NCBI RefSeq assembly: GCF_003634045.1
Contig: NZ_RBIM01000002.1
Location: 62,001-126,000, forward strand
Length of the DNA: 64,000 nt
Direction: 5' to 3'
Origin: Maricaulis maris
GTDB lineage: Bacteria > Pseudomonadota > Alphaproteobacteria > Caulobacterales > Maricaulaceae
The position numbers were made by a program, and so were the translations under genes. Shown here piece after piece: positions 1 through 64,000 of the stretch. Within the stretch, counting starts at the first letter, position 1; each line of letters opens with the position of its first letter. Below the pieces are notes generated by a model. It was not told where the DNA came from and did not search any database. It saw only the letters and a program-made list of their open reading frames with translations.

Positions 1-2093
1 AGGACCGCGGCCAGATCGTTCTGGTTCGTGTCCAGGAAAATCCGATCATCAACCGCGTGATCCTTGAGGGGAACAGTGCGATTGATGACGAGAAGATCAC
101 CGATGAAATCCAGGCTCAGCCGCGCGCCATCTTCACGCGGTCGCGTGTCCAGTCGGACGTTCAGCGCATCATCGAGGTCTATCGCCGCTCCGGTCGCTTC
201 GCGGCGACGGTGACGCCGAAGATTGTCGAGCAACCGCAAAATCGTGTCGATCTCATCTTTGAAATCTCGGAAGGTCCGGTGACGGGCGTGCGCCGGATCA
301 ATTTCATCGGCAATGAGAGCTATTCCGACCGTCGTCTGCGCCGTGAATTGGTGACGCGCGAATCGCGTTGGTGGCGTTTCTTCTCATCGAACGACAATTA
401 TGACCCGGACCGTCTGGAATATGATCGTGAATTGCTGCGGCAATTCTATTCCAACCAGGGTTATGCCAATTTCCGCGTCCTTTCCGCCGTCGCAGAACTG
501 ACGCCGGACCAGCGCGATTTCTACATCACCATCACGATCGACGAAGGTGAGATCTATAATTTCGGTGAAGTCACGGTCTCAACGGAAATCCCTGATCTCA
601 ATCCGGAATTCCTGCAAGCCATCCTGCCTGTCCAGCAAGGCGACCTCTTCCAGGGCCAGTTGATTGAAGACAGTATCGATGCACTGACCTTCTCGGCCGG
701 TGCGTCGGGCTATGCCTTCGTCAACATCCGCCCGCTGTCGCAGCGCAATCGTGAGGACCGTACCGTTGACGTCGAATTCGTCATCGATGAAGGCCCGCGT
801 GTTTACATCGAACGCATCGATATCTCCGGCAATACGCGAACCCTGGACCAGGTGATCCGCCGCGAGCTCGATATTGTTGAGGGCGACGCCTTCAACCAGG
901 TCCTGATTGATCGTTCGCGCAACAATATCCGCCGGCTGGGCTTCTTCGAGGAAGTTGAAGTCGAGGAAACTCCCGGATCCGCTCCTGACAGGGCCCGGGT
1001 CAATGTCGCCGTAACCGAGCAACCGACCGGTGAGTTGGCCTTTGGTGCCGGTTTCTCCTCGACGGATGCCTTCCTGATCGATCTGTCGATCTCGGAACGT
1101 AATCTGCGCGGCCGCGGCCAATTCCTGCGCTTCCGGATTTCGGCCTCGTCGAACCGGGAATCATTGGATATCCGCTTTACCGAGCCACGCTTCCTTGATC
1201 GCAATCTGGCCGCCGGTTTCGACCTGTTCCGGGTCAATTCGGATTTCCTGTCAGAAGCCTCGTTCCAGACCGAGTCGACCGGTGCCAGCCTGCGGCTTGG
1301 TTTTCCGGTGACCGCGTCGACCAATCTGCAGCTTGGCTATACCTACCGGACGGATAATGTCCTGGTTTATACCTCGGCGTCGTCAGCCCTGCTCAATCAG
1401 GCGGGGAGCCGTGCAACATCGGTGTTGACCTATACGTTGAACTGGTCGCGGCTGAATGACCCGATCGAGCCGAGCAATGGCTATCGTTTGCAGTTCACGC
1501 AGGGCTTTGCGGGGATTGGCGGCGATGTGCGTTATGTCCGGTCTGAGTTCAATGGTGCCATCTATCGGCCATTCTTCCCGGGTCTACTCGGCAATGATGT
1601 GGTCGCCAGCTTCACCATGAATGGCGGTTTTGTCCTGCCTTGGGGCGGTGACTCGGTTCGAATCAATGATCGCTTCTTCAAGGGCGGCAATTCGTTCCGC
1701 GGCTTCGAAGTCGCCGGTATTGGCCCGCGTGCGGTGTCGCGCGATGCCACGACCGGTGAGCTGATCCGGGGTGATGCCCTGGGTGGCAGGCTTTATGCAG
1801 TGGGCGCACTGGAAGTCTCATTCCCGCTCGGTTTGCCCGAGCAATATGGAGTGAGGGGCAGCCTGTTCACCGAGTTCGGCACGCTTGGCATGCTGGATTC
1901 GGCTGATCAGGTAGACGAAGCGACAAATGCGGTGTTCACGGTTGATGATTTGGCGCTTCGGGCGTCGGCCGGCCTGAGCATCTTCTGGGATTCACCATTC
2001 GGACCGGTCCGGTTCGACTTTGCACAGGCTTTCATTCGTGAAGACTATGACAGAGCCGAATTCTTCCGGTTCAGCACGCGAACGGGGTTCTAA
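1..2093 (+). CDS. bamA: Outer membrane protein assembly factor BamA (5' end cut by window)
   Basis: BamA is the central subunit of the BAM complex and inserts beta-barrel proteins into the outer membrane. The frame is open from base 3, before the first start-like GTG at 57, and the first residues (VQENPIINRV, then EGN) are typical of the first POTRA domain, so the true start lies upstream. About four or five POTRA repeats fill roughly the first 330 residues seen. A surface-antigen 16-strand barrel follows, with the conserved loop-6 motif as FRGF (in KGGNSFRGFE) and a strand GPVRFDF near the end. The last residue is Phe, as expected for an outer-membrane barrel signal. It heads an operon with skp and the lpx genes; skp starts 4 bases after its stop. 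Identity is secure; only the N-terminus is missing. Confidence 0.96.
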   Translation, partial: DRGQIVLVRVQENPIINRVILEGNSAIDDEKITDEIQAQPRAIFTRSRVQSDVQRIIEVYRRSGRFAATVTPKIVEQPQNRVDLIFEISEGPVTGVRRINFIGNESYSDRRLRRELVTRESRWWRFFSSNDNYDPDRLEYDRELLRQFYSNQGYANFRVLSAVAELTPDQRDFYITITIDEGEIYNFGEVTVSTEIPDLNPEFLQAILPVQQGDLFQGQLIEDSIDALTFSAGASGYAFVNIRPLSQRNREDRTVDVEFVIDEGPRVYIERIDISGNTRTLDQVIRRELDIVEGDAFNQVLIDRSRNNIRRLGFFEEVEVEETPGSAPDRARVNVAVTEQPTGELAFGAGFSSTDAFLIDLSISERNLRGRGQFLRFRISASSNRESLDIRFTEPRFLDRNLAAGFDLFRVNSDFLSEASFQTESTGASLRLGFPVTASTNLQLGYTYRTDNVLVYTSASSALLNQAGSRATSVLTYTLNWSRLNDPIEPSNGYRLQFTQGFAGIGGDVRYVRSEFNGAIYRPFFPGLLGNDVVASFTMNGGFVLPWGGDSVRINDRFFKGGNSFRGFEVAGIGPRAVSRDATTGELIRGDALGGRLYAVGALEVSFPLGLPEQYGVRGSLFTEFGTLGMLDSADQVDEATNAVFTVDDLALRASAGLSIFWDSPFGPVRFDFAQAFIREDYDRAEFFRFSTRTGF

Positions 2094-2097
2094 AACC

Positions 2098-2688
2098 ATG
2101 AAACTGCTTAAGACTCTTCTCCTTCTGCCGGTCCTGGTGGTCGGTATCGCCGCGCCGGCGATGGCACAGACAAATATTGCTGTGCTCAATGAGGAACGTG
2201 TCCTGCGTGAAAGCGCGGCTGGCCAGCATATCGCCGCCCGCATGCAGGAAATCGCACAGGAAATTGACTCCGAACTGCAGGCGATGAGCCAGCCGATCCA
2301 ACAGGAAACCGAACGCCTCAATGCCGACACCGCGTCAATGACGCAGGCGGCGATCCAGGAGCGTCCGGACCTGATGAGCCGGATCACCACGCTTAACCAG
2401 CAAGCCCAGCAATTCGAAGTCACGCGCCGGGCCCGCCAACAGGAAATCGTCCAGACCGAGCGCCAGGCCATGCGTCCTGTCTATGAAGCGCTGGGTCCGA
2501 TCCTCGAAGAAGTTGTCGCGGCCCAGGGGATCGACATCCTGGTTGATCGTTCCAATCTGGTCTTTGCCTCGCCGGACATCGATATTTCCGCGTCGGTGAT
2601 CACCCTGCTGAACGAACGCCTGCCCACGGTTCCGGTGACCCGCGTGCGTCTGCCGCAGGACGGAGCCGGTCAGCAACGCCCGCAATAA
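2098..2688 (+). CDS. skp: Periplasmic chaperone Skp/OmpH family
   Basis: This is a 196-residue OmpH/Skp-type chaperone that holds unfolded outer-membrane proteins in the periplasm for delivery to BamA. The ATG at 2098 is chosen because it starts a clear signal peptide (MKLLKTLLLLPVLVVG, cleavage after AMA at residue 23); an earlier in-frame start at 2020 would lie inside bamA and would hide the signal. The mature part begins with a short strand (NIAVLNEERVL) followed by long charged and Gln-rich helices from about residue 40 to 150, the coiled-coil tentacles of the family. It ends with the conserved ILVDRSNLVFAS segment and a Gln-rich tail. The position between bamA and lpxD is the usual one in proteobacteria. 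Confidence 0.93.
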   Translation: MKLLKTLLLLPVLVVGIAAPAMAQTNIAVLNEERVLRESAAGQHIAARMQEIAQEIDSELQAMSQPIQQETERLNADTASMTQAAIQERPDLMSRITTLNQQAQQFEVTRRARQQEIVQTERQAMRPVYEALGPILEEVVAAQGIDILVDRSNLVFASPDIDISASVITLLNERLPTVPVTRVRLPQDGAGQQRPQ

Positions 2689-2712
2689 GCGGACAGCGCA
2701 AAGGGGGAGAGT

Positions 2713-3747
2713 GTGGCAGACCCGCGTTTCTATGACCGGCTTGGCCCTCTGACCCTGCAAGAGATCGCCGCGCTTTCGGGTGCGGCGATTTCTGATTCTG
2801 CAGCCGTCGGGATATCGGTCGAGGGCGTCGCTCCACTTGGCGAGGGCGGTCCCGGTACGCTGGCTTATGCCGAAACCGGCAAGCATTTCGCGAACGCGCC
2901 GGCCGGCGCGCTGGACGGTGTCGTGGTGATTTGCCCGCTTGATGCCGCGAATGAAGCGGCGAGCCTGGGTGCGACCACACTGACCCATGATGCGCCACGT
3001 ACGGCCTTCGCCCATACCCTGCCTCATCTGTTCCGCCTGCGCGGCTTTGATGTGGATACCTTCATCCATCCAACGGCCCGGATCGACGAGACCGCTTCGC
3101 TCGCAGCCGGCGTGGTGGTCGGTGCCGGTGCCGAGATCGGCGCCGACTGCGCGGTTGGTCCCCACAGCGTGATCGGACCGGGTTGCCGACTCGGAGCCGG
3201 GACCCGGCTGGCGGCCCGGGTCAGCCTCCTGTGCTGCGAAATTGGCGAAAACTGCAACATTCTTGCGGGAGCCGTGATTGGCGAGGACGGCTTCGGCGTT
3301 GCAATATCCAACGGAATTAACACCGATATTTTGCACTTGGGGAGCGTTGTTATCGGCCGTGACGTCACCATTGGGGCCAATACCGCGATTGATCGTGGCG
3401 TGTTCGGCGCGACGCGCATCGGCGATGGCACCAAGATCGATAATCTCTGCCATATTGCCCATAATGCCCGGATCGGTCGGCAGGTGGTGATGGCGGGTTA
3501 TACCGGTCTCGCCGGCAGTGCCGTGATTGGAGATCGCGCCGTCCTGGCTGGGCGTGTCGGTGTCTATGATCATGTCCGCATCGGTGAGGGGGCCCAGGTC
3601 GGTGCCAATTCGGCGGCATCCAGGGATGTCCCGGCTGGCGAATTCTGGGTCGGCAATCCCGCCCAGCCCCTGCGGCAGCATTTGCGTGAACTCGCCGAAC
3701 TCCGCCGCCTGGCGAAAACCGGCAAAAAGACCTCGAAGAAAGGCTGA
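2713..3747 (+). CDS. lpxD: UDP-3-O-(3-hydroxyacyl)glucosamine N-acyltransferase LpxD
   Basis: LpxD adds the N-linked 3-hydroxyacyl chain to UDP-3-O-acyl-glucosamine, the third step of lipid A synthesis, in the cytoplasm. The protein has 344 residues, normal for the family. The N-terminal uridine-binding domain (to about residue 100) is followed by a left-handed beta-helix of hexapeptide repeats (for example VVGAGAEIGADCAVG) to about residue 300, then a C-terminal helical tail. The His of the IAHN motif is the expected catalytic base. The start is a GTG with a strong GGGGGAG ribosome site a few bases upstream. FabZ begins 5 bases downstream, so the two are translated together. Confidence 0.95.
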   Translation: MADPRFYDRLGPLTLQEIAALSGAAISDSAAVGISVEGVAPLGEGGPGTLAYAETGKHFANAPAGALDGVVVICPLDAANEAASLGATTLTHDAPRTAFAHTLPHLFRLRGFDVDTFIHPTARIDETASLAAGVVVGAGAEIGADCAVGPHSVIGPGCRLGAGTRLAARVSLLCCEIGENCNILAGAVIGEDGFGVAISNGINTDILHLGSVVIGRDVTIGANTAIDRGVFGATRIGDGTKIDNLCHIAHNARIGRQVVMAGYTGLAGSAVIGDRAVLAGRVGVYDHVRIGEGAQVGANSAASRDVPAGEFWVGNPAQPLRQHLRELAELRRLAKTGKKTSKKG

Positions 3748-3752
3748 ACGGC

Positions 3753-4199
3753 GTGTCCGATCGCATTGAAAACGCGGAAATCCAGACCCTGCTCCCGCAT
3801 CGCTACCCCTTCTTGCTCATTGACGCCGCAGAAGACTATGTCGCCGGCACTTCGATCGTCGGCATCAAGGGCGTGACCGCCAATGAACCCTTCTTTCCCG
3901 GGCATTTTCCCGGCAATCCCGTGATGCCGGGCGTGTTGATGATCGAGGCCATGGCCCAGGCTGGCGCGGTTTTGATGTACAAGACGCTCGGCGCCTCACC
4001 CGATTCCGCGACCGTTTTCTTCATGGGCGCCGACAAGGTACGGTTTCGCGCCCCCGTGCGTCCCGGCATGATGTTGCGCATGCCCGTTGCGGTGACCGCA
4101 GCGCGCCATGGCGTGTTCAAGTTCAAGGGCGAGGTCTGGGCCGACGGCAAGCGCGCCGTCCAGGCTGAATTCTCTGCCAAGGCCATTGAGAACAAATGA
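3753..4199 (+). CDS. fabZ: 3-hydroxyacyl-[acyl-carrier-protein] dehydratase FabZ
   Basis: FabZ dehydrates 3-hydroxyacyl-ACP to trans-2-enoyl-ACP in fatty acid elongation, competing with LpxA and LpxD for the same 3-hydroxyacyl-ACP pool. The 148-residue hotdog protein starts at a GTG. It carries [11 protein letters not shown] near residue 14-24 and the catalytic stretch [14 protein letters not shown] with His51 and Glu65. Its stop codon overlaps the lpxA start as ATGA, which indicates translational coupling. The location between lpxD and lpxA is the conserved one. Confidence 0.96.
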
Positions 4200-4993
4200 C
4201 CCAGTCCAGTCAGATCCATCCCACCGCCATTGTCGATCCGGGCGCCCAGATTGGCGAGGGGGTTGAGATCGGCCCCTTCTGCATCGTCGGACCGAAAGTC
4301 GTGCTGAAGGATCGTGTGCGCGTCATCTCGCATGTCACGATCGCCGGCAATACGACGCTGGGCGAGGATTGCGTGCTCTATCCGGGCGCCCAGATCGGCC
4401 ATCCGCCACAGGATTTCAAATACCAGGGCGAAGATACCGAGCTGATCATCGGCCAGCGCAATATTCTGCGTGAGAATGTCACCATGCACCCCGGGACGAC
4501 ATTTGCGCGCGGGCGGACCGTGGTCGGCAATGACGGCTACTTCATGGTTGGCGCCCATGTCGCGCATGACTGTATCGTCGGTGACCGGGTTGTATTCGCC
4601 AATTGCGCCGCGATCGGCGGCGAGACCGTAATTGCCGATCACGCGATTCTCGGTGGTTATGCCGGCATCCACCAGAAAAGCCGGATCGGTCGCCACGCCT
4701 TTGTCGGTGCGATGGCGATGGTGACGGCAGATGTCATTCCCTATGGCTCGGTGATTGGCAATCACGCCCATCTTGCCGGCCTCAATGTGGTCGGCCTCAA
4801 GCGTCGTGGCATGCCGCGTGAGACGCTGCGCGAGCTGCGTGCCGCCTACCGCCTCCTCTTTGCCCAGGAAGGCACATTTGACGAGCGGGTGGATGATGTC
4901 GCCCAGCTGTATTCAGGCAATGCCCCGATCGCGGAAATCATCGATTTCATCCGGGCCGACGCCAAACGCTCCATTTGCATGCCGGATGACTGA
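4196..4993 (+). CDS. lpxA: UDP-N-acetylglucosamine O-acyltransferase LpxA
   Basis: LpxA transfers a 3-hydroxyacyl chain from ACP to the 3-position of UDP-GlcNAc, the first step of lipid A synthesis. The 265-residue length is typical. It begins with hexapeptide repeats ([14 protein letters not shown]) forming a left-handed beta-helix to about residue 190, followed by a helical C-terminus containing the [13 protein letters not shown] segment. His124 in HVAHD matches the catalytic histidine of the family. The gene overlaps fabZ by 4 bases at its start and lpxI by 8 bases at its end. Confidence 0.96.
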
Positions 4994-5828
4994 GGCGGGT
5001 TGGACAAAGCTGGGCCTGCTCGCCGGCGGTGGAGACCTGCCGCTGGAAATCCTCAAGGCCCAAGCCGGAAAACCGGTCTTTGTCATCGCGCTGCGCGGCT
5101 TTGCCGACCGGGATTACAGCCATGCCGACACGGTGTTCAAATCAGTCGGAGAAATCGGCGGCATGATAAAGGCGCTGCGGGCGGCCGGCTGTGACGCCGT
5201 GTGTTTTGCCGGCTATGTAACGCGGCCGGATATCAAATCGCTCAAGATGGATGCGCGCGGTCTGATCATGGTGCCGCGGGCGCTCGCAGCCGGTCGCAAG
5301 GGCGATGATGCGGTAATCCGCGTCGTGGTTGATGAGTTCGAGCGGGCCGGTTTCGCCGTGGTCGGGGCTGACAGCCTGATCGGGCAGGGCGGCTTGCCGG
5401 CCGGCGTGATCGGCGATCCGGGCCTGGTTGAGGCTCACCGTGATGATGTCACCAAGGCGATGTCTGTCGCGGCGGAAATCGGGCGGCTGGATATCGGTCA
5501 AGGTGCCGTGGTTGCCGGCGGGATCGTGTTGGCGGTCGAGGCGCAGGAGGGCACGAATGGCATGCTCGACCGCGTCGCCGGCCTGCCTGACGTGCTGCGC
5601 GGTCGGCCCGGTGACCGCATGGGCGTGCTCGCCAAGCGCCCCAAACCAATACAGGAGCGCCGCGTCGATCTGCCAACCATTGGCGTTGATACGGTGGAAC
5701 GCTGTGCGCGGGCCGGCCTGGCCGGTATTGTGCTGGAAGCCGATGGTGCGCTGATCGTGGATCGTGACGGTGTCGAGGCGGCGCTGGCCGAGCATGGCCT
5801 GTTCGTCTTGATCGAGGCGGTCCGATGA
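4986..5828 (+). CDS. lpxI: UDP-2,3-diacylglucosamine diphosphatase LpxI
   Basis: LpxI hydrolyses UDP-2,3-diacylglucosamine to lipid X and UMP. It is the alphaproteobacterial replacement for the metal-dependent LpxH. The ATG at 4986 overlaps the lpxA end and gives 280 residues, the normal size; an upstream extension would run through lpxA. The N-terminus has [14 protein letters not shown], a nucleotide-binding-like glycine loop. The C-terminal half holds the conserved [18 protein letters not shown] segment and [12 protein letters not shown]. The stop overlaps the lpxB start as ATGA. Assignment rests on family motifs plus position between lpxA and lpxB. Confidence 0.93.
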
Positions 5829-6991
5829 GCCAGCCGCACGTCTTTCTTGTGGCGGCAGAGCGCTCCGGGGATCTGCTCGGCGCCGGCTTGGCCCGCGAGC
5901 TGCGCAGTCTGACCTCCGGGGCCATCACCCTTTCCGGCATTGGTGGCAGTGCCATGGCCGAACAGGGCGTCGTCTCGGCGATGTCGATCGACGGTCTCAA
6001 CATTCTCGGTTGGATCGACGGTTTGCGGGCTTACAAGCGGGTCAAGGCCGCTGTCGCCGAGGCGGTTGACGCGATCATTGCGGCCAAACCGGATACGGTT
6101 GTCCTGATCGATTCCTGGGGCTTCACCTTGCGGGTGGCGCGCGGTGTGCGGGCGATCAATCCGGCCATCCGCCTGGTCAAATATGTGGGTCCGCAGGTGT
6201 TTGCGACCCGGCCAGGACGAGCGGCCGTTCTGGCGGCGACCGTCGATGAACTGCTGACGATCCTGAATTTCGACGGTCCCTATTACGAACCGCACGGCCT
6301 GCCGGTGACCTTTGTCGGTAATCCGACGCTGGAACGCCTGCCGACCGGTGATGGCCCCGCTTTCCGTCAGCGCCATGGCGTCACCGGTGAGGAATCGGTG
6401 CTGGTGGTCTTGCTGGGAAGTCGTCCGTCGGAAATCCGGCGCATGACCAAGCCTTTCGTGAAGGCACTCGAGCGTCTGACCCGGCGTCATCCCGGGCTGC
6501 GCCTGGTCTTGCCGGTCGCGGATCCCGTTGCGACGCAGGTCGATGCCGTGATGGCCCGTCATCCGGTACTGGCCTCCGCGATCCGGGTTGGCGAGGACGA
6601 GAAGGCCGACGCTTTCGCCGCAGCCGACGTGGCGCTGGCCTGTTCGGGCACGGTGGTGACCGAGCTGGCGACGGCGGGTGTGCCCACGGTCGCCAGTTAC
6701 AAGCTTGGCTGGATCACCTGGGGTTTGGTGCGGGCCTTCAACCTGCTCAAGACGCCGCACATCTCACTGGTCAATATCGCCGCTGATGAGCGCATCGTCC
6801 CGGAAGTCATCCAGCTGGCCTGTACCGGCGCCAATCTGAGCGCCGCTGTCGAACCTCTGCTGGGCAGCGCCGGAAAGCGGGCCGAGATATCCGCCAAGCT
6901 CAAGGCCGTGACCGCCGAGCTGCGCGGCAGCGGCCAAGCCAGCCGCCGCGCTGCCGAAGCTGTGCTGGCAGGTCTGCCTGCCCCGCAATAA
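5825..6991 (+). CDS. lpxB: Lipid-A-disaccharide synthase LpxB
   Basis: LpxB is a peripheral membrane GT-B glycosyltransferase (GT19) that joins lipid X to UDP-2,3-diacylglucosamine to make the lipid A disaccharide. The 388 residues begin with HVFLVAAERSGDLLGAGL, the family's N-terminal glycine-rich loop. Other family segments are YVGPQVFATRPGR near 120-132, FVGNPTLERLP near 162, LLGSRPSEIRR near 198 and ACSGTVVTELA near 280. It is the last gene of the bamA-lpxB run; a strong hairpin follows directly after the stop. Confidence 0.95.
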   Translation: MSQPHVFLVAAERSGDLLGAGLARELRSLTSGAITLSGIGGSAMAEQGVVSAMSIDGLNILGWIDGLRAYKRVKAAVAEAVDAIIAAKPDTVVLIDSWGFTLRVARGVRAINPAIRLVKYVGPQVFATRPGRAAVLAATVDELLTILNFDGPYYEPHGLPVTFVGNPTLERLPTGDGPAFRQRHGVTGEESVLVVLLGSRPSEIRRMTKPFVKALERLTRRHPGLRLVLPVADPVATQVDAVMARHPVLASAIRVGEDEKADAFAAADVALACSGTVVTELATAGVPTVASYKLGWITWGLVRAFNLLKTPHISLVNIAADERIVPEVIQLACTGANLSAAVEPLLGSAGKRAEISAKLKAVTAELRGSGQASRRAAEAVLAGLPAPQ

Positions 6992-7017
6992 AAAAGGCCG
7001 CCCGGAGGCGGCCTTTT
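6992..7017. terminator. Intrinsic bidirectional terminator between lpxB and gltA
   Basis: An 11-bp perfect stem (6992-7002 pairing with 7007-7017) closes a 4-base loop CGGA. The stem starts with AAAA and ends with TTTT, so it has a T-run in both directions. It lies immediately after the lpxB stop and 22 bases from the gltA stop on the other strand, ideal for ending both convergent transcripts. Confidence 0.93.
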
Positions 7018-7038
7018 CTGTGATCATCATGCGAACTG

Positions 7039-8346
7039 TCAACGCTTGCCGAGATCGATGTAGTCGCGCGGCGTCGCGCCGGTGAAGAGCTGGCGCGGAC
7101 GGCCGATCTTCTGGGACGGATCCTCGATCATTTCCGACCATTGCGCGATCCAGCCGACGGTGCGGGCCAGGGCGAAGAGCACGGTGAACATCTCGGTCGG
7201 GAAGCCCATCGCCTTGAGCGTGATGCCCGAATAGAAGTCGATATTCGGGTAGAGCTTCTTTTCGACGAAATACGGGTCTTCCAGCGCGATGCGCTCAAGC
7301 TCCATGGCGACCTGCAGGGTCGGGTCATTGCGCACGCCCAGCACGTCGAGAACTTCGTGGCAGGTGTCGCGCATGACCTTGGCGCGCGGATCATAATTCT
7401 TGTAGACGCGGTGACCGAAGCCCATCAGGCGGAACGGGTCCGACTTGTCCTTGGCCTTGCGGACATATTCCGGAATCTTGTCGACCGAGCCGATCTCGTT
7501 GAGCATGTTGAGGGCGGCTTCATTGGCGCCGCCGTGGGCCGGGCCCCACAGCGAGGCAATGCCGGCCGCGATACAGGCAAACGGGTTGGCCCCCGAAGAT
7601 CCGGCCAGGCGCACGGTCGAGGTCGAGGCGTTCTGTTCGTGATCGGCGTGCAGGATGAAGATCTTGTCCATCGCCTTGGCGAGCACGGCATTGCTCTCAT
7701 AGTCCTCGGCCGGAACGGCAAAGCACATGCGCAGGAAATTGGCGGCGTAGTCGAGCTCGTTGCGCGGGCTGATGAAGGGCTGGCCGATGGCATATTTGTA
7801 GGCCCGGGCCGCGATCGTCGGCATTTTGGCGATCATGCGGTGGCTGGCAATGGTGCGCGCCTCCGGATCATTGATGTCGGTCGAGTCGTGGTAGAAGGCA
7901 GACAGCGCGCCAACCGTGCCGACCATGATCGCCATCGGGTGGGCGTCGCGGCGGAAGCCGCGGAAGAACTGGTCGAACTGGTCGTGCAGCATGGAGTGAC
8001 GACGGATCGTCCAGTCAAAGGTTTCCAGCTCACCGGAGGACGGCAGATTGCCATTCATCAACAGGTAGCAGACTTCGATGAAATTTGAATTGTCTGCCAA
8101 CTGGTCGATCGGATAGCCGCGATAAAGCAGCGTGCCCTTGTCGCCGTCGATATAGGTGATCTGGCTTTCGCAGCTCGCGGTCGAGGTGAAGCCGGGATCA
8201 TAGGTGAACATGCCGGTTTGCGCGTACAGCTTGCGGATATCGATCACATCCGGGCCGATCTCGCCGCTGAACACGGGCAGTTCGAGCGATTTGCCATTGT
8301 AGTTGAGCGTGGCCGACCCATTCGGCTTGGCTTTGTTTTCCATCAC
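7039..8346 (-). CDS. gltA: Citrate synthase (type II, GltA)
   Basis: Citrate synthase condenses acetyl-CoA and oxaloacetate, the entry step of the TCA cycle. The 435-residue length and N-terminal beta-strand region ([15 protein letters not shown]) fit the hexameric type II enzymes of Gram-negative bacteria. Active-site segments are visible: [13 protein letters not shown] with the catalytic His, [15 protein letters not shown] with the second His, and the C-terminal [13 protein letters not shown]. Two adjacent ATG codons make the start uncertain by one residue. It lies downstream of gltX on the same strand with a 21-base gap and may be co-transcribed with it. Confidence 0.96.
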
Positions 8347-8367
8347 GTCATCCCCATGGTTCGCAGG

Positions 8368-9807
8368 CTACTCGGATGTAGCCGGCGTCATCTGATCCTT
8401 GATACGGTCCAGCGTCTCGTCACGACCGATGAAGGTCATGACCAGGGCCAGATCGGGAGCGGGTGCTCCGCCGGTCAGCGCTGCACGCAGCGGCTGACCG
8501 ATTTTGCCGAAACCGACATCTTCGGCTTCAGCGAATTCCTTGAGCGCGTCTGACAACGCAGCCTCCGTCCAAGCCTCCACATCGCCGAGATGCGTGAACA
8601 GGCGGTAAAGCCGGTCGCGGGCCTCGTCATCCATGAGCGGTTTGGCCGCCTTGCCTTCAAGTTGGAAGGGGCGCGGTCGCAGCAGAAAATAGCTCTGAGC
8701 TGCCAGCTCTTCCAGTGTCGATGCCCGGGTCTTGAGAACCGGCATCGCCGCGGTCAGGCGTTCGCGGGTAATATCGGCATCCTCAATCCGCGCTTCAAGG
8801 GTTGCGAGGAAGGGCGTCACCAGTTCAATCAGGCGGGTATTCTCAGCCTGGCCGATATGGTGAGCGTTGATGTGGTTGAGCTTGTCGATATCCATCCGCG
8901 CCGGCGCCTTGTTGAGGCCGTCCAGCGCGAAGGCGGCGACCGCCTCGGCATCGGTAAAGAGTTCCTGGTCGCCATGTGACCAGCCAAGCCGCAGCAGATA
9001 ATTGCGCAGGCCTTCGGGCAGATAGCCCATGTCGCGATAGGCTTCCGCGCCCAGGGCACCATGGCGTTTGGACAGTTTTTTACCGTCTTGACCATGGATC
9101 AGCGGCACATGGGCGAAGACCGGGCGATCCCAACCCATGGCGTCATAAATCTGGCTCTGGCGGGCACCGTTCACCAGGTGATCATCGCCGCGCACGATAT
9201 GGGTGATCGCCATGTCATGATCATCGACCACAACAGCGAGATTATAGGTCGGATTGCCGTCCGAGCGCAGCAGGATGAGATCGTCGAATTCCTTGGCTGC
9301 CCAGCGCACGGTGCCCTGGACTGCATCCTCGAGCACGACATCGCTATCCGGCGCCCGGAAGCGAACGGTGAAGGGCTGGTCGGCAGGCCCGTCGGCCGGG
9401 TCACGATCGCGCCAGGGCGAACGCAGGGCTCGTCCTTCGGCGAAGGCTGCATCCCGCAGGGCCTGGACTTCGTCCGGCGTGCACCAGCATTTGAAGGCAT
9501 GCCCCTTTTCCAGGAGCGCATAGGCGATCTCGGCATGGCGTTCGGCCCGCTCGAATTGCGAGATGGCGTCGCCATCCCAGTCGAGGCCAAGCCAGCCAAG
9601 CCCGTCGAGGATCGCGTCAATCGCGGCCTGGGTCGAGCGGGCGCGATCGGTGTCCTCGATGCGCAGCAGGAATTGGCCGCCATGACGACGGGCGAACAAC
9701 CAATTGAACAACGCCGTCCGGGCTCCGCCAATATGGAGGAAGCCGGTGGGCGAGGGCGCAAAGCGCGTGCGGATCATCTTGTCGTTGTTTTGCAATTGCG
9801 AATTCAT
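8368..9807 (-). CDS. gltX: Glutamate--tRNA ligase
   Basis: This class I aminoacyl-tRNA synthetase charges tRNA-Glu. The HIGH signature appears as HIGG (in SPTGFLHIGGARTAL, residues 19-33) and the KMSKS signature as KLSKR. The protein has 479 residues; Met11 (position 9777) is an alternative start just before the conserved IRTRFAPSPTG. Many alphaproteobacteria carry two GltX paralogues, and this one alone cannot show whether it is the discriminating or non-discriminating form. It is transcribed divergently from comEC with about 70 bases between them. Confidence 0.95.
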   Translation of the reverse strand: MNSQLQNNDKMIRTRFAPSPTGFLHIGGARTALFNWLFARRHGGQFLLRIEDTDRARSTQAAIDAILDGLGWLGLDWDGDAISQFERAERHAEIAYALLEKGHAFKCWCTPDEVQALRDAAFAEGRALRSPWRDRDPADGPADQPFTVRFRAPDSDVVLEDAVQGTVRWAAKEFDDLILLRSDGNPTYNLAVVVDDHDMAITHIVRGDDHLVNGARQSQIYDAMGWDRPVFAHVPLIHGQDGKKLSKRHGALGAEAYRDMGYLPEGLRNYLLRLGWSHGDQELFTDAEAVAAFALDGLNKAPARMDIDKLNHINAHHIGQAENTRLIELVTPFLATLEARIEDADITRERLTAAMPVLKTRASTLEELAAQSYFLLRPRPFQLEGKAAKPLMDDEARDRLYRLFTHLGDVEAWTEAALSDALKEFAEAEDVGFGKIGQPLRAALTGGAPAPDLALVMTFIGRDETLDRIKDQMTPATSE

Positions 9808-9877
9808 GCTGCACTGCGAGAAGGGAAAGCCGTGTTAGCATGAATATCAGCTTTTGCGATAGACCGTAGGCTGCTTG

Positions 9878-11977
9878 ATGCTTCAACCTGACGCAATCCT
9901 GCCGCAACGCGCGGCAAATAGCCGGAACTCACCGGGCAATCGCGTTGATCCGCTTGCGGATTTCAGCCCGGCCATTGTTGGCAGCCTGGGCGCAATGATC
10001 GGGTGTGCGAGTTATTTTTCCGCCCCGGTCGAGCCGGGATGGGGGCTGATTGCCTTGCCGGTCGCGGTCGCGGGCGTGCTCCTGGCCACGGTTCGCATTT
10101 CCCCTGCCAGCCGAATTGGGGCGGATCGGCTAGCCGGACTTCTGGCGATTTTCCTGGTCGCAACCGCGCTCTTTGGCTGGCACGCAACCCGCTACACAGC
10201 GGCCCATCATGACCGCGAACCATTTGTGACCGGGGATCGCGCGGTTGAGCTGACCGGTTGGCTGGAAGCGATCGATCGCAGCGGCGGTGGCCGACAACGC
10301 CTGTTGCTGCGTCTCGTCGGCGGCGATGATGGCGCCCGGCCGCAGCGGGTGAGGGTGCTGGGTGATCCGGCCGGTATCCGTCCCGGCGACGCGATCCGGC
10401 TTCGCGCCGTGCTGGCAGCGCCGCGACCGGCCGCGGTGCCGGGTGGTTATGATTTCGCCTTTCATGCGGCCTTTGCGGACATTGTCGCCACCGGATACGG
10501 AATCGCGCCGGCCGAGGCCGGCCCACCGGTGCACGAGGACCGTATAGCGCGGGCGGTGGCCCGATTGCGGGCGGACATGTCCCGGCATATCCGCTCGCGC
10601 ATGCAGGCCCGCCCCGGTGCGCTGGCTGCGGCCCTCCTGACCGGCGACCGGGCCCATATCGATCCGGGTGATGTCGAAGCGCTGCGAAGGGCCGGGCTTG
10701 GACATGTCCTGGCGATCTCCGGCATGCATATGGCTTTGCTGGCCGGCGGGGTCTTTTTCGCCGTCCGCCTTGGTCTGGCTGCCGTCTTCCCTTGGGCGCG
10801 GCGTCATGATGCCGCTGTGCCGGCGGCTTGGGTGGCATTGGCATTCGCAGCGGGATATCTGGTCCTGTCCGGCGGTACGATCCCGACCCAGCGCGCCTTC
10901 ATCATGACGGTTTCGGTGCTCGGTGCGGTCATTCTCGGCCGTCGCGCCCTGTCGCTACACACGCTCAGCCTTGCCGTCATTGCCGTCCTTGCCTTGCAGC
11001 CCCAAGCCGTGATCACGCCGGGCTTTCAGATGTCGTTTTCCGCGGCGGCAGCGCTGATCACGGTGGCGCGGCTGTGGCAGGACCGGTCCCGCCGTGGCTC
11101 GCAGGCTGGCGCCTTGTCGCAGATACGGTTGTTTTTCGGTGGTTTGGGCACGACCAGCCTGGTTGCCGGTACGGCAACGGCCGGGTTCGCCGCCTTCCAT
11201 TTCCACCGCGTCGCCAGCTTCGGCCTGGCCGGCAATCTGCTGGTCATGCCGATTTTCTCCTTGCTGGTCATGCCGGCCGGCGTGCTCGGCCTGGTGCTGA
11301 TACCCGTCGGTCTGGATGGTCCGGCCTTCGCCGTCATGGAGTGGGGGCTGTCGATCATGCTGGGCCTTGCTCACATGGTCGCCGACTGGCCGGGCGCGCA
11401 GCGTTATCTGCCGGCAACGCCGGGCTTGGTTCTGGCCTTGTTTGCGACCGGCTTTGTCGCCAGCCTTCTGGTTCGTGGACTGTGGCGCTGGAGCGGGGCC
11501 GCCGTGATGGCAGCGGCGCTGGGTTTGTGGGCCGTGCTGCCGCAGCCGGATATCTTCATCTCCGAGACCGGATTGATCCTCGCCCGAGATGACGCCACCG
11601 GCTGGGTGGTCAGCGACCGGCGCCGCTCACGCTTTGCAGCGCGGGTATTCCTCGAGGCACGCGGGGTGGCGGATCCGGCGCCGGCAGTCTGGGATGCCAA
11701 TTGTGACAACCATGGCTGCAATGCCCGGCTCCAGGGCGTGCGGGTGACCCGCTTGTCGTCGCTGCAGGATTGGCCGACCGATTGTGCCCGCGCCGACCTC
11801 ATTGTCGCTGATCTTGCGGTGCCGCCGGCAATTGCCCGCCAATGCCAAGCCCGAATCATCGATGCCGATGAGTTGGCGAGAACCGGTGGCCAGTCACTGC
11901 ATCTGCGTGATGGTCAACTGGTCGCGATCCAGCGTGCCCGGCCATTGGTCGGTGCACGCCCCTGGCACGGGCGTTGA
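9878..11977 (+). CDS. comEC: ComEC/Rec2-family DNA-uptake channel protein
   Basis: ComEC forms the inner-membrane channel for single-stranded DNA uptake in competence. ATG 9878 is preferred over the TTG three bases earlier. The ~699-residue protein shows N-terminal membrane segments, a soluble OB-like region (about 115-215), then the competence domain starting near GALAAALLTGDRAHI with the hallmark GLGHVLAISGMHMALLAGG and at least six further hydrophobic helices to about residue 545. The C-terminal ~150 residues are soluble but show none of the HxHxDH metal ligands of the beta-lactamase domain found in longer homologues. It converges on lexA, 227 bases away. Confidence 0.9.
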   Translation: MLQPDAILPQRAANSRNSPGNRVDPLADFSPAIVGSLGAMIGCASYFSAPVEPGWGLIALPVAVAGVLLATVRISPASRIGADRLAGLLAIFLVATALFGWHATRYTAAHHDREPFVTGDRAVELTGWLEAIDRSGGGRQRLLLRLVGGDDGARPQRVRVLGDPAGIRPGDAIRLRAVLAAPRPAAVPGGYDFAFHAAFADIVATGYGIAPAEAGPPVHEDRIARAVARLRADMSRHIRSRMQARPGALAAALLTGDRAHIDPGDVEALRRAGLGHVLAISGMHMALLAGGVFFAVRLGLAAVFPWARRHDAAVPAAWVALAFAAGYLVLSGGTIPTQRAFIMTVSVLGAVILGRRALSLHTLSLAVIAVLALQPQAVITPGFQMSFSAAAALITVARLWQDRSRRGSQAGALSQIRLFFGGLGTTSLVAGTATAGFAAFHFHRVASFGLAGNLLVMPIFSLLVMPAGVLGLVLIPVGLDGPAFAVMEWGLSIMLGLAHMVADWPGAQRYLPATPGLVLALFATGFVASLLVRGLWRWSGAAVMAAALGLWAVLPQPDIFISETGLILARDDATGWVVSDRRRSRFAARVFLEARGVADPAPAVWDANCDNHGCNARLQGVRVTRLSSLQDWPTDCARADLIVADLAVPPAIARQCQARIIDADELARTGGQSLHLRDGQLVAIQRARPLVGARPWHGR

Positions 11978-12204
11978 TGGCGGTGGCGATTTGCGACGGT
12001 CCCTTGCCCGCCTGATCCCGGACCATCGTCGCGGCGCGGCAGGACCTGAATCTGGAACAAGAGCCGGCGTCCACCGGTGCGTTCCAAACGGCACACAGGG
12101 GGCGCCTGTAGAGCGCACCCGCGACCTGCGCCTATGGCTGTGACAGCGTCCAAGGACGATTCAAACCGTGCGCATCGAAGTTGCCAAGCATAGCAATCAC
12201 GTCG

Positions 12205-12903
12205 TCAGTGATAACGCCGGATCAGTCCCACAAGACGTCCTTGCACCTTGACCCGATCGGGGCCGAAAATGCGGGTCTCGTATTCGGGATTGGCCGCTTC
12301 CAGGGCGATTGAGCCGCCTTTTTTGCGCAGGCGTTTGAGCGTGGCTTCCTCGTCATCAACCAAGGCGACCACGATATCACCGGACTCGGCAGACTGGCAG
12401 CGCCGGATGAGGACAGTGTCGCCATCCATGATACCGGCCTCGATCATCGAATCGCCTTTCACCTCAAGGGCGAAATGCTCGCCACCGGTGACCATGTCCG
12501 CAGGGACGGGCAGGCGGTCGGTTTCATGCTGGATGGCCGAGATCGGGACGCCGGCGGCGATCCGGCCGAGCACGGGTATGTCGACCGTCGATTCGCGCGG
12601 GCTTTCCTCGGGCTTGGCGAAATTGCCGCGCACGACATTGGGGCCGAGATTGCCGCGTGGCAGGCTCGGCGTTTCAGCCGCCGCCGCCGATTCGGGCAGT
12701 TTGAGCACTTCCAGTGCCCGGGCGCGATGGGCGAGGCGACGGATGAAGCCGCGCTCCTCCAGCGCCGTGATCAGGCGGTGAACACCGGATTTGGAGGCCA
12801 GTTGCAGCGCGCCCTTCATCTCGTCGAAGGAGGGCGAGACGCCGGTTTCCTTGATGCGTTGATGGATGAAGAGCAACAGCTCGTTCTGTTTCCGCGTCAG
12901 CAA
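12205..12903 (-). CDS. lexA: SOS repressor LexA
   Basis: LexA represses DNA-damage genes and self-cleaves when RecA filaments form. The 232-residue protein has an N-terminal winged-helix DNA-binding domain (residues 1-65), a linker and a C-terminal S24 peptidase domain. The cleavage pair is Ala117-Gly118 in GRIAAGVP; the catalytic residues are Ser152 (KGDSMIEAG) and Lys190 (EATLKRLR). A matching SOS box lies about 72 bases upstream, consistent with autoregulation. It follows trpC on the same strand with a 96-base gap that holds its own promoter region. Confidence 0.97.
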
Positions 12904-12974
12904 GGCAACCCCCTTGTTCGCATTCCCGGAATCAGGCGCAGGCCTGCGGGAACAAATCAGGAATAGGAGTGTTT

Positions 12975-12989
12975 GTTCTACAAGTGTTC
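12975..12989. promoter_or_regulatory. Alphaproteobacterial SOS box (GTTC-N7-GTTC) upstream of lexA
   Basis: The sequence is GTTC, seven bases TACAAGT, then GTTC: an exact match to the direct-repeat LexA operator known for alphaproteobacteria (GTTCN7GTTC). It lies in the trpC-lexA gap, 72 bases upstream of the lexA start and just past the trpC stop. A weaker half-matching repeat on the other strand sense (GAAC-N7-GAAT, 12950-12964) sits between it and lexA. Confidence 0.88.
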
Positions 12990-12999
12990 TGAAATGTCG

Positions 13000-13818
13000 T
13001 CAAGCGGCCGCCGGACGGCCCAACAGGGTCGCCGTTGCTGTCCGGACATCGTCCTGACGCATCAGGCTTTCGCCGACCAACAGGGCGCGGGCACCGGCCT
13101 GTTTCAGGCGCAAGGCGTCATCACGGCCGAAAATCCCGCTCTCGGCGACCAGCAGCCGGTCATCAGCCACCATCGGCGCCAGCGCGTCGAATGTGTCGAG
13201 GGATGTCTCGAAGGTCCGCAGATTGCGGTTGTTGACACCGAGCAGGGGAGCGTCGAGCGCCAGCGCCCGTTCCATCTCGGCGGCGTCATGGACTTCCACC
13301 AGCACGTCGAGCGACCAGGCATTGGCTTCCTCGATCAGCTGGCGGGCGGTGTCATCATCAACCGCCGCCATGATCACCAGGATCGCATCAGCCCCCAGAA
13401 GGCGGGCCTCGGCAACCTGGTAACGATCATACATGAAGTCCTTGCGCAGCGCCGGCAGGGCGACGGCATTGCGGGCCGCGGTGAGGAAGGCATCGGCGCC
13501 ATGAAAACTGGGCGTATCGGTCAAAACGGACAGGCAGGTCGCCCCGCCGGCCTCATAGGCGCGGGCGAGGGCGGGGGGATCGAAATCGGCGCGGATCAGG
13601 CCTTTCGACGGGCTGGCCTTCTTGATCTCGGCGATCAGGCCAAGACCGTCCGGTGCGGCCGCGAGGGCCTTGGCAAAGCCGCGTACCGGCGCCACATCGC
13701 GGGCCGCGGCGGCGATCTCGGCATAGGGGCGCGCCTGTTTGCAGGCCGCGATGTGCGCGCGCTTGTAGGCGCCGATGCGGGCCAGCGTGTCAGGCATGAT
13801 CTCGGGTCGCGTGCTCAT
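13000..13818 (-). CDS. trpC: Indole-3-glycerol phosphate synthase
   Basis: TrpC closes the indole ring from CdRP in tryptophan synthesis. The 272-residue TIM barrel contains [15 protein letters not shown] (phosphate and catalytic Lys region, about 62-76), [12 protein letters not shown] (catalytic Lys, near 124), [17 protein letters not shown] near 190 and VAESGI near 218, all family hallmarks. It is a stand-alone TrpC, not fused to TrpF. It begins 3 bases after the trpD stop, so the two are translated together. Confidence 0.96.
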
Positions 13819-13821
13819 GGC

Positions 13822-14841
13822 TCACGCCTCCCCGTGTGAAATGGCGACCATGCGGGTCAGCGCCGCCTTGGCCCGCCCGTCATCAACGGCCGCTTCCGCC
13901 AGGCGGGTGCCATCGGCGATGGTGTCGGCCAGTCCGGCCAGGAGCAGGGCGGCGCCGGCATTGAGCACGGCAATGTCCCGGAAGGCGCCGGTCTCACCGT
14001 CGAGCAAGGCGCGGATGGCGTCGGCATTCATCTGCGGCGAGCCGCCCTGCAGTGCCTCGGCGCTGGCCAGTGGCAGGCCGGCTTCTTCGGGATGGAAGCT
14101 GTATTCCCGGATCGCCCCGTCGCGCAGTTCGGCGATGTTTGAGGCTCCGGTCGTGGTCAGCTCGTCCATGCCGTCCTCGCCGCACATCAAGAGTGCATGC
14201 TCACAGCCCAGATTGCGCAGCGCCTCGGCCATCGGCACCAGCCAGCGCTTGTCATAGACGCCGAGCAGCTGACGCTTGACGCCGGCCGGGTTGGACAGCG
14301 GACCAAGCAGGTTGAACACGGTGCGCACGCCGAGATTCTGACGGGCCGGACCGACATGACGTACGGCGGCATGGTGTGCCGGGGCGTAGAGGAAGCCGAC
14401 GCGGGCTTCGAGCAAGGCCCGTTCGACCACTTGTGGCGGACAGTCGAGCTTGACGCCGAGCTGGGCCAGGACGTCGGAGGAGCCGGACTTGGAGGAGGCG
14501 GCCCGGTTGCCATGCTTGGCGACCGTGGCGCCGGCGCCAGCCGCGATGATCGCGGCGGCGGTCGATATATTCCAGGCGCCCTTGCCGTCACCGCCCGTGC
14601 CGCACGTGTCGATGGCGCCTTCGGGAGCGGTGATACGGGTCATCCGGCTGCGCATGGCGCGGGCGCCGGCGGCAATGTCGACAGGGCGCTCGCCGAGTGC
14701 GGCGAGACCGATCAGGAAGCCGCCGATGGCGGCATCCGCAACATCGCCGGACATGAGTTCGTCAAAGGCGCCGGCAATGGCGGCGTCCTCGGGATAGGTG
14801 CCGCGTGAAAAGGCATTCAGGCACAGGGAAATATTTTGCAT
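13822..14841 (-). CDS. trpD: Anthranilate phosphoribosyltransferase
   Basis: TrpD attaches anthranilate to PRPP. The 339-residue protein has the glycine-rich PRPP-binding motif DTCGTGGDGKGAWN (about 78-91), followed by KHGNRAASSKSGSSDVL (about 109-125), VRTVFNLLGPLSNPA near 173 and GEDGMDELT near 221, as in the family. Its 5' side is separated from trpG by about 320 non-coding bases; its 3' side abuts trpC. Confidence 0.96.
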   Translation of the reverse strand: MQNISLCLNAFSRGTYPEDAAIAGAFDELMSGDVADAAIGGFLIGLAALGERPVDIAAGARAMRSRMTRITAPEGAIDTCGTGGDGKGAWNISTAAAIIAAGAGATVAKHGNRAASSKSGSSDVLAQLGVKLDCPPQVVERALLEARVGFLYAPAHHAAVRHVGPARQNLGVRTVFNLLGPLSNPAGVKRQLLGVYDKRWLVPMAEALRNLGCEHALLMCGEDGMDELTTTGASNIAELRDGAIREYSFHPEEAGLPLASAEALQGGSPQMNADAIRALLDGETGAFRDIAVLNAGAALLLAGLADTIADGTRLAEAAVDDGRAKAALTRMVAISHGEA

Positions 14842-15163
14842 TGTCAGTCGTTTCGCCAGCTATGTTCAAATCCGGCTTGAGGCCGGACGCCATCACCCCG
14901 CAGGGTCGTCAGGAGGCGGTCTTGCGCCATCGATGGGGGCTGCGCCATCGCGTGGCCGGCTGAGCGTATCGAACGCGCGTCGACGCCGCCATGCCGACCG
15001 GACCGGCCAAGGCGGCCGGGTGGGCGAGACATGAAAGGGCGCGAGACGGCATACCTGTCACCGGGTTGAACAAAGCGAACCGAAAGGACCTAGCGCGGGG
15101 CCGCTGGCATTTCAACGCCCGCTGGCCGTTGCCATGTGCGTGCGGCCCGGTCGCGCCGCCCGA
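14842..15163. other. Non-coding gap between trpG and trpD
   Basis: About 320 bases without a convincing gene. Short open frames on both strands are rich in Arg, Pro and Gly and show no domain or ribosome site. I see no strong hairpin plus T-run and no recognisable Trp-rich leader peptide. It may carry an internal promoter for trpDC, but nothing in the sequence demonstrates one. Confidence 0.6.
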
Positions 15164-15754
15164 TCACGCAGCCTGGGCGCGGGGCAGGCCGGTCAGGTCG
15201 AGGAAGTTGCGGAGCAGGGCGTGACCGTGTTCCGAGGCGATGGATTCGGGATGGAATTGCACGCCATGCACCGGCCGCGTGCGGTGGGCCAGCCCCATGA
15301 TCTCGCCATCTGCAGTGTGGGCGGTCGCGACCAGCATGTCCGGCAGGCTCTCCGGCCGCACCGCGAGGGAATGATAGCGGGTCGCGGTGAACGGGCTTGG
15401 CAGTCCGGTAAAGATACCACTGCCATCATGCACCACCGGGCTGGTCTTGCCGTGCATGATGGTCTTGGCCGAGATCACCTCGCCGCCGAAAACCTGACCG
15501 ATTGACTGATGACCGAGGCAGACGCCCAGGATCGGCATCGTATTCGGCGCGGCAGCAATCAGATCGAGACAGACCCCGGCCTGGTCCGGCGCACACGGGC
15601 CCGGTGACAGCACGATCCCGCTCGGCTGCAAGGCCAATGCCTCGTCGACGGTCAGCGCATCATTGCGCACGACCTTGGTCTGCGCCCCCAGCTCCTGGAA
15701 ATAATGCACCAGGTTGAAGGTGAAGCTGTCGTAATTGTCGATGATCAGCAGCAT
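15164..15754 (-). CDS. trpG: Anthranilate synthase component II (glutamine amidotransferase)
   Basis: TrpG supplies ammonia from glutamine to TrpE. The start at 15754 is chosen because the product then begins [16 protein letters not shown], the standard N-terminus, with AAGGAG 7 bases upstream; a longer frame to 15802 lacks support. The 196-residue class I amidotransferase has the nucleophile in [11 protein letters not shown] and the His-Glu pair in [14 protein letters not shown]. It could also serve p-aminobenzoate synthesis (PabA role), as in organisms with a shared subunit. It is divergent from the polysaccharide deacetylase gene. Confidence 0.95.
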
Positions 15755-15853
15755 GCGGCTCTCCTTGGCATGAAAGCTAGTCGCCGGGCCGGGCTTCGCC
15801 AATCCTGCAAGTGCATTAACGCCTGATTAACCAGGCTGGCGCGTGCTGGTGTC

Positions 15854-16906
15854 ATGACCCGCTCTGCTCCGACATTGATCAAGGCCCGCCATTCAGCCAT
15901 CCCGGCTTTCGCCGGGGCCTTGGCAGCTGCGGCCTATCTGCTTGGCGCAATTGTGTTTTCTGTCGCCAGCAACGGCGGTTTCCCGATGCCGGCCATGGCC
16001 TCGGCGGAGGAGACCTCCCAACATCAGGGGATACGCGTCAGCCGCGTCCGCAATTTTGATTCGCTGGATTCGGTCGCAATCGCCTCACAAACCGATGCCT
16101 TGGACGCGCCGATCGACATAGCTGCATCAAATATGATCCCGGTCATCACCGACGTCACAGTGGCCACGCCGGTCACAGCGCGGCGACCGCAAATCGTGCT
16201 GGTGATCGATGACGCCGGACTGGACGTCGCCGCTGCCGAGCGCGTCATTGCGCTGCCCGTGCCGCTGACCCTCGCAATCCTGCCCTACGCCGAGGCGTCC
16301 GCGACCCTGGCCGCGCTGGCGCAAGCCAATGGGCATGATGTGTTGCTGCACATGCCGATGGAACCGGTCGGACTGGCCGATCCGGGACCGAACGCCCTAC
16401 GGCTCGGTCTCAGCGATGCCGATCTGCAGGCGCGGGTGCGTTGGGCGATGGCCCGGGTGCCGGGCGCAATCGGCCTCAACAATCATATGGGCAGCCGCTT
16501 CACTGCTGATCCGCGCGCCCTGCGTGTCGCGCTGGCCGCCATCAGCCACGACAACCCGATTTTCCTCGACAGCCTGACAACCGCGCAAAGCCGTGGCCGT
16601 GCGGTGGCGTCGGGACTGGGCCTGCGCTCGCTGGAGCGCGACATCTTCCTTGATCATGATCTCGATGCCGGCTCGATCCGGGCCCGCCTGGACGAGGCCG
16701 CCACGCTCGCGCGCACCGACGGGCATGCCGTCGTGATCGGCCATCCGCACGCGCTGACGCTGGAAACACTGGAGGCCTGGCTGGGCAGTCCGGAGGCGGC
16801 TGAGGTGGAGTTCGTGACCGTCAGCGAGCTCGCCGACCAGCTCTTCGTCGCCGAGCCCGGCCTGCAGGCCTCAATTGTCGAGGGAATCAATCGCGGCGCG
16901 GAATAG
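15854..16906 (+). CDS. Divergent polysaccharide deacetylase family protein (YibQ-like)
   Basis: This is a 350-residue protein of the divergent polysaccharide deacetylase family (DUF610/YibQ). An N-terminal hydrophobic stretch (about 17-40) looks like a signal anchor, then a linker of about 70 residues. The NodB-like fold starts at IVLVIDDAGLD (about 115-125), with LLHMPMEP (His candidate), GLNNHMGSRFT (His candidates) and FLDS following. Substrate is unknown; an exported cell-wall or polysaccharide enzyme is likely. It runs opposite to the trp genes around it and its last 36 bases overlap the end of trpE, so transcripts collide there. Confidence 0.85.
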   Translation: MTRSAPTLIKARHSAIPAFAGALAAAAYLLGAIVFSVASNGGFPMPAMASAEETSQHQGIRVSRVRNFDSLDSVAIASQTDALDAPIDIAASNMIPVITDVTVATPVTARRPQIVLVIDDAGLDVAAAERVIALPVPLTLAILPYAEASATLAALAQANGHDVLLHMPMEPVGLADPGPNALRLGLSDADLQARVRWAMARVPGAIGLNNHMGSRFTADPRALRVALAAISHDNPIFLDSLTTAQSRGRAVASGLGLRSLERDIFLDHDLDAGSIRARLDEAATLARTDGHAVVIGHPHALTLETLEAWLGSPEAAEVEFVTVSELADQLFVAEPGLQASIVEGINRGAE

Positions 16907-18367
16907 GGCTTCCGCCTTGTTGACCGTTTCGACCCGTTCCGACTCGGGATCGCTGTCGAGCACAACGCCGGCGCCGGCCTGGACATACATCCGGCCATCC
17001 TTGAACACCGCCGTGCGCAGGGCGATGGCCGTGTCCATGCCGCCATCGGCGCTGAAATAGCCGACGGCACCCGCATAGACGCCGCGACGATGCGGCTCCA
17101 GCTCGTCAATGATTTCCATCGCCCGAACTTTCGGTGCGCCCGACACGGTTCCGGCCGGGAAGCCGGCGAACAGGGCCGAGACAACATCCTCCCCGGCGGC
17201 CAGGTCACCTTCGACGTTTGAGACGATGTGCATGACGTGGCTGTAGCGCTCGACGATCTCTCGGGCCGTGATCCGCACCGAGCCGGGCTTGGCGATCCGA
17301 CCGACATCATTGCGCCCGAGATCGAGCAGCATGAGATGTTCCGAGCGCTCCTTCGGATCGGCCAGCAGGTCGGCCTCGTGGGCGTCATCCTCGGCCGGGG
17401 TTCTGCCGCGTGGACGGGTGCCGGCAATGGGCCGGATGGTCACGACATCATCACGCAAGCGGACCAGGATTTCCGGACTGGAGCCGACCACTTCAAACCC
17501 GTCAAAGCGGAAGAAAAAGAGGAAGGGCGACGGATTGAGGCGGCGCAGCGAGCGGTAGAGCCAGAACGGGTCAGCTGGATAGTCAGCGGAAAAACGCTGG
17601 CTGGGCACGACCTGGAACGCGTCGCCGGCGCGGATATAGGCCCGGGCTGCATCGACAGCCTGGCGGTAGCTGTCCTCACTCTGATTGGACTGACGCGCGC
17701 CGAGCTGGCCGGCCGGGCGAGCCGGTTCCGGCGTGCCGCCAGCCAATTTCTGCAAGGTGGTTTGCAGGCGTTCGACCGCGGCGTCATAGGCTTCCCGGGC
17801 CGAAAATTCGCCGGGGCGGACCGGACAATAGACCTGGATTTCCTGCTTCAACGCATCGAAGACGACCATGGTCTGTGGTCGCAGCAGGATCGATTCGGGC
17901 AGGCCGAGCGGGTCCGGCGCGGCTCCGGTGGGCAGGCGTTCCAGATAGCGGACCATGTCATAGCCGACATAGCCGAACAGACCGGACGCCAAGGGCGGTG
18001 CGTCGTCGGGCAGGGGGCAGTGGGCGGCTTCAATGACGTCGCGAAGGGCGGTCATCGGTTCGGCGTCAATCGGGGTGAAGCGCCGCGCCGCGACATCCAT
18101 GCCGCGCGCCTCGCTGGCGACGCCATCGCGGCATTGCCACATAAGGTCCGGATCGAGTCCGATCGCCGAATAGCGACCGCGCCAGGCGCCGCCCTCAACC
18201 GATTCCAGCAGGAAGGAGTTGGCTTGATCCGCCGCCAGCCGCAGATAGGCCGCAACCGGGGTCAGCAGGTCATCGACACGCCGGGCCTGGATGACGCAGG
18301 TCTCGCCGCGTTCGAGACGTTCGGCGACGGTGGCGAAATCCGGCGTGATCGGCGCGTGCGGCGTCAT
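16871..18367 (-). CDS. trpE: Anthranilate synthase component I
   Basis: TrpE converts chorismate to anthranilate with ammonia from TrpG. The 498-residue protein has the N-terminal Trp-binding region (LLESVEGG near 53-60, the feedback-inhibition motif) and the chorismate-binding domain with PIAGTRPRGRTPAEDD, LMLLDLGRNDVGR, SGAPKVRAMEIIDELE and GAVGYFSADG. Its start overlaps the end of the upstream ppiD-like gene by 4 bases. No leader peptide or attenuator fits in front of it, so any control must lie upstream of ppiD or elsewhere. Confidence 0.96.
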   Translation of the reverse strand: MTPHAPITPDFATVAERLERGETCVIQARRVDDLLTPVAAYLRLAADQANSFLLESVEGGAWRGRYSAIGLDPDLMWQCRDGVASEARGMDVAARRFTPIDAEPMTALRDVIEAAHCPLPDDAPPLASGLFGYVGYDMVRYLERLPTGAAPDPLGLPESILLRPQTMVVFDALKQEIQVYCPVRPGEFSAREAYDAAVERLQTTLQKLAGGTPEPARPAGQLGARQSNQSEDSYRQAVDAARAYIRAGDAFQVVPSQRFSADYPADPFWLYRSLRRLNPSPFLFFFRFDGFEVVGSSPEILVRLRDDVVTIRPIAGTRPRGRTPAEDDAHEADLLADPKERSEHLMLLDLGRNDVGRIAKPGSVRITAREIVERYSHVMHIVSNVEGDLAAGEDVVSALFAGFPAGTVSGAPKVRAMEIIDELEPHRRGVYAGAVGYFSADGGMDTAIALRTAVFKDGRMYVQAGAGVVLDSDPESERVETVNKAEALFRAAIDSLDN

Positions 18368-20295
18368 TGCGGTGTGCTGGGATCGGTCTCGCCGATGGCC
18401 AGGGAGTAGAGGCGGTTGTCGATAGATGCGTCGGTGATCTCGTATTCACGCAGCAGGAAGTCGCGGGTTGCGAAGACCACGTCATTGCCGAACTCGCTGA
18501 CGAGATCGCCTTCGATACCGGCCAGATCCGCTGCCGGTGCGGCGGCAATGTCGGCAGGAATGACTTCATCGACCGTCAGGACGAGATAACGGCCTTCGGC
18601 GACCTGTTGCATCCGGTATTCGCCGGGCGTCATGGAAAAGGCCGTTGAGACCGCGCCGCGGGTGAATCCGCCAGCAGTCTGGTCGCGTCGCAGCGTCGAG
18701 CTTTCGGTGCGGCCGCCTGCGGTCAGTGAGACGAGCTCGAGATCGTCTCCGGCCTCGAGTTGGGCGAGTGCGTCCTCGGCCCGGGCCTGCAACTGGGTGT
18801 CGACTTGAATCGAGCGCCAGCGGCTTTCCGCCTGCTCGCGGACTTCTTCCAACTCAAACGGACGGCTGGGCACAATCGAATCGACCCGCAGGGTGAAGAA
18901 ATCCGTGTCGTTGTAGGTCTGCAGGTCGATTGCGAAACCCTCGACCTGTGCGAAGGCGACCGGCAGGATTTCTGCAGCCAGCGCTTGATAGCGCTCCGGA
19001 TCGAAGTCGAGATTTTCGTCGAAGGAGTTTTGGGCCAGCGGCTGGTAAATCTCCAGTGGTGTGCCGCTCGATTCAGCGGCGACCTCAAGCGAGGCACCGT
19101 CTTCGCGTGCGGCTTCGAAGGCCGAGATGGCACCATACATGTCGTCAGTCGCCTGGGCGCGAGCGGCGTCGGCCTGGAGGCGTTCGCGCTCATCCTCAAA
19201 GCTGGGCAGATTGGCCTCTTCGGCCAGCGTCACCTGGACGGCGCTCCAGCCGAAACGGCCTTCCACTGCCCGGGCTTCGTCCTGTGACATGGCGAAAACG
19301 GCGTCGGCCAACTGGGTGTCAGGCACTTCGTAGCGCTGGGCATTGTCCAGGGTGAGCGGCGCATCAAGGCCGAGCTCGCTCGCGACCAGGGCGGCGCTTT
19401 CGCCATTGGCGAGACGCTCGGCGGCGGCTTCGGCCGTGGCTTGGTCGGGCGCCGTCAGCTGGGTGAAGCTACGCACGGCCGGGGTGCCGATCTGGTTGGT
19501 GTCGACCAGGTAGTCATAGGTCTCGCGCAGTACCGACTCGTCGACAGCAACATCGCGGATGAAATCGTCGAGCTGGAAACGGACCAGCGTGATGGCCCGG
19601 AATTCCGGACGGGTGAATAGAGGCTGGCCGTTCTGGCCGGGGGTCTCGGTGATGAAAGCCTGCAATTGTTCGTCGGTCGGATCGGCGATCTCGTCAGCGG
19701 TCGAGGCGTCAAGCACGAGCGCGGACATGCGGCGCTGTTCTTCAGCCACGAGATAACGCGTCGCGGCGATCTGGTCCGGCAGGTCGGCAAGGCGGGTCAA
19801 TGCGCCCATCAGCTGCGAGCGCAGCATGTCGCCTTCGACATCATTGGCGAATTGATCTTCGGTCATCCCGACGCGCTGCAGCGCCGAGCGCATCGTGTCC
19901 GGATCAAAGCGTTCGGTGACCGGATTGCGGAAAGCCGGGATCGCGGCGGCCTCGCGCACGACGGCGGCATCAGAGATGGCGAGGCCAAGCTCATGGGCGC
20001 GGGCAGCCAGGGTGGCGAAGGTGATCTGCTGTTGCAGGACCTGGTTGGCGATGCCTTCCTCGCGCGCCATTTCGCGGGTGATTTCGGGGTTTTGCTGTTG
20101 CAGGCGCTGCACTTCGCGGTCGAAGGCATAGGCCAGTTCGCGTTGGCTGACTTGCTCATTGCCAACCACGACGACAGCGGTGCCGCTGCCGGTGAAAATC
20201 CCGCCGGCGCCGGTCATGGCGAAGGCGAGAACCAGGAGGACAATGATGATCAGCGCCAGAGGCGACTGGGCGAAGGACCGGAAATTGGACAGCAT
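18364..20295 (-). CDS. PpiD-like membrane-anchored peptidylprolyl isomerase/foldase
   Basis: This is a 643-residue periplasmic folding factor of the PpiD/SurA-N type. One transmembrane helix (residues about 12-32) anchors it, with the bulk in the periplasm. The SurA-like N-terminal chaperone domain covers about 40-180 (VVVVGNEQVSQRELAYAFDRE). A parvulin-like domain in the middle looks weak, and a second helical and beta region extends to the C-terminus. It is likely to assist folding of exported and outer-membrane proteins. The stop overlaps the trpE start, an association also recalled from Caulobacter relatives; this suggests shared transcription rather than shared function. Confidence 0.85.
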   Translation of the reverse strand: MLSNFRSFAQSPLALIIIVLLVLAFAMTGAGGIFTGSGTAVVVVGNEQVSQRELAYAFDREVQRLQQQNPEITREMAREEGIANQVLQQQITFATLAARAHELGLAISDAAVVREAAAIPAFRNPVTERFDPDTMRSALQRVGMTEDQFANDVEGDMLRSQLMGALTRLADLPDQIAATRYLVAEEQRRMSALVLDASTADEIADPTDEQLQAFITETPGQNGQPLFTRPEFRAITLVRFQLDDFIRDVAVDESVLRETYDYLVDTNQIGTPAVRSFTQLTAPDQATAEAAAERLANGESAALVASELGLDAPLTLDNAQRYEVPDTQLADAVFAMSQDEARAVEGRFGWSAVQVTLAEEANLPSFEDERERLQADAARAQATDDMYGAISAFEAAREDGASLEVAAESSGTPLEIYQPLAQNSFDENLDFDPERYQALAAEILPVAFAQVEGFAIDLQTYNDTDFFTLRVDSIVPSRPFELEEVREQAESRWRSIQVDTQLQARAEDALAQLEAGDDLELVSLTAGGRTESSTLRRDQTAGGFTRGAVSTAFSMTPGEYRMQQVAEGRYLVLTVDEVIPADIAAAPAADLAGIEGDLVSEFGNDVVFATRDFLLREYEITDASIDNRLYSLAIGETDPSTPQ

Positions 20296-20470
20296 GGTAC
20301 CGAAATGCCTTTTGGAAACGTCGCGCGGAAGGTAGCGGCGAGGTATGGGCCTCGCAAGCGCGAGGGGCGGTTGTCCTGCGATTGTCGGCTTGCACCGTTG
20401 CCGACGCCGGAATTGATGATTACTCCTGCCGCCGGATCAGGGGTATGGATCGGCCGGTCGGGGAGGCAAG

Positions 20471-21211
20471 ATGACGCGTCAGACACTCATCGCGGGAAAT
20501 TGGAAAATGCATGGGCTGACAGAAGCGCTCGGCTTCTTCGGCGCGATTGCACCCATCGCCGCCAAAAGTCCGGCGACGGTGCTGGTCTGTCCGCCCGCGA
20601 CCTTGCTGCAACAGGCCGCCCGGGCTTGTGACGGTACGGTGGTCCGGGTCGGCGGCCAGGATTGTCATGCCGCACCGAGCGGCGCTCATACCGGGGATAT
20701 CTCCGCAGCGATGCTGCGCGATGCCGGCGCCACACATGTCATTCTGGGCCATTCCGAGCGCCGCGCCGATCATGGCGAGCGCGATGCCGATATTCGCGCC
20801 AAGGCCGAGGCGGCTCTGGCTGCCGGCCTGGTCCCGGTGATCTGTGTCGGCGAGACACTGTCCGAGCGAGAAGCGGGCCGCGAAGTCGAGATTGTCGCGG
20901 GTCAGCTCGCCGGTTCGCTGCCTGAAAATGCCGCCAGCGTGGATTTGGTCATAGCATATGAGCCGGTCTGGGCGATCGGGACCGGGTTGACCGCGTCCGT
21001 CGCCGATGTCGCGAGCATGCATGCCGCCATTCGCGAGCGTCTGCCAAATCCCGCAACCTCTTGTATTCTCTATGGAGGTTCAGTGAAGCCTGACAATGCT
21101 GCCGAATTGTTGGGCCTGGCCGATGTCGACGGTGCGCTGGTCGGGGGCGCGAGCCTGAATGCGTCTGATTTTACGGCAATAATCGAAGCGGCAAGTCGCA
21201 AGCGCGAATAA
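20471..21211 (+). CDS. tpiA: Triosephosphate isomerase
   Basis: TpiA interconverts dihydroxyacetone phosphate and glyceraldehyde-3-phosphate. The 246-residue TIM barrel contains GNWKMHG (Lys12), ILGHSERR (His94), [11 protein letters not shown] (catalytic Glu164) and [10 protein letters not shown], all intact. It is divergent from the ppiD-like gene with 175 bases between the starts, and is followed by the receiver-like gene and secG on the same strand. Confidence 0.97.
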
Positions 21212-21292
21212 GTACGGTAAGTGGATTGAAACTTATTTGCCGGACAGTCCAAGGCTGAGTTTTCATTCGCCGCCTTTGGAGCTGAGCCGAGT

Positions 21293-22339
21293 ATGGCCGA
21301 AATCGACTACGCCCGGGCCTCCGTGCTGCTTTTCGATCCTGTGCACGTGAACCAGCGAACAACGCGTTATGCCTTGTTCGAAATCGGGTTCCGCCAGATC
21401 GAATGCGTCTCATCCTTGTCGGACTTCAAGTCGGCCATCGCCGACAGCGCACCGACGTTGATCGTTGCCGAGTCCAGCGCCACCGATGCCGACATCTTCA
21501 ATCTCGTCCGTTCGGTGCGCCGCGGTGAATTGGGCGGCAACCCGTTTGTGGTCATGCTGCTGACGACCTGGAGCCGCGATACAGGTCATATCCGCAAGGC
21601 GATCGAATGCGGGGCCGATGATGTCATCGTTCGGCCCTTTTCGACCATGTTTGCCGAGGAGCGCGTCAAGACCCTGATCAAGGGGCGCAAGGATTTCATC
21701 GTCACCTCCGACTATATCGGTCCGGACCGCCGCAAGGATACGGAGCGCTCGACCGATGCGCCGCCGATTGCGGTCCCGAATTTTCTCAAGGCGACGGTCG
21801 AAAATGATGAGCAGGCGCTCAACAATGGCAAGCAATGGGTCAGAGAGGCGCGTGACGCCGTAACCAGCGAGCGGGTCCGCCGTGTCGCCATGCGGATTGT
21901 CATTTCCGTCGAGCTGGAGGCCTCCAAGACGGATGAGGGCAAGGTGCCGGTGGCGCTCGATGTCAACGACCTGCAACGCGGTGCCCGCGAGCTGCGGGCC
22001 CATGTGCTGCGGGCGGGCCGACGCGAGGCAGCCGAGGTTGCTGAAGCCCTGATCGAGCAGATCGCGGCCCTCGGCGATGGCCGCAACGCGCCTCCGGCAG
22101 CGCTGAAACTGGCCAAGGAATTGGCGATGGGCAGCTATGCCGCTTTCGCCAATGGCGACACGATCGAGCGTTCGAAGAATGAGATCGGACGCACCGTGTC
22201 CAATCTGCGCAAGCGCTTGCAGGCGCGAGCGGAAGCCAATCAGCGCAAGGCAGAGCTCGCGGCCCAGGCGGCCGCAGCCCAAACCGCAGACGATGCTGGC
22301 CAAGACGGTTCGCCTGATATAAAACGCGCCGCCATGTGA
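21293..22339 (+). CDS. Degenerate response-regulator receiver protein with helical C-terminus
   Basis: This is a 348-residue cytoplasmic protein. Residues 10-120 follow a CheY-like receiver pattern (ASVLLFDPVHVN at the start, then LIVAESSATDAD, VVMLLTTW and CGADDVIVRPFS). The phospho-acceptor Asp position is Glu60, the conserved Lys is Arg114, the Thr/Ser is kept (Thr91 or 92) and only one acidic residue (Asp15) of the usual pair is present. The C-terminal 200 residues are predicted mostly helical, Ala- and Arg-rich, with no DNA-binding or catalytic domain I recognise. It lies between tpiA and secG; function unknown. A phosphorylation-independent signalling or scaffold role is possible. Confidence 0.75.
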   Translation: MAEIDYARASVLLFDPVHVNQRTTRYALFEIGFRQIECVSSLSDFKSAIADSAPTLIVAESSATDADIFNLVRSVRRGELGGNPFVVMLLTTWSRDTGHIRKAIECGADDVIVRPFSTMFAEERVKTLIKGRKDFIVTSDYIGPDRRKDTERSTDAPPIAVPNFLKATVENDEQALNNGKQWVREARDAVTSERVRRVAMRIVISVELEASKTDEGKVPVALDVNDLQRGARELRAHVLRAGRREAAEVAEALIEQIAALGDGRNAPPAALKLAKELAMGSYAAFANGDTIERSKNEIGRTVSNLRKRLQARAEANQRKAELAAQAAAAQTADDAGQDGSPDIKRAAM

Positions 22340-22416
22340 CCGGGCGGTGCTGGCATCGCACCGGGAACTCCTTATATCACTGGACGGGCTGCCAACTGGG
22401 CGGCGCGTTCTGGCTT

Positions 22417-24460
<2,044 letters not shown>

Positions 24461-24514
24461 GGGAGTGTCGGGCTTAGGTCCGTGTTTTTAACCATTTAGA
24501 ACACCCGAAACCAC

Positions 24515-24611
24515 CGTCATCCCCCGGCTTGTCCGGGGGACCTCGACTCACGCGTGTGGAAGATGGCTGAGGTCCCCCGGATCGTCGCTTCGCGTCGACC
24601 GGGGGATGACG
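24515..24611. repeat. Intergenic palindromic repeat, family 1, copy A
   Basis: A 97-bp element bounded by a perfect 13-bp inverted repeat (CGTCATCCCCCGG at 24515-24527 and its complement at 24599-24611). Inside are two further hairpins: CCCCGG-cttgt-CCGGGG-like near the left end, and GTCG-cttcg-CGAC near the right end. Copy B at 30799-30917 shares the first 29 bases and the right-hand ~40 bases, while the centres differ. The element sits 54 bases after pyrG. Confidence 0.88.
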
Positions 24612-24626
24612 ACCAGAATTGGAGTC

Positions 24627-24899
24627 TCACTTTTGCTCCAAGGCAATGGTGAGCGGAACGCTTGCGGGATCTCCAATATTTCCCGAGTCCACGTGAGCAT
24701 GTACCCAATCGTTTTTGGATTCGGCTACCCGAAGGCACTCTTTAGCCAAGTACAGCAAACCGTCTCTTGAACCGGTCAATCTTACTTCTAACGGGCCGTC
24801 ATTTCTGGCGCATTCACCCTTGATAAACGGATCGTAGGCCGTCCCGGCCATTCTCGATTCAAGCGCCTTTCTCGCAAGGTCCGCCAATGTGTCCGCCAT
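24627..24899 (-). CDS. Small protein, possible Imm32-family immunity protein
   Basis: This is a 90-residue cytoplasmic protein with no signal peptide or membrane segment. The second half (VRLTGSRDGLLYLAKECLRVAES, then HAHVDSG and SVPLTIAL) resembles my recollection of the Imm32 fold: strand, helix, His-containing strand, final strand. A purine-rich AAGGAAC lies 10 bases before the ATG, and codon use is less GC-biased than in neighbours. No toxin gene is adjacent, so if it is an immunity protein it is an orphan. The family call is tentative; that it is a real gene is more likely than not. Confidence 0.55.
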   Translation of the reverse strand: MADTLADLARKALESRMAGTAYDPFIKGECARNDGPLEVRLTGSRDGLLYLAKECLRVAESKNDWVHAHVDSGNIGDPASVPLTIALEQK

Positions 24900-25001
24900 A
24901 ATCGGTCTGTTCCTTTTTTAAATCAGCGACAACTTCTTCATTTCGCCGAAGCAAGTTTCGCGCGCTATGCGCTCCTCGAGCGCAACGGTATTGCTGCCGC
25001 T

Positions 25002-26390
25002 TCAAACACCCCCCAGCTCGCCGATCACACGCACAGCCGTCATCACATCCTCCCGCGTGCAATCAAACTGCCCGACCTGGAAGCGGATCACATAGCGGCC
25101 GTCATGGCGGGTCTGGGTGAGATAGGTGCGGCCATCGGTGTTGATGCGTTCCAGCAGGTCCGCGGTGGCCTCATCGCCGGCCTTGCAGGCGAAGCTGAAC
25201 AGGCTGAAGCGCGGCTCTGTCACGATTTCGAGGCCGGGCAGGGCGCGGATCGCCTCGCAGGCTTCGTTTGACCAGGCGATGTGGTTGCGGATGCGGGTGC
25301 GCAGGCCGTCCAGCCCGTAGGCGCGGATCAGGAACCAGAGTTTGAGCGCGCGGAAGCGGCGGCCGAGCGGGATGGTCCATTCGGAGTAATTGATGGCGTC
25401 GTCCATGCCCGGTGTTTCGAGGTAATCCGGCCGCAGGGTCAGGGATTTGAGCTGGTCGGTCGGGTCCTTCAGGAACTGCACCGAGCAATCGAACTGGGCA
25501 CCAAGCCATTTATGCGGGTTGAAGACGATACTGTCGGCGCCCTCGACGCCGTTCCAATTCGTGCGCAGCTCGGGGCAGATCATCGCCGAGCCGGCCCAGG
25601 CGGCATCGACATGGGTGTAGAGATTTTCTTCGCGGGCGACCTCAATGATCTTCGCGACCGGATCGATGGCACCGATACCGGTACCGCCGACGCAGATCAC
25701 GATACCGGCCGGCAAATGACCGGCGGCGCGGTCAGCGGTGATCGCAGCGCGCAGGGCATCCGGATCCATGCCGTAATCGTCGGTGGTGGCGATCTTGACC
25801 AGATTGTCCTGACCGATCCCCGCCACCCAGCACGCCTTGTCGACGGAAGAATGGGTCTGGGCTGACGCGTAGACGCGCGGCGCCGCTTCACCGCGGAGTC
25901 CGGAGCGGATGCCGCGCCAGTCGAGTGCTCGTTCACGCATGGTCATGACAGCGGAGAGTGTGGCCGAGGAGGCGCTGTCCTGGATCACGCCGCGCCAGCC
26001 TGACGGCAGGCCGAGCGCCTGACGCAGCCAGTCGACCATGCGGGTTTCCATTTCAGTGGCGGCTGGCGAGGTCTGCCACAGCATGCATTGCGCTGACATC
26101 GTGTTGACGAGCTGTTCGGCGAGCATGGAGGCGGGCGCCGCGTTGGCCGGGAAATAGGCGAAGAAGCGCGGATGCTGCCAATGGGTCATGGCGTCGGGGA
26201 CGAGGCGTTCGAAATCGGCGAAAATCTCGTCCATGCCGGTTGCGCCGTCGGGCGGCGAAACGGGCAGGGCGTTGAGGACATTCCCGGGCCGCGTCGCCGG
26301 ACGGACCGGGCGGTCGCGCAGGGTTTCCAGATAGGTTTTCGACCAGTCGGCAATGCGCCGCGACCAGGTGCCAAATTCCTCGAGCTTCAT
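25002..26390 (-). CDS. PLP-dependent group II amino acid decarboxylase (aromatic type)
   Basis: This is a PLP-dependent decarboxylase resembling aromatic-L-amino-acid/tyrosine/tryptophan decarboxylases, which release CO2 to give an amine. The start at 26390 follows GAGGGG with 6 bases spacing and gives 462 residues beginning MKLEEFGTWSRRIADW. Family segments include HPRFFAYFPANA (about 80-91), DSASSATLSAV, HVDAAWAGSAM, and the PLP-lysine motif NPHKWLGAQFDCS. The C-terminus ends in a typical RFQVGQFDCTREDV region. Substrate cannot be told from the sequence. It is monocistronic and convergent with the small Imm32-like gene's side. Confidence 0.87.
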   Translation of the reverse strand: MKLEEFGTWSRRIADWSKTYLETLRDRPVRPATRPGNVLNALPVSPPDGATGMDEIFADFERLVPDAMTHWQHPRFFAYFPANAAPASMLAEQLVNTMSAQCMLWQTSPAATEMETRMVDWLRQALGLPSGWRGVIQDSASSATLSAVMTMRERALDWRGIRSGLRGEAAPRVYASAQTHSSVDKACWVAGIGQDNLVKIATTDDYGMDPDALRAAITADRAAGHLPAGIVICVGGTGIGAIDPVAKIIEVAREENLYTHVDAAWAGSAMICPELRTNWNGVEGADSIVFNPHKWLGAQFDCSVQFLKDPTDQLKSLTLRPDYLETPGMDDAINYSEWTIPLGRRFRALKLWFLIRAYGLDGLRTRIRNHIAWSNEACEAIRALPGLEIVTEPRFSLFSFACKAGDEATADLLERINTDGRTYLTQTRHDGRYVIRFQVGQFDCTREDVMTAVRVIGELGGV

Positions 26391-26526
26391 CCTCATCCCC
26401 TCTACCGGTCGCCCACGAGCGACCGGTGGCTGAATTTTTTTCAGGTCTTGCGCATCTAAACCCATTGTCACGGGCATCCAACGGGCAAAGCCGTTATCAT
26501 GCGGCCACGGGATCAAGGAGACTGCC

Positions 26527-27180
26527 ATGCATCGTTATCGTTTCACCGCCCTCGCTGGCGCCGCTCTGGCGGCTGCCGCACTCACCGCACCGGGCTTTGC
26601 CCAGGACAATGAGAGCCGCAATCTCACCGGGTTCGATTCCATCGATGCCAATGGCGGGTTCGAGCTGGTTGTCGTGCAGGGCGAGGGGTTTTCGGTTGAG
26701 CTGATTGGCGATGCCGATGATTTCGACCGGATCGACACCGAGGTCGATGGCCACCGTCTTGAGATCGATCAGCACAGCGGCTTGTTCTCGCGGCGCCACA
26801 GCCTCGATGTGGTGGTACAGGTCACCCTGCCTGCGATCAGCGAACTGGCCTTCGGCCGCGGTATCAGTGCCGAGGTGACCGGGATTGACAGTGCGGACCT
26901 TGAAGTCGATGTCGCCACCGGCTCGTCCGTGCGCCTGTCAGGTACGTGCGGATCGCTTGAGATCGATGCCTCGACCGGCACCTCCCTGCGCGCCAGCGAT
27001 CTGGTTTGCGCCCGGGTGGAGGTTGATGCCTCGACCGGAGCCTCGGTCTCTGCGCATGCCACCGAGGCCGCTGACGCCTCGGCCAGCATGGGCGCTTCGG
27101 TGCGTATTCACGGCAATCCGCCGGCGCGCCATTCCAGAAGCACGATGGGCGGATCGGTCAGCCTGTCCAGCGGCGGTTAG
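26527..27180 (+). CDS. Exported GIN-domain (head GIN, DUF2807) protein
   Basis: This is a 217-residue exported protein. The signal peptide spans about residues 1-25 (cleavage after GFA). The mature part begins FDSIDANGGFELVVVQG, the entry of the head-GIN/auto-transporter-adhesin-like DUF2807 domain, followed by repeated beta-strand units containing VDVATGSSVRLSG, IDASTGTSLRAS and VDASTGASVSA, a short tandem repeat of about 20 residues consistent with a beta-helix. The binding partner is unknown. A GC-rich hairpin follows the stop. It is structurally in the same spirit as the three beta-helix proteins at 41-46 kb, but not in their cluster. Confidence 0.8.
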   Translation: MHRYRFTALAGAALAAAALTAPGFAQDNESRNLTGFDSIDANGGFELVVVQGEGFSVELIGDADDFDRIDTEVDGHRLEIDQHSGLFSRRHSLDVVVQVTLPAISELAFGRGISAEVTGIDSADLEVDVATGSSVRLSGTCGSLEIDASTGTSLRASDLVCARVEVDASTGASVSAHATEAADASASMGASVRIHGNPPARHSRSTMGGSVSLSSGG

Positions 27181-27191
27181 GCAAAGCAGCA

Positions 27192-27214
27192 GCGCGGCCT
27201 GCAACAGGCCGCGC
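27192..27214 (+). terminator. Hairpin after GIN-domain gene (weak terminator candidate)
   Basis: A 10-bp perfect GC-rich stem (27192-27201 with 27205-27214) closes a CAA loop 11 bases after the stop codon. There is no T-run after it, so it may act only as an RNA 3'-end stabiliser or a factor-assisted terminator. Confidence 0.55.
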
Positions 27215-27313
27215 GCCATGCTTGCACCGGGTCGATTAAGCCTGTATACGGCGCGGCTCGAACGGATGGTGAAAGCTGTCCCGACCACTGATTCATAGCG
27301 CTGGAGAGGCTCA

Positions 27314-27496
27314 ATGGCCGTCCCTAAAAGAAAAACGACGCCGAGCAAACGCGGCATGCGCCGGGCCCACGACAAGCTGGCTGCCCCGGTCTACATTGAA
27401 GACAAGGACAGCGGCGAGCTGCGCCGTCCGCACCATGTCGACCTGAAGTCGGGCATGTATCGCGGTCGCCAGATCCTCGAGCCGAAGGACGACTGA
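27314..27496 (+). CDS. rpmF: 50S ribosomal protein L32
   Basis: L32 is a small protein of the large ribosomal subunit. The 60-residue product begins [20 protein letters not shown], the conserved L32 start, and has the alphaproteobacterial Cys-free C-terminus (no zinc ribbon). In many bacteria rpmF precedes plsX and fabH; here it is alone and followed by a strong terminator. Confidence 0.97.
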
Positions 27497-27538
27497 GTCG
27501 TTTCCGGCTGACCGGATTGCCCGGTCAACATGGCTGAC

Positions 27539-27574
27539 AAAAAAACGCGCCAGGCCAATGCCAGGCGCGTTTTT
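27539..27574 (+). terminator. Intrinsic terminator after rpmF
   Basis: An 11-bp stem (27541-27551 with 27564-27574) with a short inner GGC/GCC extension, a leading A-run and a T5 run built into the 3' arm, located 45 bases after the rpmF stop. The A/T symmetry lets it work for either strand. Confidence 0.9.
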
Positions 27575-27681
27575 CTTTGCGTGTTCTGTCCTTTTGCGCG
27601 GAATTCTGGGTGTTTTCTCCCGCCGCTTGCACAAGGCTGCAACTTGCCCAAACTGGCGGCCTCGTACGGACAGGGGATGAC

Positions 27682-29352
27682 ATGACCAGCGATATCGAAA
27701 TCGCCCGCGCGGCGACGCTCAAGCCCATGGCCGATATCGCGGCGGGGCTGGGGATACCCGATGAGGCCATCATTCCCTTTGGCCGTTCCAAGGCCAAGCT
27801 TTCGGGCGAGTACATTGCCACGCTCAAGGATCGCCCCCGCGGCAAGCTGATTCTCGTCACTGCAATCAGTCCGACTCCGGCGGGTGAGGGCAAGACCACG
27901 ACCACGGTCGGGTTGGGCGATGGTCTCGCCCGGATCGGCAAGAAGGTCGCCATCTGCCTGCGCGAGCCCTCCCTGGGTCCGTGTTTTGGCATGAAGGGCG
28001 GGGCGGCCGGTGGTGGCATGGCACAGGTGGTGCCGATGGAGGATATCAATCTCCATTTCACCGGCGATTTCCACGCCATCACCTCGGCCCATAACCTGCT
28101 CGCCGCGCTGGTCGACAATCATGTCCATTGGGGCAATGAGCAACAACTCGACACCCGCCGCATCGCCTTTCGCCGGGTGATGGACATGAATGACCGCTCC
28201 CTGCGCAATCTGGTCACCGGGCTGGGCGGCGCGGCCCATGGCACGCCGCGCGAGGCCGGGTTCGACATCACGGTGGCCTCCGAAGTCATGGCAATCCTGT
28301 GCCTGGCCCGCGATCTGGCGGACCTTGAGGACCGGCTCGGCAAGATCGTGGTTGGTGAGCGCGCTGACCGTTCGCGCGTGACGGCCGCTGATATCGGAGC
28401 GGCCGGTGCAATGACGGTGCTCTTGAAGGACGCTTTCCAACCCAATCTCGTGCAGACGCTGGAACACACGCCGACCTTCATCCATGGCGGCCCCTTCGCC
28501 AATATCGCCCATGGCTGCAATACGCTGGTCGCCACTGACACGGCCCTGCGCCTGGCCGATTATGTCGTCACCGAGGCCGGCTTCGGGGCCGATCTGGGGG
28601 CCGAGAAATTCTTCGACATCAAATGCCGCAAGGGTGGCCTCGAGCCGTCTGCCGCCGTCCTGGTCGCCACGATCCGGGCGCTGAAGATGAATGGCGGGAT
28701 TCCGAAGGATCAACTGGGCGGAGAGAATGTCGCCGCCGTCGAGGCCGGCTGCGCCAATCTCGGCCGTCATATCGAAAACATGGCCAAGTTCGGGGTGCCG
28801 GTCGTCGTCGCGATCAATCATTTCATCGCCGACAGCGAAGCCGAAATCGCCGCGGTCCAGTCCTATTGCGAAGCGCGGGGCGTCAAGGCCGTACTGGCGA
28901 CTCACTGGGCCGAGGGCGGGCAGGGCGCGGAAAAACTGGCCGAGGCCGTCAGCGCCCTTGTGGAGGGCGGAACAAGCCGTTTTGCGCCGCTCTATGGCAA
29001 TGACCTCACCCTGGCCGACAAGATCGAGATAATCGCCACCTCGATCTACCGTGCCGGCTCGGTCGTCTATGAACGCTCAGCACGCCAGCAATTGGAGCGT
29101 TGGCAGGAGGCGGGCTACGGGCAATTGCCGGTCTGCATGGCCAAGACGCAATACTCGTTTTCTGCTGATCCGAGCCTGATCGGCGCGCCGGAGGGCCATG
29201 AACTCCATGTCCGCGAAGTCCGCCTGTCGGCCGGGGCCGGTTTCGTGGTCGCTGTCTGCGGCGCGATCATGACCATGCCGGGTTTGCCGCGGAAACCGGC
29301 GGCGCTGGATATCCATCTCAACAAAGCCGGGGAGGTCGAGGGGCTGTTCTAG
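27682..29352 (+). CDS. fhs: Formate--tetrahydrofolate ligase
   Basis: Fhs uses ATP and formate to make 10-formyl-THF, feeding one-carbon metabolism. ATG 27682, with AGGGGA just upstream, gives 556 residues starting [20 protein letters not shown], the normal length and start. The nucleotide-binding loop [17 protein letters not shown] is near residue 62-78; [14 protein letters not shown] and the C-terminal [16 protein letters not shown] are family hallmarks. The rpmF terminator lies just ahead, so it has its own promoter. Confidence 0.96.
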
Positions 29353-29359
29353 CCAATAA

Positions 29360-30763
<1,404 letters not shown>

Positions 30764-30798
30764 GTAGTCAGCGGCACTTTTCAAACGGCATCAACTTC

Positions 30799-30917
30799 CG
30801 TCATCCCCCGGCTTGTCCGGGGGACCTTTGCTCGCCTGCTAGACATCGGAGCGAGGTGGACTGGCGTATTGGCTTAGGTCCCCCGGATCACCGCTTCGCG
30901 CCGACCGTGGGATGACG
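30799..30917. repeat. Intergenic palindromic repeat, family 1, copy B
   Basis: A 119-bp element with the same ends as copy A: the left 13-bp CGTCATCCCCCGG at 30799-30811 and a complement with one mismatch at 30905-30917. The left 29 bases are identical to copy A, the right part (TTAGGTCCCCCGGATC followed by a CGCTTCGCG hairpin) is nearly so, while the central ~45 bases are unrelated and longer. It lies 36 bases after eno. The remaining gap to ftsB shows no other clear feature. Confidence 0.87.
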
Positions 30918-31090
30918 ATTGGATTAGGATTGGTGGGGGGAGAATCCAGAAACTCTCAGCCCCATTCCAGCCCAATCCCTTACCCAGTCCTGAATCCGTG
31001 ATTCACGACTCCTAAAGTGTGATCGTGTTGAATCACCCTTGCAGAAGAACACGGTGTATCAGCGCCGGTCTCAACAAGGGTGTACGGGTT

Positions 31091-31396
31091 TTGGACGCGA
31101 TCAAGCGCTTTTCCACGACAGCATTGCTCACCGTCGCGATCGCCTATTTCGGCTATCACGCGCTGACGGGCGAGCAGGGCGTGCTGAACTGGATTGTCGT
31201 GAAAAACGAGATCAGCGAAGCCGAAGCCGAGCTTGCCCTGGCCCAGGCCGAACGGCAGGCGCTGGAAGTCACGGCGGCGCGTCTGCGCTCTGACAGCCTT
31301 GATCTCGACTACGTCGAAGAGCGGGCCCGCGACATTCTCAATGTCGCCCATCCGCGTGAATTCATCGTCGAGATCGACAGCGAAGACCGTCGCTGA
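31091..31396 (+). CDS. ftsB: FtsB/DivIC-family septum formation initiator
   Basis: FtsB is a bitopic divisome protein that works with FtsL and FtsQ. The product has a short cytoplasmic N-terminus, one transmembrane helix (about TTALLTVAIAYFGYHAL) and a heptad-rich periplasmic coiled coil (EISEAEAELALAQAERQALEV) ending with YVEERARDILNVAHPREFIV, the typical FtsB/DivIC pattern. The start is unsettled: TTG 31091, with AAGGG upstream, gives a standard 101-residue protein, while in-frame GTGs at 31019 and 31025 would add a Cys/Arg-rich tail with no family support. Location between eno and pdhA is conserved in alphaproteobacteria. Confidence 0.85.
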   Translation: MDAIKRFSTTALLTVAIAYFGYHALTGEQGVLNWIVVKNEISEAEAELALAQAERQALEVTAARLRSDSLDLDYVEERARDILNVAHPREFIVEIDSEDRR

Positions 31397-31533
31397 GATA
31401 CGCCTTCCATACAGTCTGCCCATTCCCCATTTGAGTGAATTACTGCTTCGCGCTTGCCCGTGCGGTGCGTCATCTGCTATGCGGCGATAGACGTCAGATG
31501 GGAGCGCGAACAATATATTTCGCGTGCGAATTA

Positions 31534-32574
31534 ATGACCAGCAAGCGTACCAGCAAGACCGCCGTATCCAAGCCGGCCGCCAAAACGACCAAGACAGTCG
31601 CGCCGGGAACGGCCGGAAAAGACGAGCTGCTTCAGTATTATCGCGAGATGCTGATGATGCGCCGTTTCGAGGAAAAGGCGGGCCAGCTCTATGGCATGGG
31701 CCTGATCGCCGGCTTCTGTCACCTCTATATCGGCCAGGAAGCCGTGGTGACCGGGATCCAGGCGGCGCTCGAAGAGGGCGACCAGGTGATCACCGGCTAT
31801 CGCGACCACGCCCACATGCTGGCCTGCGGCATGGACCCCAAGGGTGTCATGGCCGAGCTGACCGGTCGCGAGGGCGGCTATTCGCGCGGCAAGGGCGGCT
31901 CGATGCACATGTTCTCGCGCGAGAAGCAATTCTATGGCGGGCACGGCATTGTCGGCGCGCAGGTGGCACTCGGCACCGGTCTGGGCTTTGCCGACTGGTA
32001 CAAGGGCAATGGCAAGCTCTCGGTCGCCTATTTCGGCGACGGCGCGGCCAATCAGGGCCAAGTCTATGAAAGCTTCAACATGGCCAAGCTGTGGAATCTG
32101 CCGGTCATTTATGTGATCGAGAACAACCAGTACGCCATGGGCACCTCGGTCAAGCGCGCCTCCTCGGAAACGGCGCTGCACAAGCGTGGCATCTCCTTCG
32201 GCATTCCCGGTGAGGAAGTCGATGGCATGGATGTCGAGGCGGTCAAGCGCGCCGCAGAGAAAGCCGTCAAACACGCCCGCGAGGGCAATGGCCCCTACAT
32301 TCTCGAAATGAAGACCTACCGCTATCGCGGCCACTCCATGTCCGATCCGGCCAAATACCGTACCCGCGAGGAAGTCGACGATATCCGCTCGCACCACGAC
32401 CCGATCGACCTGATCAAGAAACGCCTGATCGAGGGCAAGCACGCGACCGAAGACGAGCTCAAGGCGCTCGACAAGGACGTGAAAGCCATCGTCAACGAGG
32501 CCGCCCAATTCGCCAAGGACAGCCCCGAGCCGGATCCGAGTGAGCTCTACACGGATGTGTTGGTGGAGGTCTGA
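31534..32574 (+). CDS. pdhA: Pyruvate dehydrogenase E1 component, alpha subunit
   Basis: PdhA, with PdhB, decarboxylates pyruvate using thiamine diphosphate. ATG 31534 gives 346 residues with a Lys/Thr-rich linker (about 2-28) before the conserved YYREMLMMRRFEEKAGQLYG. The TPP-binding motif runs GDGAANQGQVYESFNMAKLW to ENNQYAMGTS; the phosphorylation-loop-like region YRYRGHSMSDPAKYR is also present. It is the first gene of the PDH cluster; its stop is followed after 5 bases by an unrelated orphan gene instead of pdhB. Confidence 0.96.
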   Translation: MTSKRTSKTAVSKPAAKTTKTVAPGTAGKDELLQYYREMLMMRRFEEKAGQLYGMGLIAGFCHLYIGQEAVVTGIQAALEEGDQVITGYRDHAHMLACGMDPKGVMAELTGREGGYSRGKGGSMHMFSREKQFYGGHGIVGAQVALGTGLGFADWYKGNGKLSVAYFGDGAANQGQVYESFNMAKLWNLPVIYVIENNQYAMGTSVKRASSETALHKRGISFGIPGEEVDGMDVEAVKRAAEKAVKHAREGNGPYILEMKTYRYRGHSMSDPAKYRTREEVDDIRSHHDPIDLIKKRLIEGKHATEDELKALDKDVKAIVNEAAQFAKDSPEPDPSELYTDVLVEV

Positions 32575-32579
32575 CCGGT

Positions 32580-33290
32580 ATGGCGGCAACAAGTCATTCG
32601 CTGTTGGGTATACCCGCTGCCATTATCGTCGCGACCGTGTCGGGTGGTCTCGCTGCGGTGGCTGCGGTCTATCAGTCGCATCAAGAACATCGGCATGAAC
32701 TCATCCTGACGATGATTGATGATGACCCGGCAGCGTCATGCCGCAATATCCGCTTCCTGCATGAGTCCCGGATTTATCGGCTGCGAGCCGATTTCTACAC
32801 GGATTTCAACAATCAGTGCCGTGTCATCCTTGGTGAAGAGTCCGGCGGGGCGACGGAGCGAGCTCCGGGGGCGTCTGTTCCAACCCGGACGGTAACATTG
32901 GTGTCGCAGGATGCGGCGCGTTACCAGCAAACGCTCTTTCGTTCGATCGGGGCCGGTGAGAGCGCTGAGCGGATTGCCGCGACCGAATCCTTGCTCGACC
33001 GCTTCGCTCAGGATCCCACGGCAGCCGACAACGCGATCCTAGCGATTTCCGGTGCAACATCACACGAGGATGCAGCGAACGGTCGCTACAACGCCTTGAT
33101 TTATTTGCTTGGTGTTGAAAAAGAAATAATCCAGGACGATGTGCGGTGTCAGAGACTGGTCGAGGTTTTGGATGCCTGGACCGGCGGCCAAGACGGATAT
33201 GAAGCGCCGGGCCCTTCGACCCGGGAACGGATTGACGATCTTCGGTCTCGATTGATCTGCGATGACACAAGTCAGGAGCCGTCGGAATGA
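32580..33290 (+). CDS. Uncharacterised one-TM protein inserted between pdhA and pdhB
   Basis: This is a 236-residue protein I do not recognise. Residues about 8-31 (LLGIPAAIIVATVSGGLAAVAAVY) form one membrane helix, leaving a ~200-residue soluble C-terminal part predicted mostly helical, with HESRIYRLRADFYTDFNNQC and AATESLLDRFAQDPTAADNAILAI as the more patterned stretches and four Cys in all. It starts 5 bases after the pdhA stop and its end overlaps the next gene as ATGA, so it appears translated within the PDH operon. Codon use is somewhat less GC-biased than pdhA or pdhB, hinting at later insertion. Confidence 0.7.
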   Translation: MAATSHSLLGIPAAIIVATVSGGLAAVAAVYQSHQEHRHELILTMIDDDPAASCRNIRFLHESRIYRLRADFYTDFNNQCRVILGEESGGATERAPGASVPTRTVTLVSQDAARYQQTLFRSIGAGESAERIAATESLLDRFAQDPTAADNAILAISGATSHEDAANGRYNALIYLLGVEKEIIQDDVRCQRLVEVLDAWTGGQDGYEAPGPSTRERIDDLRSRLICDDTSQEPSE

Positions 33291-33697
33291 CCCCGCAAGT
33301 GAAACACTTCCTCGACAATTGGCACCAGGCCGTGCGTGAGCGCGATGCGGCGCGCCTGTCCTCGATCATTGCCGAGGGCTGCGAACTGCATTCGCCGGTG
33401 GTGTGGAAGCCGTCAGCGGACAAGCATTACCTGCTGCACATCCTGATGGGTGTGATCACGGTGGTTGAAGGCTTCGACTATCGCCAGGAATGGGTGAACG
33501 GCAATGAGCTCCTGCTCGAATTCACCGGCACGGTGGAGGGCAAGGGTCTGGTCGGTATCGACAAGATCACCCTCAATGATGAGGGCCAGATGGCCCGCAT
33601 CGAAGTGCTGATCCGGCCGATGAACACGCTGATGGAGTTTGCCGGAAAGATGCGCGAGCACGCGCTGCGCTACAAACCCGAAGCCGCCAACGGTTGA
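33287..33697 (+). CDS. NTF2-like (SnoaL fold) small protein
   Basis: This is a 136-residue protein with the cone-shaped NTF2/SnoaL pattern: N-terminal helices (VKHFLDNWHQAVRERDAARLSSIIAEGCELHSPVVWKP), a pocket strand, then strands with NELLLEFTGTVEGKGLVGIDKITLNDEGQMARIEVL. No catalytic residue set is obvious. It overlaps the upstream orphan gene by 4 bases and lies 53 bases ahead of pdhB, so it is probably co-transcribed with PDH genes. Function unknown; small-molecule binding or polyketide-cyclase-like folds are possible. Confidence 0.75.
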   Translation: MTPQVKHFLDNWHQAVRERDAARLSSIIAEGCELHSPVVWKPSADKHYLLHILMGVITVVEGFDYRQEWVNGNELLLEFTGTVEGKGLVGIDKITLNDEGQMARIEVLIRPMNTLMEFAGKMREHALRYKPEAANG

Positions 33698-33750
33698 TGC
33701 CGCGCCGGTCTCCGGCGCACTGCAAGATTTGACACAGGACAGGTAGAGCC

Positions 33751-35151
33751 ATGTCGATTGAAATCCTTATGCCGGCCCTTTCCCCGACGATGGAAGAGGG
33801 CACGCTCGCCAAGTGGAATATCAAGGAAGGCGACACCGTCGAGAGCGGTGACGTGATTGCCGAGATCGAAACCGACAAGGCGACGATGGAAGTCGAAGCG
33901 GTCGAGGAGGGCGTCGTCGCCAAACTCCTCGTTGCCGAAGGCACCGAGAATGTGAAGGTCAATTCCCCGATCGCCATCCTGGCCGAGGACGGTGAGGATG
34001 CCAGCGCGGTTGAGGCGCCGAAGGCCAAAGCCGAAGCCAAGGATGAGGCGCCGGCCGATAATGGCTCCGATGACGCCGAAAACGACGACGAGGCCGACGC
34101 CAAGCCGGAGGTCATCGATTACAGCCGCCCGGACGCTAGCGATCCTGAAGTGCCCGAGGGCACGAACATGGTCTCCACCACGGTCCGCGACGCCCTGCGC
34201 GATGCGATGGCCGAGGAGATGCGCCGCGATGACACCGTCTTCGTGATGGGTGAGGAAGTCGCCGAATATCAGGGCGCTTACAAGGTCACGCGCGGCCTTC
34301 TGGACGAGTTTGGACCCAAGCGCGTCGTCGACACGCCGATCACCGAGCACGGCTTTGCCGGCCTGGGTGTCGGTGCGGCCTTCAACGGGCTCAAGCCGGT
34401 CGTCGAGTTCATGACCTTCAACTTCGCCATGCAGGCGATCGACCACATCATCAACTCGGCCGCCAAGACGCTCTATATGTCCGGCGGCCAGATGGGCTGC
34501 CCGATCGTCTTCCGCGGACCCAATGGTGCCGCCAGCCGCGTCGGCGCGCAGCACAGCCATGACTATTCCTCTTGGTATGCCAATGTGCCGGGCCTCAAAG
34601 TCGTCGCGCCCTATGACGCTGCCGACGCCAAGGGCCTCCTGAAAGCCGCCATCCGCGACCCGAACCCGGTCGTCTTCCTCGAGCACGAGCTGATCTATGG
34701 CGAGAGCTTTGACGTGCCGGAGATGGAGGACTGGGTCCTGCCGATCGGCAAGGCCAAAATCCGCCGGTCCGGCACGGACGTCACCATCACGGCGCATAGC
34801 CGCATGGTCGGCTATGCCCTCAAGGCCGCCGAAATCCTCGCCGAAGACGGTATCTCCGCCGAGGTAATCGACCTGCGCTCGCTGCGCCCGCTCGACACCG
34901 ACACGATTGTGGACTCGGTCAGGAAAACCAATCGCATCGTTTGCGCCGAAGAGGGCTGGGGCCGCATGGGTGTCGGTGCCGAGATCGCTGCCGTCGTCAC
35001 CGCCGAGGCCTTCGACTATCTTGACGCCCCGCCCGCTCGCGTCCACCAGGAAGACGTCCCGCTGCCCTATGCCGGCAATCTGGAAAAGCTGTCCTTGCCG
35101 GGCGTGGACGATATCGTGAAGGCGGCGAGGGCCGTCTGCTACGCGGAGTAG
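33751..35151 (+). CDS. pdhB: Pyruvate dehydrogenase E1 component, beta subunit, with N-terminal lipoyl domain
   Basis: PdhB is the second half of heterotetrameric E1. The 466 residues include an extra N-terminal lipoyl domain (about 1-80) with the lipoylated Lys in [12 protein letters not shown], an acidic Ala/Glu/Asp linker (about 82-130), then the transketolase pyrimidine-binding domain ([28 protein letters not shown]) and the C-terminal transketolase domain. A lipoyl domain on E1-beta is known from some alphaproteobacteria and Zymomonas. Its first 40 residues are nearly the same as those of PdhC downstream. Confidence 0.95.
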
Positions 35152-35152
35152 G

Positions 35153-35575
35153 ATGATGGCATCTCCGCAAAAATCCTGGCGCCACGGCGAGTGTCATTGC
35201 GGTGAGGTCGGCTTTGCCGTGAACCTGCCGGACAGTGTCGTCGCCCTGTCGTGCAATTGCTCGATCTGCGCAAAGACCGGCTTTATTCATCTCATTGTCG
35301 AAAAAGACGATTTCAAGATCGAACGCGGCGCGGAGAGCCTGACGACCTACACATTCGGCACGCATGAGGCCAAGCACCTGTTCTGCTCGAAATGCGGCGT
35401 GAAGAGCTTCTACGTCCCGCGTTCGCATCCCGATGGCTGGAGCGTCAATCTGCGCGCGCTCGACGCCGATGCCGACCTCCAGCTGCGCTTCGAGGAATTC
35501 GACGGCGCGAACTGGGAAAAGAACGTCTCCAAGATCAACCCCGAACTGGCCCAACCGGGCGCCAATGACGCCTGA
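35153..35575 (+). CDS. GFA/CENP-V family zinc-binding protein
   Basis: This is a 140-residue protein of the glutathione-dependent formaldehyde-activating (GFA/CENP-V) fold. Zinc-ligand cysteines are visible in [21 protein letters not shown] and [10 protein letters not shown], the usual two-site pattern. It starts 1 base after the pdhB stop and ends 16 bases before pdhC, so it is embedded in the PDH operon. Whether it acts on S-hydroxymethyl-glutathione is unproven for most members; the family contains many proteins of unknown role. Confidence 0.85.
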
Positions 35576-35591
35576 GGCGAGGACTGAAACC

Positions 35592-36938
35592 ATGTCGATT
35601 GAAATCCTGATGCCCGCCCTGTCGCCCACCATGGAAGAGGGCACGCTCGCCAGATGGCACGTCAAGGAAGGCGATGTCGTGGAAAGCGGCATGGTCCTGG
35701 CCGAGATCGAGACCGACAAGGCGACGATGGAAGTCGAAGCCGTCGATGAAGGCACGGTCGGCAAGATCCTGGTCGAGGACGGCACTGAGGGCGTCAAGGT
35801 CAATGCCGTGATCGCCATCCTTCTCGAAGAGGGTGAGACCGAGATTTCTGCCCCCGCCGAAGGTGGGGGAAGTGGCTCCGCCGCAGGCGGAGACGAAGGC
35901 GGCGCGAGCAAAGCGAGCGAAGAGGCTGCCAAACCGAAGCCTGCGGCTTCGGCCCCCTCTGCCGGCAAGCCCGGCATCTCCCCCGCAAGCGGGGGCGAAA
36001 AAGAAACGAGCGACCGCATCAAGGCCAGCCCGCTGGCCAAGCGCATCGCCGCCGACAAGGGTCTGGATCTCAAAACCATCGACGGATCCGGCCCCTATGG
36101 CCGGATCGTCAAGCGCGATGTCGAGAACGCCCAGCCGTCGCAAGCCGCGGCTCCGTCGGCTTCCGAGGCTCCGTCGGCTTCCGAGGCTCCCGCGGCCAAG
36201 CCCGTCGATATGGAAGACCCGCTCAAGGCCTATGGCATCGCCCGCGACCGCTATGAGCTGGAAAAAGCCGACGGGATCACCAAGATTTCCGCTAAACGCC
36301 TGTCCGAAAGCTTCCGCGACATCCCGCATTTCCCGCTGACTGTGGATTGCCGCATCGATGCGCTGATGGATTTCCGCAAGCGCGTGAATGCCGCCGCCGA
36401 GAAGGATGGCGACAAGGTCTCGGTCAATGACATCCTGATAAAGGCCTCCGGCCTGGCGCTGAAGAAGGTCCCGGCGGCCAATTCGTCCTGGATCGAGGGC
36501 GGGATGATCGCGCGGCACAAGCATGCCGACGTCTCCATGGCCGTGGCCATTGAAGGCGGGCTGATCACCCCGATCATCACCGATGCGGATCAGAAGGGCC
36601 TGGTCGAGATTTCGCGCCAGTCCAAGGACCTCGCTGCACGCGCCCGGGATCGCAAGCTGAAGCCGGAAGAGTTCCAGGGCGGCACTTTCTCGCTGTCCAA
36701 TCTCGGCATGTTCGGCATCGACAGCTTCGCCTCCATCATCAATCCGCCCCAGGGCATGATCCTGTCGGTCGGCGCCGGTGAACAGCGCCCGGTGGTCAAG
36801 GACGGCGCCCTGGCCATCGCCATGGTGATGACGGTGACACTGACCTGCGACCACCGCGTCGTTGACGGTGCGACAGGTGCGAAGTGGCTGCAGGCCTTCA
36901 AGACCTATGTCGAAGACCCGATGACGATGTTGATGTAG
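35592..36938 (+). CDS. pdhC: Pyruvate dehydrogenase E2 component (dihydrolipoyl acetyltransferase)
   Basis: PdhC is the core acetyltransferase that passes acetyl groups from lipoyl-Lys to CoA. ATG 35592 gives 448 residues: lipoyl domain (1-80, Lys in [12 protein letters not shown]), a Ser/Ala/Pro-rich linker, a peripheral-subunit-binding domain ([20 protein letters not shown], about 145-180), another Ala/Pro linker with a short tandem PSASEA repeat, then the catalytic domain with the active His in [14 protein letters not shown] near the end. It pairs with pdhA, pdhB and the lpdA downstream. Confidence 0.96.
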
Positions 36939-37205
36939 GGCTGATGTAGGTGCGGTATGAACGGCCTCGGCCGGTTCCAGTCGGGCCCGTATCAGACCGG
37001 CGCTCTGCGCGGTTGGAGACATTGTTCTCTTGTCAGCCAGCGGGCCTCAGCGTGTTTCTTCAGTCAAGGGCGCCGAAGGCGCCGCGCTGCGGGCATGCCC
37101 CTTGACTGAAGAAACACGCTGAGGCGTCGTCTCGGCAAGCGATCAATGGGCGGTTGTGCGCAAGCGCCGACCCCCTACGATCTCCGACACAGTGAGACCA
37201 TCCCC
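36939..37205. other. Gap between pdhC and the thioesterase gene, largely a palindromic element
   Basis: This 267-bp stretch has no supported gene. Its middle (37020-37148) is a long palindrome described separately, and little room is left for other signals. A short Pro/Arg-rich frame continuing upstream of the thioesterase start (from 37146) overlaps the palindrome's right edge and has no ribosome site. Confidence 0.6.
37020..37148. repeat. Long palindromic element, family 2, copy C
   Basis: The core is a perfect 27-bp inverted repeat (37044-37070 with 37099-37125) around a 28-base centre (37071-37098) that itself contains CGCC-gaa-GGCG and GGGCATGCCC. Outside the core the palindrome continues in degenerate form: 37020-37034 matches the complement of 37134-37148 at 12 of 15 positions. 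Total span 129 bp. A second copy in inverted orientation lies at 51153-51283 with 24 of 28 centre bases identical and the same 27-bp/28-bp geometry. Confidence 0.9.
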
Positions 37206-37991
37206 ATGACCACCCAGCCCCGCCATCTCGCCGAGATCCGCCACACCGATCTCGTCTTCCCGCACCAGACCAATCACCAGGGCAGCTATTTCGGCGGTGC
37301 GGCGATGGCGGAGATGGACAAGATCGCCTTCCTGGTCGCGGCGCGTCATGCCCGTCGCCCCTTCGTGACGGCCTCCTGCGACAAGCTCGATTTCGTGGCG
37401 CCGGCGCTGCTGGGTGATCTGATCGAGCTGACCGGACAGGTCCGCATGGTCGGGCGCACGTCATTGATCGTCGATGTCGAGCTGGCGGCGGAAAACCTGA
37501 TCACCGGTGCCCGTCATGTCTGCACACGCGGGGCCTTCACCATGGTCGCTGCCGACCGCAAGACCAATCCGGACCGACTGCCGCCATCGCCCGACGCCAA
37601 GCCGGAATTCGCGCCCAGCCCGCCGGGCTATGCCCGCACGCTGCAACTGGTTTTCCCCGGTGACACCAATCACTTGGGCCAATTATTTGGCGGCAATGCC
37701 ATGTCGCTGATGGGCAAGGCGGCCTATATCGCCGCTTCGCGGCACACCCGCAGCGATGTCGGCATGGCGGCGTCGGACAAGATCGATTTCATTGCGCCGA
37801 CGCGCGAAGGTGAATTGCTCGACGTGATCGCGACCATCGCCTCGGTCGGACGGACCTCGATGACGGTCGCGGTGCTGGCGGAAGCTGAAGACTTGATGAC
37901 CGGCGAACGCCGCAAGGTTGGTGAGGCGGACTATGTCATGGTCGCGCTCGACACAGACGGCAAGCCAACGCCTGCCCGGTCGTTGGCTTAA
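37206..37991 (+). CDS. Acyl-CoA thioesterase with two hotdog domains
   Basis: This is a 261-residue cytoplasmic acyl-CoA hydrolase of the YciA/BFIT type with two tandem hotdog domains. The first carries VFPHQTNHQGSYFGGAAMAEMDKIAFL (about 16-42) and the second VFPGDTNHLGQLFGGNAMSLMGKAAYI (about 148-174), the same Asn-His and Gly-Gly active-site pattern twice. ATG 37206 is used because the upstream extension has no similarity and crosses the palindrome. Substrate chain length is not deducible. Its stop overlaps the next, oppositely oriented gene by 4 bases. Confidence 0.88.
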   Translation: MTTQPRHLAEIRHTDLVFPHQTNHQGSYFGGAAMAEMDKIAFLVAARHARRPFVTASCDKLDFVAPALLGDLIELTGQVRMVGRTSLIVDVELAAENLITGARHVCTRGAFTMVAADRKTNPDRLPPSPDAKPEFAPSPPGYARTLQLVFPGDTNHLGQLFGGNAMSLMGKAAYIAASRHTRSDVGMAASDKIDFIAPTREGELLDVIATIASVGRTSMTVAVLAEAEDLMTGERRKVGEADYVMVALDTDGKPTPARSLA

Positions 37992-38680
37992 GGCGCGATC
38001 GGCAGTGCTTTCACCTGCAGTGCTGGCACCAGTCCACGATCATTGCAGCGATGCCAGCCGGCAATCGAAAAGCGCTCGCGGTGCGAGACCGTCACTTCGT
38101 GGGGAATTTCCTCGGACAGGAAGACTGCCAGCGTGCCGAATTCCGGGCGCAGCTCGGTCAGCACCTGATCATCCTCGCCATATATGCGCAAATGCCCGCC
38201 ATCGCCCTCGCGCCAGTCCGGATTGAGATAGAGCACGGTCGAGAGGACGCGGTTGCGGGCGCCGCGGAAACTGTCGACATGGCGTTTGTAGAAGGCACCG
38301 GCCTCGTAAACGGCGAAATGTGCCTCGAAGGCAAACAGGCCGAGCATGAGCCGGGCATTGACCTCGCGGCGAAGCGCTTCGGCGAACGCCAGATAGGCGA
38401 TCTGTCCGGGCGTCGACCCGTCGAGCCATTTCGTCTTGTCGCGGCGGATGCCGGCGATCAGCTCATGATCCTCGGCGCGGCCGATGCCGGCCGGAGTGAG
38501 CGCGTCTTCCTGCCACAGGGCTTCGGCCTCCTGGCGCAGGGCTGACAACATCGCTGTGTCGGTCAGGCGGACGGCCGCAAAGCCGGGTCCGGCGAGGGCG
38601 TCGCACAGCATGTCGATGTCGAAGGCAGGCAGGCCGGTCAGACCGGCAGGCAGCAGGCTCAAATGCGCGCATCCATCCAC
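37988..38680 (-). CDS. 2-oxoglutarate/Fe(II)-dependent oxygenase (prolyl-hydroxylase-like)
   Basis: This is a 230-residue double-stranded beta-helix oxygenase. The iron triad is visible as His134-x-Asp136 in YKRHVDSF and His194 in EEIPHEV, with Arg203 in HRERFSIAGW as the likely 2-oxoglutarate ligand. The region GARNRVLSTVLYLNPDW between them is typical of the P4H-like 2OG-FeII_Oxy_3 family. Substrate unknown; homologues hydroxylate proteins such as ribosomal or elongation factors. Start might be the internal Met24. It converges on the thioesterase gene. Confidence 0.82.
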   Translation of the reverse strand: MDGCAHLSLLPAGLTGLPAFDIDMLCDALAGPGFAAVRLTDTAMLSALRQEAEALWQEDALTPAGIGRAEDHELIAGIRRDKTKWLDGSTPGQIAYLAFAEALRREVNARLMLGLFAFEAHFAVYEAGAFYKRHVDSFRGARNRVLSTVLYLNPDWREGDGGHLRIYGEDDQVLTELRPEFGTLAVFLSEEIPHEVTVSHRERFSIAGWHRCNDRGLVPALQVKALPIAP

Positions 38681-38717
38681 AAGAGGAGGGCGCTCTTAGG
38701 CTTGGCCTGTCAAGGCG

Positions 38718-39134
38718 TCAATCAAATTCGCGACCATTGGCCCGCGCCAAGGCCTTCAGCGCTGCCAACGCATCGCCGAGGCGGTCCTCGGGCACAAAGA
38801 CATGGTCGTGGAAATAGCCGGCAACCGGATTGCAGCCGATGCCTTCGGCGGCGAGGGCGGCGGCGACATGGGCCATGAAGCCGACCGCCTCGAGCGAGGA
38901 GTGGATGGCCAGGGTGATGCGGCGGCAGGGGAAGACAGGCTCGAGGTCCGCCGCCACGGCCTCGTGCCAGGGCAGGATCAGCGTCGTGCCTTCGCGCTCG
39001 TGGAATATCATCAGGGCCGTGTCGGCATACGGCGCAAGTAGCACTCGTTCAGCGGTGACGAAGCCATAGCGGGTTGGATCAGGTTCCGGACGCAGACCGG
39101 CCAACAGGGTTCCCAGATCGCTGATACCGGTCAT
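38718..39134 (-). CDS. ACT-domain protein (ACT_3/DUF2241-like)
   Basis: This is a 138-residue protein with tandem ACT-like folds. The first part (LGTLLAGLRPEPDPTRYGFVT) is the DUF2241 entry motif; the second half (ITLAIHSSLEAVGFMAHVAAALAAEGIGCNPVAGYFHDHVFVPEDR) is a clear ACT domain with the ligand-loop pattern. Start 39134 is preferred because a GGAGG lies upstream; a longer frame to 39170 adds an unsupported tail. ACT domains usually bind amino acids; no enzyme is fused here. It is 77 bases from the divergent cupin gene. Confidence 0.82.
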   Translation of the reverse strand: MTGISDLGTLLAGLRPEPDPTRYGFVTAERVLLAPYADTALMIFHEREGTTLILPWHEAVAADLEPVFPCRRITLAIHSSLEAVGFMAHVAAALAAEGIGCNPVAGYFHDHVFVPEDRLGDALAALKALARANGREFD

Positions 39135-39211
39135 TTGGCTTGTTCCTCCCAACGGGTAATGTCGTTGCACAGCGATAGTGATACGTGAGTCGCGATGCGC
39201 GGGAGGATGTC

Positions 39212-39583
39212 ATGACGGTCGAAACGATCTCGCTGGTTCAAAAACACAGCCTGTTCGAAGAGGTCTGGTCGCCCAAGCGGATTGCCACCCTCGACAATTA
39301 CGAGCTGAAACTGGCCAAGGGCGCCGGTTCCTTCGATTGGCATTCGCACACGGATGAAGACGAGCTTTTCCTTGTGACCCAGGGTGTTCTGCGGATCGAG
39401 ATCGAGGGGCAGGATGCCGTCATCCTCGGGCCCGGTGAGCTGTGCGTGATCCCCAAGGGCGTACGCCACCGTCCGGTCACCCAGACCGAAACCGTGCACA
39501 TCCTGCTGATCGAGAAGGCCGGCGTCACCAATACCGGCGATAATCCGGACAGTGATCTGACCCAGACCGTGGTCGATATCTGA
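39212..39583 (+). CDS. Single-domain cupin protein
   Basis: This is a 123-residue cupin. The first metal motif reads WHSHTDEDELFLVTQG with His44, His46 and Glu51, and the second is GELCVIPKGVRHRPV with its His near 87. The gene begins with a GGGAGG ribosome site 6 bases before ATG 39212. Such small cupins bind a metal ion and often act as isomerases or dioxygenases; the substrate cannot be inferred. It lies between the ACT gene and lpdA, with 122 bases to lpdA. Confidence 0.85.
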   Translation: MTVETISLVQKHSLFEEVWSPKRIATLDNYELKLAKGAGSFDWHSHTDEDELFLVTQGVLRIEIEGQDAVILGPGELCVIPKGVRHRPVTQTETVHILLIEKAGVTNTGDNPDSDLTQTVVDI

Positions 39584-39705
39584 GTGCGCGGATGACGAGT
39601 CTTGTTGTGGTGATCGACGTCGCGGATTGATCCGGGGGGCGCTGGCTGGTATCTCGCTGATAACGGAACCATAATTGGTTCGCTAGCGAAATAAAGAGGC
39701 AGACC

Positions 39706-41106
39706 ATGAGCTCAGGCGCTTTCGACGTGATCGTGATTGGTGGTGGGCCGGGCGGCTATGTGGCCGCGATCCGGGCCGCCCAGCTGGGCTTCAAGACGGC
39801 CGTGGTCGAACGCGACGAACTCGGTGGCATTTGCCTGAACTGGGGCTGTATCCCGACCAAGGCGCTGCTGCGATCGGCGGAAGTTTATCATCTCATGCAA
39901 CATGCCGCGGATTTCGGCCTGTCGGCGGACAAGGTCGGCTTTGACATCCAGGCCATCGTTCAGCGCTCCCGCAAGGTCTCGTCGCGCCTGACCGGCGGTA
40001 TTGGCGGGCTGATGAAAAAGCACAAGATCACGGTGATCAAGGGGACAGCCACGCTCAAAAAGGGTGGCGATGCGCCGACCGTCATCGTCGACAAGGACAC
40101 ATACACTGCCAAACACGTCATCCTTGCAACCGGTGCCCGCGCCCGCACCATTCCCCAAGCGGGGCTTGAGCCCGACGGCGACAAGATCTGGAGCTATCGC
40201 GAAGCCATGGTGCCGGACACCATGCCGAAATCCCTGCTGGTCATCGGCTCGGGTGCGATCGGGATCGAATTTGCCAGCTTCTACAACACGATGGGCGCCG
40301 ATGTGACCGTCGTCGAGATGATGGACCGGGTCCTGCCGGTCGAGGATGAGGAAATCTCTGCCTTCGCCGCCAAGAGCTTCAAGAAGCAGGGACTCAAACT
40401 GATGGTCTCGGCCCAGGTCGAAAAGCTGGAGAAGACGGCCAAGACCGTGAAGGTCCACGTCAAGGACGCCAAGGGCAAGGTCGAGATCGTGGAAGTCGAG
40501 AAAGTCATCATGGCGGTCGGTATCGCCGCCAATATCGAAAACCTCGGATTGGAAGCGCTGGGCGTGAAGATTGATCGCGGTCATGTCGTCAATGACGGTT
40601 TCGGGCGCACCAATGTGAAGGGTCTCTACGCCGTTGGTGATGTCGCGGGACCGCCCTGGCTGGCCCACAAGGCGAGCCATGAGGCAGTGGTCTGTGTCGA
40701 AAAGATCGCTGGCGAGAAAGTCCATCCCTTTGAGACGTCCAATATTCCGGGCTGCACCTATTGCCACCCCCAGATTGCCTCGGTCGGTCTGACTGAAGCC
40801 AAGGCCAAGGAGGCCGGGCATGAGGTCAAGGTCGGCCGCTTCCCCTTTGTCGGCAATGGCAAGGCGATCGCGCTCGGTGACGATCAGGGTCTCGTGAAAA
40901 CCGTGTTTGATGCCAAGACGGGCGAACTTCTGGGCGCCCACATGGTTGGATCGGAAGTCACGGAATTGATCCAGGGCTATGTGATCGGGCGCCAGCTCGA
41001 GACTACGGAAGCGGAACTCATGCACACGGTCTTCCCGCACCCGACCCTGTCGGAAATGATGCATGAGAGCGTGCTCGACGCCTATGGCCGGGCCTTGCAC
41101 TTCTAG
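39706..41106 (+). CDS. lpdA: Dihydrolipoyl dehydrogenase (E3)
   Basis: LpdA reoxidises dihydrolipoamide in PDH and 2-oxoacid dehydrogenase complexes. The 466 residues include the FAD loop VIGGGPGGYVAAIRAAQLG, the redox-active disulfide in GGICLNWGCIPTKALL, the NAD loop VIGSGAIGIEFASFY and the C-terminal His-Glu pair in FPHPTLSEMMHES. The gene sits a few kilobases downstream of pdhABC with its own upstream gap and is probably the E3 of that complex. Confidence 0.96.
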   Translation: MSSGAFDVIVIGGGPGGYVAAIRAAQLGFKTAVVERDELGGICLNWGCIPTKALLRSAEVYHLMQHAADFGLSADKVGFDIQAIVQRSRKVSSRLTGGIGGLMKKHKITVIKGTATLKKGGDAPTVIVDKDTYTAKHVILATGARARTIPQAGLEPDGDKIWSYREAMVPDTMPKSLLVIGSGAIGIEFASFYNTMGADVTVVEMMDRVLPVEDEEISAFAAKSFKKQGLKLMVSAQVEKLEKTAKTVKVHVKDAKGKVEIVEVEKVIMAVGIAANIENLGLEALGVKIDRGHVVNDGFGRTNVKGLYAVGDVAGPPWLAHKASHEAVVCVEKIAGEKVHPFETSNIPGCTYCHPQIASVGLTEAKAKEAGHEVKVGRFPFVGNGKAIALGDDQGLVKTVFDAKTGELLGAHMVGSEVTELIQGYVIGRQLETTEAELMHTVFPHPTLSEMMHESVLDAYGRALHF

Positions 41107-41190
41107 GGCTGACAAAATTCATCAAGGTCGTGCATCCATTGCGGACGCGTCGTGCATCCAAGGGTCAAACCAGAGCCTTGCGAGGATGTC

Positions 41191-41856
41191 ATGCTGACCC
41201 GAATTCTGCTTTCTGCGATCACCGCCACAGTCCTGTCGGCCTGCACCTATTCAGTGTCGGGCCAAGGCGACAACCGTTCCGTTGAATCGGCCGGACTGGT
41301 CGCCTCACGCAATGTCGACGTGCCCGGCGACGCCGAATTTTCCGGCATGTTTGTCGGCGCCGACGGGGATGTCGGCGGTAATCTGGACCTGGCCGGTGCC
41401 ACTGTGCGCTCGGACGCCCGGGTCGGTGGCAATTTGATCGCTGCCGGCGGTCGGGTGCGTTTCACCGGCACAGTGGCTGGCGACGCAGAGATCGACGCCG
41501 GCACCGGTTATGTCGACGCCATCATCAACGGCAATCTCGTCATCGCCGCCGGCCGCATGGAATTGGCCGGACGCGTTGATGGTGGTCTGGAGATGGATGG
41601 CGGACGCATGATCCTGCGCGCTGACATTGCCGGCCCGGTGGCGGTCCGCGGTCACGGGCGCGACAATGATCGTGGCAATGGCCGGGTCGAACTCGCCGGA
41701 CGCCTGCAACAAGGTGGCATGATCTGCGCGGCGGAAGTCGAGATCCGCAGCAATGCCCGGATCGAGGGTGACCTCCTGGTCATTTCGAACCAGCGCCCGA
41801 GCGGTGACGGTTTCCGCTTTGAAGCCCTTGGTGATCGCAGCTGCAAATATATCTGA
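41191..41856 (+). CDS. Beta-helix 'polymer-forming' lipoprotein 1
   Basis: This is a 221-residue predicted lipoprotein. The signal sequence ends in a lipobox (LSAC, Cys18). The mature protein is made of short repeats such as VGGNLDLAGATVRSD, VGGNLIAAGGRVRFTG and VDGGLEMDGGRM, the pattern of bactofilin-like or polymer-forming cytoskeletal beta-helices. Two conserved Cys lie in the C-terminal part. The start at 41191 follows GCGAGGATGTC, similar to the ribosome site of the cupin gene. It probably sits on the outer membrane; role unknown. Related genes follow at 43941 and 44779. Confidence 0.78.
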   Translation: MLTRILLSAITATVLSACTYSVSGQGDNRSVESAGLVASRNVDVPGDAEFSGMFVGADGDVGGNLDLAGATVRSDARVGGNLIAAGGRVRFTGTVAGDAEIDAGTGYVDAIINGNLVIAAGRMELAGRVDGGLEMDGGRMILRADIAGPVAVRGHGRDNDRGNGRVELAGRLQQGGMICAAEVEIRSNARIEGDLLVISNQRPSGDGFRFEALGDRSCKYI

Positions 41857-42023
41857 TCGCCTGCACGCTCCATCCCGGCGCAACAAGCGCGCCGGGACAA
41901 AGAATCCGGGGTCCGGCGGCCATGGTTGTCCATCAGGACGACCCGCCGGTTCCAGCTCCCTCTTGTTTCGGCAAGGCGGTCGGGCTCCGGACCCATCCAG
42001 GACATCCAGTCGCGCGGTGACGC

Positions 42024-43688
42024 CTACTCCGCCGACTCTACGACCGGTACCGCGTCTTCCGCCATCAGCGCCTCAACAGTTTTTTGGACGGAGCCGTAGT
42101 CGGTCTTGCCGGTTCCCAGCACCGGGATCGAGTTGACCTTGATGATCTTGCGCGGAATGGCGAGATCGGAAATGCCGTGATTGCGGGCAAAGGCCACCAG
42201 ATCGGCGCGGTCGGCCTTGTCGTAATCGGTCAGCAGGATGATCTGTTCGCCCTTGCGCTTGTCGGGAATGGCGGCAGCGGCGTGCATATTGTCGGGCCAC
42301 AGCGAGGTGGCGCAATTTTCGACCACGGCCAGCGAGACCATTTCCCCGCCCAGCTTGGCAAAGCGCTTCACGCGACCGCGGATCGAGATGAAACCGTCCT
42401 CGTCGATGGAGACGATATCGCCCGTGTCGTGCCAGCCATCCAGCGGTGCGTCGAGCACCAGCGGCGCGTCCGGACGGATATAGCCCTTCATGATGTTCGG
42501 CCCCTTGATGTGCAGCTGGCCGCCATCATTGATGCCGGGAACCGGGATCAACCGCGCTTCACACCCCGGCATGATCTGGCCGACCGTTCCGGGCCGGTTA
42601 TTGTCCGGCTGGTTGACCGAGAAGACGGGGGCCGCCTCGGTCAGGCCATAGCCTTCGACGATTTCCAGATTGAAGCGTCGGCGCAACGACGACCGTGTCT
42701 CATCCTTGACCCGTTCGGCACCGCACACGGCCATACGCAGCGTCGACAGATCGTTCTCGTCAGCGGCGCGGGCATATTGGTTCATGAAAGTATCGGTGGC
42801 GAACAATATGGTCGCCTTGGTCTCGGCGATGCGCTTGACGATGGTCTTGGCTTGGAGCGGGGTCGGGTGGCAGATCGCCGGTACGCCGAGGCCGAGCGGC
42901 ACCAGCACGCCGCCGGTCAGTCCGAAACAATGGAAGGTCGGCAGCGGATTGAACAACACATCAGTCGGCAGGATGCGGATATGGTCGCGGACCTGTTCGA
43001 CATTGGCGAGCAGGTTGGCATGGCTGAGCACCACGCCCTTGGGATCGCCCTCGGTGCCGGAGGTGAAGAGATAGACGGCCGGGCTGTCCGGATCGGGATG
43101 GGCGCGCACCAGGAAGGGCGCCACCATGCCGATGGCGGCGGCCAGCTTGTCCAGGGTGGAGAGGTTTTCGCGGACATCTTCCAGATAGATCAGCTCATGA
43201 TCTTCCTTCAGGGCCGCTTCCAGCTCCTGCAGCTCACCCAGTTCGATAAAGCGCCGCGCGGTGACAATGCGCTTGGCCTTGCAGGCTCGGCAGGCCGCCT
43301 TGAGGGCGCGTTCACCGGCCGTGAAATTGAGCATGGCGGGGACACGGCCATAGGCCGAGACCGCGTAAAAGGAGATGATCGCGCCGACGCCGGTCGGCAG
43401 CAAGACGCCGACCGCTTCGCCCGGCTCGGTTCCGCCCTTGAGCGCGTGGCCGAGCGCGAAGACGGCCTTGGTCAGGTCGCCGAAGCTCAGCTCGCGGCCG
43501 TCGGCATCGACAGCTGCCAGCTTTTTGCTGCCATACCGGCGTTTGGAATCAAGCAGGGCGGCAAAGACCGATTTGCGGATCCGGTTGAGGTTGAAGTCGG
43601 GTCCCTTGAAGGTTTCCCCGACCGGCGCGCCCTGGTCCGGCGTGCCGGCGTCAGCCGGAATGTTTCCGGCGGCTGTGGTGTCAGCCAT
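42024..43688 (-). CDS. AMP-forming acyl-CoA/acyl-ACP synthetase (Aas/AasS-like)
   Basis: This is a 554-residue ANL-superfamily enzyme that adenylates a fatty acid and transfers it to CoA, ACP or a phospholipid-bound thiol. Motifs are the P-loop YLFTSGTEGDPKGVVLSH, EGYGLTEAAPVFSVN, WHDTGDIVSIDEDGFISIRGR and the C-terminal catalytic Lys in GTGKTDYGS. Overall it resembles the C-terminal half of the Aas acyltransferase/acyl-ACP synthetase and stand-alone AasS. It runs opposite to the surrounding beta-helix genes and is divergent from the 43941 gene; a lipid-remodelling role is plausible. Confidence 0.85.
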   Translation of the reverse strand: MADTTAAGNIPADAGTPDQGAPVGETFKGPDFNLNRIRKSVFAALLDSKRRYGSKKLAAVDADGRELSFGDLTKAVFALGHALKGGTEPGEAVGVLLPTGVGAIISFYAVSAYGRVPAMLNFTAGERALKAACRACKAKRIVTARRFIELGELQELEAALKEDHELIYLEDVRENLSTLDKLAAAIGMVAPFLVRAHPDPDSPAVYLFTSGTEGDPKGVVLSHANLLANVEQVRDHIRILPTDVLFNPLPTFHCFGLTGGVLVPLGLGVPAICHPTPLQAKTIVKRIAETKATILFATDTFMNQYARAADENDLSTLRMAVCGAERVKDETRSSLRRRFNLEIVEGYGLTEAAPVFSVNQPDNNRPGTVGQIMPGCEARLIPVPGINDGGQLHIKGPNIMKGYIRPDAPLVLDAPLDGWHDTGDIVSIDEDGFISIRGRVKRFAKLGGEMVSLAVVENCATSLWPDNMHAAAAIPDKRKGEQIILLTDYDKADRADLVAFARNHGISDLAIPRKIIKVNSIPVLGTGKTDYGSVQKTVEALMAEDAVPVVESAE

Positions 43689-43823
43689 GTAATCCTCCCA
43701 TCGGCGCCCCTTGTCGCGGACGCTCGTTTGACCGGAGATATTACGCTTGGCTGACGCAGAGGGAAGGGGGAGGAATGATTCACATTCATCACCGTCATGA
43801 ATATCGCGATTTACGGAAATAAT

Positions 43824-43866
43824 TTATCGAAAAACGAAAAAACTGGTTGATATCGTTTTTCGATAA
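43824..43866. promoter_or_regulatory. Dyad operator in front of the beta-helix operon
   Basis: A perfect 14-bp inverted repeat (43824-43837 and 43853-43866) with a 15-base spacer. Each arm is itself close to symmetric: the right one reads TATCG-TTTTT-CGATA, and the left TTATCG-AAAAA-CGA. The block is much more AT-rich than its surroundings and lies between two divergent starts (43688 minus and 43941 plus). This is the usual look of tandem sites for a dimeric repressor; the regulator is not encoded nearby and is unknown. Confidence 0.7.
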
Positions 43867-43940
43867 TGTAAGCTTCGACTCAACGCTGGGGAGCGTATGA
43901 ATGGGGCTTCGAAGAGTCCTGACATGAACGGGAGACTTGC

Positions 43941-44714
43941 ATGCAAAAGGTCCTGCTGGCCGCTTCGGCCCTGACCACCGCGCTGATGACATCGGGCTGC
44001 GTGATCGTTGTTGCTGACGACGATGACAGCAAGATGCTGCGTGGCCACAGCACCCGCACTGCCGACGGCTATACCGTGCTCGACCGTGACGGGGATTACA
44101 GCCGCCTGGCCGGTGATATGAATCTGCGTGGCCGGATCGGTGGCGATCTCAGCCTGGTCGCAGGCGATGTCGATATCGACGACATGGATATTGGCGGTGA
44201 AGCCTCGATCGCCGGCGGCGATATTGATTTTTCCGGCCGCGTCCGTGGCGAGGTTTCGATCGCCGGTGGTGACATCAATTTTTCCGCTGAGGTTGACGAT
44301 GACCTCAATCTCGCCGGTGGCGAAATCGACTTTACCGGCCGCGTCCATGGCGAGGCCGCTCTGGCGGCCGGCGAAATGCGTGTGGCCGGCTGGTTCGGCG
44401 ACACGCTGCATGCCCAGGCCGACGAGATCTGGTTCACCGGTGAAGCCGTCGGACCGGCCAAGCTCGTCGCCGCCGATGAACTCCGCAATAACCGTCGCCG
44501 AAACCAGCGCGGGATGATCGAAGTTGGCGGCACGCTGTCGGGCGGCGCCGAGATTTGTGCCATTTCCGTCGTCTTTACCGACACAAGCCGCGTCGGTCCC
44601 GGCGTGACGGTGTGGGCGGAAGAGCCGCCGGTCACGCAGAGCGGCGCCCGGGTTTCCGGCCTGGACTATCAGCCGCGCGATGGACGCGACTGCGATGACC
44701 TGATCGACGACTGA
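43941..44714 (+). CDS. Beta-helix 'polymer-forming' lipoprotein 2
   Basis: This is a 257-residue predicted lipoprotein with lipobox ending at Cys20 (LMTSGC). It carries at least six near-regular units such as IGGDLSLVAGDVDIDD, IGGEASIAGGDIDFSG, VRGEVSIAGGDINFSA, VDDDLNLAGGEIDFTG and VHGEAALAAGEMRVAG, about 17 residues each, consistent with a bactofilin-like right-handed beta-helix. Two Cys flank the C-terminal cap. It is followed after 64 bases by a membrane-bound relative and is preceded by the dyad operator. Surface or periplasmic scaffold role is inferred, not shown. Confidence 0.8.
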   Translation: MQKVLLAASALTTALMTSGCVIVVADDDDSKMLRGHSTRTADGYTVLDRDGDYSRLAGDMNLRGRIGGDLSLVAGDVDIDDMDIGGEASIAGGDIDFSGRVRGEVSIAGGDINFSAEVDDDLNLAGGEIDFTGRVHGEAALAAGEMRVAGWFGDTLHAQADEIWFTGEAVGPAKLVAADELRNNRRRNQRGMIEVGGTLSGGAEICAISVVFTDTSRVGPGVTVWAEEPPVTQSGARVSGLDYQPRDGRDCDDLIDD

Positions 44715-44778
44715 GCCTGTCACTCAATCGCGTTTGAAACCTTCACCTGACCGCCGGGGGGCGCAGGGAGATTTTACA

Positions 44779-46068
44779 ATGAACAACATCACGATGAAAA
44801 CGTGGATCATGGCCGGGGGGCTGGCCATTTCCCTTTTTGCCGGGGCTGCATCGGCCCAGGTCATCGGTGGCGATGTCGAAATCGATGGCAGTAATCACGA
44901 TGTCATTTTCCTGGGCGGCGAGATGAATGTCCGCGGCCAGGTCAATGGCGACATAAAGGGCGTGGCCGGCAGTGTCCGGGTCAACGCCGATGTCACCGGT
45001 TCGGTCCAGCTGGTGGGTGGAGAGATCGACGTCGCCGGATCGGTCGGCGGGGACATCGACCTGGCCGGCGGCGAGGTCGTCTCGCGCGCCAATGTCACGG
45101 GAGACGCCAATTTTGCCGGCGGGGAGTCGCGTATTTCCGGCACTATCGGTGGCATGCTCAACGCGGCCTCCGGACATGTCGAGATCGACAGCCAGGTTGG
45201 CGGTGATGCCAAAATGGCCGGTGGTTTTGTCGAGACCAGTTCGGCCAGCCGCTTTGCCGGCGCCGCCGAGATCGTGGGCGGCGAGGTCCACCTGTCCGGC
45301 GAGTTCACCGGCCCGGTTGATATCGAAGGCGGTGAAATCCACCTCGCCGGCATCTTTCTCGACGATGTCGAGATCATGGCTGAGGAAGTCTATATCCTGG
45401 ACGGGACGCAAGTCGCCGGTGAACTCCGCATCCGCTCGCCGCACGAGCCGGTGGTGGCCGATGGCACCCGTTTTGGCAGCTATGACTATGAGTACCGCCA
45501 GTTCAATTTCGGCGCCAAGGACTGGGATCATATCGATTTCGACTTTGATGCCCCGACCGGTGTGTTCGGCCTGTTCATTCCCGGTGCTGTCTTCCTGCTG
45601 GCCGTGATGGCCCTGCTGGTGGCACCCAATGGCGTGGCCTCCGTCGCGGCCCGTTTCCGGGACCGCCCGGTGGTCGGTGGCTTTTTCGGATTTATCGGCT
45701 TTGCCCTGTCGCCAGTCTTCCTGATCATCATGACCATCCTGCTGGCGATTACCGTGGTCGGCATCCTGCTGATCCCGATCATGTGGTTGATCTTCTGGCC
45801 CTTCATGCTGCTTTGCATGGGCTTTGGTGCGGTCGCGGTCGGCGACATGATCTTCAACCGCAAGCCGGACGAGAAGACTATGGGGCTGGGCATGCGCCTT
45901 CTGTCCACCTTCTGTGTCGTGGCTGTCTTTGCCGCCTTCGGTGCGATCGGCGGACTCGGCTTCCTGGCCGGTTTCCTGCTGCTCTTCATCGGACTGGGCT
46001 CGTGGATGATGTCGCTGGGCAAGCGCCGTGAGTCAACGCCGGCGATGACGGCACCGGGAACCAGCTGA
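44779..46068 (+). CDS. Beta-helix 'polymer-forming' protein 3 with C-terminal membrane domain
   Basis: This is a 429-residue protein. Signal peptide (cleavage after SAQ-region, about residue 27), then a periplasmic beta-helix with units like VNGDIKGVAGSVRVNA, VTGSVQLVGGEIDVAG, VGGDIDLAGGEVVSRA and FTGPVDIEGGEIHLAG up to about residue 200. The C-terminal half carries about four membrane helices (LFIPGAVFLLAVMALLVAP; FFGFIGFALSPVFLIIMTILLAITVVG; LIPIMWLIFWPFMLLCMGFGAVAVG; and the last pair). ATG 44779 follows CAGGGAG. The arrangement suggests it anchors or exports the lipoprotein relative encoded upstream. Confidence 0.8.
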   Translation: MNNITMKTWIMAGGLAISLFAGAASAQVIGGDVEIDGSNHDVIFLGGEMNVRGQVNGDIKGVAGSVRVNADVTGSVQLVGGEIDVAGSVGGDIDLAGGEVVSRANVTGDANFAGGESRISGTIGGMLNAASGHVEIDSQVGGDAKMAGGFVETSSASRFAGAAEIVGGEVHLSGEFTGPVDIEGGEIHLAGIFLDDVEIMAEEVYILDGTQVAGELRIRSPHEPVVADGTRFGSYDYEYRQFNFGAKDWDHIDFDFDAPTGVFGLFIPGAVFLLAVMALLVAPNGVASVAARFRDRPVVGGFFGFIGFALSPVFLIIMTILLAITVVGILLIPIMWLIFWPFMLLCMGFGAVAVGDMIFNRKPDEKTMGLGMRLLSTFCVVAVFAAFGAIGGLGFLAGFLLLFIGLGSWMMSLGKRRESTPAMTAPGTS

Positions 46069-46180
46069 GCAATTGGTCGCACGACGCATCATGACAATGC
46101 GGAAAGGCAGGGGTGACCTCGCCGGGTGAGCGCGCTAAATCTGCCTCCGAACAATCCCACAAAAGGGGTATCGGGGAATA

Positions 46181-48616
46181 ATGCGCACACTCAACATCAT
46201 CGCTCTTGCAGCGGCGGCTGCGACGTTCAACGTCGCGGTCGCCCAGCCTGTCCAGCAGACCGTCAATGACTGGCGCGATGCCTTCCGCCAGCTCGAGGAC
46301 GAAGACTGGCCCTCGCCGAACCGGGAACGCCGCGCGACCGGTGCACCGGGTCCGGATTACTGGCAGCAGCAGGTCGATTACGACATCGATATCCGGCTCG
46401 ATGAAGAGGCCCGGCATCTGTTCGGCACCGAGACGGTCACCTACACCAATAACGCACCCGATACGCTCGACTTCCTGTGGTTCCTGCTCGACCAGAACCG
46501 TTTCCGTCCCGATTCCATCGCGGTGATGACCGAGACTGTTGGCGGTGGTGGCCGTTCGGCCGGCCGTGTCGGTGGTGATTTCCCGGACGGGATGTCCGCC
46601 AGTTCCCTGCGCCGTCGCGAGATGCTCAATGAGGACGGTTACGGCTTCAATATCACCGGCGTCACCGATGCGAACGGCGAGCCGATGGACTTCACCATTG
46701 TCGACACGCTGCTGCGCCTTGATCTCGATGATGTGCTGGAAACCGGCGACAGCGTCACCTTCACGATCGAGTGGGATTACCGCTTGGTCGAGACCCAGGT
46801 CATCGGCGGCCGCGCCGGTTGGGAATGCTTCGAGGAGACCGAGGATACCGGCGGCGATTGCATCTATCAGATCGCCCAATGGTTCCCGCGCGCCGCCGTC
46901 TTCTCCGACTATGAAGGCTGGCACAACAAGGCCTTCCTCGGTCGTGGTGAATTCGCGCTCGAATTCGGTGACTACGACGTGTCCATCCGCGTGCCGCAAG
47001 ATTTCATCGTTTCGGCGACCGGTGTTCTGCAAAATCCGGAAGAGGTCCTGACCGAGCCGCAGCGTGAGCGTCTGGAAGAGGCCCGCACCGCGGACGAGCC
47101 GGTCTTCATCGTCACCCCGGCCGAAGCCCGCGCCAATGAGCGTCGCGGCACCCGCTCCATGGCGACCTGGGAGTTCCGGGCCGAGAATGTCCGCGATTTC
47201 GCCTGGGCCGGTTCGCGCAAATTCATCTGGGACGCGGTTGGCGTCGAGCAGGACGGGATGGGGCAGGCGCCCGACCTCGTCATGGCGATGTCGTTTTATC
47301 CCAATGAAAGCGAGCCCTTGTGGTCGACCTTCTCGACCCGCGCCGTCGAGCACACGCTCGATGTCTATAATGATTTTGCCTTCCCTTACCCCTATCCGGT
47401 CGCGCAATCGATTGCCGGCCCGCAGGGCGGGATGGAATACCCGATGATCACCTTCAATGGCGGTTCCTATGGCCGTCCGATGGTCGATGATGACGGCAAT
47501 TTGAGCTATTCGCTCCGCGCCAAGCGCGGCCTGATCGGCGTGATCATTCACGAGATCGGCCACATCTATTTCCCGATGGTCGTCAATACGGACGAGCGCC
47601 AGTGGACCTGGATGGATGAGGGCATCAACACCTTCCTGCAATTCCAGGCCGAACAGCAGTGGGAAGAAGGCTTCCGCTCGCGCCGCGGCGACCCCGACCT
47701 GATTGCCGGTTACATGGCATCCAGCAGCCAGATGCCGATCATGACGCAGTCGGATTCGATTGTTCAGTTCGGCAGCAATGCCTATGGCAAGCCGGCCACG
47801 GCGCTGGTCGTGCTGCGGGAAACCGTGCTTGGACGTGAACTGTTCGACGACGCCTTCCGCGCCTATTCCGAGCGTTGGCGCTTCCGGCGGCCGACGCCCT
47901 ATGACTTCTTCCGCACCATGGAAGAGGTCTCCGGTGTCGATCTCGACTGGTTCTGGCGTGGCTGGTTCTACTCCACCGACCATGTCGACATCTCGCTCGA
48001 CCGGGTGATCGAGGGCACGTTCGACACCGAGGACCCGGCCATCGAAAATCTGCTGGAGCGAGCTGACGACACCGAATTCCGCGAAAACCTCACCCCGCAG
48101 CGCAATGCGGCGGAGGGCATCGTGACCTATGCCGAGCGCAATCCGGAAGTGCAGGACTTCTATTCGCGCCATGACCCGTTCACGGTCACCGAGCGCGAGC
48201 GGGAAGCCTATGAAACCGCGCGTGAACGGATGGAAGACTGGGAAGCGGAGATCCTCGACAGCGACACCCGCGTCTACTATCTCGACTTCACCAATCAGGG
48301 CGGCGTGGTGATGCCGATCATCCTGGAGTTCACCTTCGCGGATGGCAGCACTGATCTGGTGCGGATTCCGGCCGAGGTGTGGCGCTATGATCCGCAAAAC
48401 GTCACCTGGACCTATGTCACCGACCGTCAGGTCGTCTCGGTCGAGCTCGACCCGCTGCGCGAAACTGCCGATGCCGATCGCACGGATAATTATTATCCGC
48501 CGCGCATCGAACCGACGCGTCTCGAGCTCTATCGCTCGTCCAGCAATCCCTCCAGCATGATGGATGACATGGACCTGCGCGTGGCCCGCGACTCGACCCG
48601 CACGCGTCCGGAATAG
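46181..48616 (+). CDS. Exported M1-family metallopeptidase
   Basis: This is an 811-residue secreted aminopeptidase-like protein. The signal peptide covers about 1-22 (cleavage near VAVAQ). The substrate-recognition strand GGMEYPMITFNGG (the GxMEN region) precedes the zinc motif HEIGH (His457, Glu458, His461), with the third ligand Glu480 19 residues later in WTWMDEG, the HExxH-x18-E pattern of M1. Downstream are a long helical and beta C-terminal part. It probably degrades peptides in the periplasm or outside the cell. The next gene, a small exported protein, follows after 25 bases and is likely a partner. Confidence 0.9.
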   Translation: MRTLNIIALAAAAATFNVAVAQPVQQTVNDWRDAFRQLEDEDWPSPNRERRATGAPGPDYWQQQVDYDIDIRLDEEARHLFGTETVTYTNNAPDTLDFLWFLLDQNRFRPDSIAVMTETVGGGGRSAGRVGGDFPDGMSASSLRRREMLNEDGYGFNITGVTDANGEPMDFTIVDTLLRLDLDDVLETGDSVTFTIEWDYRLVETQVIGGRAGWECFEETEDTGGDCIYQIAQWFPRAAVFSDYEGWHNKAFLGRGEFALEFGDYDVSIRVPQDFIVSATGVLQNPEEVLTEPQRERLEEARTADEPVFIVTPAEARANERRGTRSMATWEFRAENVRDFAWAGSRKFIWDAVGVEQDGMGQAPDLVMAMSFYPNESEPLWSTFSTRAVEHTLDVYNDFAFPYPYPVAQSIAGPQGGMEYPMITFNGGSYGRPMVDDDGNLSYSLRAKRGLIGVIIHEIGHIYFPMVVNTDERQWTWMDEGINTFLQFQAEQQWEEGFRSRRGDPDLIAGYMASSSQMPIMTQSDSIVQFGSNAYGKPATALVVLRETVLGRELFDDAFRAYSERWRFRRPTPYDFFRTMEEVSGVDLDWFWRGWFYSTDHVDISLDRVIEGTFDTEDPAIENLLERADDTEFRENLTPQRNAAEGIVTYAERNPEVQDFYSRHDPFTVTEREREAYETARERMEDWEAEILDSDTRVYYLDFTNQGGVVMPIILEFTFADGSTDLVRIPAEVWRYDPQNVTWTYVTDRQVVSVELDPLRETADADRTDNYYPPRIEPTRLELYRSSSNPSSMMDDMDLRVARDSTRTRPE

Positions 48617-48641
48617 GCCACGGGGAGGGCCGCGACACCGC

Positions 48642-49154
48642 ATGCGTATCCGCTTGACCCTCCTGACCGTATTGGCGGGGCTGTCCCTGGTGACAGCCCC
48701 GTCGCACGCCCATCGCATGCATGCCGGCGTCACCGAGATCGCCGTCAATGCGCGCACTGCCGAGCTGGAAATTATCCACCGGATCTACGCCCACGACCTG
48801 ATGGAAGCCCTCGACCGCACCGGCCTCGACGCCGTCGATTTCCTGGCCACGGCCGACGGCATGGCGACGGTGGGCACCTATGCGGCCGGTGCTTTTCGCA
48901 TGGCAGACACGGACGGCGAGCTGCTGGAGCCCGCTTTTGTCGGCGCCGAGATCGATGGCGAGTTTGCCTGGATCTATTTCGCAGCGCCGGTTCCGGCCGA
49001 GCAGGCCAGCTTCATCGTCGACAATGATCTGCTCGCCGAAACCTTCGACGACCAGGTGATGATGACCAATCTGCGCTTCAACTCGCTGGTCCGCACAGCC
49101 ATGCAGGGACCGGGACGCCGCACCCCGATCCGCCTCCGCTTCAGCGACGACTGA
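48642..49154 (+). CDS. Small exported protein (DUF6702-like) next to the M1 peptidase
   Basis: This is a 170-residue protein with a signal peptide (about 1-23, cleavage near AHA) and a beta-rich mature part beginning HAGVTEIAVNARTAELEIIHRIYAHDL, as in DUF6702, a family recalled to sit beside M1 peptidases in related genomes. No catalytic signature is visible; His residues near 24, 27, 46 and 51 could bind metal. The start 48642 follows GGGGAGGG with a rather long 12-base spacing. Function unknown; a peptidase accessory factor is the simplest reading. Confidence 0.75.
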   Translation: MRIRLTLLTVLAGLSLVTAPSHAHRMHAGVTEIAVNARTAELEIIHRIYAHDLMEALDRTGLDAVDFLATADGMATVGTYAAGAFRMADTDGELLEPAFVGAEIDGEFAWIYFAAPVPAEQASFIVDNDLLAETFDDQVMMTNLRFNSLVRTAMQGPGRRTPIRLRFSDD

Positions 49155-49160
49155 GACCGT

Positions 49161-49880
49161 TCAGACCTTGTGAACCGGGGCCGGGCAGCGGCACTGGAAA
49201 CTGCCGGCCAGCTGCCCTTCGGTGCGGGTATAGTCAAACGTCACCTCGTCCCCGGCCGCCAGATCACGCAGCGCCACCAGGGTCGGCAGGGCGGTTTCGA
49301 GATCATAGACGATCTCGCAGCTTGGCTCACAGGCATGATTGACGAAATGGCCGTATCCGGTCGGTTCGACATGGCGATTGTCATCAGTGCGGAAGGAATA
49401 GGGCGTCTGCTCGGCGCCGACCGGACCATCAATCCCGACCACCGTCTCGCCGGCCGCCACCGGTGTCACCAGCACCGTGCCCCAGCCATGTGTGGGTGAG
49501 CGGTCGAGCCGCGCGGCGGGCGCATGCGCCATGACATAGGGCAGGGCCGCTTCGCCATCACCGCCGGCAATGCGCCCGCTCATGGCGCCACCATGGAGGC
49601 AGGCTTCGGGCACCAGGTCCAGCATCACCCCGCTTGGCGAGACGCCGTCAAATTCCAGCATCACGGCGAGACGCTCGCCAACCAGAAGCCCGCGCAGTTC
49701 GGCCCGGTGCGGCACCCCGTCGCGCTCGGCGATCCGGTCCAGCGTGCCGCCGACCCGGCCATCTTCATCGATCGTCAGGGCAATCCGGTCATAAAGCCGC
49801 GTCCCGTCGAGCGCGACATGAAAGCCGATCAAATGCACCGGCACAGACGCCGCTCTGGTTGCTCCAAGAAACTGCGTCAT
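49161..49880 (-). CDS. SET-domain protein
   Basis: This protein of about 239 residues ends in a SET methyltransferase-like domain. Its hallmarks are HGWGTVLVTPVAAGETV, the SAM-binding and pseudo-knot stretch GYGHFVNHACEPSCEIV, and GDEVTFDYTRTEGQLAGSFQCRC with a short cysteine tail like a truncated post-SET zinc site. The N-terminal ~120 residues match no domain I know. Start 49880 (GGGGA upstream) is preferred; the frame to 49943 opens on a GTG with no support. Bacterial SET proteins can methylate ribosomal or host proteins; target unknown. Confidence 0.82.
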   Translation of the reverse strand: MTQFLGATRAASVPVHLIGFHVALDGTRLYDRIALTIDEDGRVGGTLDRIAERDGVPHRAELRGLLVGERLAVMLEFDGVSPSGVMLDLVPEACLHGGAMSGRIAGGDGEAALPYVMAHAPAARLDRSPTHGWGTVLVTPVAAGETVVGIDGPVGAEQTPYSFRTDDNRHVEPTGYGHFVNHACEPSCEIVYDLETALPTLVALRDLAAGDEVTFDYTRTEGQLAGSFQCRCPAPVHKV

Positions 49881-49997
49881 ATCCGAATCCCCAACACAAA
49901 CAATAAGGTGCGGCGAGGTTAGGGGATTTGTGTTGTGGTGCAAGCTTGCGCGGGCGCATTCTGACCAATCAGGAGCGCCACTTGGCCCGGTTTCGCA

Positions 49998-50729
49998 CTA
50001 GGGACCCGGCTCTCCGCGCTCCTCGGCCAGAAGGTCGAGAATTCGCTCGATCCGCGCCCGCAGGGCTATCAGGATGAGATGTGTGTTGTCCTGGGTGATA
50101 TAGGCACTCTGCAACGCATCCATGATGTCTCGATCTTCCAGCAGAACCGCGTGATCGATCGCCTCAACCCGGCCGAGCTGTTCGAACCTCGTCGACGGTT
50201 GCCCGGTCAGTTCCAGTGTTTTCGCGCGGATGATGACCCGGCTCAGTTCGGCCACCGGCTCGGCGACTTGCGAGAATTGGAGATACAGGAAGCCGGTATA
50301 GCTGTCATATCTGTAGAGTTCGTCGCGCAAGGCCGCGTTTCTGATCAGGCGCATCCGGCCCGTCGAGACCAATTCCTCAAATGCGGCGGACGGTGCCGGC
50401 ATGCTGCCGATGGAATCCACCAGGGCGAGGTCAGAGGCGAGGAAGTCCTCATCAAGCTGGCCGGCACGGATACCGGTGATCAAGCGCTCCGTGACCTCCA
50501 GATACAGCAATTGCCGCGCGATCCCGCTATCGGTCAGCGCCAATTGCTGCTCGAAATCACGCTCCAGCCGCTCCAGCAGGCTGTGCGTCTCGATCCGCTC
50601 CTGCCGCGCCTCATTCCAGTTATTGACCTGCAGACCGATAAACACGCCAAACACCACGATCAGCGTTTCGATCACCACAGTGACCCAGTCCTGCTTGCGC
50701 AGGCCAATGGCAAGACGCCGCAAGATCAT
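49998..50729 (-). CDS. One-TM protein with helical periplasmic region (DUF6090-like)
   Basis: This is a 243-residue protein with a short cytoplasmic N-terminus (ILRRLAIGLRKQDW), one membrane helix (VTVVIETLIVVFGVFIGLQV) and then NNWNEARQERIETHSLLERLERDFEQQ, a charged helix typical of DUF6090-type proteins, followed by more helices. Start 50729 has GGGGGGAAAGC upstream. The longer frame toward 50957 would read through the neighbouring repeat and is discarded. Function unknown; it is a single gene between the SET gene and the repeat cluster. Confidence 0.75.
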   Translation of the reverse strand: MILRRLAIGLRKQDWVTVVIETLIVVFGVFIGLQVNNWNEARQERIETHSLLERLERDFEQQLALTDSGIARQLLYLEVTERLITGIRAGQLDEDFLASDLALVDSIGSMPAPSAAFEELVSTGRMRLIRNAALRDELYRYDSYTGFLYLQFSQVAEPVAELSRVIIRAKTLELTGQPSTRFEQLGRVEAIDHAVLLEDRDIMDALQSAYITQDNTHLILIALRARIERILDLLAEERGEPGP

Positions 50730-50801
50730 GCTTTCCCCCCGGGCCGAAAGGCCGGTCTCTACAGAGCGCGTTGCGCCCGCCAAGGCAAGGCTGGTTTGGA
50801 T

Positions 50802-50918
50802 TCCCTCTCCCATGGGAGAGGGTGGCCGAAGGCCGGGTGAGGGGGAAAGCCCGGTGCCTGGGTGCTGATCCCCCTCATCCGTCGCTCCGCGACACCTTCT
50901 CCCCAGGGAGAAGGAAGT
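50802..50918. repeat. Palindromic repeat E (CCCTCTCCC / GGGAGAGGG type)
   Basis: Two hairpin halves face each other. The left has CCCTCTCCC-atg-GGAGAGGG with GGCCGAAGGCC and GTGAGGGGG; the right has CCCCCTCAT, a GTCGCTCCGCGAC hairpin and CCTTCTCCC-ca-GGGAGAAGG. The halves are roughly complementary overall, so a large folded structure is possible. It occupies the 5' side of the DUF6090-like gene's upstream region. Only one copy is present here. Confidence 0.7.
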
Positions 50919-50958
50919 CAGTACCGCGGATAGGAGAGTTCGGTGCCCGTCCCCCATT

Positions 50959-51058
50959 CATTTTTCCCGGGCGAAGACCCGGGACCCACCGAGCGCCCTT
51001 CCCAGCAATGTGTTTCCGGTAGATCCCGAATCGCGCCGAAGCGCGTCCGGGAAAAATG
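50959..51058. repeat. Palindromic repeat F (CATTTTTCCCGG ends)
   Basis: A 12-bp perfect inverted repeat bounds the element: CATTTTTCCCGG at 50959-50970 and its complement at 51047-51058. Inside is CCCGGG-cgaaga-CCCGGG and a CGCGCC/GCGCG hairpin near the right end. No gene is included. Its neighbours on both sides are other palindromic repeats. Confidence 0.72.
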
Positions 51059-51152
51059 GGGAGGTCAGGCGGGCGATCCCACAGCCCGTCAATCAAGCGC
51101 GCAGAGCGCGCACTTTCCAGACATGAAACAAGCGCGCCGAGCGCGCTCTGGG

Positions 51153-51283
51153 CCATAAACCCATTGCCGGGAGATCGCCGTATCCGGTTCTTCAGCTCAA
51201 GGGGCATGCCCGCGGAGCGGCACCTGCGGCGCCCTTGACCTGAAGAAACGGATACGGCCCGCTGGATGGCATGGGGTTTATGG
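51153..51283. repeat. Long palindromic element, family 2, copy D
   Basis: Inner inverted repeat 51177-51203 with 51232-51258 (27 positions, 25 paired) around a 28-base centre (51204-51231). The outer arms also pair: CCATAAACCC at 51153-51162 with its complement at 51274-51283. Total span 131 bp. Compared with copy C (37020-37148, opposite orientation) the centre is 24/28 identical and TTCTTCAG and CAAGGG are kept, but the middle of each stem differs (CCGTATCCG here, CTCAGCGTG there), while remaining self-complementary within each copy. Confidence 0.88.
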
Positions 51284-51768
51284 GGTGGGGGTGCGGGAGA
51301 GTGGTGTGTGTTCCCACTGTTCGGGAGGACTATGATTGGGCGTGGGGCGCCTATTTGAGTCCAGTTTGGCGCAGGAGCGCCCATGGTGGGGAGCACAGTT
51401 CAGCCTTACGGCGACTAGGTAAGCGCGACCGTGATCACGGTGCTCTGTAGACAAGCCACACCTGGACCAGGTGGGTTGGCGCCACGGATTGAGAGCGCCA
51501 ACTTCTCGATCATCTTGAGTAATGCGTTCATGGTCACGAACCCCCAACTGGAACGCGATAGTCAATGTGAGCTGCTGCCGGTCTGGTGGACACCCCTTCG
51601 CCAACCCGGCCCAATAACTAATCAGATTCAGTTGAATACCGGCCTAAGACACGACTACGCCATCGCCCCAATCATCGGATCAAGTATTTTTGGGAAACTC
51701 GATATATCTTGACATTGATGCGTCTAGTTATACAACTTTAGAGTATGGCCGGTTGGAGGGGACGCAAA

Positions 51769-53010
51769 GTGTTACGACTATTTCTTATTGTTAGTCTGCT
51801 GCTAGCGCTACAAACCCTTTCGTCCTGTGCTTCAAGCCAGCCACGCGGGGCACTCTGCGTACGCGGCGACGGGTGCATTCTTGATGAGCGCGAACGACGA
51901 GGTCCAAGGGGTAGCGATCAGTTAGAAGTTACTCCGTTCCGAACTTCGCAGCCGAATTTATCTCTCGACCTCAACATTGATGGCTATTTTGATCATGTTG
52001 GAGAGTTGCTCTTGCCCGGGCAGATCTCCGGCGCGACATGCGGCGGAGGCACGGCGACTCAGATGTTCGACGTGTCCTCCCTCGATGCCCGGCCAGGTAC
52101 GGAAACACCCGGGTTTTTGACGGTCGCGGAAATGACCGAAAACTACTCAACCACCGAAAGTGGAGCGGTCAGTACGCGTGCCAATGTTGGCCCTGTCCTT
52201 GCCAATCTTCTGTCTAGCCGCGGCATTTCCCAAGAAACGGCCGCTGGTGTGGGCGCAGCCTTCGCAAGCGGTCAGACGTCTATAGTCGCCGCGCGAGGGA
52301 AGTACATTGAAGTGCGGCTGTCTGACGGGGTCATCCGGCAATTGCGCGATAGGACCGTGATGGATGGAGATGCCACTCAACGAGCGCATTTGTACAATTG
52401 TATACTGGAGCTTGCCCTATCGCGGCATGACCACCGACTGCTGACCGGGCTAAGTGGCTTCTATATGGAATCGTTGGAAATTAACTCGAATTTCAATCGC
52501 GACTTCGAATTAGCGGTAGAGGCGGCAGTCTCCAATCCAGACGAGGAGGTAGCTGTCCTCGAGTTGAGAGGCGAGGTGGCAAGTTCTCTTAACGGTGAGT
52601 TCAGATCTTTGGTCACGAGTGAGTTTCGCCAGTTTTCACAGGAGACGTTTCGCTATGGTGCAATCGCCTACACATCGCCGTATACGTTTTTCGTGTTCGC
52701 TGGTCAGGGCAACGTTCGTATTCCCGCGTTGGGCGGGCGAAGACGGGTAGAAATTTGCAATGGAGGAGAGCACCGCCAGACTGGGACGTCGAATAATTAC
52801 CTCCAAGTGGTGATAGCAGACCAGCCTGGGCGCGTACCGGCAGTTGATGTTGCTGGCGTGGATTTGCCCCTTCAGACTCACGGCCACAGGCACATGCGGT
52901 GTCGTACGTATCGACTCGAAAGCCCGCTCGATATTGCATTTTATGACATGGATCCGAGCAATCAGGCCGAGGTCGCGTCTATAGAAGGCACCGTGGCTTT
53001 TTTTCGGTAA
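51769..53010 (+). CDS. Uncharacterised lipoprotein with atypical codon use
   Basis: This is a 413-residue predicted lipoprotein. Start GTG 51769 is preferred over ATG 51745: GGAGGGG lies 7 bases upstream of the GTG, and the product then opens with a compact signal peptide (LRLFLIVSLLLALQTLSSC) whose lipobox Cys is residue 20. No domain is recognisable in the rest. A glycine-rich CGGGTATQ segment lies near residue 90; the C-terminal third reads like a beta-rich domain with several Cys and His (ICNGGEHRQTGT; HGHRHMRCRTY). Codons such as TTA, CTA, ATA and AGT are frequent, unlike the neighbours, which points to horizontal acquisition. Function unknown. Confidence 0.75.
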   Translation: MLRLFLIVSLLLALQTLSSCASSQPRGALCVRGDGCILDERERRGPRGSDQLEVTPFRTSQPNLSLDLNIDGYFDHVGELLLPGQISGATCGGGTATQMFDVSSLDARPGTETPGFLTVAEMTENYSTTESGAVSTRANVGPVLANLLSSRGISQETAAGVGAAFASGQTSIVAARGKYIEVRLSDGVIRQLRDRTVMDGDATQRAHLYNCILELALSRHDHRLLTGLSGFYMESLEINSNFNRDFELAVEAAVSNPDEEVAVLELRGEVASSLNGEFRSLVTSEFRQFSQETFRYGAIAYTSPYTFFVFAGQGNVRIPALGGRRRVEICNGGEHRQTGTSNNYLQVVIADQPGRVPAVDVAGVDLPLQTHGHRHMRCRTYRLESPLDIAFYDMDPSNQAEVASIEGTVAFFR

Positions 53011-53081
53011 CGCACTGAAAGCAAAAACTGCCGGCGCACCGTGGAGGGCGTTGGCATCTTGTTTTACACGACCTTTGCAAA

Positions 53082-53103
53082 GCAGCGGCCTGAGGGCCGC
53101 TGC
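53082..53103 (+). terminator. GC-rich hairpin after the low-GC lipoprotein gene (weak)
   Basis: A 9-bp perfect stem (53082-53090 with 53095-53103) closes a TGAG loop about 70 bases past the stop. No T-run follows. It is the only strong hairpin in the 285-base gap before lipA, which otherwise shows only C-rich low-complexity sequence near 53235. Confidence 0.45.
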
Positions 53104-53295
53104 GCGATCCCATATCCAACAAGCGGCGACGGCGCGGACCGCGGAGTTGCGCGGGTGCCGTGGTGCGATAGGGCGCAGGAGTAGGCGTAGCGTGAGCCTC
53201 GGTACAGGCCCGCTTTCGGGATCAAGCCCGCATCCCCCCCACCACCACAGCCCCCCGACCTTGCCACATCGCGCCTGTCATCATACATCGCCCCC

Positions 53296-54273
53296 ATGGC
53301 CAATCTGATCGACACCACTGCCCGTTCCGCTGCCTCTGACGCGCGTGCGGCTCGCCATCCGGAGAAGCAGAAGCGGGCGGATACGCCTGTGCTGCGCAAG
53401 CCGGAGTGGATCCGGGTCAAGGCGCCCCTGGGCAAGACGTTTTCCGAGACCCAGAAAATCGTCAAGGATGGCGGTCTGGTGACGGTGTGCGAGGAGGCGG
53501 GCTGTCCCAATATCGGTGAGTGCTGGGAGCAAAAGCACGCCACGTTCATGATCCTGGGCGATACCTGCACCCGCGCCTGTTCCTTCTGCAACGTCAAGAC
53601 CGGCCTGCCGGCCGCGGTCGACACGGACGAGCCGCGCCGTGTGGCCGAGGCGGTGGCGCAGATGGGGCTCAATCATGTCGTCATCACCTCGGTGGACCGC
53701 GATGACCTCGATGATGGCGGGGCGCAGCATTTTGTTGATGTGATCAGTGCGATCCGCGCCGCCACGCCCTCGACCACGATCGAGATCCTGACACCGGACT
53801 TCCTGCGCAAGCCGGGCGCCGCCGAAGCCGTGATCGATGCCAGGCCGGACGTGTTCAACCATAATCTGGAGACGGTGCCGCGCTTGTATCTCTCGATACG
53901 CCCGGGCGCGCGCTATTTCCATTCGCTGCGGCTTTTGGAGCGGGTCAAGGATCGAGATCCGGCGCAATTCACCAAGTCGGGCATCATGGTCGGGCTGGGC
54001 GAGAGCAAGGAAGAAGTCATGCAGGTGATGGACGATATGCGGTCCGCCGGCATCGATTTTCTCACCATCGGCCAGTATCTGCAGCCGACCCGCAAGCATG
54101 CCGCCGTTGACCGCTTCGTCCACCCGGACGAGTTCAAGGCCTATGAGACGATCGCCCGCGCCAAGGGCTTCCTGATGGTCTCGGCGACGCCGCTGACCCG
54201 TTCGAGCCATCATGCCGGCGATGATTTCGCCAAGCTGCGCGCGGCGCGCGAGCAGATGATGGCGCGCGGTTAG
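53296..54273 (+). CDS. lipA: Lipoyl synthase
   Basis: LipA is a radical-SAM enzyme that inserts two sulfurs into octanoyl groups on E2 and other lipoyl domains, including those of PdhB and PdhC above. The 325 residues contain both iron-sulfur motifs: [12 protein letters not shown] (auxiliary cluster) and CTRACSFC (radical-SAM CxxxCxxC). The [13 protein letters not shown] and [13 protein letters not shown] segments and the C-terminal Ser-containing TRSSHHAGD region are family-typical. It leads a run with the coq10-like gene. Confidence 0.97.
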
Positions 54274-54294
54274 ATCGGCATAGCGGGGGCGAAG

Positions 54295-54795
54295 ATGGTC
54301 GTAGAAGTCCGCGAACGCCTGCGCCTGTTTCACAGCGCCGATGATGTGTTCGAGCTGGTCAGCGATGTCCGCCGCTATCCGCACTTCATCCCGCAGATCA
54401 CCGCCATGCGCGTGCTCGATGAGCGCCGGGACGGGCCGCGTCTGGAGCTGACGGCGGAAGCGCGCGTGCGCTATAAATTCGTCAGCGAGCGTTTCACATC
54501 CAGGGTCGAGGCCGACGGCGCGGCGCGGCGGATTGATGTCAGCTTTGTCGCCGGGCCTTTCCGGGTGCTGGAAAACCGTTGGCATTTCCACGCCTTGTCC
54601 GACGGTTCCTGTCTGGTCGATTTCTCGATCCGGGCGGCGTTCAAGAACCCGATCCTGCAAGTCCTGCTCGAGAGCAATCAGGAACGGGCGGGCCGGGTGC
54701 TGATCAGCAAGTTTTCCGCCGAGGCGGAACGGCGCCATGAGCGCGCGGGTGATCCCGCCCTCGACCTAGCCGAAGAGATCAACGCCATCGGCTAG
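54295..54795 (+). CDS. Coq10/RatA-type START-domain protein
   Basis: This is a 166-residue protein of the polyketide-cyclase/START superfamily, COQ10/RatA branch. The entry motif is HSADDVFELVSDVRRYPHFIPQI; RVLENRWHFHAL and VDFSIRAAFKNPILQVLL follow as in homologues. In eukaryotes and some bacteria it binds ubiquinone; RatA was described in E. coli as a ribosome-interacting toxin. Its end overlaps the cinA-like gene on the other strand by 30 bases. The lipA neighbourhood is the usual alphaproteobacterial one. Confidence 0.87.
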   Translation: MVVEVRERLRLFHSADDVFELVSDVRRYPHFIPQITAMRVLDERRDGPRLELTAEARVRYKFVSERFTSRVEADGAARRIDVSFVAGPFRVLENRWHFHALSDGSCLVDFSIRAAFKNPILQVLLESNQERAGRVLISKFSAEAERRHERAGDPALDLAEEINAIG

Positions 54796-55266
54796 CAGGT
54801 CGAGCGCCGTGGCGACGCTGGCCAGGCGCACCGCATCGCGGCCGCGATCACCGAAACGGCAGACTTCGCTGCGGGTCGGCTTGTCGCGACAGGCGAGACC
54901 GAAATGCACCAGGCCGGCCGGTTTGTGGTCCGAGCCGCCAGGCCCGGCAATGCCGGTGATCGACACCGCGATATCAGCGTTTGAACGCAATAGCGCTTCC
55001 TCGGCCATGCGACGGGCAACCTCGACCGAGACGGCGCCATTGGCCGCAATCACCCGCGCCGGAACGCCCAGCATCTCGGTCTTGGCGGCGTTGGAATAGG
55101 TCACGAAACCACGGTCGACGACGTCCGACGAGCCGGGAATCTCCGTCAACAGGCCGGCGACCAGCCCGCCGGTGCAGCTTTCCGCCGTCGCAATCATCAC
55201 ACCAGCCGTTTTGGCGCGGGCGATCAGGGTTTCCGCCTGCTCGATCAGGGAGTGGTTGAACATCAT
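54766..55266 (-). CDS. CinA C-terminal-domain protein (NMN deamidase PncC type)
   Basis: This is a 166-residue stand-alone CinA C-terminal domain, the nicotinamide-mononucleotide amidohydrolase (PncC) fold. Its family segments are TAESCTGGLVAGLLTEIPGSSDVV (about 27-50), GFVTYSNAAKTEMLGV and SITGIAGPGG. ATG 55266 overlaps the ispDF stop as ATGA, so translation is coupled; a longer frame from 55539 would lie inside ispDF. It is convergent with the coq10-like gene, with a 30-base overlap of the ends. Confidence 0.9.
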   Translation of the reverse strand: MMFNHSLIEQAETLIARAKTAGVMIATAESCTGGLVAGLLTEIPGSSDVVDRGFVTYSNAAKTEMLGVPARVIAANGAVSVEVARRMAEEALLRSNADIAVSITGIAGPGGSDHKPAGLVHFGLACRDKPTRSEVCRFGDRGRDAVRLASVATALDLLADGVDLFG

Positions 55267-56423
55267 GCTGTCAGTCTCGCCGTGACAATGGCTTGCGCGG
55301 CCAGGCCTTCGCCGCGCCCGGTAAAGCCGAGTTTTTCCGTGGTGGTCGCCTTTATATTGACTCGCGCCTCCGGCAAGCCGAGCAGCTGTGCCACTCGCGC
55401 CCGCATGGCCTCGCGATGCGGGCCGATCTTGGGCCGTTCGGCGATGATCGTCAGGTCGGCATGGACGAGCTCGCCGCCAGCGTCTTTCAGGAGTTTTACG
55501 GCGTGCAAAAGGAAGGCGTCCGACGCCGCGCCCTTCCATTGCGGGTCCGATGGCGGGAAATGCTGGCCGATATCACCGGCACCGGCCGCGCCCAGAATGG
55601 CATCGGTGAGGGCATGCAGGCCGGCATCAGCGTCGGAATGCCCAATGAGGCCCAGCCCGGCCCGGATCTCGATCCCGCACAGCCACATCACTTCGGCCGG
55701 CTCCAGCCGGTGCACATCATAACCCTGGCCGGTGACGGTGATCGTCTCGCTCATGATCTGTCTTTCTGCCCGGTCAAAATCATCCGCCGTCGTCAGTTTG
55801 AAATTCTCCGCCTCACCGGGAACAAGCGCAACCTCACCCCCCGCCGCCCGGATCACCGCGGCATCATCGGGCAGGGCGGTGTCACCCAATTGCGCATAGG
55901 CGGCGAGCAGCGGCGCCAGATGGAAGGCCTGCGGCGTCTGCGCGGCGAAAAGGCCGTCACGCGAGACCGGATCACCCATCGTGGTGCCGTCGTCGCCGGC
56001 GGACCGGAACAGCGCATCAGCAACCGGCAAGGCGGGGATGACTGCGTCGTGGGTCGCCAGCGCGTCGACCAGGCGGTCGATCAGCTTGTGGCTGACGAAG
56101 GGGCGGGCGGCGTCATGGATCAGGACGGCGTCGGCACCGGTCGCGCGAGCCGCCTCCAGACCGGCGCGGACCGAGGCGGTGCGGGTCGCGCCGCCAGGGA
56201 TTGTATCCAGTTTCGTGCCCAGCTCCGCCTCGACCGCCGTGATATGGTCCTGGTCGGCCGGGTTGATCACCACGATGATGCCGACAAAGACCCGGCCATG
56301 ACGCAGACGATGAAGCGTACGGGACAGCACGCTTTTGCCGGCCAGTTCGCGATACTGTTTCGGCACACCACCACCGGCCCGCTCACCGCGTCCGGCGGCA
56401 ACAATGACAGCAGCGATCTTCAT
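55263..56423 (-). CDS. ispDF: Bifunctional IspD/IspF (MEP pathway)
   Basis: This fused enzyme catalyses two steps of isoprenoid synthesis: MEP cytidylyltransferase and MEcPP synthase. The IspD part (residues 1 to ~225) opens with [21 protein letters not shown] and has [14 protein letters not shown]. The IspF part starts near [17 protein letters not shown] and has [26 protein letters not shown] with the metal-binding Asp-x-His and His. 386 residues is normal for the fusion, which is common in alpha- and epsilonproteobacteria. ATG 56423 is used; the extension to 56456 lacks support. It is divergent from dusB. Confidence 0.96.
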
Positions 56424-56506
56424 CAACAGGCCTCGTGGATTGCCGCAGCGCAGCATACTCGCTAGCCTTCGGCCTTACGACGCACACCGAGGATTTGTCC
56501 AGCCGC

Positions 56507-57505
56507 ATGCGCTTTTCGATCGACAGCCACGACATTGAAATACCGGTGATACTGGCGCCGATGTCCGGTGTGACAGACCTGCCTTTCCGGCGCCAGGCCC
56601 AGCGTTTTGGCGCCGGCATGGTGGTGTCCGAAATGGTCGCCTCGGACGCTTTGGCGGCCGGTCGCCGTGACATGATCCGCAAGGCGGCGCTGGACGCGTC
56701 GTTGAAGCCCTGCGTCATCCAGCTCGCCGGGCGGCAGGCTCACTGGATGGCCGAAGGGGCCCGGATCGCTGAAGATGCGGGCGCCGAAGTCATTGATATC
56801 AATATGGGTTGTCCGGCCCGACAAGTGACAAAGGGCCTGTCCGGATCGGCCCTGATGCGCGATCTCGACCACGCCCTGACCCTGATCGAAGCGACCGTCG
56901 GCGCAACCTCCAAACCGGTCACCCTCAAGATGCGACTGGGCTGGGACCACGCCTCTCTCAACGCCCCCGACCTCGCCCGCCGGGCCCGCGATGCCGGTGT
57001 GCGCCTGGTCACCGTGCATGGCCGAACCCGGCAGCAATTCTACAAGGGCGAGGCCGATTGGAACGCTGTCCGCGCCGTCGTCGAAGCCGTGGACATCCCG
57101 GTCATCGTCAATGGTGATATCGAGACGGCGGGCCACGCCCGTGACGCGCTACAACGCTCCGGCGCGGCCGCCGTGATGATCGGTCGTGCCGCCCAGGGCC
57201 GCCCCTGGCTGCTCGGCGAAATCGGTCGCGAACTGATCGGGCGGGAAGGCGGCGAAACGCCCTGGGCCGACAAGATCGACGCCCTCGGTCAGCAGTTCGA
57301 GGACAGCCTGTCCCATTATGGCGAAGCCTTGGGTATCCGTATGATGCGCAAGCATTTTGCCAGTTTCTGCGATGTTGAATGCGGGGCCGGCGATGCCGAT
57401 TGGGTGCGCGCCCAACGCGCCAGCCTGTGCCGTTCGGACCGGCCGGTCGAAGTCCATAGCGCCCTCGAAGGCCTGCGCGATGTGGCCGGACGTGCAGTCG
57501 CATGA
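56507..57505 (+). CDS. dusB: tRNA-dihydrouridine synthase DusB/NifR3
   Basis: DusB reduces uridines in tRNA with FMN. The 332-residue product (from ATG 56507) begins with [24 protein letters not shown], then has [21 protein letters not shown] with the catalytic Cys, and INGD-type IVNGDIETA and [12 protein letters not shown]. The start is uncertain: a TTG at 56495 is an alternative. Its stop overlaps the ntrB start as ATGA. The nifR3-ntrB-ntrC order is a classic alphaproteobacterial arrangement. Confidence 0.94.
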
Positions 57506-58566
57506 CGCCGGCAGCCACCCCGGGCACAACCATCCCCGGCGCGGCCGAGCTCGCTGCCGATCAGGCCGCCATCCCGGTGTTGGTCTTTTCCGCTGAAGCG
57601 CGCTGCCTGTGGGCCAATACCCAGGCGGAGGAATGGCTCGGCCTGTCGATGCGGCACATGCGCAAGAGCCGGTTCGGAACGCTGTCGGCAACATGCGCCC
57701 ATCTCGCCAACATCATCGAACAGGCCTGCGCCGCCAACCGCACCGTGGTTGCCCTTGGCCGCATGCTCGGCGGCCAGGGTCCGTTTGATGTCCATGCCCG
57801 TTGGTCGGACGAACACAGTCAGTTGATCCTGTCGGTCCTGCCGCACCAGGAAACTGGTGCCAAGGCCTCTGAGGCACCGGCTCTGGGCTTTGGCCGCATG
57901 CTCGCCCATGAGCTCAAAAACCCGCTCGCCAGCGTGCGCGGTGCCGCCCAGCTCATCCGCCGCGAAACCGACCTTGATGGCGCCCGCGACCTGGCCCGCC
58001 TGATCATCCAGGATGTCGACCGGATCACCCGTCTGGCCGATCATTGGAGCCGTGTCGGGGATATCCAGCTGGGGCCGAATTCCGAGATCAATCTCAACCT
58101 GTTGGCGGTCAATGCGATGGACAGTCTGCATCGTGCCGATCCGGCGACCAAAGGCGTTCTCAAGGACAATTTCGACCCCTCCCTGCCGACCATCAGCGGC
58201 GATCCGGACCTGCTCATGCAGGCGGTGCTCAACCTGCTGCAAAACGCCTTTGACGCCGTCAAACCGGACCCCGGGGCCGAGATCGTCGTTGAAACCCGCT
58301 TCGATGCCGGTCCGAAAAGCCGCACCGGCGGCAATCCGACCCCGCTCGTCCTGTCTGTCCGCGATAATGGACCGGGCATTCCCGATACGCTCGGATCAGG
58401 TATCTTTACGCCTTTCGTGACGACCAAGCCGGCAGGCGAGGGGTTGGGACTGGCTTTCTCGGCCCGTATTGCCGCGCTGCATCATGGTCAGATCGATTTC
58501 GAGAGCCAACCGGGGCGTACGCTCTTCAATATCCGCCTGCCGATTGCAAAAAAGGACATGCCGTGA
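57502..58566 (+). CDS. ntrB: Nitrogen regulation sensor kinase NtrB
   Basis: NtrB is the cytosolic histidine kinase that phosphorylates NtrC when nitrogen is limiting. The 354 residues include an N-terminal PAS-like domain (about 20-115), the H-box [13 protein letters not shown] with His136, an N-box [17 protein letters not shown] and G-boxes [32 protein letters not shown]. It starts inside the dusB stop (ATGA) and its own stop overlaps ntrC, so all three are coupled. Confidence 0.95.
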
Positions 58567-59828
58567 CCGCGCGAATTCTGCTCCTGGAAGACGATGAAAG
58601 CCTGAAACTCATCCTGTCACGCGCGCTCGGCTCGGCCGGCTACCAGGTTCGCGCGACGGCCTCTCCCGATACCGCGCTCAACTGGATCCGCAATGGCGAA
58701 GGCGATCTCCTGCTTGCTGATGTCTTGCTCGATGGCACGAATTTCCTTGAAAACCTGGGCCTGGTGTCGCGTCTGCGACCGCAAATGCCGGTCATCGTGA
58801 TGAGCGCACAAGCCACCGCTTCGACGGCGATCGATGCGGCCAAGGGCGGCGTGTTTGAATATCTGCCCAAACCCTTTGATCTCGACGACATGATTTCAGC
58901 GGTTGGTGCGGCCCTTGGCGATGTGGCCAAGACCGGGCGCAGCCGGATGACTGACGAGCCGACCGGATTCATCGGCCAGTCCTCGGCCATGCAGTCCTCG
59001 TTCAAGGCCATTGCCCGTGCTGCCACCAGCCAGGCGCATGTCATGATCACCGGCGAGCCCGGTGTCGGGAAACGTCAGGCGGCGGAGGCCCTGCTGCGCG
59101 CCCGCGGCATCTCGGCCGATGATGCGATCGTCGTGACACCGTCCAATACGGCCACGGAGATTTTCGGATCGACACAGGCCGCCCGCCAGGTGGTCTGGCT
59201 CCGCCTTGAGGAGTGGAATGCCGAGCAGCAGCGCGCCGCCCGTGATGCGCTTGATGCCGGTATCGGCCGGGTCATCGCGACGGCGTCCCATTCACCAGAA
59301 GCGGCCCTCGATACACGCTTGGTGGCGCGACTGTCGGAATGCGTGATCACGGTGCCGCCATTGCGCGAGCGCCGCAGCGATATTCCTGCCTTGTGTGAGG
59401 CATTTCTCGGCCAGTTTGCCCGCCGTGACAAACAGGACGTCGTCCGGCTGTCCAAGGACGCCGTGCAGTATCTTCAGGGTTCGGCCTGGACAGGCAATGT
59501 TGTCGAACTGCGTTCGGTCTTGTCGCGCCTGTCGCTGGCCACCCGCGGCCGGGTCGCGGGTCTGGATGATGTTCTGGTCGCCTTCTCGGCTGATGCCGGT
59601 GATTCCCGTGAAGACCTCGACGTGCACGCCAATGCGATCGCGGCGCTGTCACTGACCCGCGATAATGCCCGCAATGTCGCGATTGATGCCATCGACCGGG
59701 CCTTGTTTGCGCAGGCGCTGGACCGGTGCGGCGGCAATCGTTCGCGGGCGGCTGAATTGCTCGGGCTGAACCGCAATACGCTCGCGCGGCGACTGGCCGA
59801 GCTGGATGGTGAAGACGCCGATATGTGA
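58563..59828 (+). CDS. ntrC: NtrC-type response regulator lacking the sigma54-contact loop
   Basis: This is a 421-residue NtrC orthologue by position. The receiver is intact: acidic pair Asp10-Asp11, phospho-acceptor Asp53, Ser81 and Lys103. The AAA+ region has a Walker A GEPGVGK (164-170) and an ELFG-like EIFG (199-202), but only about 7 residues later comes a weak Walker B-like VVWLRLEE (210-217). The GAFTGA loop and neighbouring sequence of normal NtrC are absent, and the Walker B Asp-Glu is degraded. VPPLRERRSDIPAL and a FIS-type HTH (about 385-412) remain. It cannot be expected to activate sigma54 RNA polymerase; a sigma70-type or repressor mode, as known for Rhodobacter capsulatus NtrC lacking GAFTGA, is likelier. 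Confidence 0.88.
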   Translation: MTARILLLEDDESLKLILSRALGSAGYQVRATASPDTALNWIRNGEGDLLLADVLLDGTNFLENLGLVSRLRPQMPVIVMSAQATASTAIDAAKGGVFEYLPKPFDLDDMISAVGAALGDVAKTGRSRMTDEPTGFIGQSSAMQSSFKAIARAATSQAHVMITGEPGVGKRQAAEALLRARGISADDAIVVTPSNTATEIFGSTQAARQVVWLRLEEWNAEQQRAARDALDAGIGRVIATASHSPEAALDTRLVARLSECVITVPPLRERRSDIPALCEAFLGQFARRDKQDVVRLSKDAVQYLQGSAWTGNVVELRSVLSRLSLATRGRVAGLDDVLVAFSADAGDSREDLDVHANAIAALSLTRDNARNVAIDAIDRALFAQALDRCGGNRSRAAELLGLNRNTLARRLAELDGEDADM

Positions 59829-59900
59829 CCCATGCAGCACGGGTGTTGATTGTGTGCAACAACGGAGTAATGATGCGCTTCTGCAACATGTGAGACACAC

Positions 59901-62120
59901 TTGCCGAATACTGCATCGAAGCCATTGATCCGTAACATCTCACCGCGTTCTGCGGCGCTGTTTGGCATCGGTTTCGTCACCTCAGCGATTTTCCTGACCA
60001 TCGCCGCAACCGGCTTGCTGGGCGATAATGGTCTGATGCGCCTGAACGACCGGACGGTGACCGCGCTCCTGATCGGCAATGCGGTGCTCATTCTCGGTCT
60101 GGGCGGTGTGGTGGTCGTGCGGTTCGTGCGGCGGGTCCGGGCCCGGCGTTTCGGCGAACCGACACCGCGGCTTCACCTTCGCTTTGTGGCATTGTTCTCG
60201 CTGGCCGCTGCCGCTCCGGCTGTGTTGGCGGCGCTCTTCCTTGGTGCAGTTCTCAATCGTGGTGTCGATTATTGGTTCGGCGAGCGCATCGCCACCGTCG
60301 TCGACGGCACGGCAATCGTGGCCGGCGAAATCTATGAACGTGAAACGCACGCGGCCGGCAACCGGCTGAGCGCCATGGTCGAGGCCCTGAATCAGCCCGA
60401 TGCGGTGGAGGCCTTCAGCTCCAGTCGCATCCAGTATGTCTGGGGCCTGAGCGCACTGGCGGCGCAGCAAAGCTTCTCGGCGGCTTATGTCGTGGACGGA
60501 CGCGGCAACCTGTTGGCCCGAACGCGGTTCCAGGAGAACGAGCCCTATGTCGCGCCGTCAACCCGGCTCTATGAACTCGCCGATGAAGGCGAGGGTGGGG
60601 TCGCTGTGTCGACTCCGGAATTTTCCCCGGTCGGAACTGATGTTGTCCGCCTGCTGACCCAGCTGACGGCCTATGAAGACGCTTATCTCTACGCCTCTAT
60701 CCCCATGAATGTGGACCTGTTCCGGCAGATGGAGGAGGCGCGGGTGGCGCTGCGCCGCGCCGACGAGCAGGAAAGTTCGATCCGGCAGACATTCTTCCTG
60801 CTCTATTTCGAAGTCGCCGCGCTGATACTGATCGGCTCGGTCTGGCTTGGCCTGAGCGCCGCCACCCGCGTTGTCACGCCGATTTCCCGCCTTGTTGCTG
60901 CCGCCGAACGGGTGCGTCGCGGTGATCTGGAGGCGCGCGTCCAGATGGGGCGCGATGATGACGAGATTGCCGCCCTGGCCCGCGCCTTCAACCGCATGAC
61001 CCGGCAATTGCGCAGCCAGCGTCGCGAGCTGATCGAGAGCCATGCCGAAAGCGAACAACGCCGGGCTTTTATCGAGGCCATTCTGGCCGGTGTCCGGGCC
61101 GGTGTGATCGGCCTCGACAAGGACGACAAGATCACACTGATCAACCGTTCCGCGATCGGCATGCTGTCGCCCGGTTCGCACGATCAGATCGGTGCCCGGC
61201 TGGATGACATCACCCCGGCGCTCAGCGGGCTCGTCAATGAAGCACGCCGGCGCCCCGGCTCAGTCGCGGAAGCCCAGATCGATCTCGAGGCAGACGACGA
61301 ACAAATCCGTCATATCACCGCGCGCGCATCGATGGATGAGGAAGCCGGCCTGGTGATCACCTTTGATGATGTGACGCGCCTTGTGACCGCCCAGCGTAAT
61401 GCGGCATGGCGGGAGGTGGCCCGCCGCATCGCCCATGAGATCAAGAATCCGCTGACCCCGATCCAGCTCTCCGCCGAACGTATCCGCCGCAAGTATCGCG
61501 GCGAGATAAAGAGCGATCTGGAGACTTTTGACCGCTGCACCGAAACCATCGTCCGCCAGGTCAGTGATATCGGTCGCATGGTCGATGAGTTTTCCTCCTT
61601 TGCCCGCATGCCGCAGCCCAAGGTCGAGGCGGTTGAACTTGGCGAGTTGACCAAGTCCGCCGTTTTTGCACGACGCGTGGCGTCGTCCGGCATCGAAGTC
61701 AGTTTCGAAAAGCCGTCCGCCCCGGTGCTCGGCCTGTGCGACGCCCGCCTGTCCGGGCAGGCGCTTGCGAACATTCTCAAGAATGCGTCTGAAAGTGTCG
61801 AAGCGCGTATGGAAAGGGATGGCGGTTCGGGGGGCATTGCTGTCCAGCTGACCGAGCAGGATGGTTTCGCCATCATCTCTGTGACCGATGACGGGCTCGG
61901 CTGGCCGACCGCGAACCGGGAACGACTGACCGAACCCTATATGACCACGCGCGAGAAGGGGACCGGCCTCGGCCTCGCCATCGTCAAGCGCGTGATGGAA
62001 GACCATAAGGGGCGGCTCGAACTCGACCTGCCGCCCAGCGGAACGGGAGCGGTTGTCCGGTTGATATTCCCGCTCGCCGAACTGCCAGAACAAGAACTTC
62101 AAAGCACACAGGAGGCCTGA
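59901..62120 (+). CDS. ntrY: Nitrogen regulation/redox sensor kinase NtrY
   Basis: NtrY is a membrane histidine kinase partner of NtrX. The 739 residues include membrane helices near 16-38, 54-76 and 92-116, a periplasmic sensor loop of about 170 residues, a fourth helix (about 288-312), HAMP (RVVTPISRLVAAAERVRRGDLEARV), a PAS domain (about 380-480), the H-box RRIAHEIKNPLTPIQLSAERIRR and a kinase ATPase with DDGLGWPT and GTGLGLAIVKRV. The start is a TTG at 59901 with no clear ribosome site; an internal Met46 is the next option but would lose the first helix. Confidence 0.93.
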   Translation: MPNTASKPLIRNISPRSAALFGIGFVTSAIFLTIAATGLLGDNGLMRLNDRTVTALLIGNAVLILGLGGVVVVRFVRRVRARRFGEPTPRLHLRFVALFSLAAAAPAVLAALFLGAVLNRGVDYWFGERIATVVDGTAIVAGEIYERETHAAGNRLSAMVEALNQPDAVEAFSSSRIQYVWGLSALAAQQSFSAAYVVDGRGNLLARTRFQENEPYVAPSTRLYELADEGEGGVAVSTPEFSPVGTDVVRLLTQLTAYEDAYLYASIPMNVDLFRQMEEARVALRRADEQESSIRQTFFLLYFEVAALILIGSVWLGLSAATRVVTPISRLVAAAERVRRGDLEARVQMGRDDDEIAALARAFNRMTRQLRSQRRELIESHAESEQRRAFIEAILAGVRAGVIGLDKDDKITLINRSAIGMLSPGSHDQIGARLDDITPALSGLVNEARRRPGSVAEAQIDLEADDEQIRHITARASMDEEAGLVITFDDVTRLVTAQRNAAWREVARRIAHEIKNPLTPIQLSAERIRRKYRGEIKSDLETFDRCTETIVRQVSDIGRMVDEFSSFARMPQPKVEAVELGELTKSAVFARRVASSGIEVSFEKPSAPVLGLCDARLSGQALANILKNASESVEARMERDGGSGGIAVQLTEQDGFAIISVTDDGLGWPTANRERLTEPYMTTREKGTGLGLAIVKRVMEDHKGRLELDLPPSGTGAVVRLIFPLAELPEQELQSTQEA

Positions 62121-62123
62121 TCG

Positions 62124-63512
62124 ATGGCTCGCGACATTCTGATCGTGGATGATGAGGCGGATATCCGGGAGCTGATCGGCGGCTTGCTGGAAGATGATGG
62201 CTATGAAACGCGCGAAGCGGCGGATGCCGACGGCGCGCTGGGCGAAATCCGTGCCCGCAAACCTTCCCTCGTCATTCTCGACGTCTGGCTGCAGGGCAGC
62301 CGGTTGGACGGGATCGAACTGCTCGACGAATTCCGGGCCATTGATGCCAACATGCCGGTCATCGTGATTTCCGGCCATGGCACGATCGAGACCGCCGTCG
62401 CCGCGATCCGCAAGGGCGCCTACGACTTCCTGGAAAAACCCTTCAAGAGCGACAAGCTTCTGCTCACCGTGACACGCGCGCTGGAAACCAGCCGCCTGCG
62501 CCAGGAAAATGCCCAGTTGCGGGCACGCAGCGAGGCACAAAGCTCGCTGATCGGCGATTCCAGCGGTATCGTGCAGGTGCGCCAGCTTGTCGACCGGGTC
62601 GCGCCGACCAATAGCCGTGTCCTCATTCGCGGCCCGTCGGGCGCCGGCAAGGAATTGGTAGCCCGGCTGATCCACGACAACTCGCCGCGCGCACAGGCAG
62701 ATTTTGTCGCCGTCAGTGCCCCGGGTATGTCGCCGGAGGGGGTCGAGGAGGAATTGTTCGGCCGCGAGAATGAGGACGGCAGCGTCAAGCATGTCGGCCT
62801 GCTGGAGCGCGCCCATGGGGGCACACTCTATCTCGACGAAATCGCCGACATGCCCAAGGACACGCAGAGCAAGTTGTTGCGGCTCTTGGTCGAGCAACGT
62901 TTCCGGCGTATCGGTGGCGCTGCCGACGTGCAGGTCAATGTGCGGGTGATTTCCTCGACGGCGCAGGATCTGGCTGGTCGGATACAGGGCGGCTTGTTCC
63001 GCGAAGACCTCTATCACCGCCTGGCCGTGGTGCCGGTGCAGGTGCCGCCCCTGGCGGACCGGCGCGAGGACATCCCGGCCCTGGTCGGTCATTTCGTGGA
63101 CCGTCTAACAGCCTCTGCCGGCCTGCCGCGTCGCCGCTTCGGTGAGGATGTAATGGCCGCCTTGCAGGCCCATGGCTGGCCGGGCAATGTTCGGCAGTTG
63201 CGCAACAATATCGAACGCCTGCTCATTCTGGCGACCGGCGCGATGGATGAACCGATCACGCTGGACTCCCTGCCGTCAGAAGTCGTGACGCGGGAAAACC
63301 AGGATGTGGGGTTTGACGCCGAGAAGATGATCGCCTTGTCTTTGCGCGAGGCGCGGGAGAATTTCGAGCGTGAATACCTCAAGGCCCAGATTGACCGTTT
63401 TGGCGGCAATATCTCTCGCACCGCAGCCTTTATCGGCATGGAGCGGTCGGCCTTGCATCGCAAACTCAAATCGCTCGGGGTTGGCAGCCCGCAACGCGAA
63501 GGCGCGGCCTGA
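62124..63512 (+). CDS. ntrX: Response regulator NtrX (no GAFTGA motif)
   Basis: NtrX is the NtrY partner, a regulator of nitrogen, respiration and envelope genes in alphaproteobacteria. The 462 residues have a receiver with Asp10-Asp11 and phospho-Asp53, an AAA+ domain with Walker A GPSGAGKE (170-177), ELFGR (210-214) and an intact Walker B GGTLYLDE (232-239), and a FIS-type HTH at the end (RTAAFIGMERSALHRKL). Where sigma54 activators carry GAFTGA after ELFG, this one has RENEDGSVKHVG, as I recall is usual for NtrX. It starts 3 bases after ntrY. Confidence 0.94.
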   Translation: MARDILIVDDEADIRELIGGLLEDDGYETREAADADGALGEIRARKPSLVILDVWLQGSRLDGIELLDEFRAIDANMPVIVISGHGTIETAVAAIRKGAYDFLEKPFKSDKLLLTVTRALETSRLRQENAQLRARSEAQSSLIGDSSGIVQVRQLVDRVAPTNSRVLIRGPSGAGKELVARLIHDNSPRAQADFVAVSAPGMSPEGVEEELFGRENEDGSVKHVGLLERAHGGTLYLDEIADMPKDTQSKLLRLLVEQRFRRIGGAADVQVNVRVISSTAQDLAGRIQGGLFREDLYHRLAVVPVQVPPLADRREDIPALVGHFVDRLTASAGLPRRRFGEDVMAALQAHGWPGNVRQLRNNIERLLILATGAMDEPITLDSLPSEVVTRENQDVGFDAEKMIALSLREARENFEREYLKAQIDRFGGNISRTAAFIGMERSALHRKLKSLGVGSPQREGAA

Positions 63513-63533
63513 CGCCGGACGGATGGATATCTC

Positions 63534-64000
63534 ATGAAAGCGATTGTCTGCGGAGCAGGGCAGGTTGGTGTGGGTATCGCCCGCGCACTGGCGCGTGAAG
63601 GCAATGCAGTCACGGTCGTCGACTGGTCGACTGAGTTGATCGACAATGTCGTCACCGATCTCGACGTCCAGGGCATTGTCGGCCACGGCTCGCACCCGGA
63701 CGTGCTGGAGCGCGCCGGCGCCGCCCAGGCGGACCTGTTGGTCGCTGTCACCCATTCCGATGAAGTCAACATGGTGGCCTGTCAGGTCGCCCATTCGCTG
63801 TTCCACACACCCATGCGCATTGCCCGCGTGCGAGCACAGAATTATCTCGACCCGGCCTGGGGCGACCTGTTTTCGACAGGGAATATGCCGGTCGATGTGG
63901 TGATCTCGCCGGAGCTGGAGGTTGGCCGGGCGATCCTGCAGCGGGTCGAAACACCGGGCGCATTCAACACCGCCGTCTTTTCCGGCGGGCGGGTGCAATT
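63534..64000 (+). CDS. trkA: Trk potassium uptake NAD-binding protein TrkA (3' end cut by window)
   Basis: The frame opens at ATG 63534 and runs to the window end without a stop. The ~155 residues seen begin MKAIVCGAGQVGVGIARALA, an RCK/TrkA-N Rossmann glycine loop, followed by VTVVDWSTELIDNV, GIVGHGSHPDVLERAGA and LLVAVTHSDEVNMVACQVA, the standard TrkA-N pattern, and the ISPELEVGRAIL segment ends the first RCK unit. TrkA regulates the Trk K+ channel by binding NAD(H). It follows ntrX by 21 bases, consistent with the ntrYX-trkA-hfq order common in alphaproteobacteria. Confidence 0.92.
   Translation, partial: MKAIVCGAGQVGVGIARALAREGNAVTVVDWSTELIDNVVTDLDVQGIVGHGSHPDVLERAGAAQADLLVAVTHSDEVNMVACQVAHSLFHTPMRIARVRAQNYLDPAWGDLFSTGNMPVDVVISPELEVGRAILQRVETPGAFNTAVFSGGRVQ

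Follow-up and report, generated by a model that had tools for sequence, protein, structure and literature searches.

Paired changes in the inner stem of a dispersed Maricaulis palindrome family point to probable template switching between its arms

Why should two copies of one palindrome differ in the middle of their stems (CTCAGCGTG and CCGTATCCG), with each middle pairing with its own complement? The question is raised by two elements, here called C and D, in a stretch of 64,000 nucleotides of a Maricaulis maris genome (the whole of which we call the window). A preliminary description had explained the matched differences either by selection on a folded form or by conversion between the arms. 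Both palindromic copies were found where it had placed them, with D on the opposite strand (recovered as G000:C2:113188-113271:- in a search with the sequence of C, G000 being the source genome that bears both), and the identity of 24 of the 28 bases of their centres was reproduced. The statement that each stem pairs with its own complement holds throughout C, the only 100% inverted repeat among the longest 25 of the 178 found in the window, but D has two mismatches (T.C and G.G). C is intergenic, with the upstream gene ending at 36938 and the next one starting at 37206 (all gene calls are our own, from a simple codon-score caller written for the analysis). Conservation stops about 20 bp beyond the 131-nt core on both sides (Table 1). 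Orthologs of C were found in genomes G010, G015, and G016; in the search for orthologs of D, the gene downstream of it matched G000 alone among 19 genomes.

Table 1. Parts of copies C and D, in window coordinates
Feature	Positions	Strand	Basis
Copy C, whole unit (about 170 bp)	36999..37168	+	extent of conserved block; orthologs
C left terminal motif, GCGC-nnn-GCGC	36999..37010	+	
C outer arm, 5' side, imperfect complement of 37136-37149	37019..37032	+	
C internal-loop strand TCAGCCAGCGG, conserved	37033..37043	+	
C inner stem, 5' arm, 27 bp, 3' end TCAAGGG	37044..37070	+	
C centre, 28 nt, two mini-hairpins	37071..37098	+	
C inner stem, 3' arm, 27/27 paired	37099..37125	+	
C internal-loop strand, 3' side, terminates in TCTCGG	37126..37135	+	
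C outer arm, 3' side	37136..37149	+	
C right terminal motif, GCGC-nn-GCGCC	37158..37168	+	
Copy D, whole unit with approximate ends, a family member oriented opposite to C	51132..51304	-	
D inner stem, 5' arm as read along the element	51232..51258	-	
D centre, 28 nt	51204..51231	-	
D inner stem, 3' arm, 25/27 Watson-Crick pairs	51177..51203	-	

C and D belong to a dispersed, noncoding, intergenic palindrome family of Maricaulis. The sequence of C as a query gave 45 rows in G000 at E <= 1, and a covariance model found 55 distinct places there at E <= 1e-11 (112 two-strand rows, each place counted once), which excludes chance. The search of related genomes with such a model, advised in the preliminary description, yielded matches in 17 of the 19 genomes of the genus. 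The suggestion of a non-autonomous element was upheld, since the family has no ORF of its own and its copies are dispersed, their numbers differing between species from 0 (G004, G013) to 107 two-strand rows (G000). None of 106 copies falls within a called gene, and among the 93 whose flanking genes were classified, 35 have convergent and 10 have divergent neighbours. Between orthologs the frame differs in place by 4.5-5.5%, while the median identity of the 50-bp flanks is 57% (n = 106); this far stronger conservation of the frame points to selection or exchange and counts against templating. The tip, the internal loop, and a mismatch at stem position 19 are all conserved.

The family has relatives in a broader group of alphaproteobacterial forked-tip hairpins, sparse across the order and class, with the tip TCAAGG...CCTTGA (outside Maricaulis the tip was sought as exact TCAAGG/CCTTGA, and its conservation there is partly due to that selection). 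The stem past the TCAAGG tip measures 19-21 bp, with variable sequence, in 19 of 21 non-Maricaulis loci. These loci scored highest under a model built from the Maricaulis copies, and two of them (L294 and L302) are near duplicates from one genome. A literature search found no description of this hairpin family, and the main text of a study of REP/RAYT palindromes (PMC3733652) mentions neither Maricaulis nor Caulobacter.

G.U pairs are not favoured in the inner stem. Among 162 distinct full-length matches (shorter ones were dropped), its 26 pairs, position 19 left out, comprise 4139 Watson-Crick, 18 G.U, 18 A.C, and 36 other combinations. Changes between orthologs were counted in 32 groups (88 copies, no group holding two from one genome under an assignment of loci to genomes that was made by eye) along 53 tree edges, which connect nearest relatives and are not a dated phylogeny; three edges under 80% identity were skipped. 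The inner stems underwent 29 double changes (19 transversions and 10 transitions), 43 one-sided changes (10 to G.U, 16 to A.C, and 17 other), and 2 further two-sided changes ending in a mismatch. The preliminary description had set mutations confined to one arm against selection on structure, and with both kinds of change present the outcome is mixed. Our sole control RNA, RNase P from 17 genomes of the genus on the Rfam structure (an 18th, cut by a contig end, was excluded), had one-sided changes of 49 G.U, 3 A.C, and 6 other, and double changes of 27 transitions and 16 transversions, the G.U:A.C ratio differing from that of the inner stem with a Fisher P of 1.8e-7. On an RNAalifold structure the one-sided control counts were 56 G.U, 4 A.C, and 12 other; we relied on the Rfam count.

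The paired inner-stem changes therefore do not look like RNA selection. If the repeat were a structured RNA family, with a selected transcript hairpin and ordinary compensatory mutations, one would understand the 24 of 45 RNAalifold pairs changed on both sides, the conserved internal loop, and the weak G.U excess of the outer arms (36 G.U against 20 A.C events, P = 0.044). The share of double changes also resembles that of RNase P, which has 43 double and 58 one-sided changes, so that a high share alone is no mark of templating. Compensation through tolerated G.U intermediates was not what the inner stem displayed, its double changes are mainly transversions, the opposite of RNase P, and its hairpin is inverted between some orthologs. 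Moreover, no Rfam family reached its gathering threshold in the window, and four Rfam hits near five copies were far under the cutoff. Selection on a folded RNA, as first proposed, thus found no support against the strong G.U preference of RNase P and the inversions, and we consider it highly improbable.

Other patterns argue for exchange between the two arms. The outer arms of the same copies underwent 94 one-sided and only 2 double changes, a proportion very different from that of the inner stem (Fisher P = 9e-11). Double changes took place at fixed loci, T-A to C-G for C in G016 and A-T to T-A between L041 and L243, and the stems of C and L041 are unlike those of other collected G000 copies (the closest paralog is at 0.771 and 0.687). 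L184 has its inner hairpin inverted relative to its orthologs L219, L240, L068, and L232, as does L186 relative to L211, so that the spacer inversion looked for in a template-switched repeat does occur. Position 19 is mismatched in 119 of the 162 copies (62 G.G and 57 C.C, the remaining 43 being G-C), and the type of mismatch tracks the orientation of the hairpin in 149 of 162. In another alphaproteobacterium, G551, four copies of an IS110-type element each carry a family-type hairpin, which lies downstream of their transposase gene. The copies vary at 5 of 1507 columns, and four of these columns (within 1258-1265) fall in a single 8-bp part of one hairpin arm; outside the shared stem this arm matches its partner, ungapped, at 12 of 16 positions in L322 but at 4 of 16 positions in L313. 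Clustered changes in one arm thus make the arms alike in this one case, the direction of change being unpolarised.

From the counts of one-sided and double inner-stem changes, the contrast with the outer arms, the inversions, and the clustered arm changes of G551, we infer that template switching probably homogenises the arms of this non-autonomous intergenic repeat, with a contribution from exchange between copies. The arm-to-arm conversion of the preliminary description is supported by the same observations. The inner hairpin would form in single-stranded DNA during replication, and the polymerase would switch template, copying one arm off the other; arm differences would be wiped out, a mutation in a single arm being either lost or doubled, and the centre would at times be inverted. 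The stem sequence could then drift and remain palindromic, while the TCAAGG tip, the internal loop, and the stem of about 26 bp would be held by some further constraint. Template switching has been described as homogenising the arms of inverted repeats and inverting their spacers, with cited bacterial data favouring transversions (in parts of PMC8604942), and as able to keep stems perfect (in part of PMC8794818); PMC7202029 is a further paper on such quasipalindrome correction. The excess of one-sided over double changes counts against the templating reading, as does the persistence of the mismatch at position 19, which free templating should erase.

A perfect DNA hairpin or cruciform maintained by selection alone, its fully paired stem of about 26 bp being needed by a binding protein or transposition enzyme, with ordinary mutation of the arms and purging of mismatches, would suit the narrow range of stem lengths outside Maricaulis and the joint conservation of tip, internal loop, and position-19 mismatch. 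The 18:18 ratio also fits, because neither G.T nor A.C is a matched pair in DNA. However, such selection explains neither the inversions nor the clustered changes among near-identical insertion sequence copies, and double transversions without intermediates would require it to act strongly at dozens of scattered loci; this reading seems to us unlikely. Ectopic gene conversion, in which whole stem-loops are copied among the roughly 55 paralogs and the arms change together, would account for orthologous loci at which one known loop variant gives way to another. For 7 of 22 G000 copies the nearest paralog is more similar than the nearest ortholog (the two are equal for 2), and 12 of 23 double-change edges involve a stem that recurs exactly in another of the collected copies, so part of the double changes may stem from conversion between copies. 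Nevertheless, along the other 11 edges neither stem recurs exactly in the non-orthologous copies that were collected (a sample of the copies in each genome), the in-place changes of C and L041 affected stems unlike their paralogs, and near-perfect arms also occur where few copies were detected (2 matches in G061, 1 each in G046 and G071). As the full explanation, ectopic conversion is very doubtful.

We also considered how the repeat spreads. A co-occurring RAYT or other transposase had been named as a pointer to mobility, but Y1_Tnp (PF01797) was detected in 5 of the 19 genomes (G003, G005, G009, G010, G012) and not in the copy-rich G000, G006, G015, G016, and G017, which lends no support to a REP/RAYT origin; G010 and G003 combine a Y1 gene with many family copies. 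One end of a REP/RAYT palindrome bears the tag GTAG or CGTC (from part of PMC3733652). By eye, no such tag was present in the family, whose ends are GCGC-nnn-GCGC motifs, kept as GCGC motifs though not to the base. MITEs of the DDE type have precise terminal inverted repeats, a target-site duplication, and an autonomous relative that shares their ends; comparisons with empty sites showed no clean target duplication. The end-pattern matches read in G000, G016, and G010 (several others were left unread) were full or partial copies or deletion derivatives, none bearing an ORF, and no autonomous partner in Maricaulis was found among the loci read. Insertion sequences of the IS110/IS1111 group have a noncoding guide RNA (PMC11187229, PMC11208160). 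Their transposase (PF01548) was not found in G000, G016, and G017 at E <= 0.001; it is present in 7 of 19 genomes, including the copy-rich G006, G010, and G015, with no adjoining tip hairpin, and a regex search of 9 IS110 and 9 Y1 loci (up to 1.5 kb on each side) found no tip hairpin. IS110 as the present mobiliser in Maricaulis is therefore not supported. Among 20 proteins neighbouring non-Maricaulis copies, no assignment to a family of transposases or reverse transcriptases was obtained.

Phage and plasmid collections gave 0 matches to 36990-37180, and three of four viral-contig hits (L191, L192, L194) share ortholog groups with the chromosomal portal/protease/capsid cluster, which led us to reject a phage or plasmid origin. 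Integron attC sites have the core RYYYAAC/GTTRRRY. A gene-cassette reading, for copies 1.4-3 kb apart in one orientation, was dropped because no recombinase was present among ten proteins scanned between such copies; phage-type, transporter, stress, and antitoxin families were. The forked-tip hairpin might instead be the working part of an unrecognised mobile or replicating element, copied through a hairpin intermediate of the rolling-hairpin type, an idea that we regard as improbable. In each new copy one arm would be the template for its partner, and the inner part could emerge either way round, and such copying would leave the stem sequence free and the stem length and tip fixed, as seen across genera.

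Covariation in stems is widely read as evidence of functional RNA. This repeat covaries strongly and fails the G.U test that RNase P of the same genus passes; matching stem changes alone are thus no proof of a working RNA, which is a caution for covariation-based RNA discovery. The 32 orthologous groups offer a natural experiment for gauging template switching in bacterial evolution.

RU, ERIC, BOX, and SMAG are examples of the REP/BIME and MITE-like intergenic palindromes of bacteria. The Maricaulis family resembles these in being short, noncoding, dispersed, and palindromic, but differs in its size of about 172 bp and its forked tip and, from REP systems, in the five copy-rich genomes that lack Y1/RAYT. 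Parvovirus-type terminal hairpins have a long stem ending in two small arms and occur in flip and flop orientations. The Maricaulis hairpin likewise has a long stem, two small arms, and an inner part in both orientations, but its copies are intergenic chromosomal repeats with neither a replication protein nor a linear genome. The likeness to IS110 is confined to G551, which alone has a family-type hairpin linked to an IS110 transposase gene. Arm homogenisation, spacer inversion, and transversion-rich double changes are shared with template-switch or quasipalindrome correction, as presented in parts of PMC8604942 and PMC8794818; the cases described there concern unrelated inverted repeats and RNA genes, whereas here a whole dispersed repeat family would be acted on.

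Copies C and D are genuine palindromes, as the preliminary description had reported, and 24 positions of their 28-base centres are identical. The 27-bp stem that both were said to share is complete in C, while that of D is not a perfect stem. Perfect pairing was found only in the inverted repeat of C among the 25 longest listed of the 178 found. Two other palindromic repeats lie in the window; repeats resembling the first are also found in other loci, and repeats like the second adjoin other copies of the element too.

Palindromic features of the window and IS110-type element copies in G551, the genome of another alphaproteobacterium
Feature	Location	Strand	Description
Copy C	37020-37148	+	Palindrome, inner stem 27/27 paired
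Copy D	51153-51283	-	Palindrome, inner stem 25/27 paired, two mismatches
Separate intergenic repeat, copy 1	24509-24623		Palindromic, GTCATCCCCCGGCTTGTCCGGGGGACCT ...
Separate intergenic repeat, copy 2	30793-30929		Palindromic, GTCATCCCCCGGCTTGTCCGGGGGACCT ...
Third repeat	~50957-51060		Palindromic, adjoining copy D, ATTTTTCCCGGGCGAAGACCCGGGACC ... TCCGGGAAAAATGG
L313, L319, L322, L325	G551		IS110-type element copies

C and D are members of a genuine family of intergenic hairpins whose relatives extend across the order; we found no description of the family in the literature searched. BLAST with C gave 45 rows in its own 3.57-Mb genome (G000), and a covariance model trained on 39 copies gave 112 rows over both strands (E ≤ 0.1). 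The model places the element at 55 sites in G000 at E ≤ 1e-11, each counted once and one truncated by an assembly gap, followed by two deletion derivatives (E = 6.8e-8 and 2.4e-4) and two doubtful places (E above 0.04). Among the 31 genomes comprising this one and 30 relatives, the model matched 18 (17 of the 19 of the genus, own included, plus one of another genus). Scanning the species collection for an exact pattern recovered 31 stretches, 30 from Maricaulis and one from an uncultured alphaproteobacterium. Across the order, 40 of the 200 genomes searched had a match (E ≤ 0.001), representing 11 of 41 genera, own genus included, and a second, class-wide model matched 8 of 385 genomes, own included (E ≤ 1e-4). 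We read the 20 best non-Maricaulis places among the matches listed, plus L088, covering eight genera. All 21 have the TCAAGG/CCTTGA tip, the loci having been picked by a model trained on it, and 19 continue past it into a stem of 19 to 21 bp. Stem sequences vary from genus to genus (379 Watson-Crick pairs, 12 G.U, 7 A.C and 18 other), and the 20 proteins adjoining these copies belong to ordinary families or to none. By eye, a second near-perfect hairpin often lies nearby (L291, L292, L296, L297, L301 and L304), with a core like TGTAAGGCAG ... CTGCCTTACA, variable in sequence but with its pairing kept.

The alignment of 39 copies, with the flanks of 120 profiled column by column, defines a unit of ~172 bp. 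Each end carries a GCGC-nnn-GCGC motif; between them lie outer arms (CCATAAATC-CTTG/CAAG-GATTTATGG), an asymmetric internal loop that is conserved (TCAGCCAGCGG versus TCTCTCGG), an inner stem of 26 to 27 bp terminating in TCAAGGG/CCCTTGA, and a centre holding two mini-hairpins. Relative to the outer frame, type 1 and type 2 copies have inner stem-loops that are reverse complements of each other; in type 2 the centre is reversed and the sole stem mismatch, G.G in type 1, is C.C. Of 162 copies typed by regular expression, 149 followed this rule (type 1: G.G 59, G-C 32; type 2 or both patterns: C.C 52, G-C 6); 11 others were unclassified and two contradicted it.

None of the 106 copies with sufficient flank lies inside a called gene, and 93 classified copies sit between convergent (35), codirectional (48) or divergent (10) genes. 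Copy C is common to G000, G010, G015 and G016, while the same junction lacks the element in G018, G004, G005, G002 and G011. A portal/protease/capsid cluster has its protease and capsid genes bracketed by two copies in G000 and G016; in G015 and G010 only the downstream copy is present, and both copies are missing from 9 of the 13 genomes examined. A single GCGC hairpin at the upstream site of G010 could be either an empty target or the product of a deletion between end motifs. Several deletion derivatives lack the inner hairpin and, together with copies shared or absent at the same sites, indicate that copies spread over evolutionary time. No transposase was linked to the copies in the genomes searched for Y1_Tnp and IS110 transposase: neither was found in G000 or G016, and among copy-rich genomes Y1 occurs in G003 and G010 and IS110 in G006, G010 and G015. 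The cluster (PF04860, PF04586 and PF05065, scanned in L143), possibly a gene transfer agent, has element copies on either side of protease plus capsid at L143 and L151. At intergenic gaps by these genes (L255-L258), species differ in the palindromic repeats found alongside or replacing this element, as if the gaps were exchangeable slots. On G000 contigs C1, C3 and C7, several copies are spaced 1.4-3 kb apart and point the same way, an arrangement seemingly commoner than opposite orientation.

The preliminary description offered selection on a folded RNA as one reason for the compensating stem differences. The inner stems of 162 distinct full-length copies hold 4139 Watson-Crick pairs, 18 G.U, 18 A.C and 36 other. 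Orthologous copies were identified by flanking sequence on both sides (32 groups, 88 copies) and changes scored along edges linking nearest relatives (53 used, 3 skipped). We counted 29 double changes (19 transversions, 10 transitions) and 43 one-sided changes (G.U 10, A.C 16, other 17). RNase P RNA served as control, with the Rfam structure, at 17 of 18 loci found in the genus (one cut by a contig end was excluded); it gave 43 double (27 transitions, 16 transversions) and 58 one-sided changes (G.U 49, A.C 3, other 6). The share of double changes alone cannot tell the two apart, but the G.U:A.C ratio does (Fisher P = 1.8e-7). Since the control shows the G.U preference, the method detects RNA selection where it is present, and it finds none in the inner stem, which leaves the folded-RNA reading of the stem unsupported. 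A weak G.U excess is seen in the outer arms (P = 0.044). At outer-arm pair 7, the 162-copy alignment, which pools lineages, has T-G in 47 copies versus C-A in 6; the outer arms, unlike the inner stem, may respond to single-strand structure on one strand.

The alternative, arm-to-arm conversion that keeps each copy palindromic, is favored by the double changes, by inversions of the hairpin and by clustered arm differences in G551. Across the same set of orthologs, the outer arms have 94 one-sided and only two double changes, so it is the inner hairpin that changes in concert. In two stems that differ from the other G000 copies collected, a double change occurred in place: at position 9 for copy C in G016 and at position 10 for L041/L243. 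Along 11 of the 23 double-change edges the stems lack an exact twin among non-orthologous collected copies; along the remaining 12, exchange between copies is possible. The inner hairpin is flipped between orthologs in L184 versus L219/L240/L068/L232 and in L186 versus L211, and L167/L208 is suggestive of another inversion, though exchange with another copy is possible there. Published accounts describe template switching as yielding arm homogenization and spacer inversion (PMC8604942, PMC8794818). A block of 1505-1507 bp occurs four times in G551, each copy with an IS110-type transposase gene (PF01548, PF02371) and a hairpin matched by the wider model (E = 4.2e-6). The four copies vary at 5 of 1507 columns, of which four fall in an 8-bp stretch of one hairpin arm and one elsewhere; beyond the shared stem, L322 has 12 of 16 bases of this arm matching the partner arm, and L313 has 4 of 16. 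This clustering resembles the trace of a single template switch, of unpolarized direction. The best explanation of the stem covariation is DNA template switching, not RNA selection, with exchange between copies contributing to some extent.

Templating alone does not explain the mismatch at position 19 (119 of 162 copies), nor the conservation of the unit frame, which differs by 4.5-5.5% at orthologous loci, against diverged 50-bp flanks (median identity 57%, n = 106). It also leaves unexplained the outer-arm G.U excess and the copies closest to a paralog (7 of 22 in G000, with ties for 2). Tip, loop and stem length must be under some constraint.

In the G551 element, a GC-rich long-stem hairpin lies ~35 nt downstream of the transposase gene; IS1111-type elements keep a noncoding RNA near that position.
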